The position numbers were made by a program, and so were the translations under genes. From NCBI RefSeq assembly GCF_024397855.1, contig NZ_CP073343.1:3038001-3102000 (forward strand): a DNA stretch of 64,000 nucleotides, written 5' to 3'. Source of the DNA: Marinomonas rhizomae. GTDB taxonomy: Bacteria; Pseudomonadota; Gammaproteobacteria; Pseudomonadales; Marinomonadaceae. The notes under the pieces were generated by a model that saw only the letters and a program-made list of their open reading frames with translations, was not told the DNA's origin and did not search any database. Shown piece after piece: positions 1 through 64,000 of this stretch (its first letter is position 1; every line of letters starts with the position of its first letter).

Positions 1-816
1 GGGTAAAGAGCCAAAAAACGCCCCAATTCCTGATCCACGCAGCATCGCACCCGATGACTGCTTCATATCTTCTTTTGTTGGTATCTGATCACGCATTCCA
101 AACTTTTGTTTCACTGGACTTACCGCAATAGTTCCAGCACTTCTCATCACTTCAGCAATAGCAAAAACCCCCATTGCTACAACAATTAAACCAATACCTT
201 CTGACAAATCTGGATAGCCAAACGTAAAACGTTCAATACCACTATTTACATCAGTTCCCACACAGGAAATGATCAGACCAATAACCATCATTGCGAGACC
301 CTTAACAGCAGACCCCTCACCTACAGTCGAAGCAGAAACAAGCCCCAACAGCATCAAGCCAAAATACTCTGGAGGTCCAAAGCTAAATGCAGCTGCAGCC
401 AGCAGAGGAGCAAACAACATCAAAAGTAAAATCCCAACCGTAGAACCCCAAAAGGAAGCGATACACTTAATGAATAATGCCACGCCACCGCGCCCTTGTT
501 TTGCCATAGGATAGCCATCCAAAACATCTACTGCCGCTGCAGGATGGCCAGGAACGCCTAAAAGTATTGAACATGTCCCTCCACCATAATCCGCTCCAAA
601 GTAGACACCGGCGAGCATAATCAAGGCACCAGTTGGGTCTAAGTGATACGTTAGTGGTAAAAGAAGGGAGATTGTAATAAGTGACCCCAAACCTGGAATA
701 ACACCAACTAAGGTCCCCAAAAACACACCGACAAAACAATACCAGAGGTTAGCAAGCGTAAATGCTTCATTAACACCTATAGAAAGGTGGCTTACAAAAT
801 TCGATAAAATATCCAT
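1..816 (-). CDS. Tripartite tricarboxylate transporter TctA-family large permease (C-terminus cut by window)
   Basis: Reverse-strand reading frame open from an ATG at 816 to the window edge, about 272 codons; family members have about 500 residues, so roughly half is missing. The start reads MDILSNFVSHLSIGVNEAF, followed by the TctA hallmark glycine/proline region (GVIPGLGS, near residue 40) and the conserved LLGVPGHPAAAVDVLDGYPM segment. It is a multi-pass inner-membrane protein that would move a carboxylate together with the small permease and a periplasmic binding protein. The stop of the upstream tctB lies 3 bases away, so it is the last visible gene of a tctC-tctB-tctA operon. Family is clear; the substrate is unknown. 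Confidence 0.9.
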   Translation of the reverse strand, partial: MDILSNFVSHLSIGVNEAFTLANLWYCFVGVFLGTLVGVIPGLGSLITISLLLPLTYHLDPTGALIMLAGVYFGADYGGGTCSILLGVPGHPAAAVDVLDGYPMAKQGRGGVALFIKCIASFWGSTVGILLLMLFAPLLAAAAFSFGPPEYFGLMLLGLVSASTVGEGSAVKGLAMMVIGLIISCVGTDVNSGIERFTFGYPDLSEGIGLIVVAMGVFAIAEVMRSAGTIAVSPVKQKFGMRDQIPTKEDMKQSSGAMLRGSGIGAFFGSLP

Positions 817-819
817 AAA

Positions 820-1263
820 TCACCAAAAGGCAGGCATGTTCATCTGAAGGAAGTATGAAAATACAACCCATGAAATAAAGCAGAAGCTAATGATCAGGTA
901 TAAAGTGAGCTTTAAATTAAAACGCTTATCCGCTAATGAAGCGATAAACACTAACAACGTGGTTGCCACAATTAAACCGAGTTTGGTTATAGTCAATGCG
1001 AACGCCAAAACAGCTAAAGCAACGGGAATCACTTTTCTCCAGCTTATCTTTCGCTCTGGCTCTTCAGAAGATACTCCAAACTGAGAAGAGACTGCGGTTA
1101 CACCACCTAGAATGATCAGAATAATAGACAATACAAAAGGCATATAACCAGGCCCCATACTTTGAATTGTCCCCATTCGATATTGATTATGTGAATAAAG
1201 AGCAACGACTGTTCCAATAATCAACAGAACAAGTCCTGCCCATAGATCTCGTGATAATTTCAT
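820..1263 (-). CDS. TctB-family small permease of TTT system 1
   Basis: 147 residues, the usual length for TctB. Four hydrophobic stretches are visible: about residues 9-25, 40-58, 78-110 and 120-140. The order tctC-tctB-tctA and the 3-base gap to tctA support the call more than the poorly conserved sequence does. It would form the small membrane subunit of the transporter; no substrate can be read from it. Confidence 0.85.
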   Translation of the reverse strand: MKLSRDLWAGLVLLIIGTVVALYSHNQYRMGTIQSMGPGYMPFVLSIILIILGGVTAVSSQFGVSSEEPERKISWRKVIPVALAVLAFALTITKLGLIVATTLLVFIASLADKRFNLKLTLYLIISFCFISWVVFSYFLQMNMPAFW

Positions 1264-1313
1264 ATTTTTATCCCGACAAGGTCAGTCCATACTAAATGAA
1301 CTGACCTACTAAA

Positions 1314-2300
1314 TTACTGAATAGTGATGTTTGCTTGATCAACGATATCGGCGAAAACAGCTCGTTCAACTTTTAGAAAGTCAGAAAATTGATCTATGCT
1401 TAATGGTGCAGGCTTACCACCTATATTATTTAACTTCTCCGATAGTTCAGGATTTTTTAAAGCGGCAACAACGGCCGAGTTAATTTTTTCAAGAACCTCT
1501 CTAGGCGTTCCTGCTGGCGCAAACATACCAAACCAATTTTCTAGGCTATATTGAGCAAGGGGGGGATATTCATTCACAGCAGGGATTGATTTATCAAAAT
1601 CCGCTCTAAGCTCTGATGTCACAGCAAGTGCCTTGACTTTACCATTTTGCATAAAACTGCGTGCCGCGGTGTAACTTACAAATGTTGCGTCCACCATTCC
1701 TGAAGAAACATCAACAAGCTGTTTAGAGGCGCCTTTATATGGGATTTGAGTCATATCAATCCCTGCCATCATTTTCAATAACTCACCGTCTAAATGTTGA
1801 ACATTACCTGTTCCACTAGTCGCATAAGTTAGCGTATTGGGGTGTGCTTTTGCGTAAGCAACAAACTCTTCAACATTATTTACAGGCAACCTTGGGCTAA
1901 CAACAAATACATTTGGGATCTTTGTAACAAGCGTAATTGGAGCCAAGTCTTGCGCTGGCGAATACTGCATTTTAGATTTATAAACAAACTCGTTTATCGC
2001 AGTTTCTCCGGCAGATCCCAACAAAAGGGTATAGCCATCTGGCTCCGCTTTAGCCACCGCATTCGCACCAATCATGCCACTTCCACCTGGTTTATTATCC
2101 ACAATGACATCCTGCCCAAGACTTTCTCTTAAGCTAACAGCGATAATTCGAGCAACAGTATCAACACCACCCCCTGGGTTGAACGGAACCACTATATTGA
2201 TAGATTTACTTGGGTAAGTATCGGCAAACGTCATCAGCGACACTGTAGACATAGCAACACACACACCCATTTTCACGAGATTTTGTACTTTTTTTATCAT
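1314..2300 (-). CDS. TctC/Bug-family periplasmic solute-binding protein, TTT system 1
   Basis: About 328 residues with a signal peptide ending near TFADTYPSK, then the typical Bug opening INIVVPFNPGGGVDTVAR and DNKPGGSGMIGANAVAKA loop, which contact the carboxylate ligand. The reading frame extends to a TTG at 2306, but the ATG at 2300 is preferred because AGAGG lies 8 bases upstream. It is the first gene of the tctCBA operon and is divergent from a GntR-type regulator. It would capture a carboxylate in the periplasm; the ligand is not predictable. Confidence 0.9.
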   Translation of the reverse strand: MIKKVQNLVKMGVCVAMSTVSLMTFADTYPSKSINIVVPFNPGGGVDTVARIIAVSLRESLGQDVIVDNKPGGSGMIGANAVAKAEPDGYTLLLGSAGETAINEFVYKSKMQYSPAQDLAPITLVTKIPNVFVVSPRLPVNNVEEFVAYAKAHPNTLTYATSGTGNVQHLDGELLKMMAGIDMTQIPYKGASKQLVDVSSGMVDATFVSYTAARSFMQNGKVKALAVTSELRADFDKSIPAVNEYPPLAQYSLENWFGMFAPAGTPREVLEKINSAVVAALKNPELSEKLNNIGGKPAPLSIDQFSDFLKVERAVFADIVDQANITIQ

Positions 2301-2615
2301 TATCAAATCCTCTGCATCAGCTCATATAGGAATCACAATATTGCACATTAAAACACAAAAATGCAATAATACATCTATAAATTTCTTACGCAATCATTGC
2401 CAACCTAAAGATAAAAATGAGCTAAACATAATAATTTAAAGACATAAAACAACTTATAAACCTAATAATGAACTCCCCCCACACTAGAAAAATGTTTTTA
2501 TAATCATATAAATACAACTTTTGTCGCTTTTTAATCACCACAAGAATCACTTTCTGAAATAATACCTGTTAAACTTTCGCCCAATGGGCCAGAATTTTGT
2601 AATTTGGAGATAGCA
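2301..2615. other. Divergent intergenic region between tctC and GntR regulator
   Basis: 315 bases, AT-rich, holding the promoters of tctC (reverse) and the GntR-type gene (forward). No gene was seen and no long perfect palindrome stood out. Confidence 0.5.
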
Positions 2616-3512
2616 ATGAGCACCAGAGACAGTGGAGTTCGCAAGAAACTCTCTATAATGATTCTGCAAGATATTCTTTCTGGAAAACGAGAGTTAGGCG
2701 GACATCTAAACGCTAAGACAATTGCAGAAGACTACAATGTGTCACGAACACCAGTACGCGATGCACTTATGGAACTTGAAGAGCACAAAGTTGTTAGCAG
2801 AGCCCCCAATAAAGGTTTTTTTGTTGCAGATAACTTACCAGACTCAGTCCATAATTGGGTTAAGTCAAAACTCGAAAATGAAACCGACGATTACCAACAG
2901 TTAGCGGATGATTGGTTAACAGATTCAATTCCAGACACTCTGACGGAACAGTATGTAAGAGACAGATATAATTGGACAAAGTCAAAAGCACTATCCATAT
3001 TAAATCGCGCAACAAAAGAAGGCTGGGCTGAGCGCAACCCTGGTTACGGCTGGAAACTATTACCTGTTGCTAAAACAACCGAATCTTTTAGCGAACTTTA
3101 CCGTTTTAGAGCGGCTATTGAACCAGCCGCATTACTTGAACCCACTTTCAGACTTGACAGACAAGTAACACAAAAGCTCCGAGATGTTCAAAACAGGATA
3201 CTTGACTCTACAGTAGGAGAAATTTCTGACAGTTTAATCCTGGAATATGGCGCTAATTTTCACGAAGAACTGATTAAACTTTCAGGTAATCCTTACTTCT
3301 TAATGGCGCTTCAAAGAGTCAATAAAATGAGAAAATTAATGGAGTATAAAGCCCAAATAAATAGAGAGCGGCTCGTTACAAATTGTTCCGAACACTTGGA
3401 AATTTTAGATATGCTTGAGCAAGGTGGCACATTAGAGGCTTCTTACCAATTAAAGCAACACTTAAGCAAAGCATTAGATAGAAAAGCAAGCAAAACTCGC
3501 TCTTGGGGCTAA
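2616..3512 (+). CDS. GntR/FadR-type transcriptional regulator with two winged-helix segments
   Basis: About 298 residues. The frame opens at TTG 2604, but ATG 2616 has GGAG 6 bases upstream. Residues about 5-70 form a GntR winged helix (TIAEDYNVSRTPVRDALMEL). Residues about 95-155 look like a second, degenerate winged helix (TEQYVRDRYNWTKSKALSIL, ending GYGWKLLP). The C-terminal 130 residues resemble an FCD ligand domain, with histidines in NFHEEL, CSEHLEIL and LKQHLSKA. It probably controls the divergent tctCBA operon. The extra helix-turn-helix is unusual for FadR regulators of 220-250 residues. Confidence 0.85.
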   Translation: MSTRDSGVRKKLSIMILQDILSGKRELGGHLNAKTIAEDYNVSRTPVRDALMELEEHKVVSRAPNKGFFVADNLPDSVHNWVKSKLENETDDYQQLADDWLTDSIPDTLTEQYVRDRYNWTKSKALSILNRATKEGWAERNPGYGWKLLPVAKTTESFSELYRFRAAIEPAALLEPTFRLDRQVTQKLRDVQNRILDSTVGEISDSLILEYGANFHEELIKLSGNPYFLMALQRVNKMRKLMEYKAQINRERLVTNCSEHLEILDMLEQGGTLEASYQLKQHLSKALDRKASKTRSWG

Positions 3513-3820
3513 TTATCGGAAACTTTAATGGGACAAAGAGGCATAGCTATTATTTACAGCTTCAAAATCCAAATGGTGAAGTCACTAAGAAAACTACGAA
3601 CGAGTCCTCTTGCTTCAGCATGTGAATAAAAGCCTGTTATTAGAGGTGAGTACCGACTGTGAATAGTAGTTCTATTGTCGAGGTGCTCAATAATAAAATA
3701 CTGACTTTTAGATCATGCCCTCGGCAATCGCCCTAATTACCTACATCCATATAAACATACGGGTCTTTCAGGTGTAGTGGCATAGGATCTTCTAGAATAA
3801 TTAGATCATTACAAACTTTG
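3513..3820. other. Intergenic region, no recognised feature
   Basis: 308 bases between converging genes. A short open stretch just after the regulator can be translated for about 35 codons but matches no family I recognise. No clear terminator with a T-run was seen. Confidence 0.4.
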
Positions 3821-4336
3821 TCACTTAAGAGTTGAGTACAACGCATGGAATAATTGATTTTGATATTGAATGGCTCGATTTTCTGAATAGTGATCAATCG
3901 CCAATTGAGCTATGGACAGAAGTATTAGTCCTATAGAAATACCTCTCACAGTCGAATGCTTAGAGAAAAAAACAGCAAATAAAGATGAAACAATAATGCC
4001 AGCAGAAACACACTGATAAATCCGATATTTTCCGACTACCGTGTTAATACGTTGAAGTTCTGTTGTGAGAAGCTCAGTGGTATGACTGGCAGATAACCCA
4101 GATAGTAAAGTATTTCTTAGCTCAGCATCTCTGAACAGCAAAGAGATTGCCGTTGCAGAAAGCAGTAATCCAGAAGCGCTCACCGACCAACTTATTGATT
4201 TGATTAGATTACGTTGATATTTACGATTTAATAGAATAATACATGTAGATACCATGACCGATCCCACGATAATCGAAATCATTTCGTTTCGTTCGCCAAG
4301 GAAGTAGGCATTAATGGCGGATTGAATATTTTCCAT
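3821..4336 (-). CDS. Hypothetical inner-membrane protein
   Basis: 171 residues with ATG at 4336. Hydrophobic segments are seen at about residues 18-37, 48-66, 108-123 and 130-147, with a basic stretch NRKYQRN between the first two, so it is likely a four-pass membrane protein. The segment between the second and third helices is polar and rich in Thr, Ser and Leu and may be helical. It starts 9 bases after the stop of the patatin-like gene and is probably co-transcribed with it. I do not recognise the family. Confidence 0.6.
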   Translation of the reverse strand: MENIQSAINAYFLGERNEMISIIVGSVMVSTCIILLNRKYQRNLIKSISWSVSASGLLLSATAISLLFRDAELRNTLLSGLSASHTTELLTTELQRINTVVGKYRIYQCVSAGIIVSSLFAVFFSKHSTVRGISIGLILLSIAQLAIDHYSENRAIQYQNQLFHALYSTLK

Positions 4337-4345
4337 ATCTTTTCT

Positions 4346-5263
4346 CTATGGGGCTGTGTTGGCTATAAAAGTAGGGAGACCAAGTAGCTCTTTTATTTTG
4401 GGAATTGCTTTTTTTGTGGCTGCGTAACCAGCATTAATCGAATCAAGTTTTGCTTGATAATCGAAAAAACCTGAGGTTTTAGGCTCAAAATTAGGTTGAA
4501 TCAATACGTCTGCGCTTTGAATTTCATTTTTAGATAGCTTACAAGCCATTATTCTAAAACTGTAAAAAGTAATTTCATCTCCTCCCATCGCTTGAGTAGG
4601 TTTTGGGGTATTGCCGCAGTAAATATCAACAGCAATGACTATATTAGCTCCCATTTCACGGGCCGAATTAATGGGAACTACGCTGACCAAACCACCATCG
4701 ACCAGCACAGACTCATTACTAATAACGGGAATAAAAACTCCTGGAATTGATGAAGAGGCTTGAACGGCGTGTCCCACATTACCTTTACGGATCACAATGG
4801 GTTCTAGAGTATTTAAATTAGTCGCTGTAATTCCAACTGGAATAGGCATTGAGTCAAGTTCAGTTTGATTAACATGCTGGTTAACCCAGTCAGACAACTT
4901 CTGTCCGTTGATTAGTCCTTTAGATGAAATGACGACATCGGCTAAGTCGGATGAACTCACGTTGAGCAGAATATTCTCCATGTCGGTGTAGTTCATACCC
5001 GATGCAAACATAACGGCGGCTATCGAGCCAGCTGAGGTACCAGTCACTAAGTCGGGAGTAATATCTTCTTCCATCAATGCTTTGATAACACCAAGATGCA
5101 TAATGCCTCTAACACCACCACCTCCAAATGCGACTCCAAGTATTTGTGGTTTCAACGTCTTTTTCTGTATTGGTGGGGGAGATGTTGATAAGTCGTCATA
5201 GAGGTTTTCTGTGGCACAAGCGCTCAGTAAAAATGTGGAAAGTATAATGAATAAACGGGACAT
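4346..5263 (-). CDS. Patatin-like phospholipase lipoprotein
   Basis: 305 residues. A lipoprotein signal peptide ends at LLSAC with Cys16 as the predicted lipidation site; Ala at the next position favours outer-membrane sorting. The patatin fold is clear: oxyanion loop GGGGVRG (about 47-53), nucleophile Ser77 in GTSAG, and the catalytic aspartate in VDGG (about D189), forming the Ser-Asp dyad. It would hydrolyse acyl chains of lipids in the periplasm or at the inner face of the outer membrane. It resembles the RssA/YjjU-type bacterial patatins. It precedes a small membrane protein with a 9-base gap; the substrate is unknown. Confidence 0.9.
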   Translation of the reverse strand: MSRLFIILSTFLLSACATENLYDDLSTSPPPIQKKTLKPQILGVAFGGGGVRGIMHLGVIKALMEEDITPDLVTGTSAGSIAAVMFASGMNYTDMENILLNVSSSDLADVVISSKGLINGQKLSDWVNQHVNQTELDSMPIPVGITATNLNTLEPIVIRKGNVGHAVQASSSIPGVFIPVISNESVLVDGGLVSVVPINSAREMGANIVIAVDIYCGNTPKPTQAMGGDEITFYSFRIMACKLSKNEIQSADVLIQPNFEPKTSGFFDYQAKLDSINAGYAATKKAIPKIKELLGLPTFIANTAP

Positions 5264-5302
5264 GTTGACGATACTCAGTAATTTAAGACGCTGCTTTCAT
5301 TA

Positions 5303-5336
5303 AAAGTTGAGCATCCTTTTCGTGATGCTCAACTTT
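5303..5336. terminator. Hairpin between aldehyde dehydrogenase and patatin gene
   Basis: Perfect 13-bp stem (AAAGTTGAGCATC paired with GATGCTCAACTTT) around an 8-base loop, just downstream of the reverse-strand aldehyde dehydrogenase. T-runs on either side are short, so termination is likely but not certain. Confidence 0.6.
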
Positions 5337-5374
5337 GTTGGAGTGGCTGGAATTCTAAAAAGTGAATGAACTGA

Positions 5375-6790
5375 TTAGCTCACAGATTTGATTTCCAAGT
5401 ACGAACGAATACCGAACGCCCCATTTTCTCTGCCGATACCAGATTGTTTAAACCCACCAAATGGTGCTGCAGGGTTATGATTAAAAGAGTTAACAGAAAC
5501 CACACCCGCATCAATTTGATTTGCTATGACTTTAGCGTGGTCGATATTGGTACCACTTACGTAACCAGCCAGACCATATTGGGTGTCATTCGCAATTTCA
5601 ATGGCTTCTTCCTCAGTTTTATAGGTCAGTACACACAAAACTGGGCCAAAGATTTCTTCACGTGCGATAGTCATGTCGTTGGTGACATTGACGAAAATAG
5701 TAGGTTTCACGAAGTTACCATTTTCCAGTCCTTCAGGATGACCCTCTCCTCCAACCAAAACCTCAGCCCCTTCTTCAATGCCTTTAGTGATATAGCTTTG
5801 CACTCGTTGATACTGAGTTTTTGATACCATTGGTCCAATTGCGGTATCACCGTCTTCCGGACGTCCTACTTTTAGATACTGAGCTACAGACTGTTTCAAT
5901 GCTGCTTTAATTTCTTCTGCGCGGCTTTCTGGGATTAACAAGCGAGTTCCTGCAATACAAGCCTGACCGCTATTCATGAAACTAGTCATCAGAATAAACG
6001 GGATTACCTGCTCTAGGCTAGCATCTTCCAAGACGATATGTGGGGACTTACCACCCAGCTCTAAAGTGACACGTTTAAGTGTTGCAGCACCATCGCGAGC
6101 AATGATTTTTCCTACCGCTGTAGAGCCTGTAAAAGATATTTTTGCCACATCAGGGTTGCGGGTTATCTCGGCACCGACCACATCTCCACGACCGTTGACA
6201 ATATTAATCAAGCCAGCGGGTAACTTTGCTGCATGAACACACTCCATAATGACTTGTGTTTGTAGAGCACTCATTTCACTTGGTTTTGTCACCACAGGAC
6301 ACCCCGCAGCTAACGCAGAGACTGTTTTGTTACAAAAATAAATTATGTTCGCATTCCATGGCGTAATGTGGCCGGCAACACCGACAGGGTGAAGAGATAC
6401 CTCTGTGTCACCTACCATTTCCTTAAAGGCCATGCTCTGTAAGGCTTCTTTGGCACTTAAGATTACGCCAGCTGCACCTTGAACAAGATATTGCGCAATT
6501 TGGGTTGGGGCACCGTACTCTTTCACTAATGCCTCAATGTGGTCATCTAAGCGGTCAACGATAGCATCATGAAGTCTTTGTAAATACTCTGCTCTTTGTT
6601 CTGGAGTTGACTGTGCATAGCTTTTGAAAGCCTGTTTTGCCGCTGTGATCGCTCGTTGTGTATCCTCTTCATCGCCGAGTACAACTTGACCAATGATTTC
6701 TTGAGTCGATGGATTGATAAGATCGGCAACATCATTACCGTGGGATACCACGAAGTCGCCATTGATATAATGTTTATTAATGATTTGCAT
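5375..6790 (-). CDS. NAD(P)-dependent aldehyde dehydrogenase
   Basis: 471 residues, typical of the ALDH superfamily. Visible motifs are HITPWNANI, the cofactor-contacting lysine in VVTKPSEMSA, SFTGSTAVGK, the general-base glutamate in TLELGGKSPH, the catalytic cysteine in NSGQACIAGTR, and EEIFGPVL. It oxidises an aldehyde to the acid; the sequence does not fix the substrate. It is a single gene followed by a hairpin. The general type is that of broad-range aldehyde dehydrogenases rather than CoA-acylating ones, because the LELGG glutamate is present. Confidence 0.92.
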   Translation of the reverse strand: MQIINKHYINGDFVVSHGNDVADLINPSTQEIIGQVVLGDEEDTQRAITAAKQAFKSYAQSTPEQRAEYLQRLHDAIVDRLDDHIEALVKEYGAPTQIAQYLVQGAAGVILSAKEALQSMAFKEMVGDTEVSLHPVGVAGHITPWNANIIYFCNKTVSALAAGCPVVTKPSEMSALQTQVIMECVHAAKLPAGLINIVNGRGDVVGAEITRNPDVAKISFTGSTAVGKIIARDGAATLKRVTLELGGKSPHIVLEDASLEQVIPFILMTSFMNSGQACIAGTRLLIPESRAEEIKAALKQSVAQYLKVGRPEDGDTAIGPMVSKTQYQRVQSYITKGIEEGAEVLVGGEGHPEGLENGNFVKPTIFVNVTNDMTIAREEIFGPVLCVLTYKTEEEAIEIANDTQYGLAGYVSGTNIDHAKVIANQIDAGVVSVNSFNHNPAAPFGGFKQSGIGRENGAFGIRSYLEIKSVS

Positions 6791-6882
6791 AAAGCACTCC
6801 TAAATTGGTGAGTTTTAACGTCAGTTGCCAGTATTAATGTTGCCCTCTATACATCTCTGAGAAGGGGCGCTCCCTTACTTAA

Positions 6883-7198
6883 CTGATACTGAGTGTATCT
6901 CACCTAATTCGATATAAAATTGCAGATGACGCCAAGCTTATTGCGAATTACGCCAATCGTTTCATTGCAAAGTGGTCAAACCTGAAGGGAATGGAAGAAG
7001 GTGATAAGAAGACTCTTGTTCGCAAAGAGCCGGAATTAGACGTTATTGTTTTATCAATATTGCCATGTCTTTGACTTCGAATATGAGACTTGAGTCCCCA
7101 TAATTGGCACAGTCATTGGGCGAATCGTCGGTTCCATCGCTGAAGGCATGGGTGGCTCTTTGGGCCAATGGCTCGGCGGCAAAATAGGTGGCTGGTAG
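6883..7198 (+). pseudogene. Decayed coding fragment with glycine-rich C-terminus
   Basis: A start-less frame runs from 6883 to a TGA at 7072-7074 and reads like real protein (IADDAKLIANYANRFIAKWS). After a frame change, 7103-7198 encodes GTVIGRIVGSIAEGMGGSLG, and the frame ends GKIGGW before TAG. The second part has glycine-zipper character, seen in phage tape-measure ends and some membrane-inserting proteins. There is no start codon and at least one frameshift, so this is a relic. The parent family is uncertain. Confidence 0.4.
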
Positions 7199-7330
7199 AC
7201 TATTAAAAAAAAACAAACGCTGTACTTAGATCAGTAAATAACACTGTCTAATTCTGCAGGTGATTAATGAATACAACTTAACAGATAGATCACCTTTTAA
7301 AACAACCCTATAACCCTTCTTTTTAGGGCG

Positions 7331-7362
7331 GTAACCAAGCTTAAGAAGATAAGCTTGGTTAC
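7331..7362. repeat. Perfect 13-bp inverted repeat (hairpin)
   Basis: GTAACCAAGCTTA and TAAGCTTGGTTAC flank a 6-base loop. A second small hairpin, GTGCTC-AAA-GAGCAC, follows at 7376-7390. No T-run follows the main stem in either direction, so it is not a standard terminator. Both lie downstream of dddD in the decayed 6791-7474 region. Confidence 0.7.
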
Positions 7363-7474
7363 GACTCTTTCCATGGTGCTCAAAGAGCACTTTATTTGTA
7401 TTTATACCTCTACAAGTATCAAATAATGGGGGGCACATTCAGTTATCTGTGACTGCCATCGCTATAAAAACCAC

Positions 7475-9988
7475 TTAGCTTGGTAAAAATTCATTACTCC
7501 AGCCAGTTGCAGCAACGCCCTTTTCTAGCATCAAACATATATCGTCATCAGTGTAACCCAAGCTTCTCAAAACTTCGGTCGTTGAATGGCCAAATTTTTC
7601 TGCGGGTGTTACCGCTCTAATCTTGGCCTCTAACGGACGAATTGAGTATGGATCCACCTGAGTAATACAATGTCCACTAGGATGATTGGGGAAAATTGAG
7701 AAAGCATAACTTCCTCGATCAGTTCCCGCTTTCTGATCCGCCTGCCGGCTATTTTTCTCACGTAAAAGCTCAATAGACAAGGGTTCAGCACAAGCGATAT
7801 CAGCTAAAGAAAACGCGTTCAGCCAGTAGTCTGAGGACTCTTTCACGAGGTTTTCACGTAAAAATTGACTAATATCTTGGCTCTGTTGAATGCCGCCTAA
7901 GCCTTTAATAGCATCCAGTTTCGCCAACTCATCTTGGTGTGAATCTACAAATATCCAGCCATTAAGAGTTTGATAAAAATGTGATAAAGCGTGATTGCCC
8001 TTCGCCTCTCGACCAGACGCCTCGTTAAAAGGCCCACGCCCTTCATAATCAAAGGCAAACGGAAGCTGTGCAATATTGGTCACCGCAGACAATGATGTCC
8101 TCGCACGGCTCACTTTACCCGTTTTACGTTTTTGATATAGACCAACCACCATACCTAACGCACCAGCAAAACCACAATTCACATCGAGCGTACCCAAATG
8201 CGCATGTTCTTCAGGTGTTTCTGGCTTACCAAATCGGCTCATAATTCCACTATTTGCCTGAATAATATCGTCATAACCAATGTAATTTGTCTTACTACCT
8301 GCACGAGGCCCACCAAAACAGTCAAGGCGACAGAAGAGCACATCTGGGTTGATTGCACTCAAACTATCTTGATCCAAGCCCAACGGCCTCATTTGGCGAT
8401 CCGGAGCGTTAATAACCACCATATCCACGCTTTTGACTAAGCGTTCAAACACTTCACGGCCTTCTTTGGTCATGATATTAACCAACGCGCTTTGCTTACC
8501 GACACCCGTTTGAAACGTAAATAGAATACCTATCAGTGGATCGTACAGAGGCGTCACTGGGTCTAACTTAGTAATTTCAGCACCAAAGCGTGCCAAAAAT
8601 GCGGTAGAGTGAGGTCCAGCTATCACGTTGGTTAAATCTAAAATTTTCACCCCTTCCAACCAGCCTTTACCACTTGCTGGCTGAATGTCTTTTCCTGTTG
8701 GACGGGTGGTATTTTCTATTTTTGCAACATCTTGCAAACGTGCTAAGGCCTCTTCGAAGCTTACATTTTCTTGTGCATTTGGCTTCAGCATCGCTTCTGC
8801 TTCATTTTCGAACCAAACAATGGGTCCTGGCTGCTTCATCGTACCAAACTCTGTCCCTTCAACTTCAACGATTAATCCAGACTCCTTGCTATATTCACTG
8901 TTTACCCACTCTTGGGTTGTACGGTGAGGAGCTCCAGGTATTTGGCCTTCGCCAAAAATACCCCCCCACTCATCTGAGGTTTTTTGTAGGAAGGCTTTTT
9001 TCATCTTCTCTGAAATAATATCGGCCCATTTTTTCGGTAGCGGGTAAACACCGATAGAGGTTTCACCTTCCCACTCACTAATTGGAGCATGCAGGTCCTT
9101 CACATCTGGCAAGCCAGCCTCCACTAATTCGTCATAAATACCCAATACCTTCAATGCCCTTTTGGCATGATTTCGATGAGAAGGGCAAACACAATAAAAC
9201 AGGCGACCATCGGCACATAAATAGGTTCGATAAAATGGGTCTAAGTACTCTTGTAATTGTTCATAACTAAGATCCATTTTTATGCCATTGGACTTACGAT
9301 GTTCTATTTCTAATTCTCGCATGGTCTTATAACGCTCGGGCAGCTGCTCAACCAAATAAGAGTTATATGAAAGCCCTTCCATTAACGCAGCGGCAATAGG
9401 TACCTCAATATTATCCCCTCGACCTGTTTTTTCTCTTTCAAACAGCGCCAAAACAGCAGAGCTCGCAGCCAGAGAAATGGCATAAGATGAGCCCAATGGT
9501 AATGGTGAAAAGCTAGGGTTAAGTCCCATTAAAACTCGGTTAAAGCCCATATCAGTAAAAGAACCCGACGTCGCAGCAACTACTGCTTCCGTTGCCTTCC
9601 AGTCACGACGGAGTTCATCATTACTTGCAAAGCCAGGAATAGATAATGTAATTAATTCAGGGCGCGTCTCACGCAATTTTGCGAAATCAACCCCCAGCCT
9701 TTTCATCACACCGGGACGAAAACTTTCAATAACAATATCAACATTAGCGATTAACTCTAAGGCTTGGTCTAAACCTGACTGGCTCTTTAGATCTAAACGA
9801 AGAGAGGATTTATTACGGTTCAATACAGCGTTAGCAGGGTGCTGCCAACTAGGTCCATTTGGTGGATCTATATGTACGACCGTTGCACCTAAATCGGCCA
9901 ACACCATAGCCACAGCGGGACCCGCAATTTGCTGTCCAAAATCAGCAACGCGGACACCTACTAACGGTAGTTGATTCTGTTTATTCAT
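7475..9988 (-). CDS. dddD: DMSP CoA-transferase/lyase DddD
   Basis: 837 residues made of two class III (CaiB/BaiF) CoA-transferase domains in tandem: about residues 5-400 and 440-837. This double-length architecture is typical of DddD, which transfers CoA to dimethylsulfoniopropionate and releases dimethyl sulfide, giving 3-hydroxypropionyl-CoA. By my count an aspartate in LGTLDVNCGFAG falls at residue 602, the position reported as catalytic in Marinomonas DddD. The first domain starts with VGVRVADFGQQIAGPAVAMV and the second with GVKILDLTNVIAGPH. The divergent dddB and dddC and the nearby dddR strongly support the assignment. Cytoplasmic. Confidence 0.93.
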   Translation of the reverse strand: MNKQNQLPLVGVRVADFGQQIAGPAVAMVLADLGATVVHIDPPNGPSWQHPANAVLNRNKSSLRLDLKSQSGLDQALELIANVDIVIESFRPGVMKRLGVDFAKLRETRPELITLSIPGFASNDELRRDWKATEAVVAATSGSFTDMGFNRVLMGLNPSFSPLPLGSSYAISLAASSAVLALFEREKTGRGDNIEVPIAAALMEGLSYNSYLVEQLPERYKTMRELEIEHRKSNGIKMDLSYEQLQEYLDPFYRTYLCADGRLFYCVCPSHRNHAKRALKVLGIYDELVEAGLPDVKDLHAPISEWEGETSIGVYPLPKKWADIISEKMKKAFLQKTSDEWGGIFGEGQIPGAPHRTTQEWVNSEYSKESGLIVEVEGTEFGTMKQPGPIVWFENEAEAMLKPNAQENVSFEEALARLQDVAKIENTTRPTGKDIQPASGKGWLEGVKILDLTNVIAGPHSTAFLARFGAEITKLDPVTPLYDPLIGILFTFQTGVGKQSALVNIMTKEGREVFERLVKSVDMVVINAPDRQMRPLGLDQDSLSAINPDVLFCRLDCFGGPRAGSKTNYIGYDDIIQANSGIMSRFGKPETPEEHAHLGTLDVNCGFAGALGMVVGLYQKRKTGKVSRARTSLSAVTNIAQLPFAFDYEGRGPFNEASGREAKGNHALSHFYQTLNGWIFVDSHQDELAKLDAIKGLGGIQQSQDISQFLRENLVKESSDYWLNAFSLADIACAEPLSIELLREKNSRQADQKAGTDRGSYAFSIFPNHPSGHCITQVDPYSIRPLEAKIRAVTPAEKFGHSTTEVLRSLGYTDDDICLMLEKGVAATGWSNEFLPS

Positions 9989-10474
9989 ATTCGCTTCATC
10001 CTAATTCACCTGATCCACCCCCGTTTATAAAAACGGTTCATGTAGACCGGCGTTATTTATTTTTATACCGGAGTCCCGGCTGCCTTTAGGTTTAGACGAC
10101 ATAATTGTCAACTAAAAACATCATCCAATAGACGTCGAAAGCAGAATACTAGGAGTGAATTAAACAGCGAACCAGCAAAATAAAATTAGTCTGAGATATC
10201 ATTTTTTTTATATCTAAAAAATAAAATTGAGTCATAAATTTTTTGAGGGCTTAGGTAGATTTTTTATTGCTTCTCAGTTTCAAAAAGATTCATAACAATG
10301 TTTTTTCGAGTAAATGAGTATAAAAACACCTTAACAATAAAATAAAAATAAAAGTGAGAATGGCAATATGAATAATATAACGTCCCCTAGTCTCATCGGT
10401 TTAGATCACCAAACTAAAACGTTAATAAGTTTAGTGATTTCGAAAAGCTTTAGCGCGATGGCGAGGCCTACACG
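9989..10474. other. Intergenic region between dddD and decayed BCCT gene
   Basis: 486 bases, AT-rich, with the presumed dddD promoter. A 36-codon frame at 10368-10478, preceded by a weak ribosome site, is open but unrecognised and may be part of the decayed material next to it. Confidence 0.4.
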
Positions 10475-10631
10475 ATGAACAACAAAGCTTATGCTCTCCC
10501 TAAAATAAGGATCCCTCTGCGGCACCTAACCAATTTTAGCTGTCGGCTCAGTCCTGCTAGTGATCGCAATTGCATTATTCACAGCAATCGAACCAAGCCT
10601 TGCAAAAGCACTTTACAGTAAAACGGTTTAA
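10475..10631 (+). pseudogene. Remnant of a BCCT (dddT-like) transporter gene
   Basis: A start at 10475 (MNNKAYALPK) is followed, in another frame, by AVGSVLLVIAIALFTAIEPS and LAKALYSKTV before a TAA at 10629-10631. That segment resembles the first transmembrane helix of BCCT carriers. Intact BCCT proteins have 500-650 residues, so only the extreme N-terminus remains, with a frame change inside it. In described Marinomonas ddd clusters dddT precedes dddB, which is exactly this position. The family call rests on one helix and on context. Confidence 0.5.
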
Positions 10632-10663
10632 AAAAAACAAGCAGTTTCAAACTGTTTTAAACC
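10625..10663. promoter_or_regulatory. Nested palindrome upstream of dddB
   Basis: CAGTTTCAAACTG (10642-10654) is a perfect palindrome around a central C. It sits between outer arms GGTTTAAA (10625-10632) and TTTAAACC (10656-10663). It lies about 55-90 bases before the dddB start and could be a regulator site or an old terminator. Confidence 0.4.
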
Positions 10664-10715
10664 TAATAATGGACCCAATCAATTTTCTTAAAACACTTAT
10701 ATAGTAGGGAACCAT

Positions 10716-11876
10716 ATGTCTACTCAAATTATTCTTCCACGAATGCTACAAGTCGGCAAAGATGCCAGTCGTGCCACGCCATCGATTCTTGAGAGTCTAG
10801 GTTGCCGCCGCCCACTAATCATCACAGATAAAATGATGGTGCAGTTAGGCTATGCGGAAAAAATCCAAGCAGTTCTAGCAGAGCAAAACATGTCGGCTGA
10901 TATCTTTGATGACACCGTACCAGAACCCACTGTTGCATCAATTCAATCAGGCGTTAACAAAGTAAAAAAAGGTAATTACGACAGCATTATTGCCCTAGGT
11001 GGTGGAAGCCCAATCGACAGTGCTAAAGCCATCAGCATACTAGGTAAATTTGGTGGCGAAATGCGCGATTATAAATTTCCGCGGGTCATTACTGAATCAG
11101 GTTTACCTATTATAGCCATCCCAACAACGGCAGGAACAGGTTCAGAAGTCACTAAAGTAACCATCATTACCGACGAAACCACAGACGAAAAAATGCTCTG
11201 TATGGGCGTCGGTTTTATGCCTATAGCAGCTTTAGTCGATTACAATTTAACGCTATCTTTACCCGCACGTACAACAGCTGATACCGGAATAGATGCGTTA
11301 ACCCATGCAATGGAAGCGTATGTAAGTAAAAAAGCGAGCCTTTATAGTGACACGCAAGCACTAGAAGCTATGCGTCTTATTGCTCCGAATCTACGTCGTG
11401 TGTATCACGACGGTTCAGACGAAACAGCACGTGAAGCAATGATGTTAGGCTCTACCCTAGCGGGAGTGGCCTTCTCCAACGCTTCTGTTGCCTTAGTTCA
11501 TGGGATGAGTCGACCTATAGGTGCAGCTTTTCATGTGCCACATGGTTTATCCAACGCTATGTTGCTTCCAACTATCACCGAGTATTCTATTCCTGCTGCC
11601 ATCAAACGTTATGCCAATTGTGCTCGGGCAATGGGAGTAGCTTCTGAGCAGGATAGCGATAACAGTGCGAATATCAAACTGATTGAAGAATTAAAAGCCC
11701 TCAATAAAGAGTTGCAAGTACCAACACTGGAAGAGTTTGGTATTAACAAAGAACACTTCATGGGACTTTTAAACACAATGGCAGAGCAAGCATTAGCATC
11801 AGGCTCTCCAAATAACAACCCAAAAGTTCCCAGTGCATCAGAAGTTATTGAATTGTATAAAAAACTTTGGTTGTAA
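10716..11876 (+). CDS. dddB: Iron-containing alcohol dehydrogenase DddB
   Basis: 386 residues, standard for Fe-type (group III) alcohol dehydrogenases. Seen in order: the nucleotide loop GGGSPIDSAK, PTTAGTGSE, the metal ligands Asp and His in DTGIDALTHAMEAYVS, and two further histidines in HGMSRPIGAAFHVPHGLSNA. In DMSP catabolism DddB is proposed to oxidise the 3-hydroxypropionate-level intermediate to malonate semialdehyde. A TAGGGA ribosome site lies 6 bases before the ATG. dddC follows 69 bases later in the same direction, so the two are likely one transcript. Confidence 0.9.
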   Translation: MSTQIILPRMLQVGKDASRATPSILESLGCRRPLIITDKMMVQLGYAEKIQAVLAEQNMSADIFDDTVPEPTVASIQSGVNKVKKGNYDSIIALGGGSPIDSAKAISILGKFGGEMRDYKFPRVITESGLPIIAIPTTAGTGSEVTKVTIITDETTDEKMLCMGVGFMPIAALVDYNLTLSLPARTTADTGIDALTHAMEAYVSKKASLYSDTQALEAMRLIAPNLRRVYHDGSDETAREAMMLGSTLAGVAFSNASVALVHGMSRPIGAAFHVPHGLSNAMLLPTITEYSIPAAIKRYANCARAMGVASEQDSDNSANIKLIEELKALNKELQVPTLEEFGINKEHFMGLLNTMAEQALASGSPNNNPKVPSASEVIELYKKLWL

Positions 11877-11945
11877 AGATTTTAAATTAAATTTGAATGC
11901 ATATAGAAAACCAATATTTGGAACGTTAATTATAGGAAAATAATA

Positions 11946-13442
11946 ATGAACACAGTTGGGCAACTAATTAATGGTGAAATCGTTATCGAAGGAACTCGCC
12001 AACAGGAGATATACAACCCATCCACTGGAGAGGTAAGCAAACAAGTCGATTTGGCTTCTAAAAAGACAGTAGAAGAAGCGATCGCTATTGCGCAGGCAGC
12101 TTATCCAGCTTGGCGCAATACGCCAGCGATCAAACGCGCTCGAGTTATGTTCAACTTCAAAAATCTACTAGAAAAAAATGCCGATATCATTTGTAAAATG
12201 ATTGGTGAAGAGCACGGTAAAATCAGTCATGATGCTGCAGGTGAACTTCAACGCGGCATTGAAAACGTCGAGTATGCATGTGGTGCACCAGAACTTCTAA
12301 AAGGTGAACACAGTAAAAATGTCGGTCCGAATATCGACTCTTGGAGTGAATTCCAGCCTCTGGGCGTTGTCGCAGGTATCACCCCCTTTAACTTCCCTGC
12401 TATGGTGCCTTTGTGGATGTTCCCAATGGCCTTGGTATGTGGTAATTGCTTTATTCTTAAACCTTCTGAGCGTGACCCAAGCTCAACATTGTTTATAGCC
12501 CAACTACTAAAAGAAGCAGGACTTCCTGACGGTGTAATGAATGTTATTAACGGTGATAAAGAAGCCGTTGATACTCTATTGAATGATGACCGAATTAAGG
12601 CCGTTAGCTTTGTGGGTTCCACTCCAATTGCAGAATACATTTACACCACAGCGAACGCCAATGGTAAGCGTTGCCAAGCCCTAGGCGGAGCAAAAAACCA
12701 CGCAATAGTGATGCCTGATGCGGATATGGACAATGCAGTCAATCAATTAGTTGGCGCGGCATTTGGTTCCTCTGGCGAACGCTGCATGGCACTTTCTGTA
12801 GCAGTGACAGTTGGCGATGCCGCTGGAGACGCACTTGCCGAGAAGATGCAAGCCGCTATGCAAACGCTAAATGTGGGTCCTTACTCTGATGCGAGCAATG
12901 ACTTTGGTCCTGTTATCACCAAAACACATCAAGAAAAAGTTATTGGCTATATCAATAGCGCGGAACAACAAGGCTCAAAAATCGTTGTTGATGGACGTAA
13001 CGTTAAAATAAAAGGCTATGAAAATGGCTTCTATGTGGGTGCGACATTAATCGACAATGTTAGCCCTGAGATGATTAGTTACAAAGATGAGATTTTTGGC
13101 CCTGTCCTGCAAATCGTTCGAGTGAACACAATGCAAGAGGCCATGGATCTGATTGATGCTCACGAGTACGGTAACGGTACTTGTATCTTCACTCGTGATG
13201 GCGAAGCAGCGCGTTACTTCTCTGATAACATTCAAGTAGGCATGGTCGGCATTAACGTCCCATTGCCAGTTCCTGTCGCTTATCACAGCTTTGGCGGTTG
13301 GAAACGTTCACTCTTTGGTGACCTTCATGCTTATGGTCCTGATGCCGTTCGTTTTTACACCAAACGCAAAACTGTCACTCAACGCTGGCCTTCTGCTGGC
13401 GTCCGCGAAGGTATTGAGTTTTCTATGCCAACAATGAAATAA
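11946..13442 (+). CDS. dddC: CoA-acylating methylmalonate/malonate-semialdehyde dehydrogenase DddC
   Basis: 498 residues, the usual length for MmsA/IolA enzymes. The catalytic cysteine lies in FGSSGERCMALSVAV. The general-base glutamate of ordinary aldehyde dehydrogenases is absent: the equivalent stretch is CQALGGAKNHAIVMPDAD, which is diagnostic for the CoA-acylating MMSDH branch. GITPFNFPAMVPLWM is also typical. In the DMSP pathway it would convert malonate semialdehyde to acetyl-CoA and CO2. It lies downstream of dddB and ends at a strong terminator. A general role in valine or inositol breakdown is possible in other settings, but the context favours DddC. Confidence 0.9.
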   Translation: MNTVGQLINGEIVIEGTRQQEIYNPSTGEVSKQVDLASKKTVEEAIAIAQAAYPAWRNTPAIKRARVMFNFKNLLEKNADIICKMIGEEHGKISHDAAGELQRGIENVEYACGAPELLKGEHSKNVGPNIDSWSEFQPLGVVAGITPFNFPAMVPLWMFPMALVCGNCFILKPSERDPSSTLFIAQLLKEAGLPDGVMNVINGDKEAVDTLLNDDRIKAVSFVGSTPIAEYIYTTANANGKRCQALGGAKNHAIVMPDADMDNAVNQLVGAAFGSSGERCMALSVAVTVGDAAGDALAEKMQAAMQTLNVGPYSDASNDFGPVITKTHQEKVIGYINSAEQQGSKIVVDGRNVKIKGYENGFYVGATLIDNVSPEMISYKDEIFGPVLQIVRVNTMQEAMDLIDAHEYGNGTCIFTRDGEAARYFSDNIQVGMVGINVPLPVPVAYHSFGGWKRSLFGDLHAYGPDAVRFYTKRKTVTQRWPSAGVREGIEFSMPTMK

Positions 13443-13456
13443 CTATTAAATTTACC

Positions 13457-13491
13457 AAAGGGAAGATAACGCGAGTTATCTTCCCTTTTTT
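13457..13491 (+). terminator. Rho-independent terminator after dddC
   Basis: GGGAAGATAAC and GTTATCTTCCC pair around a GCGA loop and are followed by six T. It closes the dddB-dddC transcript. Confidence 0.9.
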
Positions 13492-13637
13492 AGTTATAGC
13501 ATTAAAAAAATAATTATTTTGATACCAAATAAAGATAAAATTGCACTACCAGAAAAATTATTAACTCAGGGCAATATTTCAAATATTTGGAGACATGATT
13601 TATAGCCGACGTAGGAACTTATGTTGAGATAACAAGC

Positions 13638-14549
13638 ATGAAAAAAAGATTACCACCGCTCAATTGGCTTCGTTCCTTTGAAGCTTCAGCCCGTCACTTA
13701 AATTTCACCCAAGCTGCGAATGAACTAAACCTCACTCAAGCGGCTATTAGCCAACAAGTAAAAAGCCTAGAGTCTCAGTTAGGCACCTTACTCTTTAAAC
13801 GCTTACCAAGAGGTTTAGCACTAACAGATGCAGGGTTAGCCTATGTGCCGGCCATTCATGAATCCATTAATCGCTTAACCGCTGTGACAGATGAGTTATT
13901 TGGTCAGGGACAAAGCAAACAGGTAACTATCAGAGTCAGCTTGGTCTTTTTTACCACCTGGCTTGCCCCAAAATTGCCGTTTTTTTATGAAAAACATCCA
14001 GACATTCGTATACGCTTTACCAGCAACATTTGGCAAGAAGGAACAGAAAAAGAGCGAGAGAAAGAACGAGAAACCGACTTAAATATTCGCTATGGTAGAG
14101 GTATTTGGTCTGATGTAAAAGCAGAAAGGCTCACTTGGGATGAACTATTTCCTGTATGCAGCCCCGATCTAATAAGAGATCATTCACTACCATTACAAAC
14201 AGACATATTGTCAGAACACAGACTATTGCATGTATTAGGTTATGAAGAGGGCTGGGGTTATTGGCTAAATCAAACCAATATGGATTATTCTGACAATGGC
14301 TTAGGCATCCAATTTGACACTCTAATTTCCGCGCTAGAAATGGCTAAACTTGGACAAGGCTTTGCAATAGGTCGAACGTCCCTGGTAGCAGAAATGTTGA
14401 AGGAAGGTAGCCTTATCGCGCCTTTCGAACAAAAATTAGAAACATCGGAAGCGTTTTTCTTAACTCATACTGCCCAAAAATTCCTGCACCCAAATGCCGA
14501 AACATTTAAACAATGGGTACTGGAAACTGCGCAAAAACAGCGCAATTAA
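13638..14549 (+). CDS. dddR: LysR-family regulator, probable DddR
   Basis: 303 residues. The N-terminal helix-turn-helix (NFTQAANELNLTQAAISQQV, about residues 20-45) is of the GcvA type; the rest is a periplasmic-binding-like effector domain. In studied Marinomonas, a LysR regulator next to dddB and dddC activates dddD in response to DMSP; position here suggests the same role. It is transcribed after the dddC terminator from its own promoter. Family is certain; the specific role is inferred from the neighbours. Confidence 0.8.
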   Translation: MKKRLPPLNWLRSFEASARHLNFTQAANELNLTQAAISQQVKSLESQLGTLLFKRLPRGLALTDAGLAYVPAIHESINRLTAVTDELFGQGQSKQVTIRVSLVFFTTWLAPKLPFFYEKHPDIRIRFTSNIWQEGTEKEREKERETDLNIRYGRGIWSDVKAERLTWDELFPVCSPDLIRDHSLPLQTDILSEHRLLHVLGYEEGWGYWLNQTNMDYSDNGLGIQFDTLISALEMAKLGQGFAIGRTSLVAEMLKEGSLIAPFEQKLETSEAFFLTHTAQKFLHPNAETFKQWVLETAQKQRN

Positions 14550-14694
14550 TACAAGTGATCCTCCCTCTCGACTGAGTAAAACATAACCTGAAGTCAATAG
14601 TAAAAAAACTTTCAGAATACCAAGAACGGTAAGGTTCGAGAGTACACTGAAAGCTTTTACTTACTGAAAACATCTATTTACTGAAAACTGCGTT

Positions 14695-16323
14695 TTACTT
14701 ATTTCGCTCACCTCTGAGAGCTATGACAATGCAGTAGCACATCAGTAGCATTAAAATAGAGAACGGAATAGCTGTTGCTGTTACCCCCGCTTGAAGCGCA
14801 GATAAGCCACCACCGATTAATAATACGATAGCAATTAAGCCTTCAACTACAGCCCAAAATATACGCTGTGGGCGCGGTGCATCAACTTTACCACCAGCCG
14901 TAATAGTATCGATAACCAGTGAGCCAGAATCTGAGGAGGTTACAAAGAACACCAATGCCAAAATGATACCAACAATTGATGTAAAACCCGATAGTGGCAA
15001 CTCATTTAGCATACCGAAAAGTGATAGTTCAGGCCGATAGCTGTCTATCACATATTCCTTGACCAAGCTGTTGTTTGGGTCAGCATATAACTGATCCAGT
15101 GCAATACCACCAAACACCCCCATCCAGATAAAAATGAACAGACTTGGAACGATAAGTACACAAATCACAAATTCTCGAACAGTACGACCACGTGAGACGC
15201 GCGCAATGAACATGCCGACAAATGGCGCCCAACTAATCCACCAAGCCCAGTAGAATACAGTCCATCCTTGGCGATAAGCGTCATCATCACGGCCAAATGG
15301 AGCAGATAATGGAATAAATTCCGTAACGTATTTAGTTAACCCCGTCCAGAAGCCGTTTAAACCTACCAAAGTTGGGCCAGCAAACAATACAAATAGGAAG
15401 AAAAGTACAGCCATGACCATATTTATTTCAGAAAGCTTTTTCACCCCTCCCTCTAGTCCACGCCATACTGACACTAATGCAACGGCCGTCACTAATGTGA
15501 TTACAATCACTTGAGTTGTTGTATTGACTTCCATACCAAATATGAAATTCATTCCAGCATTTGCCTGTTTTGCACCAAGTCCTAGTGACGTAGCCAAGCC
15601 AAAGAGAGTAGAAAACACGGCCAGTACATCAATCATGTCGCCCGTCCATCCCCAAACGCGATCACCAAATATTGGAAAGAAAACTGAACGAATTGAAAAT
15701 GGTAAACCTTTGTTATAGGTAAATATACCTAGACCTAGAGCCATGATAACGTAAACTGCCCAACCATGAATCCCCCAGTGAAGGAAGGTTCCGGCAAGCC
15801 CCATAGCGGTCGCTTCTTCTACTGCGCTTGGTATAAGTTCTCCATTGGCGGCAAAAGGAGATGTGATACCTAAAGGTAAAGATACGTTACCGTGATATAC
15901 AGGCTCTAACACACTGAAGAATAACAGCCCGATTCCTATACCTGCAGTAAATAGTAAAGCAAACCAAGATAAGTAGCTGTGATCTGGTTTGGCATTTTCC
16001 CCTCCTAGACGGACTGAACCGTAGGGGGAAATAGCAAGAAATACACAAAACAATATGAAAAAATCAACAAGACCTAAGAAATACCAATCCAGTGTTTTGG
16101 TTGAGAAAGACACTATGGATTGAAAGATGTTACCTGCTTCCGCTGGAAAAGCCAGAGTAAGTAAAATGAAAATGATGGATGTAAGAGAGGATATTATGAA
16201 TACTCGGTTGTGGATATCAAAGCCTAATGGTCCAAATGTACCTACAATATTGTCTTGCCCGACAACATAAGCTGTTTGCATATCACCTTTATTATTGGTG
16301 GGGTTAGATTTTTTATCGGTCAT
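14695..16323 (-). CDS. BCCT-family transporter, probable DMSP/betaine carrier
   Basis: About 542 residues from ATG 16323; a GTG at 16338 is in frame, but AAGGGG is placed better for the ATG. About twelve hydrophobic helices are visible. The BCCT signature region GWTVFYWAWWISWAPFVGMF is followed by IARVSRGRTVREF, and a glycine-rich stretch FTAGIGIGLLFFSVLEP precedes it. BCCT proteins import quaternary ammonium or sulfonium compounds with Na+ or H+. Placed next to dddR and convergent with it, this gene probably supplies DMSP and may replace the decayed copy at 10475. A role in glycine betaine or choline uptake cannot be excluded. Confidence 0.88.
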   Translation of the reverse strand: MTDKKSNPTNNKGDMQTAYVVGQDNIVGTFGPLGFDIHNRVFIISSLTSIIFILLTLAFPAEAGNIFQSIVSFSTKTLDWYFLGLVDFFILFCVFLAISPYGSVRLGGENAKPDHSYLSWFALLFTAGIGIGLLFFSVLEPVYHGNVSLPLGITSPFAANGELIPSAVEEATAMGLAGTFLHWGIHGWAVYVIMALGLGIFTYNKGLPFSIRSVFFPIFGDRVWGWTGDMIDVLAVFSTLFGLATSLGLGAKQANAGMNFIFGMEVNTTTQVIVITLVTAVALVSVWRGLEGGVKKLSEINMVMAVLFFLFVLFAGPTLVGLNGFWTGLTKYVTEFIPLSAPFGRDDDAYRQGWTVFYWAWWISWAPFVGMFIARVSRGRTVREFVICVLIVPSLFIFIWMGVFGGIALDQLYADPNNSLVKEYVIDSYRPELSLFGMLNELPLSGFTSIVGIILALVFFVTSSDSGSLVIDTITAGGKVDAPRPQRIFWAVVEGLIAIVLLIGGGLSALQAGVTATAIPFSILMLLMCYCIVIALRGERNK

Positions 16324-16844
16324 ATCCCGCCCCTTCACATTGCAATTTACATTTTAGGTAAAACGTTTTTCGTGTCATATGTGATCCTTATTTAAACCTG
16401 TTGATTTAATTTTTTATTTTATTTATTGAGTTATTATATCCTTTTCATCTCTCTAAAATTATCTTTCCACTTTTTCGTATCTATACCCAAAATATTGACA
16501 AAACTAATTAATAAGTTAGTTGTTTATTATTAACGTTATAACTAGATTCATCTGTTATTTGAAATACGTTAATCGATAATGAGCAACATTTAGAAGCTTG
16601 TAAACTAGGTATAAACTAATGGATAACATAAGGTTTTCTTATGCAAAGGAATTTCCCCTAGATTGTTGTTGGTTTTTTGGCTTTAACAAAATCCAGACTC
16701 CGTTCAGGGCCAAACTAATCATTCTCCAATACATGGCACAAATATTGGCGCCTTACGCAACATCATTGGCGCGATTTGCAACTAATTCACTCATAATTTC
16801 TCTTACAATTGATCGACATTAATGACAGCGATATAGGCATCAAC
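16324..16844. other. Divergent intergenic region between BCCT gene and SDR gene
   Basis: 521 bases, very AT-rich. It holds a small inverted repeat AACTAA-N8-TTAGTT at 16502-16521 and a TTGACA hexamer at 16496, without a convincing partner box. A 67-codon open frame at 16619-16822 has no coding support. Presumably it contains both promoters. Confidence 0.45.
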
Positions 16845-17594
16845 ATGACAATTAAAACAGCACTTATTACAGGTGGAGCAACAGGAATTGGTAAGGCCAC
16901 CGCTAAAAAGCTGGCTAGCCAAGGCATGAATGTGGTTATTTCAGGACGCCGAGAGGAATTGGCTAACGACGCAATTACTGAAATTGAGTCCGTTTCTATT
17001 AAGGGAGCTAAAGTTAAGTTTATTCGCAACGATGTGACGGACGAAACAGCTATCCAGCAAATGATTGCTCAGGTAGTCTCTGAATTTGGGCGCCTAGATA
17101 TGGCAGTTAACAATGCAGGTGTCTATAACGAAGCCGCAACGCTTGATCAATCTGATACGAAAAAGTTTAATGAAATGATTGATGTGAATGTGATGGGCGT
17201 CTATTACTGCATGAAAAATGAAATTGCTCAGATGCTTAAGCAAGGTGGTGGCGCGATTGTAAACTTAGCGTCTATTGCTGGATTAAACGGTGTACCAATG
17301 ACGGGGACTTATGTGGCTACCAAACATGCTGTAGTCGGGCTTACAAAGTCTGCGGCAATAGACCATGCAGTTCAAGGTATTCGTATTAATGCGGTTGCAC
17401 CGGGGGCTATCAGAACAGACATTATCGCAGAGCATATTGCCGCCAATGAAGAAGGGCTTGCAGCCATGCACCCAATTAATCGTTTGGGCTATCCAGAAGA
17501 AATAGCTAATGGAATTGCATGGCTACTTTCCGATGAAGCAAGTTTTGTCATTGGTCATACCTTAAATATTGATGGTGGTTATCAAGCCAAATGA
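16845..17594 (+). CDS. Short-chain dehydrogenase/reductase
   Basis: 249 residues. The frame extends to TTG 16809, but ATG 16845 begins the standard SDR N-terminus. Cofactor loop TGGATGIGKA lies at residues 9-18, NNAG at 89-92, and the catalytic set Asn115, Ser143, Tyr156, Lys160 is present (YVATK). The residue after the second strand is in SGRR, which suggests NADP(H). It oxidises or reduces an alcohol/carbonyl pair; the substrate is unknown. Its stop overlaps the start of the following AraC regulator by 4 bases (ATGA), so the two are translationally coupled. Confidence 0.9.
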   Translation: MTIKTALITGGATGIGKATAKKLASQGMNVVISGRREELANDAITEIESVSIKGAKVKFIRNDVTDETAIQQMIAQVVSEFGRLDMAVNNAGVYNEAATLDQSDTKKFNEMIDVNVMGVYYCMKNEIAQMLKQGGGAIVNLASIAGLNGVPMTGTYVATKHAVVGLTKSAAIDHAVQGIRINAVAPGAIRTDIIAEHIAANEEGLAAMHPINRLGYPEEIANGIAWLLSDEASFVIGHTLNIDGGYQAK

Positions 17595-18586
17595 GCACTC
17601 CGGATCGAAACACACTTCCAACAGTATTTTGGTTAGCAATTGATAAGTTAGATATCAGCCGCTCTCAATTAATTCGGTTGGCGGGTTTACCTTTATCAAT
17701 TGGCCATACCCAAAGTAAAGTATCCACAGCGCAATTTTTTGCGCTTTGGAACGCATTGGAACAGCTTAAGGGTGCTGATGTTGGCATTGAACTGATGACA
17801 TTACTGGATAGCAGCACATTGCCGCCGTCATTTTTAGTGGCTTATCATGCCAGAACATTTCGTGATGCCTTACAACGCGTAGTCCGTTTTAAAGCACTGT
17901 GCGCGCCAGAAGAACTGAAACTCGAAATTGCCGGTCCGTATGTAAAAATTATTACACATTGGATTTATGCAGAAGACCCTCCCCCACATTCTCTAACAGA
18001 TGCAACCTTTAGCTCCATTATCGCACTTGGACGCCATGGCACCGAAACACCATTAAAGCAAATCAAACTGGAACTACGGCGGTCTAAATCAGAAGCAGTC
18101 ATGGACTATTTTCAATGCCCTATCAAATGGAATGCAGAACAAGATGCCCTTTATTTGAACACACAGGAATTGGAGCTACCTTTTATCAAGTTCAATGAAG
18201 AACTCACCTCCATGCTTGATAAAGCTTTGAATGAGCAATTAGATCAATATCAAGCCAATTCATCTTACACCAATAAAGTTCGCTGGTTGCTCAGAAAAAC
18301 ATTGACCGCTGGGCGTCCCGAGCTGAAAGCAATTGCCCGCGAACTAGCAATTAGTGAACGTTCATTACAACGCCAACTTAGTAGTGAAGGAGGAAGTTTT
18401 CAGGCAATTCTGTCTGATACTAGGCATGAACTGGCATTGGATTATTTACGTAATGCCAGTTACGAATTAAGTGAAATTGCCTATATGTTGGGCTATGAGG
18501 ATCAGGCTTCTTTCTTCCGAGCGTTTCAAAACTGGCAGCATATTTCCCCTGCCAAATGGCGTGATGCCGTATTAAACCAAGGCTAA
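17591..18586 (+). CDS. AraC-family regulator (OruR/ArgR-like N-terminal domain)
   Basis: 331 residues. The first 200 form the arabinose-binding-type N-terminal domain found in 330-residue AraC regulators; the last 100 hold two helix-turn-helix units (LKAIARELAISERSLQRQLS and YELSEIAYMLGYEDQASFFR). The architecture is the one in regulators that sense amino acids, lipids or quaternary amines. The ATGA overlap with the upstream SDR gene is unusual for a regulator and argues that it controls, or responds to, the SDR product. Confidence 0.88.
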   Translation: MSTPDRNTLPTVFWLAIDKLDISRSQLIRLAGLPLSIGHTQSKVSTAQFFALWNALEQLKGADVGIELMTLLDSSTLPPSFLVAYHARTFRDALQRVVRFKALCAPEELKLEIAGPYVKIITHWIYAEDPPPHSLTDATFSSIIALGRHGTETPLKQIKLELRRSKSEAVMDYFQCPIKWNAEQDALYLNTQELELPFIKFNEELTSMLDKALNEQLDQYQANSSYTNKVRWLLRKTLTAGRPELKAIARELAISERSLQRQLSSEGGSFQAILSDTRHELALDYLRNASYELSEIAYMLGYEDQASFFRAFQNWQHISPAKWRDAVLNQG

Positions 18587-18677
18587 TCCGAAGAAAAGAA
18601 AGACCAAAGCCATTTTAATTAAGTGTTTAAGCAAGTCTGCGGCGTTGCGCTATCAAGTTATCGACTTTAATTAATCG

Positions 18678-19586
18678 CTATTTATTTACTTCATTAATAA
18701 ACCAATCGATAACCAATCCGATTGCGGCAGTGGATTTATAATCAGAGCAAATATGGTATCCACGCCGTGGAGATTTAAGGATGGGGTTGAATGCAATTAA
18801 CTTGCCTTCTTCAATCTGTTTATCTAACAAACCTTTCCACCCCAGACAAAGACCTTGACCGGCAATGGCAGCCTCAACAACAAGCGGGTAATTTTGATAA
18901 CAAAATATAATAGGCTGATCCGAAATATTGACCCCCAATGTAGATGCCCAGTTGTACCAATTTATCCACCTAGGGTCATTCTGATCTTTATGTAAAAGTG
19001 GAAGTGATCTCAAATCCCCCAAGGTTTTACCTGGTGATAGATTTAATTTTTTTGCCAATTCGGGAGAACATACTGGAAAAACTTCTTCCTCGATAAGTAG
19101 TTTTTCAAACTGATATTGGCCTAATTCATTACAGAAATGAAACGAGATATCGGAATTTAATGAAAGCATATCCTGCTTACTATTCGTTGGACGGATTTCA
19201 AATAGGTAATCTGGGAACTGGCGTTGTAATTCTGTCAACTTGGGCATCAGCCAATAAAAGGCAAAGCCAAAATAGGCGCTAATAGACACCTTTACTTTTG
19301 TTGCAGTCAAGTTAGATTTGACTTTTTCTAACGAAGATAAAAGGGGACCTAAGCCATTTTTCATGTCTTTGTAAAATTTTTGTCCTGCATCGGTTGTTAC
19401 AATCGGCTTTTTAGACCTGTCAAGTAAGATACCTCCTACATATTCCTCTAACGCTCGAATGCGTTGAGAGACTAATGGCTGAGTGATACCTAATTCTCTG
19501 GCTGCAGCGGTCATAGAGCCTTTTTTTACAGTCATTTCAAAAGCAATAAGTGCCGAGATAGATGGAAAGTCAGTTTCTTTTATCAT
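18678..19586 (-). CDS. LysR-family regulator, divergent from the oxygenase operon
   Basis: 302 residues. The helix-turn-helix (GSMTAAARELGITQPLVSQR) is near residues 20-45, followed by an effector-binding domain. The start is 91 bases from the start of the dioxygenase gene on the other strand, the usual LysR arrangement, so it probably activates the 19677-22387 operon when its substrate is present. The effector is unknown. Confidence 0.85.
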   Translation of the reverse strand: MIKETDFPSISALIAFEMTVKKGSMTAAARELGITQPLVSQRIRALEEYVGGILLDRSKKPIVTTDAGQKFYKDMKNGLGPLLSSLEKVKSNLTATKVKVSISAYFGFAFYWLMPKLTELQRQFPDYLFEIRPTNSKQDMLSLNSDISFHFCNELGQYQFEKLLIEEEVFPVCSPELAKKLNLSPGKTLGDLRSLPLLHKDQNDPRWINWYNWASTLGVNISDQPIIFCYQNYPLVVEAAIAGQGLCLGWKGLLDKQIEEGKLIAFNPILKSPRRGYHICSDYKSTAAIGLVIDWFINEVNK

Positions 19587-19676
19587 TAGATTTCTGCATG
19601 TAACACATTAGAATTTAAGTCTGCCTTGTGGAAAGAATATAACAGATACTGATACCAATATATGGGAGAGACAAAT

Positions 19677-20789
19677 ATGAAACAAGTAACATTTTCAGTC
19701 AATAAAGAGAATAATGCTTTGCTAGGCCAGTTTGAAGGGGAGAGCATTGAGCTACCTGCTCTATGGCTTCGAGAGCGCTGTCAAGACGAACTGCACTTAG
19801 ACAGAGTAACCAAGCAACGCCTTTTCGATCCACATCAACTTCCAGAAGACCTTCGCGTTAAGAAAATAGAGTCTCTATCTGCAGATAAACTACAAATCTC
19901 ATTCAGCGATGGTTATGAAGGAACTTATAACATAAATGAATTTGATGCTGATTTTGACATTTGGGATGGGGCACCAGAACCAAAGCCATGGTTAAGCGAT
20001 GTCGATAAATCTAATTTCTATGTGGAATATGAAGACCTAAGATCAGAAAAAGGTCTTTTTAATGCACTAAAAACCTTTATAACATACGGCCTTATTATCG
20101 TTAACGGCGTACCTGAGCGCTCGGACACTGTCCTAGAGGTCGCCGAATTTTTCGGACATGTCCGTCAAACTAACTTCGGTAAATATTTTGAAGTTTATAC
20201 CCGACCAGACTCTAACGATTTAGCCTATCGTTCCGTATCTCTTGGACCACATACTGATAACCCTTATCGAGACCCAATGCCTGGCATACAGCTACTGCAT
20301 TGTATTAAAAATGAAACTACAGGTGGACTATCAACACTTGTTGATAGTCTTTCTGTTATAGAGCAGCTACGTAAAGAAGACCCGCATGGCGTAAAACTAC
20401 TAAGCACAATACCTGTTCGCTACCGTCACTTTGATCAAGATGTCGACCTCATTGAGCGCCGCACCATGATTCAGCTGGACTCGGCTGGACGAGTCGAAGG
20501 CGTCGCCTACAGTCCCAGATTGGATTTCTTACCATTATTGCAACCAGAAGAACTAAAAGTATTTCATAGAGCACGCAAGAGATTGGGTCTGTTATTCTCC
20601 GATGCACGCTTTGAATGGCGCTTCAAACTGGAACCAGGTCAGCTTCAAATGTTCCATAATACTCGAGTCTTACATGGTCGAACCTCTTTTGACCCGAATG
20701 AAGGACTTCGTCATTTACAGGGAGCCTATATCGATCTTGATGAGCCTAAAGGCCGTTATTTAGCTCTCAAAAGAAGGCTCTTAGCGTAA
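19677..20789 (+). CDS. Fe(II)/2-oxoglutarate dioxygenase, gamma-butyrobetaine hydroxylase / TmpA-like
   Basis: 370 residues from ATG 19677, chosen over ATG 19662 because GGGAGAG sits 6 bases upstream. Residues 1-100 are the N-terminal domain of gamma-butyrobetaine hydroxylases (LPALWLRERC); residues 110-370 are a TauD-type jelly roll. Iron ligands are His192 and Asp194 (GPHTDNP) and His333 (NTRVLHGRTSF); Arg345 (GLRHLQGAY) would bind 2-oxoglutarate. The zinc-binding cysteines of animal BBOX are not all present. The next gene is an HD-domain oxygenase, a pairing known from TmpA/TmpB (trimethylaminoethylphosphonate) and PhnY/PhnZ. Substrate likely carries a quaternary amine or phosphonate; true carnitine synthesis remains possible. 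Confidence 0.85.
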   Translation: MKQVTFSVNKENNALLGQFEGESIELPALWLRERCQDELHLDRVTKQRLFDPHQLPEDLRVKKIESLSADKLQISFSDGYEGTYNINEFDADFDIWDGAPEPKPWLSDVDKSNFYVEYEDLRSEKGLFNALKTFITYGLIIVNGVPERSDTVLEVAEFFGHVRQTNFGKYFEVYTRPDSNDLAYRSVSLGPHTDNPYRDPMPGIQLLHCIKNETTGGLSTLVDSLSVIEQLRKEDPHGVKLLSTIPVRYRHFDQDVDLIERRTMIQLDSAGRVEGVAYSPRLDFLPLLQPEELKVFHRARKRLGLLFSDARFEWRFKLEPGQLQMFHNTRVLHGRTSFDPNEGLRHLQGAYIDLDEPKGRYLALKRRLLA

Positions 20790-20813
20790 ACCTAAAACCA
20801 GCAGGAGAAAGAA

Positions 20814-21434
20814 ATGGAAAAAGTACAGTTTCGCCAAATGAAAGATGGCACAAAAGAAGAATACGATTTTTTAGAAAAGCATGAAAGTGACTACGCAGCG
20901 GGCTTGCCTGATAGAATTCTTAGCGCTCTTAGAAACCTTGAAAACAGCTTGTCAGGTTATCAAGTGACAAGGTTAGAACATTCTTTACAAACAGCAACTC
21001 GAGCAGAAGCTGATGGCGCAGACGAAGAGATGGTCCTTGCTGCGCTTATACATGACATAGGAGATGATCTTTCACCATACAATCATTCGCAACTTGCCGC
21101 TTCAATTATACGTCCATACGTGAGGCCTGAGGTTACATGGATTATTAATCAACATGGCTTATTCCAAAATTATTACTATATTCACTTTTATGGCGGCAAC
21201 CCTAATGAACGTGACTACCTCAAAGACCACCCTTGGTATCAAAAGTGCGTCGATTTCTGCGAGAAATGGGATCAAGCATCATTCGACCCAGATTACCCTA
21301 CCAAACCTTTAGAATATTTTGAGCCATTAGTCCGAAAAATTTTCACAAGGCCAGCTTTTTCCGAACAATACGTAGGCTCACAAACAATGGGCAAAAGCTC
21401 AGTTGATATAGCTATGTCGGGAGTAGCTATATGA
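20814..21434 (+). CDS. HD-domain diiron oxygenase, TmpB/PhnZ-like
   Basis: 206 residues. Six candidate metal ligands are visible: His56 (LEHSLQ), His80-Asp81 (LIHDIGDD), His91 (YNHSQLA), His114 (NQHGLF) and Asp153 (EKWDQASFDP). A two-iron HD domain of this pattern is seen in PhnZ, TmpB and myo-inositol oxygenase, rather than in ordinary phosphohydrolases. An N-terminal DYAAGLPDRI segment resembles the substrate-closing loop of PhnZ. PhnZ and TmpB cleave the C-P bond of a 1-hydroxyphosphonate made by the partner dioxygenase. It lies 24 bases after that partner and overlaps the next gene by 4 bases. Substrate not proven. Confidence 0.8.
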   Translation: MEKVQFRQMKDGTKEEYDFLEKHESDYAAGLPDRILSALRNLENSLSGYQVTRLEHSLQTATRAEADGADEEMVLAALIHDIGDDLSPYNHSQLAASIIRPYVRPEVTWIINQHGLFQNYYYIHFYGGNPNERDYLKDHPWYQKCVDFCEKWDQASFDPDYPTKPLEYFEPLVRKIFTRPAFSEQYVGSQTMGKSSVDIAMSGVAI

Positions 21435-22387
21435 ATAAAAATGTCCTAACGTGCAACAACATGCTTGAAGCAATCGGTAACACGCCTGTTGTTAAGCTTA
21501 ATAACATCCTCCCCGCTGGTTGTGCTGATGTTTATGTAAAGCTGGAATATTTCAATCCTACTGGCTCTTATAAAGATCGAATGGCAAAGACAATGGTCGA
21601 AGAAGCTGAAAAACGGGGAGAATTAAAAGCAGGCATGACGGTCGTGGAAGCAAGCGGAGGCAGCACTGGCTCCTCACTCGCATTCGTTTGTGCTGTAAAA
21701 GGTTATAAATTTAAAATCATATCGTCGAATGCTTTTGCCTCAGAAAAATTAAAAACTATGGATGCATTTGGTGCAGATGTAGAAATCATACACAGTGAAT
21801 CAGGAAAAATTAGTGCTGACCTGATTCCCAAGATGATTAGCCAATCTGTTGAGTATGGCAAACTTGCGAATTTTTATCCCACCGACCAATTTTCAAACCG
21901 CGATGCATTAATTGGTTACGAGGTGATCGGCCAGGAAATTGCAAAACAGTTTCCACAAGGTGTGGATGCATTTTGTGGGGCGGCAGGTGTTGCTGGAATG
22001 ATAATGGGCGTTGCTACAGTATTGAAGCAAATTAACCCTGAAACGAAGATTTACGTGCTTGAGCCTGACACTTCTCCGATGATATCGAAAGGGTATGCTG
22101 GTGAGCACCATGTAGAAGGTATCGGTATTGGCTTTATTCCGCCCTTTCTAGACGAAAAGCTCTACGATGAAGCATGGGGAATATGTGAACTTGAAGGCCG
22201 TAAAATGTGTCGAGAGCTAGCCGAAAAGGAGGGTATTCTTGCAGGCACATCTACCGGACTTAATGTCGTGGCCGCCATCAAACTTGCCAAAACATTAGGG
22301 CCAGGTAAAACCGTTGTTACAGTGGCATGCGATACAGGGATTAAATACATGGCTGGTGGACTATTCAACAAACAAACGGAGCAATAA
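21431..22387 (+). CDS. PLP-dependent beta-family (cysteine synthase-like) enzyme
   Basis: 318 residues of fold type II. The PLP lysine is Lys48 in NPTGSYKDRM; the phosphate-facing loop is EASGGSTGSSLA and the second glycine loop is GTSTGLNV. CysK enzymes normally have SGNTG, so SGGSTG is a departure that suggests another substrate. The start overlaps the HD gene stop (ATGA), making a three-gene operon closed by a terminator. It could carry out a beta-elimination or replacement on a product of the two oxygenases, or be a cysteine synthase paralogue. Function beyond the fold is open. Confidence 0.8.
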   Translation: MNKNVLTCNNMLEAIGNTPVVKLNNILPAGCADVYVKLEYFNPTGSYKDRMAKTMVEEAEKRGELKAGMTVVEASGGSTGSSLAFVCAVKGYKFKIISSNAFASEKLKTMDAFGADVEIIHSESGKISADLIPKMISQSVEYGKLANFYPTDQFSNRDALIGYEVIGQEIAKQFPQGVDAFCGAAGVAGMIMGVATVLKQINPETKIYVLEPDTSPMISKGYAGEHHVEGIGIGFIPPFLDEKLYDEAWGICELEGRKMCRELAEKEGILAGTSTGLNVVAAIKLAKTLGPGKTVVTVACDTGIKYMAGGLFNKQTEQ

Positions 22388-22508
22388 TAATGAATCAAAA
22401 CTGCACTCCTTGGAGACAGTAGAATACCAGTAGCACTAACTGATGGTGAGCCTACTATGTCTTTCACTTTATAGAAAGTCTGATAAAAGAAATGCGACAC
22501 AAGCAAAC

Positions 22509-22535
22509 GCATTCAATGAATGTTGAATGCTTTTT
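22509..22535 (+). terminator. Rho-independent terminator after the oxygenase operon
   Basis: GCATTCAA and TTGAATGC pair around TGAATG, followed by five T. It ends the 19677-22387 transcript. Confidence 0.75.
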
Positions 22536-22655
22536 CTGTGTACCGAAATAAAAAATGATTCCCCAGAAGGTCGTTCAAGCATTTTCGGATGGCCTGCTGT
22601 GGCACCCTTTGCACACTACTGTATTTGAGCACAAAAATAAGCCGCTAATACTGTG

Positions 22656-23777
22656 CTATGCATCCAATAGATTTTCGATGCAGCTTAAGAGATGACGCTG
22701 AACCTTTACTAAGCCCACTTCAATTTCTTGAATGGCGCTATTTATCTCATCAATAAGCGGTTCTGCAGCCTCATAGTCTTGTCTCGAGGTGTTCTTCAGT
22801 AAGTTTTCACCAAGTTCAAATAGGCGAAATAACGGAGCTTCAATGGCTTTAAAGGCGTCATGACTTCGATAATTAAAATCATCATCGTCGCCATGTATAT
22901 ACCACTCAGCGAAGACGGTTTTATTTATATCAAGTACATCACTATTAACTTGCAGCCCATTTAACCACGATGAAATCCAAGCATCTTTTAAATTTACTAA
23001 TTCAAACAATGAAGTCGATCCATGCCCGTACAGCATCGCTTTGTAAGCCGCCGAAATAATGAGCTCAGAAGTAGTATTGGTTTTGGCCATGCTTGACTGG
23101 ATATTAACGGAATGCTCATGGTGTAAATTAATGCCTTCATTTAACACCTGAATTCGTCGATCGACTTCTGCGGTTGTGGTTTGAATACGCTGCACCAGTG
23201 TCGAAATTTCATCGCTGGACTCTCTTGCACGACTCGCCAATCCTCTCACTTCATCAGCTACGACGGCAAAGCCGCGACCATATTCACCAGCGCGAGCCGC
23301 TTCAATAGCCGCATTCAGTGCTAACAAGTTAGTCTGTTGAGATATTTTATTAATCACCTCTGCAAAACTATCGATCTCAGTCGCTAAACTTCGCAAGGTT
23401 AGCACTTCGACTAAGCTTTTTTCTGCGTCTTCAGACATAAGCTTGGTTGCTTCACAAAGTTTATTCAGCTCTAAATTACTCTTTTGATTTTCACTTTTGA
23501 CTTCTTCAACTTTACTCATTGGCTCAAACAGCTCTTCAGATACCTGATTCACTATTTGCGTAATAGGCACTAAAAGCCCACTCATTCCACTTAATAAATT
23601 TGTAGTAAAGTCTAAGCCATTCCCTGTATTTCCTTGAGAAGATAACTGTTCTTCCAATAACGTTATTTTAGCGTCCTGCTGATCCATTAGTGACTGAAGT
23701 TGCTGGTTTTTATTTTCTAATGAGAAAATGATGTTCTTTTGTTCTGTTATTATTTTCGAATTTTTAAAAGCAAACAT
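22656..23777 (-). CDS. Soluble methyl-accepting chemotaxis-like protein with degenerate CZB domain
   Basis: About 373 residues from ATG 23777, which follows GGAAGTGG; in-frame codons up to 23804 are less likely. There is no transmembrane segment. A coiled coil (about 10-50) leads to a chemoreceptor signalling hairpin with [20 protein letters not shown] and [15 protein letters not shown]. The C-terminal 130 residues match the chemoreceptor zinc-binding (CZB) layout, but the usual zinc ligands are replaced: NLKDAW, TVFAEWY and PLFRLFE where His, Cys, His and His are expected. It lies 58 bases after TTT system 2 tctA on the same strand. Probably a cytoplasmic sensor or scaffold; signal unknown. 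Confidence 0.85.
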
Positions 23778-23834
23778 AACCACTTCCATAAAAAAGGGCC
23801 TCAACCTAAATTGAAACCCTATGAATATTAATGA

Positions 23835-25319
23835 TCAAGCTACACGACGCTTTTCTCTAATTTTGCTATAAGTAAATACAAAAATAGATAAAAGAGTCAC
23901 ACTAAATAAAGTCAATGCAATTGGACGATCTAAAAAGACATCAAAACTGCCATTAGATACACCTAAAGCCTGACGCATGCGATTTAAGAACACTGGCCCC
24001 AACACCAAACCTAAAATAATAGGCACAGCGGGGATATTATTTCTTTTCATAATATAACCAATCACTGAGAACCCGAGTGCAATAAAGGCATCTGTAAACT
24101 GATAATTCTGACTGTAAGCCCCTAGGAAACCGAGAACAAAAATCAGTGCACCAATAAAACGGCCACGAATCCGAGTAATATTTACGATAAACCTCGAAGC
24201 AAAAGTTAAGTAGATGAAGATAAAAATATTCATCACGAACAAAGCCACATACAGACCGGAAATAAATTCAGGGTGTTCAGTAAATAATCTTGGACCTGGC
24301 GTATAGTTATGAACCATAAATACCGACAGTAGCATCGCCATTAAAGCATCAGCAGGAATACCAAATGCTAACAAAGGCACCAAGACAGACGCTGTTACCG
24401 CATTATTTGACGTTTCTGAAGCGACGATGCCTGCCTCAGCGCCTTTACCGAATTCATCAGGATTCTTCGAAAACTTCTGTGCCAAAGTATAGGAAAAGAA
24501 CTGGGATCCAAATTCGCCAACGCCTGGCAATAGCCCCATCACGACCCCTAAAATTGCCGAACGTATTGCCGTCACTTTATTGCGCATCAAAACAAAAAAG
24601 CCTTCAAAACGCCCAGATCCCTCTAACTTCGTTTTAAAAGAGTCATTACCTTTTGCAGAAATCAGTACATACGCTTGCGACATAGCAAAAAGGCCAATCA
24701 CTGCGGGGACTAATGGCACCCCAGCTAACAGCCAAGGTTGGTCAAAAGTGTAAACTTGAGTATTAAAAGATCGGTCAATACCGACCGAACCTAAAAACAT
24801 ACCAAGACCAATCATAGCAGCAGCTTCAAGGGCATATTTATTGTGCGCTAGCACGACAAACACCATCCCAAGTAATGCCAGCATGGCAAATTCTGCGCTA
24901 CCAAATAGCGTCGCGACCTGAGACAAAGTCGGTGCAAAAAACACTAACGATAGAACACTGACGATTCCACCAAAAAATGAAGACGTATAGGCAATCGATA
25001 ACGCCTTTTTGCCTTCCCCACGTTTGGCCATGGGATAACCATCATAAGTGGTAAGAACAGCCACCGGCGTTCCTGGTGTATTCATTAATATGGCAGGGAT
25101 AGCGCCGCCATACCAAGCACCACCATAAACCCCTAACAATAATGTCACACCAAACAATGGTTCCATTGTAAAAGTTAAAGGCAACAATATCGCCATTACA
25201 CCAGCGGGTTCTAGCCCGGGAATGGAGCCGATAGTGACACCAATAAGGGCACCGATAATAACAGCCCATATGACGCCGTTACCAAATACTTCATTGATAC
25301 CTAATGCTATTAAATCCAT
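23835..25319 (-). CDS. TctA-family large permease, TTT system 2
   Basis: 494 residues, full length. It shows the family's GSIPGLEPAGVMAILLPLTF, the LMNTPGTPVAVLTTYDGYPMAKR segment and VMGLLPGVGEFGSQF. About eleven transmembrane helices can be picked out. The small permease gene ends 8 bases upstream. It would form the pore for uptake of a carboxylate driven by an ion gradient; substrate unknown. Confidence 0.92.
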   Translation of the reverse strand: MDLIALGINEVFGNGVIWAVIIGALIGVTIGSIPGLEPAGVMAILLPLTFTMEPLFGVTLLLGVYGGAWYGGAIPAILMNTPGTPVAVLTTYDGYPMAKRGEGKKALSIAYTSSFFGGIVSVLSLVFFAPTLSQVATLFGSAEFAMLALLGMVFVVLAHNKYALEAAAMIGLGMFLGSVGIDRSFNTQVYTFDQPWLLAGVPLVPAVIGLFAMSQAYVLISAKGNDSFKTKLEGSGRFEGFFVLMRNKVTAIRSAILGVVMGLLPGVGEFGSQFFSYTLAQKFSKNPDEFGKGAEAGIVASETSNNAVTASVLVPLLAFGIPADALMAMLLSVFMVHNYTPGPRLFTEHPEFISGLYVALFVMNIFIFIYLTFASRFIVNITRIRGRFIGALIFVLGFLGAYSQNYQFTDAFIALGFSVIGYIMKRNNIPAVPIILGLVLGPVFLNRMRQALGVSNGSFDVFLDRPIALTLFSVTLLSIFVFTYSKIREKRRVA

Positions 25320-25327
25320 AAAAATCT

Positions 25328-25855
25328 CTAAAAGTATTTATTCATAAACCAAAGGGTTTCACCGCTGAATAGCGTTTCATACAAAAGCACGTCTGGAATC
25401 CAGATATTTACCCCAACTCTAAAGATTAGGACAATTAATGCGACAGCAATAAAGGTGTTCAGCACCCAAATTCGCGACATTAGACGACTAAGCCAAACAA
25501 TAGACAAAACAAACAACAGAGTTGATAGAGTAAAGCCAAGGATCGTAATAGCGTTGACATAGACAAAGAAAAGAATGCCAGTAATAACAACCATACGGTA
25601 ATAGCTTAGGCTTTCTACAAAGCTTTCCAGCAAGCTTTTTTCTCCCTCTATCGGCCTAATCACCAACATGAGTTTGATAAAAGAAAAAAATGCTAATATG
25701 CCCAAGCCAAATAAAGGTGCGACATACGGCTGGGTATACCAACCATGATCACGTTTAATTTCGAGAGTGTGGCTTTGATAAGTAAAAATTAAATAGACAC
25801 TAACGATGGTTATGACCAGAAAAAACAGCTTGGATTTACGGTGCTCATATTCCAT
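25328..25855 (-). CDS. TctB-family small permease, TTT system 2
   Basis: 175 residues from ATG 25855, which has GAGGGGG just upstream; the frame can be extended to 25903, but that would overlap the UspA gene by 59 bases instead of 11. Four hydrophobic helices are visible. The 11-base overlap with the stop of the UspA gene indicates translational coupling. Confidence 0.85.
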   Translation of the reverse strand: MEYEHRKSKLFFLVITIVSVYLIFTYQSHTLEIKRDHGWYTQPYVAPLFGLGILAFFSFIKLMLVIRPIEGEKSLLESFVESLSYYRMVVITGILFFVYVNAITILGFTLSTLLFVLSIVWLSRLMSRIWVLNTFIAVALIVLIFRVGVNIWIPDVLLYETLFSGETLWFMNKYF

Positions 25856-26357
25856 TTTTACCCCCCTCTTTTTTACTAACAACAGTATTAGAGATAGGCA
25901 CAATCAAAACAGGCACGGTCGTATTATGAATAACTTTCTGTGCCGTTGAACCTAGGAACATACGAGACAAAGCATTGACACGACGATCCCCCATTACAAC
26001 CATGCTCGCCTCAACATCTTTTATCGTGTCGACAATTTTTTTAGCTGGGTCGCCAAAACGAACCACAACGTCAATGCTGTCTTCACTGAACTCAATATCA
26101 CTCAACTCTTCAGCAACGAAATTATGGATTCGCAGCTTCATATAAGTTCGTATCTCGTCTTTCAACGATTCCAAATGCGCATCATGCGCTTTCTTTAATT
26201 TGAACCCCACAAAAGAGTCATCATTACCACGGTGAAACTGATCAGAAACATGCAGGAAAAAGATCTTGCCGTTAGAGCAAGCAGCCTGTTCTAACGCTGC
26301 GCGCAGTACGACTCGACTCCCTTGTTCTAAATCAGATGCATATAAAATATTTCGCAT
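25845..26357 (-). CDS. Universal stress protein (UspA) domain protein in a TTT operon
   Basis: 170 residues, one UspA domain from the start (RNILYASDLEQGS) to the end (NTTVPVLIVPIS). The ATP-binding pattern G-2X-G-9X-G-S/T is nearly kept: GDRRVNALSRMFLGST has Arg where the second Gly is expected. The gene overlaps the tctB start. A comparable arrangement exists for TeaD, a UspA protein that regulates the TeaABC ectoine TRAP transporter. A regulatory subunit of the transporter is therefore plausible but not shown. Confidence 0.88.
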   Translation of the reverse strand: MRNILYASDLEQGSRVVLRAALEQAACSNGKIFFLHVSDQFHRGNDDSFVGFKLKKAHDAHLESLKDEIRTYMKLRIHNFVAEELSDIEFSEDSIDVVVRFGDPAKKIVDTIKDVEASMVVMGDRRVNALSRMFLGSTAQKVIHNTTVPVLIVPISNTVVSKKEGGKNGI

Positions 26358-26602
26358 TTATGGACTCCAAGAGGCCTTTCACAATGTCACGAGCATAACC
26401 AAGAAAAGATAAAACAGACGAAAAAGCAGATAACTACATGAATATAGTTATTAAGGCGACGCAGATAGCCGAGGCCGAGTTCATGATTTATCAATACACA
26501 TCTAAAGTCTGTTTTTAACAAAGTATTGGTGAGCGCTGTAGTCATGCAAAGGTCTTCCGAAATATAGCCATCTAAACCATGGCTATACTTCAGCGTAAGA
26601 AC

Positions 26603-27961
26603 TTACTTCGCTCGGTTAACAACCTTACGAACCGTGTTCTCTAACAACCCCTCCATACCAAACTCGACGCCCAATCCAGATGATTTATTACCACCAAAAG
26701 GGACGTGAGGTAGCACTTCTGCATGGTTATTTACCCATACCGTCCCTGAATCAAGCTGATCAACAACCCAATCTAGTTCAGCGCAAGGCTCACCCCACAC
26801 AGAGCCACCTAAAGCAAACTCTTCGTGAATAGCTTTTGACATAACCTCGTTAAGATCATCGTAAGGAATAACAGGAAGCACCGGACCAAATTGTTCATGA
26901 CAAACCACATCAATACTGTGCTGTGGGTCTTTAATAATGGTAGGCGCAATAAAATACCCATCTAAGCCAGACGGTAAATCTGCGGCAATAACCTCAGCCC
27001 CAGATTCACGTGCATCAGCAATCATAGCTTTCACCTTTTCATACTGATTTACGTTTTGCACAGGCCCAAAAGTCACGCCTTCTTGCGTACCATCACCAAC
27101 AACTTGCGCCGCGGCTATTTTTACTAAAGCATCGCATAAAGCTTCATATTTAGAACGGTGGACATAGAGGCGTTTTAAACAAGCGCATGTTTGCCCCATA
27201 TTGACAAAAGAAGTCATGAAAATCTTTTCGGCAATCTTCTCAACATTGGCATTTTCTAAAACAATCCCAGCATCATTACCACCCAGTTCCAGTGTTACCT
27301 TTTTCAGGTCACCGGCAACCAAAGAAGCAATACGCTTACCTACCGGTGTTGAACCAGTAAAGACCACTTTTTTAACATCAGGATGCGATACCAAAGGTTC
27401 GCCAACTTCTCTTTCACCGATAACACACTGTACTAAGTTTGGTATTGTGTGCTCATTAATAATATCGACTAAACGAAGTGTATTAATGGGCGTCAAAGAA
27501 GAAGGCTTAATCACCACGCTATTGCCCGCACGAAGGGCTGGCATGATATGCCAAATGGCAATCATTAAAGGCCAGTTCCAAGGCGTGATGGAGGCAACGA
27601 CACCAACGGGCATACGATGCACCTCAACACGACGCTCTTCACTGTCTTCCAGCACTTCTGGTTCGAGTGTTAAATCTGCGTTGTAGTGAGTCCATCCCAC
27701 AGCACCGCCCACTTCAAACTGAGCAAGAAACAATGGCTTTCCTTGCTCTGCTGTAATGATTGCAGCCAGCTCAGGCGCTGCCGCCTCAATGGCATTAGCA
27801 ACATTATGTAAGGCTGCTGTACGCTCTTCGTGAGATTTCGCACTCCACTGCTTAAAAGCAATCTTAGCGTTTTCAACAGCACTGTTTACGTCGTCTACTG
27901 TTGAAGTCTGAATCGACTTATAGGTTTGCTTAGTCGCAGGATTAATAATATCTAAAGCCAT
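26603..27961 (-). CDS. Aldehyde dehydrogenase in TTT operon 2
   Basis: 452 residues. ALDH motifs are complete: SITPWNWPL, the lysine in VVIKPSSLTP, FTGSTPVGK, the glutamate in TLELGGNDAG and the cysteine in NMGQTCACLKR. It lies between the binding-protein gene and the UspA gene on the same strand, so the imported compound probably becomes, or is, an aldehyde precursor. The substrate is not identifiable from sequence. Confidence 0.92.
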   Translation of the reverse strand: MALDIINPATKQTYKSIQTSTVDDVNSAVENAKIAFKQWSAKSHEERTAALHNVANAIEAAAPELAAIITAEQGKPLFLAQFEVGGAVGWTHYNADLTLEPEVLEDSEERRVEVHRMPVGVVASITPWNWPLMIAIWHIMPALRAGNSVVIKPSSLTPINTLRLVDIINEHTIPNLVQCVIGEREVGEPLVSHPDVKKVVFTGSTPVGKRIASLVAGDLKKVTLELGGNDAGIVLENANVEKIAEKIFMTSFVNMGQTCACLKRLYVHRSKYEALCDALVKIAAAQVVGDGTQEGVTFGPVQNVNQYEKVKAMIADARESGAEVIAADLPSGLDGYFIAPTIIKDPQHSIDVVCHEQFGPVLPVIPYDDLNEVMSKAIHEEFALGGSVWGEPCAELDWVVDQLDSGTVWVNNHAEVLPHVPFGGNKSSGLGVEFGMEGLLENTVRKVVNRAK

Positions 27962-28013
27962 GTTTCCACCATTCTTTTTATTTTGAGCAATACGATGTGC
28001 AAAAAATGAATAA

Positions 28014-28970
28014 CTATTTATTCTCAGCTACTAATTTTTTTGCATTTTCGAAGTCAAGTTCGATCAACTTTTGTGCGTTTTTCGAGTTTGTCCAGTACAC
28101 ACTCGCACCTGTATTCTCTTGCAATTTCAACACGTCAGGTGACTGAAGGGCCGTCTCGGCAATAGCCGCAATTTTGTCGATAATAGGTTGCGGAGTGCCT
28201 TTTTTCACAAACAAACCATTCCATAGGGTTTGAGAAATACCCGCTACTTCATTCAAAGTTGGTACATCTGGTAAAATAGACAGACGCTGGAATGTGAAAG
28301 AAGTTAAAACCTTCACATCTTTTGAATCCAAGCAAGGAAGAATTTGTTGTGTCGTTGTATTGATAACATCAGCATCGCCATTGGCTAATGCAGAACAATC
28401 TAATGCATCAAAGGCTGAATCGGAGGCAAATTTAAACCCTAATTTTTTCGCGGCTTGAAAAGTAACAGCCGTTGGCGTCGCTTCATAACCAAAGTGACCT
28501 AAAGACACATCGTGTGTTTTTGCATACTCAGCCAACTCCGGCAATGTGCTGTATGGCGCATCCGATTTAACGGCAAGAACAAATGGATAATCTAGAAAAA
28601 TCCCAACTGGAACAAACGCATCAGCAGGGTACGGAGCATTCCCGCCTACGACTTGGCTTGTTACTAGATCCACCACAAAAGAACCAATCACACTACCATC
28701 AGGACGAGATTGCGCCACTGTCGTTGCACCAAGTACACCACCGCCACCAGGCTTGTTAACCACAGTCGCTGGTACGCCAGTTTCTTTCGACATTTCTTCA
28801 GCAATAACGCGTGTCAAAACATCTTCCAAATCACCAGGAGGAAATGGAACGATGAATTTAACCGGTCGATTCGGGTAGTCTGCCGCGAATGTCACCGTAC
28901 TTGCCAATGAAGAAATAACTAAGGTTGAAGCGACCAGCGCTTTTAGAGCAAAAGATATTTGTTTTTTCAT
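28014..28970 (-). CDS. TctC/Bug-family periplasmic binding protein, TTT system 2
   Basis: 318 residues with a signal peptide ending near TVTFAADYPN. The mature protein has VKFIVPFPPGDLEDVLTRVI and VNKPGGGGVLGATTVAQ. The first ligand loop is PPGDLED rather than the usual PPGGxxD, a small departure that may alter ligand preference. It is probably the first gene of the operon that continues through aldehyde dehydrogenase, UspA, tctB and tctA. Confidence 0.9.
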   Translation of the reverse strand: MKKQISFALKALVASTLVISSLASTVTFAADYPNRPVKFIVPFPPGDLEDVLTRVIAEEMSKETGVPATVVNKPGGGGVLGATTVAQSRPDGSVIGSFVVDLVTSQVVGGNAPYPADAFVPVGIFLDYPFVLAVKSDAPYSTLPELAEYAKTHDVSLGHFGYEATPTAVTFQAAKKLGFKFASDSAFDALDCSALANGDADVINTTTQQILPCLDSKDVKVLTSFTFQRLSILPDVPTLNEVAGISQTLWNGLFVKKGTPQPIIDKIAAIAETALQSPDVLKLQENTGASVYWTNSKNAQKLIELDFENAKKLVAENK

Positions 28971-29035
28971 TTTTATCGTTCCTTTTTAGTAATACAGATC
29001 AAACCTACACCCTCAAGCAAGCGCCTTCTATGTCC

Positions 29036-29061
29036 CGATAGGGATATTTTTATCCCTATCG
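29036..29061. promoter_or_regulatory. Perfect 11-bp dyad upstream of tctC (system 2)
   Basis: CGATAGGGATA and TATCCCTATCG surround five T, 66 bases before the tctC start on the reverse strand. Position and symmetry suit an operator; a leader hairpin is the other option. Confidence 0.5.
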
Positions 29062-29155
29062 TTTAACAATTTAAGCTGGTCTTACATTGAAACGAGAACA
29101 ACTCAGCCTAGTCGTATATTCATTATTTTGTGACCTTGTTCTACCCCTAAATTAG

Positions 29156-29167
29156 TTAACATGTTCA
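29156..29167. promoter_or_regulatory. TTAACATGTTCA operator-like site
   Basis: One mismatch from the palindrome TTAACATGTTAA that also occurs at 33409 and 42652. It lies 176 bases before the start of the monooxygenase gene at 29343. Extended form AGTTAACATGTTCACT is itself almost symmetrical. Confidence 0.55.
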
Positions 29168-29342
29168 CTAATTTCAAGTGTTTTTTAATTATTTATTGCA
29201 CTTTTTATGAATCACTATAAAAGCCCTTTTTTCTTTTTTTCTAGAAAAGTCCTAAGTTTTGCCTGAAAAACACATTCCTTAAAAAACATCAAATATCAAT
29301 ACTGTAAAAACTCGATACAAAAAAAATAAGAGGACACATCAC

Positions 29343-30512
29343 ATGAAACGTCAAAATCCATTATTGGAAGAGCTAAAAAAAGCACTTCCTGAAATCGCTA
29401 GCAATGCAGACAAAGCGGAAGATCTTAGAAAAGTACCTACTGAAAATATTGAACTGCTCAAAAAAGTAGGATTACACAAAGCCTTTCTGCCTAAAGTCTA
29501 TGGTGGTTATGAGAACTCCTTACCAGAGTTTGGCGACTGTATTGCGGCACTTGCTGGGGCGTGCGCGAGTACGGCTTGGGCGTTTAGCTTACTTTGCACT
29601 CACAGCCATCAAATTGCCTTGTTTCCTAAACAGGCACAAGACGATGTTTGGCAAGACAATCCCGATATGTTGGCCAGTAGCAGCATTGCCCCTTTTGGCA
29701 AATATCAAGAAACCGATGGCGGTGTTATTTTTACGGGGGATATGCGCTGGAGCAGCGGCTGTGAACATGCCCAATGGGCGCTTTGCGGTTTTCTAAGAGA
29801 AAACAAAGAAGGTACAAAGGACCACTGCTTTGCACTGATTCCTGCGACTGACTACAGTATCGACGATGATTGGTATGCTGCCGCGATGAAAGGCAGCGGC
29901 ACTAAAACACTGGTCATACGTGACAAATTTGTACCAGAACACAGAATCCAAAAAGCCAAAGATATGATGGAAGGAAAGTCTGGCGGCTTTGGTTTATACC
30001 CAGATAGTAAGATTTTTTACGCCCCTTACCGACCTTACTTTGCATCTGGCTTCTCTGCGATCAGCTTAGGCATAGCAGAGCGCATGCTAGAAGCATTTAA
30101 AGAAGCAACTCAAGGTCGAATTCGTGCCTATACAGGCGCCAAAGTGGGTACTGCCACACCTGCGCTATTACGAATTGCTGAGTCCACCCATCAAGTCATG
30201 GCAGCTCGAGCTTTTTTGGAAAAAACATGGGATGAACACGCCGAATACGCTGAAGCTCATCAATATCCTGATCGAGCAAAATTAGCAGAATGGCGAACCA
30301 ACCAAGCTTATGTGGTGAAAATGTGTATTGATGCTGTAGATCGTTTATTCAGCAGCATGGGCGCAAGTCATTGGTATCTGGATAAAGAAGCACAACGCTT
30401 ATTCCGTGATAGCCATATCACTGGCGCCCACGCTTACACAGATTACGACGTTTGCGCGCAAATATTTGGGCGTGAATTGATGGGCCTAGAACCCGATCCA
30501 TCCCTACTTTAA
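29343..30512 (+). CDS. Two-component flavin-dependent monooxygenase, oxygenase component (HPAH C2/HsaA family)
   Basis: 389 residues with an acyl-CoA dehydrogenase fold used by group D flavin monooxygenases. Features include LPKVYGGYE near residue 50, ACASTAWAFSLLCTHSHQIA, and the flavin-loop region TGDMRWSSGCEHAQWALCG. The C-terminal region holds GAHAYTDYDVCAQIFGREL. These enzymes use reduced flavin from a partner reductase to hydroxylate phenolic acids such as 4-hydroxyphenylacetate. The reductase gene follows 133 bases later. The nearest functional guess is an HpaH/C2-type hydroxylase; HsaA-like (steroid) activity is less likely in this context. Confidence 0.85.
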   Translation: MKRQNPLLEELKKALPEIASNADKAEDLRKVPTENIELLKKVGLHKAFLPKVYGGYENSLPEFGDCIAALAGACASTAWAFSLLCTHSHQIALFPKQAQDDVWQDNPDMLASSSIAPFGKYQETDGGVIFTGDMRWSSGCEHAQWALCGFLRENKEGTKDHCFALIPATDYSIDDDWYAAAMKGSGTKTLVIRDKFVPEHRIQKAKDMMEGKSGGFGLYPDSKIFYAPYRPYFASGFSAISLGIAERMLEAFKEATQGRIRAYTGAKVGTATPALLRIAESTHQVMAARAFLEKTWDEHAEYAEAHQYPDRAKLAEWRTNQAYVVKMCIDAVDRLFSSMGASHWYLDKEAQRLFRDSHITGAHAYTDYDVCAQIFGRELMGLEPDPSLL

Positions 30513-30528
30513 GCCCTCATAAATCACC

Positions 30529-30609
30529 TTAAAGGGGGCAGATACCTTAAACACCAGACTGATGTTGAACTGATACTGGCATTATTTAAAAGGGATCTGC
30601 CCCCTTTAA
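30529..30609. repeat. Inverted-repeat element between oxygenase and reductase genes
   Basis: TTAAAGGGGGCAGAT (30529-30543) pairs with ATCTGCCCCCCTTTAA (30594-30609), with one unpaired C, and about 50 bases between the arms. Pairing extends weakly further inward (ACCTTAAA against TTTAAAAGG). Such GGGGGCAGAT hairpins resemble REP-type or small MITE-like repeats. It interrupts an otherwise co-directional gene pair. Confidence 0.65.
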
Positions 30610-30645
30610 AAACGAAATAAATACATAAGAATAAGAGAGAATATT

Positions 30646-31560
30646 ATGAGCTTCGACCCTAAAGAATTCCGCCGATGCCTTGGCAATTTTGCGACAGGCG
30701 TAACCGTTATTACCGCAAAATCCTCTGATGGAACGCAAGTTGGTGTAACGGCTAACAGTTTTAATTCTGTCTCCCTTGATCCGCCTCTTGTGCTATGGAG
30801 CATTGTTAAAACATCAAGCAGTTATGCTATTTTTGAAAATGCAGACCATTTTTCTGTCAATATTTTAGCGGCAGATCAAATTGATTTATCCAATAATTTC
30901 GCGAAACCAAGCGATGATAAATTTGCCAATATTAAGACACTAAATGGTGTCGGTGGTGCACCTCTATTGACAAACACAGCCGCTAATTTTCAATGCGAAA
31001 AATACCAAGTTGTCGACGGTGGTGATCATTGGATCATGATAGGCAAAGTCGTTGCGTTTGAAAACTTTGGCCGCGCGCCGTTACTTTACGTACAAGGCAG
31101 TTATGCTGGTGCGATTCCTTTTACAGGAGCTAAAACACCGGCTCAAAATGTCGCATCAGATAAAACACTGGCACGTTTGCATGACAGTGCTATTTATCTG
31201 ATGCACAAAGTGCTGCAAAAAGTCCAAGAGAACTACCTGCCAAAGCAGTCTGCAACAGGACTAAGCACCAGTGAAGCTCGATTGCTACTTGTCTTAAGTG
31301 ACACGGCTGGAATCACCATTGATGATTTAACTAACTTGGTAACTATTCCATCGGTTGATGTCATCGACGGTGTTGAAAGCCTAAAAGGCTTTGAGCTGAT
31401 TAACAGCGACCTTGAACTTACTAAAAAAGGCCAAGAGATGGCTGAGCGCTTGTGGGCGATATCAGACCAACAACAAGCCGATATCTTTGCCAACCTGAAA
31501 GAAGACGAATTAAACAGTTTTAAACTTCAGTTACATCAATTACTAAAACAGCTATCTTAA
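30646..31560 (+). CDS. Flavin reductase with C-terminal MarR-like domain (HPAH C1 type)
   Basis: 304 residues. Residues 1-160 form a flavin reductase domain (FRRCLGNFATGVTVIT, GVTANSFNSVSLDPPLVLWS, and LLYVQGSY near the end). Residues about 175-304 form a MarR-like winged helix (STSEARLLLVLSDTAGITID, SLKGFELINSDLELTKKG). The same two-part build is known for the C1 component of 4-hydroxyphenylacetate hydroxylase of Acinetobacter baumannii, where the MarR-like part inhibits the reductase until the substrate binds. It would feed reduced flavin to the 29343 product. The gene ends at a strong terminator. Confidence 0.88.
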   Translation: MSFDPKEFRRCLGNFATGVTVITAKSSDGTQVGVTANSFNSVSLDPPLVLWSIVKTSSSYAIFENADHFSVNILAADQIDLSNNFAKPSDDKFANIKTLNGVGGAPLLTNTAANFQCEKYQVVDGGDHWIMIGKVVAFENFGRAPLLYVQGSYAGAIPFTGAKTPAQNVASDKTLARLHDSAIYLMHKVLQKVQENYLPKQSATGLSTSEARLLLVLSDTAGITIDDLTNLVTIPSVDVIDGVESLKGFELINSDLELTKKGQEMAERLWAISDQQQADIFANLKEDELNSFKLQLHQLLKQLS

Positions 31561-31594
31561 TTAACAAGGGCTCATTGACCTTTAAGATAAAAGC

Positions 31595-31621
31595 AAAAAA
31601 ATCCCCTCGTGGGATTTTTTT
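31595..31621 (+). terminator. Rho-independent terminator after flavin reductase
   Basis: AAAAAATCCC and GGGATTTTTT pair around CTCGT-type bases, with a run of seven T. Confidence 0.85.
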
Positions 31622-31644
31622 ATGTATGTATAATATCTTCCTAA

Positions 31645-31656
31645 TTAACAAGTTAA
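31645..31656. promoter_or_regulatory. TTAACAAGTTAA operator-like site upstream of hpaR-like gene
   Basis: Single-base variant of TTAACATGTTAA, 190 bases before the MarR-family regulator start. It suggests autoregulation. Confidence 0.5.
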
Positions 31657-31845
31657 GTTATTGATTGCAGCAATGATCCCCACCCCACATGATTGCCTTT
31701 GCTATCTTAGTCGGTACACTTTTAGCAACCGTTACCCATAACAATAATAGAACCATGAAATAGCCACGGACCCATGCGCTAGCATTCTATTTAGAAAGCG
31801 CATTTGATACTTTAAGACAATATTTTTAGGAATGAATGAGATTAC

Positions 31846-32268
31846 ATGAAAAGATTAGAAGACTCCCTGACACTGCAATTATTAAGAGCACGTGAATCAT
31901 CCATGACTTTTTTTAGGCCTGTGCTCCAAAAAGCAGGCTTTACTGAGCAACAATGGCGAGTCTTACGTGTTTTAAATGATCATGAAGAATTAGAAGCAAA
32001 ACAACTGGCGCATTTGTGCTGTATTCTTAGCCCTAGTTTGACGCGCATTATTACGCGCTTTGAAGATGATGGTTTTATAAAACGCAAAAAATCCCCTACT
32101 GATCAGCGCATATCCTTGCTTTCGCTCACCTCTAAAGCCAACAAAGTTGTCAAAGAATTCCGCCCTGAAGTGGATGCGGCTTACCAACGGCTCAAAGACA
32201 AACTGGGAGAAGATAAGCTTAAAGAACTCAGTCGGTTATTGAGCGATATTATTGCTTTAGAGAGTTAA
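31846..32268 (+). CDS. MarR-family regulator, HpaR-like
   Basis: 140 residues, the length of HpaR. Strong resemblance to E. coli HpaR is seen in the opening SLTLQLLRARESSMTFFRPV, in LTEQQWRVLRVLNDH-type sequence (here FTEQQWRVLRVL) and in the wing region SPTDQRISLLSLTSKA. HpaR represses homoprotocatechuate (4-hydroxyphenylacetate) genes and is released by aromatic acids. It follows the two-component monooxygenase and has an operator-like site upstream. Probably the local repressor of the aromatic block. Confidence 0.85.
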   Translation: MKRLEDSLTLQLLRARESSMTFFRPVLQKAGFTEQQWRVLRVLNDHEELEAKQLAHLCCILSPSLTRIITRFEDDGFIKRKKSPTDQRISLLSLTSKANKVVKEFRPEVDAAYQRLKDKLGEDKLKELSRLLSDIIALES

Positions 32269-32316
32269 TATTTTTTATTCAGCATACGCTTATGGTGACA
32301 TAGATCTTCAATCGCA

Positions 32317-32347
32317 ATGAAATAGGCAATCTCTCAGCCTATTTCAT
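32317..32347. terminator. Bidirectional terminator between converging genes
   Basis: ATGAAATAGGC and GCCTATTTCAT form a perfect 11-bp stem with a 9-base loop between the convergent regulator and luciferase-like genes. T-richness is modest on both sides. Confidence 0.6.
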
Positions 32348-32373
32348 TTGCACTGCCTTTTGAGTGTTAAAGC

Positions 32374-33381
32374 TTACAAATTCTTCGATAATAATCGGTA
32401 ACTATCTAAACGATCCGCTTGACTATGTGTCACGGTAACAAGAGAAATTTCATCAGTGTTAAATGTCTCAGCCAGAGATTCCATTTCGGCCCAACACTGC
32501 TCTGATGTGCCTATCGTATAACTGGCCTCAATACGGTCAAACATAGCTTGATGAGAAACGGGCATGGCGTGATACCTATCTCGCACTTGAGCTGGTGTTA
32601 AAAAGTCTTCCCGCTCGCCGATTTGAGTAGCAAATTTACGATACACGGCGGTACCTGCCCGCAATTTTGCTTCCTCTTCTGTTTCTGCGCAAATACAAGC
32701 AATAGCCAACATCCTTTGTAATGCTCGCTCATGCCCTGCCTGTTGCCATGCTTTCTGATGAGCGTCAAAAATACGTGGATGACAGTTTTCAGAATCAATA
32801 AATCGTGCCAAAGCCAAATGATAGCCTAATTGCCCAGCCAACTCAGCACTGCCGCCACTTGATCCTAGCATCCATAAATCTGGTACATCTTGCACTTCGG
32901 GAATTACATGTATCGTGCTAAAAGGATGCCCCTCCTTAAAAGAACCATGAATAAAACTTTCTAGTAAATCCGCTTGTTCTGCATAAAACTGACCATTAGA
33001 GGCTTTATTAGGAAAAGCTAAAGCGGCCGATGTTATAGCGGAACCACCAGGAGCACGCCCAACACCAAGATCTATACGACCAGGAAAAAGTGATGCCAGC
33101 ATAGAAAAGCACTCAGCCACTTTTAACGGACTGTAATTAGACAGCATCACGCCACCGCTACCTATCTTCATTCGCTGCGTGATACTGGCCAAATGCGCGA
33201 CTAAAATTTCAGGGCAAGGATTTGCAAAGTGCACACTGTCATGATGTTCTGCTACCCAGTAACGGTGATAATTCAACTCATCACATAATTTTGCCAACTC
33301 GACCGTTAGTAAAGGGGCGTCACTTTTGCTATGGGAACCGTGGACTGGCGTTTGGTCCACAACCGATAATTTTATCTTCAT
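32374..33381 (-). CDS. Luciferase-like flavin-dependent oxidoreductase (LLM class)
   Basis: 335 residues, a single TIM-barrel luciferase-like domain of the MsnO8/YhbW kind. Opening KIKLSVVDQTPVH, then LNYHRYWVAEHHDSVHFANP, MKIGSGGVMLSNYSPLKVAE and FPGRIDLGVGRAPGGS are characteristic. It uses reduced FMN and oxygen; substrates of this subgroup are mostly unknown. The gene is divergent from the 33549 aromatic hydroxylase across a shared TTAACATGTTAA site, so they are probably co-regulated. Confidence 0.88.
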   Translation of the reverse strand: MKIKLSVVDQTPVHGSHSKSDAPLLTVELAKLCDELNYHRYWVAEHHDSVHFANPCPEILVAHLASITQRMKIGSGGVMLSNYSPLKVAECFSMLASLFPGRIDLGVGRAPGGSAITSAALAFPNKASNGQFYAEQADLLESFIHGSFKEGHPFSTIHVIPEVQDVPDLWMLGSSGGSAELAGQLGYHLALARFIDSENCHPRIFDAHQKAWQQAGHERALQRMLAIACICAETEEEAKLRAGTAVYRKFATQIGEREDFLTPAQVRDRYHAMPVSHQAMFDRIEASYTIGTSEQCWAEMESLAETFNTDEISLVTVTHSQADRLDSYRLLSKNL

Positions 33382-33408
33382 AGGTCGCTCTCATCATTAA
33401 GAATATAA

Positions 33409-33420
33409 TTAACATGTTAA
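33409..33420. promoter_or_regulatory. TTAACATGTTAA palindrome in a divergent promoter
   Basis: Perfect 12-base palindrome 28 bases before the luciferase-like gene start and 129 bases before the hydroxylase start. It is identical to the site at 42652. Confidence 0.65.
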
Positions 33421-33548
33421 CTTATTTATTCTGATTGATGAAGTTTCACTAAGCCCCCATTTTTAGATGACATGTCCCATTAGCTAATCCACGTACTCTT
33501 TACCTCATCAGTAAACGAACCAGCCAACTAATAAGAAAAAAGGATTAT

Positions 33549-35489
33549 ATGATGCAATATCACCTAAATGGTTTTAAGCCCGGTAACTATCAAGTTCCAG
33601 ATTCCGTACGACTACCTGCTGCTCCACCAGCTATTGTTGACTTGCCCAAAAAAGTCGATGTGTTAATTGTGGGCTGTGGCCCAGCAGGACTAGCCTTGGC
33701 AAGGCAACTGTCGGAGTTTTCTGATATTACAACTTGCATCGTTGAACTTAAGTCCGGCCCCTTATTATTTGGTCAGGCAGATGGTATATCTTGTCGCACA
33801 ATGGAAATCATGGAAGCATTTAATTGTAGCGAAATGCTAGTTAAGGAAACCTACCAGCTTAATAGAAATGCTTTCTGGGAGCCGGACGATAAGCAACCAG
33901 AGAACATAAAACGTACTCACAAAGTTCCTGACGCAAGAATTGGGCTCTCCGAATTTTCCCATGGGGTTGTAAATCAAGCTCGTCTACAAGATTTATTACT
34001 TGAAGGCATGGAAAATTCAATCACGAAACTTGTTCCCCATTACAATCGTCGGCTACTTGAGCTGCATGTTGACCCTAATCTTACTCAAGATTTGAATGCC
34101 CACCCTATTACGGCAAAATTCGCACGCAACGACATGTCACAATCAAGCAATGTCGAGACTATCCAAGCGCGATATGTCGTAGGTTGTGATGGTGCTAGAA
34201 GTGCTGTCCGTAAAAATCTATCAATAATGCTAGAAGGCGACTCAGCCAACAAAGCATGGGGAGTCATGGATGTTTTATTAGTGACAGACTTTCCCGATAT
34301 CAGAGTGAAGTGCTTTATCCAATCAAAAGAAAACGGCGCCGTAATGCTTGTTCCCCGTGAAGGTGGTTATCTAGTCAGACTATATGTAGAACTCGGCCTG
34401 TTGGAGAAAGATCAAAGAGCATCTCATCTTAACCTTACCATTGAAGATATTATTGAAAAAGCACAACTCATTATGACGCCTTATCAAATGGATGTTAAAG
34501 AGGTTGCTTGGTGGTCTATCTATGAGGTTGGTCAACGAGTAGCAGATCGCTTTGATGATACACCTGCTGATAATTCAGAAAGTTTGATCCCTCGTGCATT
34601 TGTTGCAGGTGACGCCTGCCATACACACAGTCCAAAAGGTGGATGGGGGCTAAATACCTCACTACCAGATACGTTCAATTTGGGGTGGAAGCTAGCAGCT
34701 GTTTTATTGGGTAAAAGTCTGCCTAAATTGCTACAAACATACTCTTCGGAAAGACAAAAAGTGGCGCAACAACTCATTAATGCAGATAAAAAAATGTCCA
34801 GTCTGGTGGCAACTCGACCTACTGCTAAGTCCGGTGTTATACAAGCCAAAACCAATACAGCTGATATTGAAAAATTCATTGCCAGACAAAACGGTTTTAT
34901 TGCCGGAACCTCCATTCAATATGATGCTTCATTTATCTGTACAGGGCACACGCATCAAGACTTGGCGACCGGATTTATCATAGGCCAACGTTTCCACTCA
35001 GCAACCGCCATTCGAGTTGCAGATGGTAGACGACAACATTTAGGACATCTGAATAAAGCAGATGGTCGCTGGCGTATTTTCATTTTTGGAAATCAACAAA
35101 ATCCAATGGATACCACTTCAGATTCGTACAAGCTTATAGATTTTCTAGATCGCTCTGAATCTTCTCCTGTCCGAAAATACACCTCAAGCAGTAGCGACAT
35201 TGACTCTGTCATTGATGTCTATGCTGTCTTTCAGCAACAAGATTTATCCATAGAAAATATGCCTAATTTCTTATGGCCAGCAAAAGGAAAATACGGGCTA
35301 AGGGATTACGAAAAGGTGTTCCATACAGAAGAAGGTAACGATATATTTGAACAACGCGGTATCAATCGCTCAAAAGGCTGTATGATTGTAGTACGTCCAG
35401 ACCAGCATATTGCGAATATATTACCTCTCAATGCGTTTGATGGATTAAGGGATTTCTTTGATGGTTTCATGATCCCAACACAGGTATAA
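33549..35489 (+). CDS. FAD-dependent aromatic hydroxylase, 3-hydroxybenzoate 4-monooxygenase (MobA)-like
   Basis: 646 residues; ATG 33552 is an equally good start, 7 bases after AGGA. The N-terminus MQYHLNGFKPGNY closely resembles MobA of Comamonas. FAD motifs are VDVLIVGCGPAGLALA, the DG motif in GCDGARSAVR and the GD motif in FVAGDACHTHSPKGGWGLN. The C-terminal 160 residues form the thioredoxin-like domain of the phenol-hydroxylase family. MobA converts 3-hydroxybenzoate to protocatechuate using NADPH. No ring-cleavage gene is in the window. Other phenolic substrates remain possible. Confidence 0.85.
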   Translation: MMQYHLNGFKPGNYQVPDSVRLPAAPPAIVDLPKKVDVLIVGCGPAGLALARQLSEFSDITTCIVELKSGPLLFGQADGISCRTMEIMEAFNCSEMLVKETYQLNRNAFWEPDDKQPENIKRTHKVPDARIGLSEFSHGVVNQARLQDLLLEGMENSITKLVPHYNRRLLELHVDPNLTQDLNAHPITAKFARNDMSQSSNVETIQARYVVGCDGARSAVRKNLSIMLEGDSANKAWGVMDVLLVTDFPDIRVKCFIQSKENGAVMLVPREGGYLVRLYVELGLLEKDQRASHLNLTIEDIIEKAQLIMTPYQMDVKEVAWWSIYEVGQRVADRFDDTPADNSESLIPRAFVAGDACHTHSPKGGWGLNTSLPDTFNLGWKLAAVLLGKSLPKLLQTYSSERQKVAQQLINADKKMSSLVATRPTAKSGVIQAKTNTADIEKFIARQNGFIAGTSIQYDASFICTGHTHQDLATGFIIGQRFHSATAIRVADGRRQHLGHLNKADGRWRIFIFGNQQNPMDTTSDSYKLIDFLDRSESSPVRKYTSSSSDIDSVIDVYAVFQQQDLSIENMPNFLWPAKGKYGLRDYEKVFHTEEGNDIFEQRGINRSKGCMIVVRPDQHIANILPLNAFDGLRDFFDGFMIPTQV

Positions 35490-35584
35490 ATACTCAAAAA
35501 GCGCCTCTTCAATAATAAATTGATAGAGGTGCATGCTTAACGAACAATGATGAAATGGCTACATGAGGCACGTCCAACGAGTAT

Positions 35585-36337
35585 ATGCATAACTCTCAAG
35601 ATATCTGGCCAGATATATCCCAACAGATTGCTGGCTGCATAGACAAGCTCGGTAGCGGTGAATTTTACCCTAGATTTTTTCAGATGATGAAACACCTTGT
35701 TCACGTCGATCAGTACATGGTGTTTGAGTTTTCCCCCAATGGCGATTATGCAACCTGCCGCCTAGCACATAATGTAGAACATCCTGACCTAGGGGTAGAG
35801 CTGGCTTCACTATATTTGGACGGTGCCTATTTAGATGACATTATGCTAAAAGAATTAAAAGAGTCACTTCTTTCCCAAATGGACGTGGCATCGTGCCGTC
35901 TACTCGAAAAAAGAAAGCTTCCTCCCGTTTATCGGCAGCGATTTTTTAATGTTCCTAACTTCGATACTAAGTTTTCATTTGTGGTGATGGACCGAAAAAG
36001 CCAACATATTTTTTACATCAACTTTTACAGCAAAATAGAACATAGTTTTGCAGAAGAACAACTTGACTCGCTGAAGTCGATATCCTCCCTAATAGGTTCA
36101 TTGTTGTTAAAACATTTTCGAGATGAACGTAAACAACGCGGAACGATGAAATCCCTACTGGCATCCGGCCTTTCTGAACGCGAATCTCAGATCTGCAATA
36201 TGATACTTCAAGGTCATACAGCAAAATCAATCGGTAATCATCTTGAGTTGTCCGAATCGACAGTCATCACTTATAAAAAAAGAGCATTCAAAAAGCTAAG
36301 AATCAATCGAAAGTCTGAGTTAGTTCGGTTTATCTGA
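35585..36337 (+). CDS. LuxR-family transcriptional regulator
   Basis: 250 residues. An N-terminal sensory region of about 185 residues is of unknown type; the C-terminal 60 hold the LuxR helix-turn-helix (GLSERESQICNMILQGHTAK, then SIGNHLELSESTVITYKKRA). No response-regulator receiver domain is visible. It is convergent with the PLP decarboxylase gene and 95 bases downstream of the hydroxylase gene. Target and effector are unknown. Confidence 0.85.
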   Translation: MHNSQDIWPDISQQIAGCIDKLGSGEFYPRFFQMMKHLVHVDQYMVFEFSPNGDYATCRLAHNVEHPDLGVELASLYLDGAYLDDIMLKELKESLLSQMDVASCRLLEKRKLPPVYRQRFFNVPNFDTKFSFVVMDRKSQHIFYINFYSKIEHSFAEEQLDSLKSISSLIGSLLLKHFRDERKQRGTMKSLLASGLSERESQICNMILQGHTAKSIGNHLELSESTVITYKKRAFKKLRINRKSELVRFI

Positions 36338-36512
36338 CCAAAGACGAACAACCCTCAATTCCCGCCAAGTAGACACATCAATTGAATAGATTGCAACTGG
36401 ATAGCCGCTGGCAGAGTAAAGCGCAAACTGAAAGGTGTCTACCGATTGGCATACAGGTGGTTATACTCTCGAACATAACCTTCCTGCATACCATTTAAAC
36501 CTATTTTGCAGG

Positions 36513-37859
36513 TTATAGTTCGTTCTGAACTTTATCTAGAATAGACCAAATTAGATCTAACCAATCCTCATGCTCAGGTTTCATCAAAGAGGAACGTAGA
36601 CAAGTCGTATATTCACTATCAACAACCACATCTGGGTATGCTTTTTTTATCAAATAAGATGGAAAACTAAAGGTAGCCAAATACAAATGCTGCTCTTCTG
36701 CTGCATGAAATGTCGCTTCAGATAACCTTGAGATTTCACTCGTGGTCGCTGCTTTTGGTGCCCACATCACAATATCCATATCTGGAACCAGTGGCGTAAT
36801 AAAGCGATCATCCTTTTCTAAGCGAGAAAAAAGCGCTTCCGCCGCGCGACGACAGCTCGCTAAATCATTAGCAAACTCACCACCAACGTCCAACGGGAAC
36901 ATTTGCATCGTAGTCCACAATGCTACAGCCGACGCTCCGGCACGAGAACATTCGAGACTGATTTCACCTAAATGAAGTTCGTCTGAACTAAAGTAAGTAT
37001 AAGGTGAATCGTGTTTATAAAAACGTCCCACCTCTGGGTCTTTGAATATGACACAACCACACCCATAAGGCTGAAGTCCATGTTTATGAGGATCAATCAC
37101 AATAGAATCAACACAATGAGTGAGTGCAAACGCATCACACACATTAGACGGCAAGATATCCACTAACTTGTAATAACCACCGTAAGCCGAATCAATATGA
37201 ACTCTAAAGTCATACTTATCTTGCAGTGCAATAATTTCAGGTAATGGATCAACGGAACCTACTGCAGTTGTTCCGAGAGTCACTACAACCGTACCAATAT
37301 CGCCCTGCTTTAGCTTTTCCTCTAAGGCGGTGATATCCATACGAGCGTTGTCATCTACTGCGACCGCTTCGAAAGGAATCTGTAATACGCCACAAATACG
37401 ATTATGGGTATAGTGAGCCTGTTGTGAGGCGACAATTTTCTTACTCGGATGCACCTGATTTGCAATCCATAAGGCTTCTAAGTTAGCAAGTGTGCCACCA
37501 CCAGTAAGGTGTCCAAGATGATCTTGCCAGCCAAACATTTTTGCAATTCCAGCAACGGCTTCTTTTTCCATAGCCGAACTGGCCTTACCTCCATCCAAAG
37601 CATGATTATTAGGGTTAATCCACATGGCCATCATATAAGCCATACGCGCAATAGGATGAGGCGGTTTAAGCATTTGTCCTGCGTACAATGGATGTGGATA
37701 AGGATAGTTATCCCACATTTTTTCCGCTGCCTGCAGCAAGACTTCTTCGGCACGTTGTTGATCGTATTCTGTCTGAAACTCAGGCAGATCTGTGTAACCC
37801 TCGGCTAATTTATGCACCGCTCTTTCTAAAATTCCGATACTTTGCATTTCTATAGTCAT
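36513..37859 (-). CDS. PLP-dependent group II amino-acid decarboxylase
   Basis: 448 residues. Fold type I: the PLP lysine is in VIDPHKHGLQPYGCG, with HLTGGGTLANLEALW near residue 120 and VHIDSAYGGYYKL holding the cofactor aspartate. The group includes decarboxylases of glutamate, aspartate, tyrosine and aromatic amino acids. Substrate cannot be decided; the length and the aromatic setting allow an aromatic amino acid, and aspartate-type decarboxylases are an alternative. It has a long upstream region of its own. Confidence 0.85.
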   Translation of the reverse strand: MTIEMQSIGILERAVHKLAEGYTDLPEFQTEYDQQRAEEVLLQAAEKMWDNYPYPHPLYAGQMLKPPHPIARMAYMMAMWINPNNHALDGGKASSAMEKEAVAGIAKMFGWQDHLGHLTGGGTLANLEALWIANQVHPSKKIVASQQAHYTHNRICGVLQIPFEAVAVDDNARMDITALEEKLKQGDIGTVVVTLGTTAVGSVDPLPEIIALQDKYDFRVHIDSAYGGYYKLVDILPSNVCDAFALTHCVDSIVIDPHKHGLQPYGCGCVIFKDPEVGRFYKHDSPYTYFSSDELHLGEISLECSRAGASAVALWTTMQMFPLDVGGEFANDLASCRRAAEALFSRLEKDDRFITPLVPDMDIVMWAPKAATTSEISRLSEATFHAAEEQHLYLATFSFPSYLIKKAYPDVVVDSEYTTCLRSSLMKPEHEDWLDLIWSILDKVQNEL

Positions 37860-38215
37860 GTTGTTTCCTATAATGTTGTTGCAATGCAGGCGTAGTTACT
37901 GTCATATCAAAAGTCAGACACTCATACCTGATGAGGAAGAATAGTAAGAGTAGGACTGTGGTGGCATTCTGAGAAATGATTAATGCTCACAAGTTCTGTG
38001 CAGAAAATTCATATGCACAGCCGTCTTAAAATTGTTTAAACTTCAAGCTATTAGTCAGCCTCGCTATTGTGATTTTTTTCATTTCAATAACTTAATCTCC
38101 GAGCTCAGGATTGCCGAGACCAGATAAAGGCTTAGCGTAATGAAGAGGCAAGAGCAATAATTCGCTCTGTGTGAATGAAGATAGAATGACTTATTAAGAA
38201 ATCAATAAGATGGAA
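37860..38215. other. Intergenic region upstream of PLP decarboxylase
   Basis: 356 bases between two reverse-strand genes. It holds the decarboxylase promoter. No gene or clear hairpin seen. Confidence 0.45.
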
Positions 38216-39139
38216 TTATGTCATGCCTCTAGGCGAGTAAATAGAACGACACATTTGATCAGCGATAATTTCCCGAAGCCACCTATGAGCACTGTCATGT
38301 TGGTGAATACTGTGCCATAGCACATAGTAATTATGCTCAGGGATATTATCCATAGGCAAACTTAAATGGGTTAAGTCATAAATTTCACCAGCCCTTAGCG
38401 CTATGTGCTTAGGTGCGACCAACAACATATCCGTACTTGCAATCACCTTAAAAGCGGACGTATAAAAAGGCACTTCAAACGCAATGCGCCTTTGTTTATG
38501 CAAACGGCTCAACTCTATATCAAAGAAACTATCCTTATCGCCACCAATGGTAATACTAACAAACGGATACGCTAGCAGCTGTTCTAGACTAAGATCACTT
38601 TTTTGTAATAATGGGTGATCTTTGCGCAGCAACAAAGCAGGTTCGTCTCGGCCTAAATGAATACCATAAAGATTATCCGGTACTTGATTAATCATGGTAG
38701 CGACAAAATCAATTGGTTTTGATCCTAGACTGTCTAACCAATCGGATTGCCACGTTTTAAAGGTTAAATCGATTTGATTAGGTTGTTGATGCAAAGAAGA
38801 CAAGATGTCGGGAAAAATGAAATTAGCCACATAATCTGTACAAGCAAACGTAAAACGTCGCTGGCACAAAGAAGGGTCAAAAGCCTCCTGTTGACGCAAG
38901 TTATCGATCTGATTAAGCAAGTCCTGCAATCTGGGCTTTAGCTGTTGGGCCATCGCCGTCAGTAAATAATCATTACCTTCTCTTACCAGAAGTTGGTCGC
39001 CAAAATACTCCCTCAACTGTGCCAACTGTCGGCTAATAGCAGATTGCGTCAAATGCAAAATTTTCGCGGCACTTGTCACATTACGCTGCTCAAGCAGTAC
39101 CGCTAAAGCTCGCAACAAGTTGAGGTTTAAGCGCTCCAT
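38216..39139 (-). CDS. LysR-family regulator near TTT system 3
   Basis: 307 residues. Start MERLNLNLLRALAVLLEQRN is of the NodD/LeuO type, with helix-turn-helix AAKILHLTQSAISRQLAQL at about residues 24-42. The effector domain follows. It is 160 bases downstream of TTT system 3 tctA, on the same strand, and may regulate that system or the decarboxylase. Confidence 0.85.
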   Translation of the reverse strand: MERLNLNLLRALAVLLEQRNVTSAAKILHLTQSAISRQLAQLREYFGDQLLVREGNDYLLTAMAQQLKPRLQDLLNQIDNLRQQEAFDPSLCQRRFTFACTDYVANFIFPDILSSLHQQPNQIDLTFKTWQSDWLDSLGSKPIDFVATMINQVPDNLYGIHLGRDEPALLLRKDHPLLQKSDLSLEQLLAYPFVSITIGGDKDSFFDIELSRLHKQRRIAFEVPFYTSAFKVIASTDMLLVAPKHIALRAGEIYDLTHLSLPMDNIPEHNYYVLWHSIHQHDSAHRWLREIIADQMCRSIYSPRGMT

Positions 39140-39298
39140 AAAACTCTCTTTCCGAAAAAGAAATAAGGTTTAACAATATCACTTTGCCTATAGCGAAACC
39201 ACTTGATACCAAAACACATTAAAAACGCCTTTTACACTGATAGAAAATACCCTGAACTTCAATTCCGATTAAACTCAATTTTAGCTTTTATTGTCTTC

Positions 39299-40804
39299 TT
39301 ATTGCTTCCCACTCTTAACTGAGGATCTAATTCCTAACCAGTAAATTGAAAAAACTGACATAAGCAACAAGGCAGCAGCAATCGGATGATTAATGAGATT
39401 CGTGATATCCCCACGAAGAATAGTCGCAGTTTGGCCTAAGGCAAGTTCAAACCGCGGTCCGAGAAAATAGGCAATGACAAAAATGACGATCGGATAGTTC
39501 AATGCGTTCATTATCATACCTATTGCGGCAAACATCAGCATGACATAGACACCGAACATACCACCAGTAGACAGATAAACCCCAACCATGCATAGCACAA
39601 GCCCACTTGAAAACACTATCGACTCAGGGGCCGTAATCAATTTTGCCCATAAGCGCAGTCCAAATAATCCAAAAATAAGGTTACAAACGTTAGCTATCAT
39701 CATGGCGCCAAATAATCCGTAGACGAGTTGCCCCTGCTCTTCGAACAATAACGGCCCAGGCTGTAATCCTTGAATCATAAAGGCACCAATAAGCAAAGCA
39801 GCCGAGACGCTCCCCGGTATACCCAGCGTTAGTAATGGGATCAAACTGGCGCCACCAACAGCCGAATTGGCCGACTCTGTCGCTGCAATACCGCGAAGAT
39901 CCCCTTTACCAAAGCTTTCAGGATCTTTAGCCGCTTGTTTCGTCGAGGCATAGCTCATAAAAGCGGCCGCGGTCGACCCAATCCCCGGTACAATGCCGAT
40001 ACAGATTCCTATCAGTGCGCCACGCAACAACACAAAACGACAAGATAAATATTCAGCCAAACTCACCCGTTTTTGATCATCGGTCTGATTTCGGGGAATA
40101 TGCAATGCGGGCCGCATACCACCTGTCATTCCAGCAAGGCGAGCGATAATGACAGATACCGCCAACGACCCAATCGCAACCGATGAAATAGGAAAACCGC
40201 CATACAAATCAGTAAACCCAAACAAAAATCGAGGTGTCGAGTGCTCTGGGTCAAGACCGACCGTCGAGACAAGCAACCCCAAAGCGGTCGCGATGATGCC
40301 TTTTGTCACCGATGCACCAATCAGTCCAGAGATCAACGCAAAAGCCATAATAATCAACGCAAATATCTCAACTGGCCCCATCTTTAATGCGACAACCGCC
40401 AACGGCGCTGCCACGGTAATCAAAACCAGATCGCTCAGCGTATCACCGCTAACCGAGGAATAGAGCGACATTTTTAACGCTTTAAGTGGCTTCCCCTTTT
40501 TCGTCATCGGATAGCCGTCAAACGCCGTCGCACTGGCGTCTGGTGTACCAGGCATATTGATCAAAATTGCCGGAATAGCTCCCCCCACCAGCCCACCTTT
40601 ATTAACTCCAATCAGGAAACCAATGGCGGATAAAGGCGCAAATACCAAGGTAAAAGGAATAGCGATCGCGATAGTCATTTCTTGACTACTCCCGGGCATA
40701 GCGCCGACGAACTGTCCAAGAACCACACCGGACAAAACGAAAAGGATAGTGGTCAGAGTAAACGCATCACCCAAACCGGCAAGTATTGTATTGAAATCAA
40801 CCAT
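39299..40804 (-). CDS. TctA-family large permease, TTT system 3
   Basis: 501 residues with VGAMPGSSQEMTIAIAIPFT, LINMPGTPDASATAFDGYPM and IGICIGIVPGIGSTAAAFMS, the three landmark TctA segments. About eleven membrane helices. The tctB stop lies 10 bases upstream. The glutamate-rich PGSSQE loop differs from PGLxP in systems 1 and 2, so ligand choice may differ. Confidence 0.92.
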   Translation of the reverse strand: MVDFNTILAGLGDAFTLTTILFVLSGVVLGQFVGAMPGSSQEMTIAIAIPFTLVFAPLSAIGFLIGVNKGGLVGGAIPAILINMPGTPDASATAFDGYPMTKKGKPLKALKMSLYSSVSGDTLSDLVLITVAAPLAVVALKMGPVEIFALIIMAFALISGLIGASVTKGIIATALGLLVSTVGLDPEHSTPRFLFGFTDLYGGFPISSVAIGSLAVSVIIARLAGMTGGMRPALHIPRNQTDDQKRVSLAEYLSCRFVLLRGALIGICIGIVPGIGSTAAAFMSYASTKQAAKDPESFGKGDLRGIAATESANSAVGGASLIPLLTLGIPGSVSAALLIGAFMIQGLQPGPLLFEEQGQLVYGLFGAMMIANVCNLIFGLFGLRLWAKLITAPESIVFSSGLVLCMVGVYLSTGGMFGVYVMLMFAAIGMIMNALNYPIVIFVIAYFLGPRFELALGQTATILRGDITNLINHPIAAALLLMSVFSIYWLGIRSSVKSGKQ

Positions 40805-40814
40805 AATGGTTCCT

Positions 40815-41234
40815 TTATGACAAAGCTCTACCGAGGACCTGCTCTACAAGCAACCAGACCCCCAATGGAATCAAAATACCGCCGAGCAACAACCAGTACC
40901 AACGCCTCTCACCGATGAAAAGCATAATCAGAAGCGCAAAAATAGGAGCAACATATTCAAATGCAAAGAGTTTCATCAACCAAGCAGTCGCTACCATCAA
41001 TGCTAAAAGAACGACTGTGCGTAAAACAACACGACCATTAAAGCCAACATTATCTTTCAGCGTTATCAATTGTATCGACGATGCTCCGACGATAATCCAC
41101 AACAATATTGTAGGAAGAGTGGCAGGAACAATACGACCGTAAGATACCGTTTCCACCTGTTGAGGCATCACTTGAAACAGAAAAGTGAGGCCAAAGACCA
41201 AAATGCCCCCTGTCACGATACGTTCTAAAGACAT
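40815..41234 (-). CDS. TctB-family small permease, TTT system 3
   Basis: 139 residues with four hydrophobic segments (about 7-22, 35-54, 68-92 and 98-133). It sits between tctC and tctA on the same strand with gaps of 53 and 10 bases. The call depends mainly on this gene order. Confidence 0.82.
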   Translation of the reverse strand: MSLERIVTGGILVFGLTFLFQVMPQQVETVSYGRIVPATLPTILLWIIVGASSIQLITLKDNVGFNGRVVLRTVVLLALMVATAWLMKLFAFEYVAPIFALLIMLFIGERRWYWLLLGGILIPLGVWLLVEQVLGRALS

Positions 41235-41287
41235 GTTCCCCCCTTAAAAAGCCGCCGGGCTTTATCAAGCACCAGCGGTCATATTTC

Positions 41288-42253
41288 TTAGTTTTCTGAC
41301 TTAAATACCGACGCTTTGAGCAATGCTGTAATATCAGTAAGGCCATTTACCAGCTTGTCTTCTGTGCCCTGTGGCCCTAGATTAGTTGGCGTTGTCTGCA
41401 TAACGTTGCTAATGAGCTTGGTTAAAGCATCTGAGTTGATTGCTTCATCAAGCGCTTTGGCTAAGGCATCCTTAGCCTCTGGCTCTAGCCCTTTAGGCGC
41501 GGCCAAGTAGAAGTAAGGTTCAGCGGAATAAGGATAGCCCTGTTCGATGAATGACTTGGTTTCAGGTGAGTAGCCCTGATGAGTCTTCGTCCCAACAGCA
41601 AGCATTTTTAGATCACCCGATTCAACGTATTGGATATGCGCACCCGCGCCCCAACCTGCCTGCAATTGACCGCCCAGCAAACCTTGAATAATTTCTGCGC
41701 CACTTTTATAACTAACCAGCTCAAAATCGGCATCTTCGGTATTATTGATGGCCTGCATCATCAAACGCATCTCTCCACCATCAAAGCCAACCAGTGCGCC
41801 ATCATGTGTTTTCGAATACTTAATAAGTTCGCCAATCGTATTATATGGGGCATCGGCTGGTGCCACGACGGCAAGTGGCGCAACCACAACAGTCGCTAAG
41901 TAGTCAAAACTGTCTGTCGAGAAAGGAAGCGTATCGCCACGCTCCGCCAGATTAATCAGTGTCGGAATTGTGACCCCCATACCGATTGTGCGGCCATCCG
42001 CTTTTTGATAAACCAGAGATGAAAACATGGCAATACCGCCACCGCCTGGCTTATTTTTTACTATGATATTCCAGCCAGTATTTTCTTCCATTTGAGTAGC
42101 GATTGCGCGAGCTAGCGTGTCAGTACTACCGCCAGCACCAAAGCCAACTTCTAATGTCACAGGACCATTCGGCGTCCAATCGGCTAAAGCAATTCCTGGT
42201 ATTGTCATTACCGCAGCGCACGTAGCTACTTTCAAAATATGAGTGAGTTTCAT
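41288..42253 (-). CDS. TctC/Bug-family periplasmic binding protein, TTT system 3
   Basis: 321 residues. Signal peptide ends near GIALADWTPN; mature protein has VTLEVGFGAGGSTDTLARAI and VKNKPGGGGIAMFSSLV. First loop is FGAGGSTD, unlike the VPFxPGG of systems 1 and 2, again pointing to a different ligand. First gene of the tctCBA operon, divergent from the semialdehyde dehydrogenase across a region with the TTAACATGTTAA site. Confidence 0.9.
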   Translation of the reverse strand: MKLTHILKVATCAAVMTIPGIALADWTPNGPVTLEVGFGAGGSTDTLARAIATQMEENTGWNIIVKNKPGGGGIAMFSSLVYQKADGRTIGMGVTIPTLINLAERGDTLPFSTDSFDYLATVVVAPLAVVAPADAPYNTIGELIKYSKTHDGALVGFDGGEMRLMMQAINNTEDADFELVSYKSGAEIIQGLLGGQLQAGWGAGAHIQYVESGDLKMLAVGTKTHQGYSPETKSFIEQGYPYSAEPYFYLAAPKGLEPEAKDALAKALDEAINSDALTKLISNVMQTTPTNLGPQGTEDKLVNGLTDITALLKASVFKSEN

Positions 42254-42308
42254 TTTTCTGACCTCTTTAGGTTTTAACGTGAGAGAAACAAGGTTTGAGT
42301 GGTTTTGC

Positions 42309-42320
42309 TTAACATGTAAC
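42309..42320. promoter_or_regulatory. Partial TTAACATG site upstream of tctC (system 3)
   Basis: TTAACATGTAAC matches the first nine bases of the palindrome at 42652 and lies 56 bases before the tctC start on the reverse strand. Weak evidence. Confidence 0.3.
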
Positions 42321-42651
42321 AGTCACTCCTCAAAAAGATCTTCAGACAATTTTGAGTACTCGTAGCCACTCATGAAAAGCTGTCTTGTGTTGCCACTATT
42401 AGGGAAACTTACATTGGAACTCGTTACGGTTTCTTTATTCACTTAGAACCTCCAAGGTATTATTTTTATAATGAAATATAAGGAAGAATCTTAAGAGTAA
42501 AACTCTGCTAACCAGCTGAGAAATGAGTCGTACTCACTGGGCATATGCATAAAACTCATAAGCAGCCAGTGGCTTTATGAGTTAGTAAGAAAGGTCAAGA
42601 TCATGGCTTCTGTGGCCATACAAAACGTTCTATTTAATCAAAACAAAATAG

Positions 42652-42663
42652 TTAACATGTTAA
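42652..42663. promoter_or_regulatory. TTAACATGTTAA palindrome upstream of semialdehyde dehydrogenase
   Basis: Perfect 12-base palindrome, identical to 33409, located 134 bases before the dehydrogenase start and 399 bases from tctC. Confidence 0.6.
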
Positions 42664-42796
42664 TCTATTTACTTTAATCCTTTAAGATTTAATAATAGAG
42701 ACGAGATTAATAAAAAATAACTCACTTTGAGACCTTTACACGACGTCGCGAGCGAAGGTCTCACTTTATTTATTGACCAACACATAGGTGATACTC

Positions 42797-44239
42797 ATGT
42801 TAAAGGATATGTCCCTTCTTAAATCTCGCTGCTTAGTTAATGGTGAGTGGGTTGAAGCTGAAGCGAAAACCACACACCCAGTCACCAATCCAGCAACGGG
42901 CGAAACCATTGTTGAGATTCCTCACCTTTCTCCTGAAGAAATCCCTGCAGTGATTGAAGCTTCCAAAGTTGCCCAAAAGAAATGGGCCGCTTTACCTGCT
43001 AAAGAACGCTCTGCTGTTTTGCGTCGTTGGTTTGAGCTAATGATTGAGAATACAGATGATTTGGCCTTACTAATGACATCGGAACAAGGCAAACCGCTTG
43101 CAGAAGCAAAAGGCGAAATTGCTTATGCCGCCTCGTTTATTGAATGGTTCGCTGAAGAAGCCAAACGCATTTATGGCGATACGATTCCAGCGCCACGAGC
43201 AGACCAAAGGTTAACCGTTATTCGTCAACCTATCGGTGTTACCGCAGCAATTACGCCTTGGAACTTCCCTGCTGCCATGATCACGCGAAAAGCCGCTCCG
43301 GCTTTGGCAGCGGGTTGCTCGATGATTGTTCGTCCTGCAGATCTAACCCCTCTTACGGCGTTAGCATTGGCGGAATTAGCCCAACGTGCCGGTATCCCAG
43401 CGGGAGTTTTTCAAGTTGTAACCGGTTCGGCTAGTAAGATTGGCAAAGTTCTGACTGATAGTCATGTAGTGAGCAAGCTGTCTTTCACAGGCTCCACAGA
43501 AGTAGGCCGTTTATTAATGGCGCAATGCGCTGACACCATCAAAAAAGTATCTTTGGAACTTGGCGGCAATGCCCCTTTCATCGTCTTTGACGACGCAGAT
43601 CTTGATAAAGCGGTTGAAGGCGCAATGGCCTCTAAATACCGTAATGCGGGACAAACCTGCGTTTGTGCCAATCGTATTTTGGTTCAACGTGGCGTTTACG
43701 ACGAGTTTGCTGCCAAACTCACAGAGAAAGTTAAAGCATTAAAAGTGGGTAATGGTGCAGAGGCAGGCACAGACATTGGCCCTATGATCGAAGAAAAAGC
43801 CATTTTGAAAGTGGAAGAACACATTAAGGATGCCGTTAGCAAAGGCGCGACCTTAGTGCATGGTGGTGATCGTTTAGGTGGACTATTTATCACACCAGCC
43901 ATTCTAACGGGCGTAACACCTGAAATGAACGTTGCTCAAGAAGAGACTTTTGGCCCTCTGGCACCACTTTTCCCATTCGATACGGAAGAGGAAGCTATTG
44001 CGATGGCGAATGACACTATTTTTGGCCTAGCCGCGTACTTCTTTACCCGTGACCATGCTCGCATGATTCGCGTATCAGAATCGCTAGAATACGGCATGGT
44101 TGGTCATAACACCGGCTTAATTTCAAATGAAGTAGCCCCTTTCGGCGGTGTGAAGCAATCAGGACTTGGCCGTGAAGGCTCTAAGTACGGAATCGAAGAT
44201 TATTTAGAAATGAAATATATCTGTAGTTCCATTGCTTAG
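42797..44239 (+). CDS. NAD(P)-dependent succinate-semialdehyde dehydrogenase (GabD-like)
   Basis: 480 residues from ATG 42797 (AGGTG 6 bases upstream); GTG 42788 and ATG 42809 are alternatives. GabD-type landmarks: ITPWNFPAAMITRKAAPALA, SFTGSTEVGR, Glu in SLELGGNAPF, Cys in NAGQTCVCANR and EETFGPLAPLF. The usual lysine that contacts NAD in the KPA motif is arginine here (MIVRPADLTP), a conservative change. The 4-hydroxyphenylacetate pathway ends in succinate semialdehyde, so a role there would agree with the shared operator, but aromatic aldehydes are also possible substrates. Confidence 0.88.
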   Translation: MLKDMSLLKSRCLVNGEWVEAEAKTTHPVTNPATGETIVEIPHLSPEEIPAVIEASKVAQKKWAALPAKERSAVLRRWFELMIENTDDLALLMTSEQGKPLAEAKGEIAYAASFIEWFAEEAKRIYGDTIPAPRADQRLTVIRQPIGVTAAITPWNFPAAMITRKAAPALAAGCSMIVRPADLTPLTALALAELAQRAGIPAGVFQVVTGSASKIGKVLTDSHVVSKLSFTGSTEVGRLLMAQCADTIKKVSLELGGNAPFIVFDDADLDKAVEGAMASKYRNAGQTCVCANRILVQRGVYDEFAAKLTEKVKALKVGNGAEAGTDIGPMIEEKAILKVEEHIKDAVSKGATLVHGGDRLGGLFITPAILTGVTPEMNVAQEETFGPLAPLFPFDTEEEAIAMANDTIFGLAAYFFTRDHARMIRVSESLEYGMVGHNTGLISNEVAPFGGVKQSGLGREGSKYGIEDYLEMKYICSSIA

Positions 44240-44511
44240 TTGTTAAAACATAGCAGCATTAGACCTCAGGCCTTCTCATCGAAGTGCCTGAGGTATCTAT
44301 AGCGTTATTTTATGATGATATTTGTTAATCAACAGGATGGATTAAATAAAACAATTATACTGATTAAAAGACCCAAATAGTCTTTTATCAAAAGATCTTA
44401 GAAACTGAGTATCCGTTTTTAGCAAAAATGCTTTAACCCGATTTTTAAAAGGTACATGCTTTGCATTACCCCATTAAAAAATTCAAATAAAAATTATTCA
44501 GGGTGAAAATT

Positions 44512-45480
44512 ATGCTCCAAAATAGTGCTTTTGAAATTCAATCTCAATCTCCTCTTTCATTTAAAGAGACCATTGATATTGAAGAACATGCAGGAAACAT
44601 GTCGGGATGGAAGGTCCGCTATGACCAAATATCCGCAGGACAATTTGCAGGAAGCATTACAGAGCTCAACTTAGCTGGCATGCAGCTAATCAGAGACAAG
44701 TCTAACCAGGCGATAATTAAAAGTGGTGAGTCAGTACCTGACACCATCATGTTTACCCTACCTTTGACCCCCGTCGTTGAAAATCTATACTGCGAGGGAC
44801 ATATCTTCAATCCATCGAATTTACTGGTATCTAACTGGCAAAACCTTCCAGAAATTAAGACGCCAGCAAACCTAGATGTAATTTGCATTAATGCCGAAAA
44901 AGATCTTTTACAAAACGCACTTGATCGACAAAATATTATCCTTGATATATCGGATACAGCGCATTGTTATGGGCTAGACAAAATAAGCAATCAGGATGAA
45001 TTACTGAACCTACTGAAAACAGTGATGACACCAAATAACACTCAGGCGCTGTTAGAACACGAAGCAATTCGAAAAGGAATAAGAGACACCTTACTGCAGA
45101 ACTTGCTCGAGCTAGTTAATGAAGAGGAAGTCCAATATTTAACCTCTTTAGCACGAAAGCGTATTGTCGATAAAGCAAGAGACTATGTTCTAGCCAATAT
45201 CAACGACGCCCCTTCGATTGTTGACTTGTGCAATAACGTGGGAGCCAGCCGCAGAAAGCTGCAATATTGTTTTCAGGAAACGCTAGGAATCAATCCCGTC
45301 ACTTACCTAAGAACCATTCGACTCAATTCCGTGCATCGTGAATTATTAATGCAAGATGGCACCAAACAAGTGCAAAATATTGCGGCAAAATGGGGCTTTT
45401 TGCACTTAAGCCGCTTTGCAAATGACTACAAACAACTATTTGGAGAGCTTCCGTCGGACACCCTTAAACGAAATCAATAG
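44512..45480 (+). CDS. AraC-family regulator (FeaR-like)
   Basis: 322 residues from ATG 44512, which has CAGGG 7 bases upstream; GTG 44503 also reads in frame. The N-terminal 190 residues are an AraC-binding-like domain; the C-terminal 110 hold two helix-turn-helix units (SIVDLCNNVGASRRKLQYCF and QNIAAKWGFLHLSRFANDYK). It precedes and probably controls the porin, MFS and amidase genes. Confidence 0.87.
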   Translation: MLQNSAFEIQSQSPLSFKETIDIEEHAGNMSGWKVRYDQISAGQFAGSITELNLAGMQLIRDKSNQAIIKSGESVPDTIMFTLPLTPVVENLYCEGHIFNPSNLLVSNWQNLPEIKTPANLDVICINAEKDLLQNALDRQNIILDISDTAHCYGLDKISNQDELLNLLKTVMTPNNTQALLEHEAIRKGIRDTLLQNLLELVNEEEVQYLTSLARKRIVDKARDYVLANINDAPSIVDLCNNVGASRRKLQYCFQETLGINPVTYLRTIRLNSVHRELLMQDGTKQVQNIAAKWGFLHLSRFANDYKQLFGELPSDTLKRNQ

Positions 45481-45564
45481 TAAGTTTGCCAATTTCGGCT
45501 AACACATTTTTTGCACCGCTATGTAGTCTGAAGAGACAAAATAATTACATATAGGGAACAAAAA

Positions 45565-46506
45565 ATGAAAACTCTTAAAAACAAACTACTATTAGCAACC
45601 ATGGGTGGCGCCACCTTATTCGCAGTACCAAATTTGGCATTAGCAACTGAAAACGGTGCGCCAACTACAGCGATGGGTGTTTATGACTTCGGGGCAGGGT
45701 TTATGCCACCAGCAACGGATGTTGGCGCCTTTGGTTTACGTACTGCCTACTATAGCTCTGATTCGAGCAGAAATGCCGCTGGTAATGACAACGGCACTGA
45801 CTTTTCGCTAGACGTACTCAGCCTTGGTTTAGCTTATATAAAAATGACCAATCACGAAATTTTCGGTGCTAAGTATGGCTTTAGTACAGTTGTACCTTTC
45901 TTCAGTATGGACGCATCTCTAAAAGTACCCGTCGCTTCGATCGACCGAAGTGCAGATATTACAAAACAAGCAGACATACAGGTCACACCATTGATCCTAC
46001 AGTGGAACTTGTCTCCAAACTTAGCTATGAACGCACAATTCCAGATTCAGGCCCCAACAGGTGATTATGATAAAGATCGTCTGGTTTCTCCTGGCTTAAA
46101 TCATTGGGCTTTCTCGCCTATTTATAATGTCAGCTACATTTCTGACACAGGTTTTGAAGTGTCTTCCAGCTTTGAGCTCGACATCAATACGAAAAACTCA
46201 GACACAGACTATAAAAACGGTATCGAATATCGTCACGAATTTGCTGTTGGACAACACGTCAATGAGTGGACTTTGGGGTTGGGCGGTTACTACTACCGTC
46301 AGTTAACGGATGACAAAACTTACTCTGGCTATACTGGTCAAGCAATCGTAGATGGCAATCGTGCAGAAACCTTAGCTGCTGGACCGGCGATAACCTACTT
46401 TAAACCTGGATCACCTATGGTTTCTTTCCATGCCTACAAAGAATTTAAAACGTCTAACCGAGCACAAGGTTACAACCTAGCTTTACGTGTTTCACAATCA
46501 TTCTAA
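45565..46506 (+). CDS. Outer-membrane protein, MetA-pathway (phenol degradation) family
   Basis: 313 residues. Signal peptide ends near LALATENGAP; the remainder is rich in alternating aromatic beta strands and ends in SQSF with a terminal Phe, as outer-membrane barrels do. PTTAMGVYDFGAGFMPPATD and the overall layout match the family named for the phenol MetA pathway, thought to be channels for hydrophobic aromatic compounds. It lies 12 bases before the MFS gene, so the two probably work as outer and inner gates for one substrate. Confidence 0.85.
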   Translation: MKTLKNKLLLATMGGATLFAVPNLALATENGAPTTAMGVYDFGAGFMPPATDVGAFGLRTAYYSSDSSRNAAGNDNGTDFSLDVLSLGLAYIKMTNHEIFGAKYGFSTVVPFFSMDASLKVPVASIDRSADITKQADIQVTPLILQWNLSPNLAMNAQFQIQAPTGDYDKDRLVSPGLNHWAFSPIYNVSYISDTGFEVSSSFELDINTKNSDTDYKNGIEYRHEFAVGQHVNEWTLGLGGYYYRQLTDDKTYSGYTGQAIVDGNRAETLAAGPAITYFKPGSPMVSFHAYKEFKTSNRAQGYNLALRVSQSF

Positions 46507-46518
46507 GAGGTAATTGTT

Positions 46519-47763
46519 ATGTCTATTGATCAATCATTACCGAGAAAAGCTTCAGGAAGTAAGGAAGGCCTTATCCTTGTACTGGGTAGTAGCCTTACTA
46601 TTATGGGTTCTGTCATGGTTGCTCCCATGATACCCAAAATCGGGGCAGAATTCGGGCCAACCACGCCTGATGCAGCCACCCTAGTACCCTTAGCCATTGC
46701 AGGTCCTGCATTAGCAATTGCCATTTGTGCGCCCTTAGCGGGCTGGTTAGCAGATAGAGCTGGTCGTAAGAAATTACTTGTTATAGCCACGTTCCTATAC
46801 GCACTCTTCGGTTTTGTACCCGCTATTTTAGGCGACTTAAATAGCATTGTAATCTCTCGCCTCCTCTTCGGTTGTGCTGAGGCCGCCATTATGACGTGTT
46901 GTACTACGTTAATTGCCGATTATTGGCTTGGTGAAGAGAGGATGAAGTTTGTCAATTTCCAAGTGATAGCCATCGGATTAATTGGCTCCTTGTTTTTTGT
47001 TATTGGTGGAGTACTGGGTGAAGAATCGTGGAGAACACCGTTTTATCTCTACCTTCTACCGTTATTACTCATTCCGTTTATGCTCAAAGTACTTTGGGAG
47101 CCAAGCAAAGAATCAAGGACGGATGAAGCGGAAGCCTTCTCGGGCGTACCTGCATCAGCAGAAAAAATTGCTATGTTTCCACTTATCATCAGCTACTTAA
47201 TGATACTGGGCGGTATGGTGCTGAACTTTGTGATTCCGATTCAAACGCCTACTTTACTGGTTCAAATGGGAGTGACATCCACAACCGAAATAGGTATGTC
47301 TGCGGGATTAAGCTTACTTGCAACCCTAATAGGTTCAATCCTTTGGCCTGTATTGCGTCGCCTATTCGGACTTAATCTTTGCAACGCCATACTGTTTGCT
47401 TTGGTTGGTACAGGACTATGGCTACTTTCCAATGCAACGACGTACCAACAAGTACTTTTTGCAGTAACGATTCAAGGTATTGGTGCTGGTCTAATGGTAC
47501 CTAATATCATGGCCGCAACAATGAACATCCTTCCTGCAAAAGTACGCGGTCGTGGTTTGGGGATTTTCACATCCAGTTTGTATCTTGGCCAATTTGTAAG
47601 CCCGATCATTGTCAGCATTATTTTATCAACTGGCTCTGATCTTCGTGGCACGATTTACAGCCTCGCTATTGCTGGCTTTGTTGTTGCTGCTTTGTGGGTC
47701 ATTTCAAGTATTTTCCTAAGCAATAAAGGCTCAAGTCCAGAGTCAGAAAGCTCTTTACCTTAG
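46519..47763 (+). CDS. MFS transporter
   Basis: 414 residues with about twelve hydrophobic helices and the loop 2-3 signature GWLADRAGRKKLL. Proton-driven uptake or export of a small organic compound is expected. It follows the outer-membrane channel gene by 12 bases and precedes an amidase, so the substrate may be an amide or aromatic acid. Confidence 0.9.
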   Translation: MSIDQSLPRKASGSKEGLILVLGSSLTIMGSVMVAPMIPKIGAEFGPTTPDAATLVPLAIAGPALAIAICAPLAGWLADRAGRKKLLVIATFLYALFGFVPAILGDLNSIVISRLLFGCAEAAIMTCCTTLIADYWLGEERMKFVNFQVIAIGLIGSLFFVIGGVLGEESWRTPFYLYLLPLLLIPFMLKVLWEPSKESRTDEAEAFSGVPASAEKIAMFPLIISYLMILGGMVLNFVIPIQTPTLLVQMGVTSTTEIGMSAGLSLLATLIGSILWPVLRRLFGLNLCNAILFALVGTGLWLLSNATTYQQVLFAVTIQGIGAGLMVPNIMAATMNILPAKVRGRGLGIFTSSLYLGQFVSPIIVSIILSTGSDLRGTIYSLAIAGFVVAALWVISSIFLSNKGSSPESESSLP

Positions 47764-47778
47764 CTAAAAATCTTAACC

Positions 47779-47804
47779 GGGCAACACTATGTTGCCCCTT
47801 TTCT
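47779..47804 (+). terminator. Hairpin between MFS and amidase genes
   Basis: GGGCAAC and GTTGCCC pair around ACTAT, followed by a short CTTTTCT run. It may end part of the transcript before the amidase. Confidence 0.6.
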
Positions 47805-47818
47805 AAGTGGATATTTTT

Positions 47819-49255
47819 ATGAAAGACATACACAACTTAGTCGACACCCATGATGGAATCGGTCTCGCTGAACTCGTTAAAAAAGGCGATATCAAATCCA
47901 CTGAGTTATTAGAGTGCTGTATTGAACGCGCTGAGAAAGTGAATCCAGAAATTAACGCTATCGCAGAAAAACTCTACGATTCTGCACGACAAGCAACGCC
48001 AAATGATGGCCTATTTTCTGGCGTTCCAACGTTTGTCAAAGACTTGTTTGCACCTGTAGCGGAAGCCCGCATGACAAATGGCTCACATGCGCTCGGTGAA
48101 GCACGCCCAGGCATGGACGACAACCTTGTTAGCCGTTTGCGCAAAACTGGCTGTACTTTTATTGGTACCAGTACAGCCCCTGAATTTGGTGCCTCTTACA
48201 CGACCGAGTCCACCCGTTTTGGCCCAACCCGTAACCCATGGAATACCGACCACAGCTGTGGCGGATCAAGTGGTGGTTCAGCCGCTCTGGTTGCCGCTCG
48301 CGTCGTACCCTTTACTCACGCTAATGACGGCGGTGGTTCTATTCGAGTCCCCTCTTCTTGCTGTGGCCTTTTTGGCATGAAACCAAGCCGTGGCCGTATG
48401 CCAAATGGTCCTTTAGTAGGTGAAGGTTGGGGAGGATTCGGTACGGCTCACGCCATCTCTCTTTCGGTGCGAGACAGCGCTGCCTTAATGGATTTGACTG
48501 CAGGCATGGATCTCGGTGCGCCCTATGCATCACCAGGTCAATCCATGTCATTTCTCGAGGCAACAAAGACGCCCGTTCGCCCACTGCGTATCGCATTAGT
48601 GGAAAGCATGGATCCATGGCCAAGTTCCCCTGAGTCTTTGGCCGCTGTTAGGCATGCCGCAAAACTGTGTGAAAGCCTAGGACATAAGGTGACTCAAACT
48701 GTCTTACCTGTCGATTTGTATCAGTTCTTTGATCAGTGTTTCGATATCATCGGCACTAATACTAAAAACTATGTCGAACTTTTGGGAGAGATGCGTGGCA
48801 AGCCAGTGTCTCTAGAAGAGTTGCAAGTTCATACACGCATAATGATTCGTGAAAAGGGTGACATAGGTGCGATTCAATACGTAAGAGCCATTGAATCCAT
48901 GCATGCATTAGGCCGTAATTTCGCGAATTACATGAGTGATTATGATGTCATTTTGACACCGACACTTGCTAAACCACCGGTACTCATTGGCACGCTGGAC
49001 GTGATGGATGAGAGCAAGTCTGCTGATGATATGATTCAGAATTATCACAGCTATTCGCCCTACACGTGTCTTTTCAATGCCACAGGACAACCTGCTATGT
49101 CAGTTCCGCTTTATTGGACGGAACATGGCTTACCAATTGGCGCTCATTTCGCAGGACGGTTTGGCGATGAAGAAACCCTTTTCTCTCTTGCCGCCCAACT
49201 CGAAGCCGCACAACCCTGGTTTAATAACCGACCAAAATTAAGCGCTTGTTTATAA
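47819..49255 (+). CDS. Amidase (amidase-signature family)
   Basis: 478 residues from ATG 47819; GTG 47807 is in frame but weaker. The Ser-cisSer-Lys triad is visible: Lys in [11 protein letters not shown], the serine stretch [17 protein letters not shown], and the nucleophile serine in [18 protein letters not shown]. Family members hydrolyse amides to acid and ammonia. Cytoplasmic. Its place behind the aromatic channel and MFS genes suggests an imported amide, possibly an aryl or acyl amide. The gene is followed by a strong terminator. Confidence 0.9.
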
Positions 49256-49289
49256 CTGCCCTTTTCTATTCTGATTCACCTCCCTTTAA

Positions 49290-49320
49290 CCCCGAAAGAT
49301 TCGTTCGGGGTCTTTTTTTA
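49290..49320 (+). terminator. Rho-independent terminator after amidase
   Basis: CCCCGAA and TTCGGGG pair around a 7-base loop, followed by TCTTTTTTT. Confidence 0.9.
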
Positions 49321-49321
49321 T

Positions 49322-50233
49322 CTAGGCCTTTTTCCATGGGGATAGACTTAATGATGTCTTTAACATATCGATAAAGCCTGATACTCGTGCTGAGCGTTCA
49401 TTTTTCCCACTGCTCACCAGAGCAACAATATCAGCATCAGGCAACTGATAACTAGAAAGTAATTGTACTAATTCTCCCCGCTTTATTTCTGGCGTTACAT
49501 CCCACTCCGATCGCATAATAATACCCAATCCTAAAAGAGCCCAGTCTTTAACCACACGCCCTTCATTACTTGCCAAGCTTGGATGAATACGAATCGAGGA
49601 ATGTTCACCATCAAGGTTTTTGAAGTCCCAAAGTGTAACGTCTTCATTGTTTTCTCGCAGAGCAATACAGGTATGACTTAATAAGTCTTTAGGCGTTTGG
49701 GGGACTCCATTTTTCTTCAGATAATCAGGAGAAGCGCAAATAAAACGCTTATTCCGCGCTAATGGAATCATTTTCAAAGATGAGTTTTTCAGCTCTCCAA
49801 TATAGATAATCACATCCCATTTATGGTGAGCAGACCAATTCGGGTTATCTGATAGCTCTAACTCAATTTCCAATCCAGGGTGGTTTATTTTGTATTTAGC
49901 TAATAATTTAGCTACGTAATCATTACCAAAACCCAGTGGCGCGAGTACTCTTAATTTACCTACTACATGCGCTCTCACATCATTAAGCTGTGTTTGTAAA
50001 TCATCAATCTGCTCTAAAATTAGCTCTCCCTTCTCCACTAGCAACTTAGCCTCATCGGTCAAGCTAACTACTCGAGACGGTCTCTGCACCAAAGGCACAG
50101 CTAATTTTTTCTCAATATGCTGAACCCTTAACGTCACTGAGGGAGCACTTACATTCAGCACACGAGCCGCTTCAGCCATAGTTTTACAACGACTAAGTAC
50201 CAGTAAAAAAGACAAATCTTCCGTTGTTATCAT
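49322..50233 (-). CDS. LysR-family regulator, divergent from hydroxyaspartate genes
   Basis: 303 residues with helix-turn-helix CKTMAEAARVLNVSAPSVTL (about residues 14-34) and an effector domain. It is 99 bases from the divergent aldolase gene, with an AT-rich dyad (AACTAATTAGT) between them, and so probably controls the aldolase-reductase operon. In Paracoccus the beta-hydroxyaspartate cycle is controlled by an IclR protein, so a LysR here would be a difference. Confidence 0.85.
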   Translation of the reverse strand: MITTEDLSFLLVLSRCKTMAEAARVLNVSAPSVTLRVQHIEKKLAVPLVQRPSRVVSLTDEAKLLVEKGELILEQIDDLQTQLNDVRAHVVGKLRVLAPLGFGNDYVAKLLAKYKINHPGLEIELELSDNPNWSAHHKWDVIIYIGELKNSSLKMIPLARNKRFICASPDYLKKNGVPQTPKDLLSHTCIALRENNEDVTLWDFKNLDGEHSSIRIHPSLASNEGRVVKDWALLGLGIIMRSEWDVTPEIKRGELVQLLSSYQLPDADIVALVSSGKNERSARVSGFIDMLKTSLSLSPWKKA

Positions 50234-50332
50234 TAAGTTTCAACTTAACTAATTAGTAATTCTAGGTTAATTTACTTTAAACCACTTTCACCAAATACTA
50301 CAGCCTAATCATCACATAGGGTTGAAACTGAC

Positions 50333-51493
50333 ATGAAAGTAAAAACAAAACACGACCTCGATAAAAAAAAGCGAGCGTTGGACACCCCCTTTTTAGCTGT
50401 CGATAAAATAAAATTTCTACATAACATTAAGCGACTTAATAGGATCCTAAGCGGCTTCAATACACATCTACGCCCCCACTTTAAAACCATCCGCTCTATA
50501 GAGGCATTGCCGTATTTACTAACCGATAAACAGAGCCCTATTACCGTTTCAACGATAAAAGAAGCCCAGTCCTTAGTCGAAACAGGATACACAAATGTGC
50601 TTTACGCAGTCGGTATAGTGGAAGACAAACTGGATAGAATTCACGCCCTTAATAAACAAGGCGCTAGCGTGATGGTCATTCTTGATAGCCTAAATCAAGC
50701 TCTAAGCATTAATCGCTACTGTGAAAATAACAATTGCTCTATCAATGTTTTAATTGAAATTGATTGTGATGGACATCGAGGAGGTATAGCACCAAATGAC
50801 CCACAACTGATCACCATTGCAGATACCTTAAACCAAGGGCAAGGAAGGTTTTTTGGCATTCTCACCCATGCTGGCGAGTCCTATCATTGCGTCGATAAAA
50901 CCAGCCTGCAACAAGCCGCACAAAATGAAGTCGATCAAGCCCGCTTAGCCGCTAAAAAGCTATTAGAACACGACATTAACTGCCAAGTTGTGTCCATTGG
51001 CTCAACACCAACCGCACATAATTACACGGAATTAGAAGGCATCACCGAAGTAAGAGCAGGTGTTTATACTTTTTTTGATTTGGTCATGACAGGAATCGGG
51101 GTATGCAATACAAATGATATTGCTGCTACGGTTGTGGCAACGGTTATAGGACACAACAGAGAAAAAGGCTGGCTATTTATTGATGCAGGATGGATGGCAC
51201 TATCTGCAGACAAAGGTACTGCTGAGCAATCTAAAGATTGCGGCTATGGCCTTGTTGCAAACTCTGATAGCCAATTACTAGGTCACATGCAGGTCATAAG
51301 CGCTAATCAGGAGCATGGCATTGTTGCAAGTGCAACTGCGCAAGCCATCAATCACGATGACTTCCCTATAGGAACACGGTTACACATTTTACCGAATCAC
51401 GCTTGTGCAACGACGTCCATGCACACGTCTTATCATGTTTTTGATCATCTAGAAAACACTTACGAAACTTGGAACCGCATACAAGGCTGGTAA
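50333..51493 (+). CDS. D-threonine aldolase / beta-hydroxyaspartate aldolase-like PLP enzyme (BhcC-like)
   Basis: 386 residues of the DSD1/alanine-racemase-N fold. PLP lysine is Lys51 in LRPHFKTIRS, after LDTPFLAVD. The C-terminal metal site is in ILPNHACATTSMHTS, with the His-x-Cys pair typical of D-threonine aldolase and D-serine deaminase. It would split 3-hydroxyaspartate to glycine and glyoxylate, or a related beta-hydroxy amino acid. The next gene starts 1 base after its stop and belongs to the ornithine cyclodeaminase family, as BhcD does, and a dehydratase relic follows. D-serine or D-threonine breakdown remains possible. Confidence 0.82.
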   Translation: MKVKTKHDLDKKKRALDTPFLAVDKIKFLHNIKRLNRILSGFNTHLRPHFKTIRSIEALPYLLTDKQSPITVSTIKEAQSLVETGYTNVLYAVGIVEDKLDRIHALNKQGASVMVILDSLNQALSINRYCENNNCSINVLIEIDCDGHRGGIAPNDPQLITIADTLNQGQGRFFGILTHAGESYHCVDKTSLQQAAQNEVDQARLAAKKLLEHDINCQVVSIGSTPTAHNYTELEGITEVRAGVYTFFDLVMTGIGVCNTNDIAATVVATVIGHNREKGWLFIDAGWMALSADKGTAEQSKDCGYGLVANSDSQLLGHMQVISANQEHGIVASATAQAINHDDFPIGTRLHILPNHACATTSMHTSYHVFDHLENTYETWNRIQGW

Positions 51494-51494
51494 T

Positions 51495-52412
51495 ATGATT
51501 CATCTTAATGAAGAACACACATCCAAACTCATCACACACGAATTGGCCTATGACGCTATTAAAAATGCGTTAACGGCCGTTATTTCCGACAATGCGACAC
51601 TCTTTCCTGTCGTCAATGCAGGTGGTGCCGCCCCAAATACCGTATTTTCCCTGAAAGCCGCTTGTACCGATAAGGTTGTCGGTTGGAAAACCGGAAGCTA
51701 TTGGCCAAACAATGCGTCACTAGGCCGACCTTGCCATGGCACAACAATTTTCTTGCTTGACCCAGAAACAGGCGCATTAAAAGCCATCATTGAAGCCAGT
51801 GCGGTAAACGCTTATCGCACAGCCGCCGCAGATGCCGTCGCCGTTGATTACTTAGCTCGAAAAGACTCAACCACCTTAGCCATTTTTGGAACGGGTCACC
51901 AAGCGGAATATGAAGCCATGGCGGTTTGTAATGTGAGATCAATTAACTCTGTGTTCGTCGTTGGTCGCTCTAGTGAGAAGGCCAATATTTTTGTCGAAAG
52001 GTTAAAAGCAAAAGGACTAAATGCCAAAGCCGTTGATGCCCAGTTCGCCTGTATGAGCGCTGACATTATTGTCACTGCAACCACCTCAAACGAACCCTTG
52101 TTTCGCGCCGAGTGGGTAAAACCTGGCACCCATATCTCAGCCATGGGAGCGGATAAGAAAGGCAAACAGGAACTTCCTGTCGAACTGTATTCAAACGCCT
52201 TATTGTTTTGCGACTTCGCCAAACAATCGGTTGAGATTGGCGAACTTCAACATACGAGCAACAGCAATATAACCAACATTGGGCAAGTGATTAACGCTAC
52301 ATCCACTGGACGAACGTCAGCGAATGACATCACGATTTTTGATAGTTCAGGCATCGCGCTTCAAGACCTTTTCATTGCTGAAAAACTGCTCAACATTCAC
52401 GAGGGGAATTAA
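51495..52412 (+). CDS. Ornithine cyclodeaminase-family reductase (iminosuccinate reductase, BhcD-like)
   Basis: 305 residues. The lysine in VVGWKTGSYWPNN and the arginine in SAVNAYRTAAADAVAVDYLA are the family's substrate contacts; the Rossmann loop is FGTGHQAEYEAMA. Such proteins act as cyclodeaminases, alanine dehydrogenases or imine reductases. Placement directly after the aldolase and before a hydroxyaspartate-dehydratase relic favours iminosuccinate reduction to aspartate, the last step of the beta-hydroxyaspartate cycle. Biochemical role inferred from context. Confidence 0.8.
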   Translation: MIHLNEEHTSKLITHELAYDAIKNALTAVISDNATLFPVVNAGGAAPNTVFSLKAACTDKVVGWKTGSYWPNNASLGRPCHGTTIFLLDPETGALKAIIEASAVNAYRTAAADAVAVDYLARKDSTTLAIFGTGHQAEYEAMAVCNVRSINSVFVVGRSSEKANIFVERLKAKGLNAKAVDAQFACMSADIIVTATTSNEPLFRAEWVKPGTHISAMGADKKGKQELPVELYSNALLFCDFAKQSVEIGELQHTSNSNITNIGQVINATSTGRTSANDITIFDSSGIALQDLFIAEKLLNIHEGN

Positions 52413-52607
52413 TGATGAATTTACCGACAATTCAAGATATTTATAAAGCAGCAGAAAGAATTTCTCCATTAATACAAAATAATGTGGATGACATTCTGAC
52501 AGTCAGGGAAGAGTAGATTATTCAAGCAATGAGACTGGTCTGGGAGCAGATAAAAATCGTTATTGAGCCCAGCCGTGCCGTTAGCTGCTTTGGAACGAAG
52601 TGAGTAG
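52412..52607 (+). pseudogene. Internally deleted hydroxyaspartate dehydratase / serine racemase-type gene (BhcB-like)
   Basis: Starts at ATG 52412, overlapping the reductase stop, with GAGGGG upstream. MNLPTIQDIYKAAERISPLI is the N-terminus of threonine dehydratase/serine racemase enzymes. After two Asn codons it jumps to VDDILTVREE, then a TAG at 52514, then IIQAMRLVWEQIKIVIEPS, and, after a one-base frameshift, VPLAALERSE with a TAG at 52605-52607: the family's C-terminus. The middle, some 230-250 codons including the PLP lysine, is gone. Deletion plus a nonsense codon plus a frameshift make it clearly dead. Confidence 0.85.
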
Positions 52608-52664
52608 TAACTGAATAAATACTTTGTGCTTAAAGGCATCTACCTTACTGGTGAAAAATGACAT

Positions 52665-52701
52665 AAAAAAATGGGTTGTTTTGTATAACAACCCATTTTT
52701 T
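52665..52701. terminator. Bidirectional rho-independent terminator
   Basis: AAAAATGGGTTGTT and AACAACCCATTTTT flank a 6-base loop, with A- and T-runs on both sides. It serves the dehydratase relic operon and the convergent kinase gene. Confidence 0.9.
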
Positions 52702-52728
52702 CATTATCACAGCCTACACTCTTTTATC

Positions 52729-53763
52729 TCAATTAGTCTGGGTGGTTTGATATTTATCGGCCCACTCTAAAAACTGATTGGCTTGATTCATCGCACGCTC
52801 AATCAAATCACCAGCTAACTCTTTTGCCGTATCCGTTTCTTGACGACTACGAATCCATCCAAGATAGGTGAAACTACGTAATACCAAGAACAAATCAAGC
52901 AATGCGAGCTCTTCTTCCGGTAGCTCACGCTTAGAACGATAACCTTCAATAGTCGCGGCCTTTATAACCTCATAATGCGTCTCGGTTTGCATAAAGTATA
53001 ATGCCGTTGCAATCTCGAACATATACCAACTAAATCCCGCATCATCAAAATCAATCGGGCGTATCTTATCCCCCTCTATCATTAAGTTATGAGGATCAAA
53101 ATCGGCATGTATCAAACCATAGTTGTCAGGCGTTTTTTCAATGCCTTGTAACATCTCAGTGGCTTTTGCTCGTGCTTCTTCTATTTTGGCTTTTTGCTCA
53201 GAAGTCAGTAATTCCAACTCCCAAAAACGTCCCCAAAATGGTTCTTCGCCTACCAAACCCTCTAAGTCCCAAGAGTGACGTTTGAAGCCCTCTGGTAAAG
53301 TCCAAGTAGAAGATTGATTATGCAACTGAGCGGCAATCTCTCCGATTGTGTGGTACATGACTCGGCTTTCCTCAGCCGTTGGTACAACACCTTCTTCTGC
53401 ACCAAGAGAGGTACCATCTACCCAACCAAACAGGTCTACATACACATCTTCCCCGGTTTCTGGAATGATCACCTTGGTCATCAATTCTCCTGCGTTCGTC
53501 TTAATAACATCAGGCGTCTCAATACCAAAATCAGACAGTGCACTCATCCACTGAAGTTCAGAATACAGTGCCGCATAATCATGATAACCAGGGCGATGAA
53601 TTCGCAATGCGAAGCGCTCACCTTCTTTAGTTGTTAGTTTGTATACCGCATTTTCACGAAACTTAATCAGGTCTAAAGTAGAGCCTTCTAGCCCCCAATG
53701 TGACATTGACGCTTCGGCAGCCGCCGTTAACTGTACTAAACGGGGATCGATTTGATTCGTCAT
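52729..53763 (-). CDS. Aminoglycoside-phosphotransferase-like small-molecule kinase (hydroxylysine kinase type)
   Basis: 344 residues of the APH/homoserine kinase II fold. Catalytic motif GLIHADFDPHNLMIE (Brenner motif) and metal-binding RPIDFDDAGF are complete; the ATP-site strand is FALRIHRPG. The gene begins 2 bases after the stop of a class III aminotransferase-like gene. In animals and some bacteria such a kinase pairs with a phospho-lyase: hydroxylysine is phosphorylated and then split by an enzyme of the AGXT2L family. A kinase for an amino alcohol or hydroxy amino acid is therefore likely; the exact substrate is unknown. Confidence 0.82.
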   Translation of the reverse strand: MTNQIDPRLVQLTAAAEASMSHWGLEGSTLDLIKFRENAVYKLTTKEGERFALRIHRPGYHDYAALYSELQWMSALSDFGIETPDVIKTNAGELMTKVIIPETGEDVYVDLFGWVDGTSLGAEEGVVPTAEESRVMYHTIGEIAAQLHNQSSTWTLPEGFKRHSWDLEGLVGEEPFWGRFWELELLTSEQKAKIEEARAKATEMLQGIEKTPDNYGLIHADFDPHNLMIEGDKIRPIDFDDAGFSWYMFEIATALYFMQTETHYEVIKAATIEGYRSKRELPEEELALLDLFLVLRSFTYLGWIRSRQETDTAKELAGDLIERAMNQANQFLEWADKYQTTQTN

Positions 53764-53765
53764 AT

Positions 53766-55064
53766 TTATACCTCTTCAGAAACGGCAGTGAACGCCTTAG
53801 CCAGAGCGGCTAGCAGAATGTCTGCGTGCTCAGGTTTAAATGGCATAGGGGGACGGATTTTTAAAACGGAGTCATCAGGCCCGATCGTACTAATCAAGAC
53901 GCCATGATGACGCATGAAATTGACAATCTGCTTAGCTTGTTTTTTTGCCGGCGTTTTTAATGTTTTGTCTAGAACCAACTCGACACCAAAGAACATGCCT
54001 CGACTTCTCACATCGCCGATTAAGTCAAACTCTTGTTGTAACTTAAGTAGACCTTCAGTGACGTATTGCCCTGTCTTGACAGCATTTTCTAATAAATTAT
54101 CTTCTTCCAGTGCATCCAAAACAGCGTTGCCAACAGCACAGGCAACTGGTGTTCCACCAAACGTGTTAAAATACATAGCGTGTTTGGTGAAAGCATTCAC
54201 ATTGTCTAAGTTAGAAACAACGCCAGCTAATGGAAAACCATTACCCATTGGTTTGCCCATGGTGACAATGTCTGGCACAACGTCATACCACTGATGTGCC
54301 CACATATGCTTGCCAGTGCGACCAAAGCCGGCTTGAACTTCATCAAAAATGACATAGCCGCCCGCAGCACGTACCATTTCTGCAGCGTCTTCGAGAAACC
54401 CTTCTGGAATATTTAACAAACCTTCATTGGCGAAATCGGGACACACCAACATGCCAGCCACACCAAGTCCCTCTTCTTGGAAGGCTTGAATCGCTTTTTC
54501 GATATGCTTAAGGTAAGCGTCTTTTAGTGCTTCTGGTGGTACATCTGGAAGACCACGATAGGTATCTGGAATAGGAAAAGAGCGCACGCGCTTTGTCGCT
54601 TTGGCTTCAGGCATAAAGCCTGTACCCAACTCACCAACCGCTTCGGTATTCCCATGATAAGCCGCATCGGTCACAATAATGCCTTGAGAACCCGACATGA
54701 ATCGCGCCATGCGCAGTGCAAGCTCATTTGCCTCACTGCCCGTACATGTCAGCATCGCTGCATTTAGAGGTTCTGCAAATGTAGAGGTCAATCGCTCAAG
54801 GTAATTAACAATATTTTCATGCAAATACCGAGTATGAATATTCAACGTACTGGCTTGTTGAGTGATGGCATTAACCACTCTTGGGTTACAATGACCTACA
54901 TGCGGTACATTGTTATAACAATCTAAAAATTTGTTATCGTCTGCATCGTATAACCAAACACCTTCGCCACGAGCAAGATGAATCGGCTGCTCATAAAATA
55001 ATGGCGAGTACTTACCAATCGTGTTGTGGCGTCGTTGTAGTAACAACTCTGTTTGACTTTCCAT
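53766..55064 (-). CDS. Class III aminotransferase-fold enzyme, phospho-lyase (ETNPPL/PHYKPL)-like
   Basis: 432 residues. PLP lysine is in IVTMGKPMGNGFPLAGV; FDEVQAGFGRTGKHMW holds the cofactor aspartate. The N-terminal DCYNNVPHVGHCNPRVV is close to the NVAHVGHCHP signature of ethanolamine-phosphate and phosphohydroxylysine phospho-lyases, more than to transaminases. It would eliminate phosphate and ammonia from a phosphorylated amino alcohol to give an aldehyde. First gene of the operon with the kinase; a palindromic site lies upstream. Confidence 0.85.
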   Translation of the reverse strand: MESQTELLLQRRHNTIGKYSPLFYEQPIHLARGEGVWLYDADDNKFLDCYNNVPHVGHCNPRVVNAITQQASTLNIHTRYLHENIVNYLERLTSTFAEPLNAAMLTCTGSEANELALRMARFMSGSQGIIVTDAAYHGNTEAVGELGTGFMPEAKATKRVRSFPIPDTYRGLPDVPPEALKDAYLKHIEKAIQAFQEEGLGVAGMLVCPDFANEGLLNIPEGFLEDAAEMVRAAGGYVIFDEVQAGFGRTGKHMWAHQWYDVVPDIVTMGKPMGNGFPLAGVVSNLDNVNAFTKHAMYFNTFGGTPVACAVGNAVLDALEEDNLLENAVKTGQYVTEGLLKLQQEFDLIGDVRSRGMFFGVELVLDKTLKTPAKKQAKQIVNFMRHHGVLISTIGPDDSVLKIRPPMPFKPEHADILLAALAKAFTAVSEEV

Positions 55065-55122
55065 TGTAGCACCTACAAAAAACCGTAAAATAGAAACGAC
55101 ATTCTAGTACTACTCAATCAAT

Positions 55123-55152
55123 ACGAGTATCAACCAGATGGTTGATACTCGT
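55123..55152. promoter_or_regulatory. Perfect 30-bp palindromic operator candidate
   Basis: ACGAGTATCAACC and GGTTGATACTCGT with a 4-base centre, midway between the phospho-lyase gene (58 bases) and the divergent LuxR gene (53 bases). Symmetry and position suggest the LuxR binding site or that of another dimeric regulator. Confidence 0.65.
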
Positions 55153-55204
55153 CGGAGTAGAATAAAACCAATGATCTATAATTAAATAATTTGGTGGTGA
55201 CAGT

Positions 55205-55900
55205 TTGCAGGGCAATCAATTTCCTAGTTTATTCCAGGCCAAGAGCCTTGAACTGATCAACGACCTTATACCGGTAAGCGGGTCTGTGTTTTTCTTGGTA
55301 CAGCCAGATATGAAACACCAAGGCACCTACCTTTCAAATGCTCCTTCTGATATTGAAAAAGCCTACAACTCAACCTACTTTGCAATTGATCCACTTCACC
55401 CAAGCCTCTTCAAGCACTCCAGCGAACGAATTGTCACGCTCAGCGCTCAAATCTCGACTGAACGTTTAATGAATCATCGCTACTATCTTGAATTTATGCA
55501 GAAGTACCAACACAGATACGTCTTAGACATGTTTTTCCGTAATTCGCGAAATGAAATTATTGCCGTTATTAGCTTATTAAGGACCCAGTTTCAAAACGAC
55601 TTTACCCAACAAGAAATTAAGCTAATGCATTCCGTTCATTCTTTCATGGAGTACAGCTTAAACTCGGTTTACCTTCCTAAACGAGATCAAGAGCGTACTG
55701 ATTTACAAACTCGATATAGCCTAACTGACAGAGAATTAGATGTATTAGAAATGCTTATATCAGGTGCCAGCAATAAAGAGATAGCCAAACACATAGAAAT
55801 GGGGTTAGCGACCTTGAAAACCCATTTGAACCATATTTTTAAAAAGACTGCCGTTCAATCCAGAACAGAGCTAACAGCCAAAATAATGTCTGAACTGTAA
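55205..55900 (+). CDS. LuxR-family regulator (autoinducer-binding-type domain)
   Basis: 231 residues from a TTG start with GGTGGTGA upstream; no ATG is near until codon about 38. N-terminal 160 residues match the autoinducer-binding fold in length and in FRNSRNEIIAVISLLR-type strands; the C-terminal helix-turn-helix is SLTDRELDVLEMLISGASNK, EIAKHIEMGLATLKTHLNHI. No luxI gene is nearby, so it is an orphan of the kind that senses plant or host-derived compounds. It is divergent from the kinase operon and probably regulates it. Confidence 0.82.
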   Translation: MQGNQFPSLFQAKSLELINDLIPVSGSVFFLVQPDMKHQGTYLSNAPSDIEKAYNSTYFAIDPLHPSLFKHSSERIVTLSAQISTERLMNHRYYLEFMQKYQHRYVLDMFFRNSRNEIIAVISLLRTQFQNDFTQQEIKLMHSVHSFMEYSLNSVYLPKRDQERTDLQTRYSLTDRELDVLEMLISGASNKEIAKHIEMGLATLKTHLNHIFKKTAVQSRTELTAKIMSEL

Positions 55901-56065
55901 ATAAAGGCTGCAAATTTTATAAGCTCCGCTTTCAATGCAAGCAACGCCTTATATAGACGACAGGCACTTGCTTGTTTTTGCCAGTTTGATAAAAAAACCT
56001 TTCTCGACACGCCGTAAATAATTAACATTCTGCCTTTGACTTTTTACCACTTAGGAACCTTTGCC

Positions 56066-56473
56066 ATGAGCCAGACAACGATTGAACTACTGCAAACCTA
56101 TTACGATGCCTTCAATGCTCAAGACATGGATACCTTTTTGTCTTTACTAACCGACGACGTTATTCACGACATAAATCAAGGCGACCGTGAAATAGGCAAA
56201 GATACCTTTGCAAGCTTCATGGAACGCATGAACAACAACTACAAAGAAACCATTGTTGATATCGTCGTCATGTCCAATCCTGCAGGCGACCGTGCAGCCG
56301 TTGAATTCACTGTATTAGGCGAATACATCGCCACCGACGAAGGCTTACCAGAAGCCAATGGCCAAACCTATAAACTGCCAGCTGGCGCTTTCTTCGACAT
56401 TCGCGATGGTAAAGTTGCACGTGTCACGAATTACTACAATCTAGAAGACTGGATAGCGCAAGTATCAGCGTAA
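56066..56473 (+). CDS. NTF2-like/SnoaL ketosteroid-isomerase-fold protein
   Basis: 135 residues from ATG 56066; the frame reaches TTG 56036 but lacks a start signal there. The cone-shaped NTF2 fold is suggested by IELLQTYYDAFNAQDMDTFL, LLTDDVIHDINQ and GKVARVTNYYNLEDW. Function of this subfamily is not fixed; catalysis or small-ligand binding are both possible. It begins a run with the acetyltransferase and hydrolase genes, spaced 46 and 15 bases apart. Confidence 0.8.
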   Translation: MSQTTIELLQTYYDAFNAQDMDTFLSLLTDDVIHDINQGDREIGKDTFASFMERMNNNYKETIVDIVVMSNPAGDRAAVEFTVLGEYIATDEGLPEANGQTYKLPAGAFFDIRDGKVARVTNYYNLEDWIAQVSA

Positions 56474-56519
56474 AGACACTGACTGATTAACAACTGATAA
56501 ACCGTAGAGCGAGCACCTT

Positions 56520-57110
56520 ATGCTGACATTTCAACGTTTATCCGGCTCTTCCCTGAACCAGTACATTGATGAACTGGCCCAGCTGCGTATGCGTGTCTTT
56601 CGTGACTTCCCATATCTTTATGATGGCGATACGCAATACGAAGCCCGCTACCTAAAAACCTATATTGAAGCCCCCAACAGCGTGATCGTATTGGCCTTTG
56701 ATGGCGATAAAATCGTTGGTGCTTCAACCGGTTTGCCTCTAGGTTATGAGACCGACGAAGTAACACAGCCATTTACAACGGCTGGTTACAATCTTGATGA
56801 GATTTTCTACTGTGGCGAATCGGTACTCTTACCTGAGTATCGTGGCCAAGGCGCAGGTGTGGCCTTTTTCGACCATCGCGAAGCCCATGCAAAAAGCTTA
56901 GAAGGCATAAAATACACTTGCTTTTGTGGCGTGCAACGCCCCGACAATCACCCAGCTCGCCCTACCAACTACCAACCACTGGATCAATTCTGGTCTAACA
57001 GAGGTTATGAGAAACGCCCAGAACTGGCCACTCATTTCAGCTGGAAAGAAATAGGTGAACAAGAAGAATCCCTTAAACCCATGACCTTTTGGATGAAGTC
57101 CTTGGCATGA
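56520..57110 (+). CDS. GNAT-family N-acetyltransferase
   Basis: 196 residues. The acetyl-CoA pyrophosphate loop is YRGQGAGVAFFDHREA, preceded by the strand GESVLLPEYRG. The substrate is a primary amine of unknown identity. The gene lies between an NTF2-like gene and a nitrilase-family gene on one strand, so the amine is likely an intermediate of this cluster. Confidence 0.85.
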   Translation: MLTFQRLSGSSLNQYIDELAQLRMRVFRDFPYLYDGDTQYEARYLKTYIEAPNSVIVLAFDGDKIVGASTGLPLGYETDEVTQPFTTAGYNLDEIFYCGESVLLPEYRGQGAGVAFFDHREAHAKSLEGIKYTCFCGVQRPDNHPARPTNYQPLDQFWSNRGYEKRPELATHFSWKEIGEQEESLKPMTFWMKSLA

Positions 57111-57125
57111 ACGAGATGACAGAAT

Positions 57126-57998
57126 ATGAGTGCATTTAAACTGGCGACGGCACAATACGACATTAGCTTTTTCACACAATGGGAAGAATTTGTTGACAAA
57201 CTAGAAAGCTGGGTATCGAATGCCGCTAAACAAAATGCCAAACTATTGGTGTTCCCCGAGTACGGCAGCATGGAACTGGCCTCGCTGTTTGGCGAAGCCG
57301 TTTACAGTGACTTGCAGAAACAGCTTCACGCCATGCAAACCCTATTACCAAAGTGGCATGACCTGCATGAAGAATTGGCAACACGCTATAACGTATTCAT
57401 CCTCGCCAGTAGTTTCCCTACCCAGCAGAATGACGGTCGATTTTTAAATCGCGCACATTTTTTTGGCCCTGCTGGCCTAATTGATTATCAAGATAAATTG
57501 ATGATGACGCGCTTTGAAAACGAGCAATGGCACATCAGCGGTGGCGAACAGATCAAGGTTATTGATACCGACCTTGGCCGCATTGGCATTCATATTTGCT
57601 ATGACTCCGAATTCCCCATGATCGCCAACCAACAAGTAGCAGCGGGAGCAGATCTTCTATTGGTGCCAAGCTGCACAGACACTCAAGCAGGCTTTCACCG
57701 TGTACGAATAGGCTGCCAAGCTCGCGCTTTAGAAAACCAATGCTATGTGGTGCAATCCCCTACCATTGGCAACGCGCCTTGGTCTGAAGCTGTAGACGTG
57801 AATACCGGCCGTGCCAGCGTCTATACACCAGTGGATTATGGTTTTCCTGATAATGGCATATTAGTAGAAGGCAAAGACAATGAAGCTGGCTGGGTTTACG
57901 CCACTGTCGACCTAACCGAAATCGCCCGCATTCGTGAAGAAGGCCAAGTGTTTAACTACCGCGACTGGCCCAAGCAATTTGACCTAAAAGGCCTATAA
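57126..57998 (+). CDS. Carbon-nitrogen hydrolase (nitrilase superfamily)
   Basis: 290 residues. The Glu-Lys-Cys triad is visible: Glu in LLVFPEYGSME, Lys in LIDYQDKLMM and Cys in IGIHICYDSEFPM. These enzymes hydrolyse amides, carbamoyl compounds or nitriles. The gene starts 15 bases after the acetyltransferase, and the pair could acetylate an amine and later remove an amide or carbamoyl group. Exact substrate not predictable. Confidence 0.88.
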   Translation: MSAFKLATAQYDISFFTQWEEFVDKLESWVSNAAKQNAKLLVFPEYGSMELASLFGEAVYSDLQKQLHAMQTLLPKWHDLHEELATRYNVFILASSFPTQQNDGRFLNRAHFFGPAGLIDYQDKLMMTRFENEQWHISGGEQIKVIDTDLGRIGIHICYDSEFPMIANQQVAAGADLLLVPSCTDTQAGFHRVRIGCQARALENQCYVVQSPTIGNAPWSEAVDVNTGRASVYTPVDYGFPDNGILVEGKDNEAGWVYATVDLTEIARIREEGQVFNYRDWPKQFDLKGL

Positions 57999-58056
57999 AT
58001 AAATCCCGATGCAGCTATTTTAGCCTTGGGATTGTTTCATCCGACTATGCAAAGAG

Positions 58057-58722
58057 TCATATTGGTTTGTAAGTAACCTTCATCTTAACGGAAGTATTGC
58101 CTTCAAATGTGTGTGAAAAAGAGCGAGGTTCGCTAGCAAAGATATCAATAGCCTGCAATTGCTGGCCTATCGTTCGAAAGGTGTAAGCGGATGAATAACT
58201 TAATAGAAAACTAGCCTGCAAAATACTATCTCGCTTTCTATCTAACTCACAATCGACTTCAAATTTATACACGTCGCCAACGTACAAGGTCTCAGTAATA
58301 GGCCTAGCTTCACATGAGGCGTCTCTTTCTAAGATCACAATATCGGATATCATGACTCGCACAGGGTCTTTTTTCGACTGAGAAACCGCCCTCGCGTCAT
58401 TGGATTTATCGATATTCTTTAGCAGCCACCTATCCAAGCTCAAAATATTATCGATGTAATCTTGCTTGGTAAAAGCGATTGTAATGTGTGGCGCTTTCAC
58501 TTTTTCGCCTGTCACCAACTGGATGAATGAAGAGATTCCAGATGCGGTATGCAAATTATCCGCACTCAACTTTTTCAAGTCTCCCCTTTCCATCAACGCC
58601 ATTTCATCTCGGCTAAGTTGAGGAAAAATAGATCCATCGATTTTGGGGAAGGTCAGCACCTCAGCGAACAAGACTCGGCTGGATACTAATAGAAAAACAA
58701 ACAACGCCACTCGACCAGCCAT
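58057..58722 (-). CDS. Hypothetical secreted protein
   Basis: 221 residues from ATG 58722 (AGGA 6 bases upstream); the frame continues to 58773 but the shorter start gives a clean signal peptide (GRVALFVFLLVSSRVLFA). The mature part is mixed alpha/beta with no recognised motif, two cysteines in ERDASCEARP and EVDCELDRK, which could form a disulfide, and a C-terminal NTSVKMKVTYKPI strand. Function unknown. Confidence 0.65.
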   Translation of the reverse strand: MAGRVALFVFLLVSSRVLFAEVLTFPKIDGSIFPQLSRDEMALMERGDLKKLSADNLHTASGISSFIQLVTGEKVKAPHITIAFTKQDYIDNILSLDRWLLKNIDKSNDARAVSQSKKDPVRVMISDIVILERDASCEARPITETLYVGDVYKFEVDCELDRKRDSILQASFLLSYSSAYTFRTIGQQLQAIDIFASEPRSFSHTFEGNTSVKMKVTYKPI

Positions 58723-59040
58723 CTTACATCCTATAAATAATTTCCATGGAAAGCAGGATAGCAAAAACCACAAAATAAATACTGACCTTTTATCGTTTTC
58801 AATCCTGCCTCATACAGATTTGCACGAGTTTATTCGTTCATAACAACTATGATTTGATTACCCACGCCATTCGAATCGAATTTTGATTTGAATGCGCACT
58901 CCATTCGAATTATCAACGGCTATATCTATGCCATTTACACTAATCATTAATCCCAAAAAAAAGAAACTCCTAAGTTGCCTTAAAACAAAATAGCAACTAA
59001 TATATTTCTATTCCAGAAAAAGCAACTTATTAGTTTCCTT
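58723..59040. other. Intergenic region before hipBA
   Basis: 318 bases. Besides the three operator-like copies (58963-59037), a twice-seen CCATTCGAAT motif at 58867-58908 is present. No gene seen. Confidence 0.45.
58963..59037. promoter_or_regulatory. Three operator-like repeats upstream of hipB
   Basis: GAAACTCCTAAGTTGC (58963-58978) is followed by two inverted copies, GCAACTAATATATTTC (58993-59008) and GCAACTTATTAGTTTC (59022-59037). Consensus GAAACTNNTAAGTTGC. HipB proteins bind repeated operators at their own promoter, so these are probable autoregulatory sites. Confidence 0.6.
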
Positions 59041-59388
59041 ATGATGAATCTACTACAGCAAATCAAACATCGTCGTTTAGTACTGAAACTCAAGCAGAAT
59101 GACATGCCTATGCGTATTGGTATTTCTAGGCAGCAGTACCAACGGCTTGAAGCAAAAGGCAATCCAAGACTCGATACTCTTGAACTGATTGCCAAGGGTC
59201 TCAATAGCGACGTCATGCTGATTCCAAAAGAAAAGCTGAATGCTGTTTTAGCTGTTCTTGAAAGTGATGGTAACAACACATCTTTACCGCACAAACAGCC
59301 TGATCATTCTGATGAACAAAAACAACTATCGGATGACCCATGGAAAGGATTACTAGAAGATGGAGACGAATATGACAACGGAAATTAG
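59041..59388 (+). CDS. hipB: HipB-like antitoxin, XRE-family DNA-binding protein
   Basis: 115 residues. A helix-turn-helix spans about residues 10-60 (LKQNDMPMRIGISRQQYQRL, LDTLELIAKGL). The C-terminal 40 residues are polar and disordered-looking, as in antitoxins. It would neutralise the following HipA kinase and repress the operon through the repeats upstream. It overlaps hipA by 17 bases. Confidence 0.8.
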   Translation: MMNLLQQIKHRRLVLKLKQNDMPMRIGISRQQYQRLEAKGNPRLDTLELIAKGLNSDVMLIPKEKLNAVLAVLESDGNNTSLPHKQPDHSDEQKQLSDDPWKGLLEDGDEYDNGN

Positions 59389-60625
59389 TGTCCTTAAGTT
59401 GACGTTACATGGCCATCTAGTGGGGTATTTGGCAGGGGCAAAGAATGGACGTAATGTTTTACATTTTGCTGAAAGCTTTCAATCTAATATAGCGCGCCCC
59501 ACTTTTAGCTTAACTACACATCCAAATTTTCCACGTTCCAATAAAATGCTATCTGAGCCATGGGCGACAAACCAACGCCTGCACCCTATTTTGTCTAATC
59601 TATTGCCTGAAGGTTCATTGCGGGAACTAATCGCTCAAGGGCTCAAAACCCATGTTGATAATGAGTTCCATATTTTGTCTTATCTGGGTATGGATTTACC
59701 TGGTGCATTAGTCGCTGAACCGATGGAGCCTGAAGATGTGCCTCTACATTTATTCTCATCTCATGGCCAAGTAAAAGCAGTTAAATTCGACAAACTCAGC
59801 CAAGAAAACAAATTCTCCTTGGCAGGCGTTCAGATGAAGTTTTCCATGAAGGAAAAAGACGGTCGATACAACCTATCGAAAGGCAATGTGCTTGGCGATT
59901 GGATTGTGAAAACACCCTCTACTAAACACAAAGAAGTGCCTGCCAACGAGTTCACAGCCATGACTCTCGCTTCCCTCATTGGCGTAGATATTCCTGAAAT
60001 AAAATTGGTCGAGATAGACCAATTAGATAACCTTCCACAAATCAATCTTCCTGATGAAAAATTGGCCTTCGCCATAAAGCGATTTGACCGACATAACGAC
60101 CAACGTATTCACATGGAAGACTTTGCTCAAGTTCTTGTGAAGTACCCACATGAAAAATACAATTCAGGCAACTACGAACAAATAGCAAAAATCCTGTATC
60201 AGTTTTCTGGTGATGGTCTAAATGACGCCCAACAACTTGCCCGTCGTTTACTCGCCAACATCCTATTAGCAAACGGCGACGCCCATTTGAAAAACTGGAG
60301 CTTACTGTATTCAGATCAAGTCACCCCCAGACTCTCGCCAGCTTACGACATAGTTACCACTAGCGTTTATATTGAAAACGAACAGCACTTTGCCCTTAAC
60401 CTCGCAAAGACAAAAGCTTGGTACGATGTCTCCTATAAACACTTTGAACATTGGGCTACTAAATCAGATATTCCATGGCGAGCAATCAAACCACATTTGG
60501 ACGATGCAATAGAAAAAGCCAGAACACTTTGGCCGAACGCGCTAAAAGACCTACCAATGAATGAAGATCACAAACAACAGCTAAGACAACATTGGCAAAG
60601 GCTTCATGAGGATTTTCGAGTTTAA
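59372..60625 (+). CDS. hipA: HipA-family serine/threonine kinase toxin
   Basis: 417 residues from ATG 59372, with GGAG 7 bases upstream; ATG 59360 is in frame. The N-terminal HipA domain (about 1-110) precedes the kinase core: LAGVQMKFSMK near 150, AIKRFDRHNDQRIHMEDF, catalytic Asp303 in LANGDAHLKNWSLLY, and Asp326 in LSPAYDIVTT. HipA phosphorylates glutamyl-tRNA synthetase in E. coli and causes growth arrest; the target here is unknown. The kinase residues look intact, so the toxin may be active. Confidence 0.9.
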   Translation: MTTEISVLKLTLHGHLVGYLAGAKNGRNVLHFAESFQSNIARPTFSLTTHPNFPRSNKMLSEPWATNQRLHPILSNLLPEGSLRELIAQGLKTHVDNEFHILSYLGMDLPGALVAEPMEPEDVPLHLFSSHGQVKAVKFDKLSQENKFSLAGVQMKFSMKEKDGRYNLSKGNVLGDWIVKTPSTKHKEVPANEFTAMTLASLIGVDIPEIKLVEIDQLDNLPQINLPDEKLAFAIKRFDRHNDQRIHMEDFAQVLVKYPHEKYNSGNYEQIAKILYQFSGDGLNDAQQLARRLLANILLANGDAHLKNWSLLYSDQVTPRLSPAYDIVTTSVYIENEQHFALNLAKTKAWYDVSYKHFEHWATKSDIPWRAIKPHLDDAIEKARTLWPNALKDLPMNEDHKQQLRQHWQRLHEDFRV

Positions 60626-60697
60626 GCGTTTTAGGAAATCGTTTTTTGGGAGGTCAGTAAAATAAGCAGAAGAGGCTTTATCGTTTTCAGATACAAA

Positions 60698-60739
60698 AAA
60701 GCCCCGACGTTGTGAATTATCACAAACTGTCGAGGCTTT
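60698..60739 (-). terminator. Terminator after tRNA-Val
   Basis: Read on the reverse strand, AAAGCCTCGACAGTTTGTGA pairs with TCACAACGTCGGGGCTTT, with two mismatched positions, and is followed by a run of T. It ends the tRNA transcript and can also close hipBA. Confidence 0.75.
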
Positions 60740-60774
60740 CTGTTATTACTTACTTTTTATTGTTACTTAAATAG

Positions 60775-60851
<77 letters not shown>

Positions 60852-60933
60852 AAAAAGTGTTGGCTATTATACGCAGAGGTTTGCTTTTGACAAGCCCTCG
60901 TTGATATTTTTTGAAGCCTTTGTTTTAAAACCA

Positions 60934-61122
60934 TTATTCACTGACAGGTACGAGTAGTTCATGACCAATCACTTCGTCAATTAAGCCGTAAGGCACTTTG
61001 TATTTTTTGTCTTTAAATCGAACCAGTGCGTAGTCGTAGCACATCTCAATTACGGTGCAGTTGACGATAACGCCGTTGTCAATAACACGGATAATGTTGT
61101 AATTTCTTAAGGTAATCGCCAC
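60934..61122 (-). CDS. Small hypothetical protein
   Basis: 62 residues from GTG 61122, chosen over the in-frame 61152 because AGGAGAT stands 4-5 bases before it and the longer frame would overlap uvrB. The sequence is a compact, beta-rich protein with VIDNGVIVNCTVIEMCYDYA and YKVPYGLIDEVIG. It follows uvrB on the same strand after 19 bases. No family recognised. Confidence 0.5.
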   Translation of the reverse strand: MAITLRNYNIIRVIDNGVIVNCTVIEMCYDYALVRFKDKKYKVPYGLIDEVIGHELLVPVSE

Positions 61123-61141
61123 GCTTATCTCCTGCCTTCTA

Positions 61142-63166
61142 TCATTCACCAACGTCTTTTAGTTTTTTCTGTAGTTGACGAATTTGGTCACGGTAACCTG
61201 CCGCCAATTCAAACTTCAACTCTTCCGATGCCAGCATCATTTCTTTTTGCAGCTGAATCATAGCTTTGCGCACTTGAGCAACGTCTTCCATGCTTTCCAC
61301 TTGGTAATCTTTTGCTGTCTCGGCCACTTTCTTGGTTTTGCTGCCGCGCTTGCCCGCTCCTGGGTTGTACGCCCCTTCCATGATGTCTTCGACAGATTTA
61401 GTAATGCCTGTTGGCGTAATGCCATGCTCTTCGTTGTGAGCTTGCTGTTTTTCTCGACGTCGATTCGTTTCGCTAATCGCCCGATCCATAGAACCAGTAA
61501 TGCGGTCTGCATACAAAATGGCTTTACCATTAACGTTACGGGCAGCACGACCAATGGTCTGAATCAGTGATTTCTCCGATCGTAAGAAGCCTTCTTTATC
61601 GGCATCAAGAATCGCCACTAGGCTGACTTCTGGAATATCCAAACCTTCTCGCAATAAGTTGATCCCGACTAAGACATCAAACTCACCAAGACGCAGATCT
61701 CGAATAATCTCTACGCGCTCAACGGTATCAATATCAGAATGTAAATAACGCACACGAACGCCATGATCACTCAAGTAGTCACTTAAATCTTCCGCCATGC
61801 GTTTAGTTAGCGTCGTCACCAGAACGCGCTCACCAATCGGTGTTCGTAGATTAATTTCAGACAACAAGTCGTCCACCTGAGTCGCCACAGGTCGAACTTC
61901 TAGAATTGGATCTATCAAGCCAGTCGGACGAACAATTTGCTCTACTACCCAGTCTTGATGCTCTTCTTCGTATTTGCCCGGTGTGGCTGAAACAAAGATA
62001 GTTTGCGGTTTAATCTGCTCCCATTCTTCGAATCGCATAGGACGATTATCCAGAGCAGAAGGCAATCGGAAGCCATATTCAACAAGGTTCTCTTTACGTG
62101 ATCTGTCACCTTTGTACATGGCGCCAATCTGCGACACGGTAACGTGGGATTCATCGATTACCAACAAGGCATTCGCTGGTAAATAATCAAATAATGTTGG
62201 CGGTGGTGAACCTTCTTCTCGACCCGATAAGTAGCGCGAATAGTTTTCGATGCCGTTGCAGTAGCCAAGCTCTTGCATCATTTCTAAATCGTATCGCGTA
62301 CGCTGATCAAGGCGTTGCATTTCCACTAATTTGTTCAGTGATTTTAGCTGTTCAAGGCGCTGATCCAATTCCACTTTAATGCGTTCAATCGCCGCTTGTA
62401 CGGTTTCTTTTGGTGTCACGTAGTGCGTTTTCGGGTAAATCGTCACTCGAGGCACTTTGCGAATGGTCTTGTTGGTTAACGGATCAATCATCGACAAAGT
62501 TTCGACTTCGTCATCAAATAGTTCGATACGAATCGCCGTGTCTTCCGAGTCCGCTGGAAATACCTCAATCACATCACCACGCACACGAAAGTTACCACGC
62601 TCTAATACCAAATCGTTGCGGCTGTATTGCAGTTCTGCCAAACGACGCAACACATCGCGTTGATCAATACGATCACCACGATCAAGATGCAACATCATTT
62701 TTAAATAAGATTGCGGATCACCCAAACCATAAATCGCTGACACGGTGGCAACGATAATAACGTCTTCACGCTCTAGTAAGGCTTTAGTCGCCGACAGGCG
62801 CATTTGCTCAATGTGCTCATTGACTGAGGCGTCTTTTTCGATAAAGGTATCAGACGCAGCCACATAAGCTTCTGGCTGATAATAATCGTAGTAGGAAACA
62901 AAATATTCTACGGCGTTATTGGGAAAGAACTCTTTGAATTCGCCGTAAAGCTGTGCCGCCAAGGTTTTGTTATGCGCCATAACTATAGTTGGACGCTTTA
63001 CTTGCGAGATCACATTGGCAATGGTGTAGGTTTTACCTGAGCCAGTTACCCCAAGTAAGGTTTGGTGGGCCAAGCCCGACTCGACTCCACTAACAAGTTT
63101 CTCAATGGCTTTAGGCTGATCGCCTGCGGGTGAATAAGATGAAACAACCTGAAACTCGTGCGACAC
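61142..63166 (-). CDS. uvrB: Excinuclease ABC subunit B
   Basis: 674 residues, typical for UvrB. Walker A is [10 protein letters not shown] near residue 40, the beta-hairpin region [11 protein letters not shown] near 93, the helicase DEAD-like motif [10 protein letters not shown], motif [11 protein letters not shown], and the UVR (UvrC-binding) motif at the C-terminus. It verifies DNA damage within the UvrABC nucleotide excision repair complex. No convincing LexA box was seen upstream. Confidence 0.97.
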
Positions 63167-63438
63167 GGATATCTTCCCTTAGCTTTACAATCGACTCAAT
63201 AGATTAACAAATTTTGCTAGAGACGTCTGGTATTTCCATCATTCATAATAACTTGATGCAAAGCTCCCTCTTTACTAGAAAAACCACCAATATTCGGCTT
63301 TACCAATTTGGTCACCATATATAATATAAAGAAATATTCTTATAACAAATTAAATCACTTACATTAGAAAATCAGCTTTGCGCTCTTATGAGGCATGATT
63401 ACCTGTCACCTAATCGAGATACTGTTTAAGCGAGTTAT
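63167..63438. other. Divergent intergenic region uvrB / SulP gene
   Basis: 272 bases, AT-rich, with both promoters. Searched by eye for a LexA palindrome of the CTGT-N8-ACAG type; none seen. Confidence 0.45.
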
Positions 63439-64000
63439 ATGACTAAATTGGAAAAATACTTTCCAGCAATGGCTTGGCTAAAAGGCTATTCACGAGAAGA
63501 TATGCAAACGGATGCGATGGCCAGCTTCATTGCAACCATTCTATTAATCCCACAGAGCATGGGTTACGCCTTACTTGCAGGGCTACCCGCTGTCGTCGGC
63601 TTATACGCTGGCATCATTCCCTCTATTCTGTATTCTCTTTTTGGTACTAGCCGCACTCTCGCTGTAGGCCCGGTTGCTGTCACTTCAATGATGACGGCAA
63701 CGATTGCCATGCCATTCGCGTTACCCGGAAGCGAAAACTATGCCGCTATCGCCATGATGCTGGCATTTTTATCCGGTGTCTTTTTGATTTTGATGAGTCT
63801 GTTAAAAATGGGCTTTTTGTCTAACTTACTCAGTCATCCGGTTATTTCTGGTTTCATAAGCGCTTCTGCTATTTTGATTGCGGTTGGGCAGTTCAAGCAT
63901 TTAATTGGTGTTCAAGCTCATGGTAACAATCTTATTGAGCTCGCCCAAAGTATGATGTTGCATATCAATGACATCAATCTACCCACTATTGCTCTAAGTG
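63439..64000 (+). CDS. SulP-family anion transporter (3' end cut by window)
   Basis: Frame open from ATG 63439 to the window edge, 187 codons; full SulP proteins have 500-600 residues. The N-terminal LPQSMGYALLAGLPA-type signature (here LIPQSMGYALLAGLPAVVGL) and LFGTSRTLAVGPVAVTSMM are diagnostic. It imports sulfate, bicarbonate or another anion with Na+ or H+. A C-terminal STAS domain would be expected beyond the window. Confidence 0.92.
   Translation, partial: MTKLEKYFPAMAWLKGYSREDMQTDAMASFIATILLIPQSMGYALLAGLPAVVGLYAGIIPSILYSLFGTSRTLAVGPVAVTSMMTATIAMPFALPGSENYAAIAMMLAFLSGVFLILMSLLKMGFLSNLLSHPVISGFISASAILIAVGQFKHLIGVQAHGNNLIELAQSMMLHINDINLPTIALS

Follow-up and report, generated by a model that had tools for sequence, protein, structure and literature searches.

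What does a three-gene operon of Marinomonas rhizomae oxidise, when its first two products resemble the phosphonate-cleaving pair TmpA/TmpB and its third belongs to the fold of the cysteine synthases? A preliminary description of this DNA had set the operon in a phosphonate frame, with the PLP enzyme adding a third step. The window analysed here is the whole stretch of 64,000 nucleotides, and positions are counted from its first letter. All three ORFs are present on the plus strand as described, with genes 1 and 2 separated by 24 bases and genes 2 and 3 overlapping by 4 bases:

19677..20789, plus strand: Fe(II)/2OG dioxygenase of the TmpA sister clade, predicted trimethyllysine 3-hydroxylase
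20814..21434, plus strand: HD-domain protein with a six-ligand diiron motif, predicted C-C-cleaving mixed-valent diiron oxygenase (conserved ligands, structure model, Foldseek)
21431..22387, plus strand: fold-type-II PLP enzyme (PF00291) of an SGGSTG subfamily, accessory gene
22509..22530, plus strand: terminator-like stem and T run after the PLP gene (8 such sites in the region against 3.9 expected from shuffles)

The dioxygenase frame has an alternative ATG at 19662, from which its residue numbers (Asp186, Arg286, His197 and so on) are counted; the ATG at 19677 is the likelier start because GGGAGA directly precedes it. A promoter scan was uninformative, with 4 sites against 9.9 in shuffles, fewer than chance, and Rfam returned a single tRNA within the window and no match at the operon.

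The first protein has the TauD/GBBH-N architecture (PF02668, 142 bits; PF06155, 32 bits), and the iron ligands claimed for it are intact, His197-x-Asp199...His338 aligning with those of TmpA and BBOX. TmpA is indeed its nearest relative, but the protein is not a TmpA: it scores 328.2 bits on the TmpA model (NF049936), under the equivalog cut-off of 400, and in the tree its Asp-type clade (support 99) is sister to TmpA (98). That tree kept the Asp186 column in, and left out near-identical rows and those below 300 or above 600 aa. The GBBH model gives 251 bits (cut-off 414.75) and the TMLD model (TIGR02410) 165.8 (cut-off 268.3), the latter weighing against the trimethyllysine reading developed below.

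Two codons bear on the substrate that such a pocket might hold:

20217..20219, plus strand: Asp186, at the position of BBOX Asn191, TmpA Asn187 and TMLH Asp231
20517..20519, plus strand: Arg286, aligned with TmpA Arg288

PMC9296572 names N187, N287 and R288 as the phosphonate ligands of TmpA. The window dioxygenase has Asp, Pro and Arg there, departing from the phosphonate set, and the TmpA phosphonate motif FNNR reads YSPR in this protein and YSNR in SAR11. The Asp is shared with TMLH of the eukaryotic carnitine pathway, whose Asp231 is the counterpart of BBOX Asn191 and is believed to hold the alpha-ammonium group of trimethyllysine (PMC7764450); this Asp recurs in 80 of 82 dioxygenases adjoining HD genes of the family described below. 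The aromatic cage of TMLH (Y217, W221, Y234) corresponds in spacing to F172, F176 and Y189, as placed by the residue spacings published there. The second trimethyllysine contact of TMLH, N334, is not evidently kept, since the nearest position, as judged from BBOX (Asn292/293) and TmpA (Asn287), holds Pro in 45 of the 82 pairs, Asn in 36 and Ser in 1.

The HD protein carries the H...HD...H...H...D motif of TmpB and PhnZ, and the six candidate ligands already singled out (H56, H80, D81, H91, H114, D153) do not vary across the 36 relatives aligned. The ligand set alone is not decisive, as the hydrolase YqeK also has it, according to PMC8177086. The fold, however, leads us to reject an ordinary phosphohydrolase and places the protein with the diiron HD oxygenases: all 10 Foldseek matches at E<=0.001 obtained with the structure model (pLDDT 92) are PhnZ or TmpB, and MIOX follows at E 0.02. 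PhnZ, of the aminoethylphosphonate pair PhnY/PhnZ, is the top PDB match by sequence and by structure, with 22-24% identity in the structural matches. Scores nonetheless stay low, at 41.4 bits on the TmpB model (cut-off 300) and 41.0 on the Phn-HD model (cut-off 214.6). The YxxE loop, a feature of TmpB and PhnZ in the same source, is absent: in the alignment L46 and Y49 stand where PhnZ has Y24 and E27. The partner differs from that of PhnZ as well, having a GBBH-type N-terminal domain. MIOX shares the six-ligand diiron site and the C-C cleavage predicted here, but it acts on another substrate and its family (PF05153) matches only weakly (20.7, below 25). PhnZ and TmpB cut C-P bonds and MIOX cuts a C-C bond; by analogy with all three, the HD protein of the window is predicted to cleave C-C with a mixed-valent diiron site.

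Is the pair more than a local arrangement? Asp186 and Arg286 occur together in 80 of the 82 dioxygenases adjoining the new HD family (34 from SAR11, 46 others), each of the 80 lying upstream of its HD gene, whereas dioxygenases beside TmpB/PhnZ-like HD proteins have Asn in 6/6. Another 32 dioxygenases at these loci have no adjoining HD gene; they carry Asn (25), Thr (2), Ser (1) or Asp (3), one leaving the site uncovered, and the three with Asp have a new-family HD gene farther off at the same locus. The HD scan kept the best 80 of 358 relatives, favouring close kin, and a class-wide draw independent of the HD gene was made as an offset. It found 26 places, spread over 18 of the 369 genomes: among the 8 of Asp type, a new-family HD gene lies within the 1.5-kb flank in 5 and at a distance of roughly 3 kb in another 2; the 18 others have a new-family HD in 1 case, a TmpB-like HD in 5 and no HD in the flank in 12. 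These neighbour counts rest on simple ORF calls with BLAST or HMM cut-offs, not on annotation, and exclude loci L033-L038, which duplicate loci in the range L066-L079 (L102 was left out of one alignment); the HD tree omits near-identical rows and those above 320 or below 130 aa. The dioxygenase-HD pair is a conserved unit, wider than the preliminary description saw. A point against the trimethyllysine reading below is that Asp186 may be a single-clade inheritance and not repeated selection. On sequence grounds the pair is the sister of TmpA/TmpB (Leisingera caerulea, trimethylaminoethylphosphonate) and not a member, because both proteins score below the equivalog cut-offs, the HD protein has no YxxE loop and the dioxygenase has Asp186 where TmpA and BBOX have Asn; gene order, sister-clade dioxygenases and an HD model matching TmpB are what the two systems share.

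The new HD family probably acts on other substrates too, since for 36 of its 118 genes no dioxygenase lies inside 1 kb, two of the 82 paired dioxygenases combine Asn with a His-bearing pocket, and a different cage (WADM) is found in three Asp-type proteins. Nine unpaired genes were scanned for a single common partner, an idea dropped on finding their neighbours mixed: class II aldolase twice, RACo, ABC-2, GntP, beta-lactamase-like, metallophosphoesterase/lectin, alpha/beta hydrolase and one without a match.

Trimethyllysine is a methylated amino acid set free when methylated proteins are broken down. That the pair forms a two-enzyme oxidative pathway from it to gamma-butyrobetaine is a prediction to which we give an even chance. 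The dioxygenase would hydroxylate trimethyllysine at C3, with the trimethylammonium in the cage of F172, F176 and Y189, the alpha-ammonium held by Asp186 and the alpha-carboxylate perhaps by Arg286. The HD protein would then use O2 at its mixed-valent diiron site for a C2-C3 cut, yielding gamma-butyrobetaine and iminoglyoxylate, which would go on to glyoxylate and ammonia; by our own arithmetic this equation balances as a four-electron oxidation. In some lineages gene content suggests a continuation through carnitine and dehydrocarnitine to glycine betaine. As in eukaryotes, the predicted product would feed gamma-butyrobetaine hydroxylase; unlike there, the predicted HD oxygenase would stand in for both the PLP aldolase and the aldehyde dehydrogenase.

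The neighbours of the pair, where informative, are carnitine and not phosphonate genes. GBBH, carnitine dehydrogenase, BKACE, ALDH and acetoacetate-CoA ligase form a full set at 26 of 34 Pelagibacteraceae loci; carnitine dehydrogenase and BKACE were not found near the pair at one full-length SAR11 locus, L125. In Pseudomonas marincola the row runs OpuAC, BKACE, carnitine dehydrogenase (537 bits, above 414), a carnitine-dehydrogenase C-terminal-like gene, GBBH (431, above 414.75) and the pair. GBBH, carnitine dehydrogenase and BKACE also adjoin the pair in M. colpomeniae and M. ushuaiensis, the former with a glyoxylate-reductase-like gene upstream (216 bits, cut-off 403). Outside SAR11, carnitine dehydrogenase or BKACE lies near the pair at only 3 of 46 named-organism loci. 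In the window's genome the search found no second GBBH, no carnitine dehydrogenase (just a weak match inside a 720-aa frame) and no BKACE, which the same query detects in two sister species. Among Marinomonas whole genomes, carnitine dehydrogenase occurs in 3 of 7 with the pair versus 2 of the rest (3 with a weak match in G012), and GBBH in 4 of 7 versus 5. Fisher p is 0.017-0.037, for related genomes and an assumed genus size of 46 and 48; the genus-level link is only a hint.

Three further genes of the window may belong with the pair:

18678..19586, minus strand: divergent LysR regulator, choline-sulfate-regulator-like (211 bits, below 324.8)
14695..16338, minus strand: BCCT betaine/carnitine/choline-type transporter (PF02028, 562 bits), possible uptake gene
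7475..9988, minus strand: double CaiB/BaiF-type CoA-transferase, 837 aa (CoA-transferase models on both halves, all below cut-off), possible partner gene

The LysR protein likely regulates the pair; a related gene (E<1e-30) lies somewhere in 27 of 80 HD loci, and BCCT genes best matched by the transporter in 5 of 80 (in both cases the best 80 of 358 relatives). A 69% identical copy of the CoA-transferase adjoins the pair on a Pseudomonas plasmid, and a 71% copy adjoins the PLP gene in M. gallaica. Since carnitine genes were not found in the window's species, our guess is that gamma-butyrobetaine may be retained there as an osmolyte, or that the CoA-transferase may activate it.

Could another chemistry account for the same genes? 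The carnitine neighbours would fit equally well if the pair shortened delta-valerobetaine (5-trimethylaminovalerate), which gut bacteria make from trimethyllysine by DavB/DavA, as reported in PMC11773067. C2 hydroxylation would be followed by oxidative decarboxylation by the HD protein to gamma-butyrobetaine and CO2, the carboxylate taking the phosphonate's place in the nearest formal analogy to TmpA/TmpB. Yet Asp186, at a position that is Asn in BBOX, would then meet a carboxylate and find no amine partner, and no DavB/DavA-like gene was recognised among annotated neighbours; we regard this as unlikely.

A pathway of three enzymes is slightly less probable again. In it the PLP protein would take the amino-acid substrate, or the product, and could for instance racemise or dehydrate 3-hydroxytrimethyllysine. 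The 4-base overlap speaks for such a pathway, as does the PLP gene of M. gallaica, directly downstream; BKACE was not found in either species with the PLP gene, so the downstream route may differ there. The unusual SGGSTG loop was correctly noted and is kept in 6/6 aligned members, as is GA[AV]GVAG, which replaces the GTGGT of the nearest PDB cysteine synthase. The protein shares fold type II with cysteine synthase/O-acetylserine sulfhydrylase but is unlike a plain cysteine synthase: it falls under the cut-offs of all 25 NCBIfam models listed, of 36 matched (cysKM 264.8, below 344.15; cysK 256.9, below 350.95; cysM 196.3, below 394.2). On its distribution we reject it as a conserved operon part. 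The gene was found in 2 of the 143 related genomes (E<=1e-75). Its relatives (66-71%) sit on plasmids, most of which come from legume roots and nodules, with 0 of 20 records shared with HD matches. The preliminary description had named a PLP gene without the pair as telling against its reading; the plasmid records show this, a result that covers those records and not whole genomes. The third step of that description is not supported as a conserved one, and we read the PLP gene as optional and added locally.

A non-oxidative HD protein comes next, a shade more doubtful: a hydrolase-like metal site would catalyse retro-aldol cleavage of 3-hydroxytrimethyllysine to glycine and trimethylaminobutyraldehyde, followed by aldehyde dehydrogenase. 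The SAR11 operon does contain a betaine-aldehyde-dehydrogenase-like ALDH (434 bits, cut-off 668.6), which counts against the trimethyllysine reading, as the HD step would yield the acid directly and leave it superfluous; class II aldolase genes, besides adjoining two unpaired HD genes, lie upstream of one pair. However, similar ALDHs (32-35%) occur at just 3 of 46 loci outside SAR11, and the fold matches oxygenases, not hydrolases. Least probable of all is a genuine phosphonate system, with the pair as a version of TmpA/TmpB for a trimethylammonio- or amino-phosphonate, rejected as first choice on pocket, loop, scores and neighbours: the top named matches are TmpA and PhnZ/TmpB and Arg286 corresponds to TmpA Arg288, but Asp stands for Asn187, FNNR and YxxE are lost, the HD scores are low, the clade is sister to TmpA, carnitine neighbours recur in three lineages with no phosphonate gene seen among annotated neighbours, and one genome has a TmpA above cut-off (436.6, over 400) and, separately, the new pair. 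What stands of the earlier interpretation is the HD oxygenase class and the kinship with TmpA.

Trimethyllysine remains the substrate that we favour. No bacterial hydroxylase/HD pathway for it was found in the open-licence literature searched. The broader claim we rate a little short of even: an O2-dependent path leading from trimethyllysine to gamma-butyrobetaine in bacteria, SAR11 among them, with a single diiron HD oxygenase in place of the eukaryotic aldolase and aldehyde dehydrogenase. To our knowledge, cleavage of an amino acid backbone has not been predicted for an HD oxygenase before. If true, this would be a prokaryotic entry into carnitine chemistry, and part of the PhnZ/TmpB-like ocean genes that are currently interpreted as phosphonate oxidation would belong to the trimethyllysine route. 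Published figures for how abundant phnZ is in surface seawater conflict (PMC10574752), and the prediction could bear on them if new-family HD genes were counted as phnZ. If the trimethyllysine reading is right, the pair would let very abundant marine bacteria turn protein-derived trimethyllysine into carnitine, glycine betaine and a C2 unit.

Open reading frames are found at all three positions that the preliminary description had assigned to an operon, within a single 4.37-Mb contig, and their Pfam domains are as follows:

19677-20789 (+): gene 1, Fe(II)/2OG dioxygenase (TauD and GBBH-like N)
20814-21434 (+): gene 2, HD protein (HD)
21431-22387 (+): gene 3, PLP protein (PALP)

The dioxygenase frame has an alternative start at 19662, from which its residues are numbered here (minus 5 if the start is 19677), and GGGAGA lies immediately 5′ of the ATG at 19677. 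Elsewhere in the window, three putative tripartite tricarboxylate transporter gene sets with binding proteins were recognized by eye (1-2306, 23835-28970 and 39299-42253). At 52729-55064 (minus strand), a class III aminotransferase-like gene (485.8 bits against part of PRK06148, cut-off 1128) lies beside a 344-aa gene whose product, judged by eye, resembles a phosphotransferase-type kinase; the two are reminiscent of hydroxylysine kinase/phospholyase pairs.

The conserved unit is the dioxygenase-HD pair. The HD protein has a match at E ≤ 1e-5, sometimes a weak one, in 30 of 143 related genomes. A one-genome-per-species scan gave 358 relatives, the best 80 of which, by record title, comprise 34 Pelagibacteraceae (SAR11) loci together with Marinomonas, Alteromonas, Paraglaciecola, Halomonas and allies, Pseudomonas, Caulobacterales, SAR116 and MAGs; the nearest named match among these 80, where the window's own record may be missing, is Marinomonas gallaica (98%), which points to a Marinomonas as the most likely source of the window. 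After removal of copies, and counting the window together with three plasmid loci, 118 HD genes, one per locus, belong to the new family (profile score >120 bits). For 82 of them (34 SAR11, 48 others), a dioxygenase is encoded on the same strand no more than 1 kb away; the other 36 have none at that range, and three of these (loci L097, L103 and L203) have an Asp-type dioxygenase farther off. The dioxygenase is upstream in all 80 pairs carrying Asp186 and Arg286, with a spacing of -91 to +57 bases in 79. Two unpaired HD genes adjoin a class II aldolase, and a third aldolase lies upstream of the M. colpomeniae pair (L047:6216-7608, L052:6226-7664, L068:5088-5834); another unpaired gene directly follows a RACo gene (L043:7081-9798), which suggests a corrinoid methyltransfer context.

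The six candidate HD ligands first noted (H56, H80, D81, H91, H114 and D153) are invariant, in 36/36 sequences, and form the H...HD...H...H...D set used by MIOX, PhnZ and TmpB. This motif alone is not decisive between oxygenase and hydrolase, because YqeK, a hydrolase, has the same set (PMC8177086). At the sequence level, PhnZ and TmpB alone among PDB entries are convincing relatives, across a 40-residue core. The predicted structure (pLDDT 92) matches PhnZ at E 2e-7 to 4e-6 and TmpB at 1e-5, and these two account for every one of the 10 matches at E ≤ 0.001; MIOX ranks next (0.02), above the hydrolases, so the model does not place the protein among ordinary phosphohydrolases, the alternative raised in the preliminary description. 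In the HD tree, a fully supported branch separates the new family from TmpB/PhnZ proteins, and the YxxE substrate-gating loop present in the latter is absent from the window protein. Given the structure matches, the tree split and the missing loop, the protein is, by its predicted fold, a putative HD oxygenase and neither TmpB nor PhnZ.

The nearest solved structure to the dioxygenase is TmpA, followed by BBOX. TmpA holds its phosphonate through N187, N287 and R288, and the BBOX residues are N191 and N293 (PMC9296572); by alignment, the window enzyme has Asp186 at N187/N191, Pro285 at N287 and Arg286 at R288 (the BBOX N191 numbering was checked, and the TmpA chain numbers run 6 above those of the paper). 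BBOX N191 corresponds in trimethyllysine hydroxylase to Asp231, a residue proposed to contact the alpha-ammonium, and the cage of that hydroxylase is made of Y217, W221 and Y234 (PMC7764450); the residue spacings of that enzyme place F172, F176 and Y189 at the cage positions of the window dioxygenase.

Of the 82 dioxygenases adjoining the new HD family, 80 have both Asp186 and Arg286; the remaining two are of a different type, in which Asn is combined with a His-bearing pocket (FHNH). Where the adjoining HD protein is TmpB/PhnZ-like, all six dioxygenases carry Asn, although in one case (L103) the HD partner is a weak match. Among 32 dioxygenases without an adjacent HD gene, the residue is Asn in 25 (SAR11), Thr in two (Marinomonas), Ser in one (P. 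marincola) and Asp in three, those of L097, L103 and L203; the site is uncovered in one. A search with the dioxygenase as query, chosen so that sampling did not depend on the HD gene, covered 369 genomes from the class and yielded 26 places in 18 of them. Eight are Asp-type (five FFDY, three with another cage, WADM), with a new-family HD gene inside the 1.5-kb flank in five and about 3 kb away in two more; the 18 non-Asp places have a new-family gene in one case, a TmpB-like gene in five and neither in the flank in 12. The WADM pocket marks a second Asp-type subfamily (L229, L230 and L234), with a long (~300 aa) divergent new-family HD gene in 2/3; Pfam gave no match for the single such protein tested. 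An FHNH...NQ pocket is found in the dioxygenases of L045, L200 (the same gene as L226) and L228, two of which adjoin new-family HD genes, and suggests a further substrate.

In a quick tree, the Asp-type dioxygenases group together in a single clade (SH-aLRT 99) whose sister is the TmpA clade (98); on this topology, Asp may have arisen once and then been inherited together with the HD partner. The likeness to TmpA/TmpB initially proposed holds in that TmpA is the sister clade, but the pair itself falls outside the TmpA and TmpB/PhnZ groups. Besides an Asp-type pair, Marinomonas sp. MED121 has a second dioxygenase (L065:5510-7289) that scores as a TmpA (436.6 bits, cut-off 400), partnered by a TmpB-like HD protein (234 bits, cut-off 300); both systems therefore coexist.

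The PLP enzyme, once suggested to add a third catalytic step, is not a conserved part. Its gene is present in 2 of the 143 related genomes and, among the loci laid out, directly follows the pair only in the window and M. gallaica. The loops EASGGSTGSS and GA[AV]GVAG define its subfamily and are kept in 6/6 aligned members. A plasmid collection holds 20 matching records at E ≤ 1e-70 (16 Rhizobium and one each of Variovorax, Bosea, Phyllobacterium and Deinococcus), 19 of them at 60-80% identity, mostly from legume, root or nodule. None of them coincides with any of the 15 plasmid records that encode the HD protein; at the level of plasmid records, not chromosomes, relatives of the PLP gene thus occur without the pair, one part of what was named beforehand as counting against the three-gene reading. 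Four plasmid regions that were read have differing contexts, with the pair in none within 8 kb. In two Rhizobium indicum records (plasmid matches H18 and H19), annotation splits the PLP relative into two pieces.

Neighbouring genes vary by lineage. At SAR11 locus L106, GBBH, carnitine dehydrogenase and BKACE lie on the divergent strand, with ALDH and acetoacetate-CoA ligase directly upstream on the strand of the pair; of the five, only the ligase exceeds its NCBIfam cut-off. The full set of five is present in 26 of the 34 SAR11 loci; the ligase is present in 31, and in the other three the contig ends at the dioxygenase gene; the full-length locus L125 has the ligase and none of the other four. 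P. marincola shows the row OpuAC, BKACE, carnitine dehydrogenase (537 bits, cut-off 414), a carnitine 3-dehydrogenase C-terminal-like gene (presumably a thioesterase), GBBH (431, cut-off 414.75), dioxygenase and HD. In M. colpomeniae, the one of the two species covered by family scans, and M. ushuaiensis, the order is pair, GBBH, an AraC/DJ-1 regulator that we take to be CdhR-like, betaine ABC transporter genes, carnitine dehydrogenase and BKACE; the M. colpomeniae pair is preceded upstream by a class II aldolase gene and by one resembling glyoxylate reductase. A Pseudomonas plasmid (L153, NZ_CP115240.1) carries CoA-transferase (69% identical to the window's at 7475-9988), LysR, the pair, choline binding protein, choline dehydrogenase and ALDH, with IS66 genes nearby. 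Against the neighbour argument, carnitine dehydrogenase or BKACE lies near the pair in only 3 of 46 non-SAR11 loci, and carnitine dehydrogenase, BKACE and a second GBBH were all sought in the window's genome and not found; the BKACE query found its target in two sister species, and in neither of the two species that have the PLP gene, the window's and M. gallaica.

The genes and their order, the ligand and pocket residues, the predicted fold and the neighbours are observations, whereas we infer substrate, products and both reactions as follows. The evidence points to trimethyllysine, because the pocket seems to bind trimethylammonium and alpha-ammonium, and the HD product should suit gamma-butyrobetaine hydroxylase. 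The dioxygenase would hydroxylate trimethyllysine at C3, and the HD enzyme would then cut C2-C3, leaving exactly the four-carbon gamma-butyrobetaine; by analogy with HD-oxygenase chemistry, the hydroxylated carbon would become the carboxylate and C2 would leave as iminoglyoxylate. In searches of open-licence papers, no account of a trimethyllysine pathway of this kind in bacteria came to light. An Arctic SAR11 island has been described in which two genes bear the name BBOX and stand alongside carnitine dehydrogenase and BKACE, in a paper whose main text contains neither "HD domain" nor "trimethyllysine" (PMC12421898). Whereas the eukaryotic carnitine route needs an aldolase and a dehydrogenase for the same conversion (PMC7764450), the pair is predicted to achieve it with one HD enzyme.
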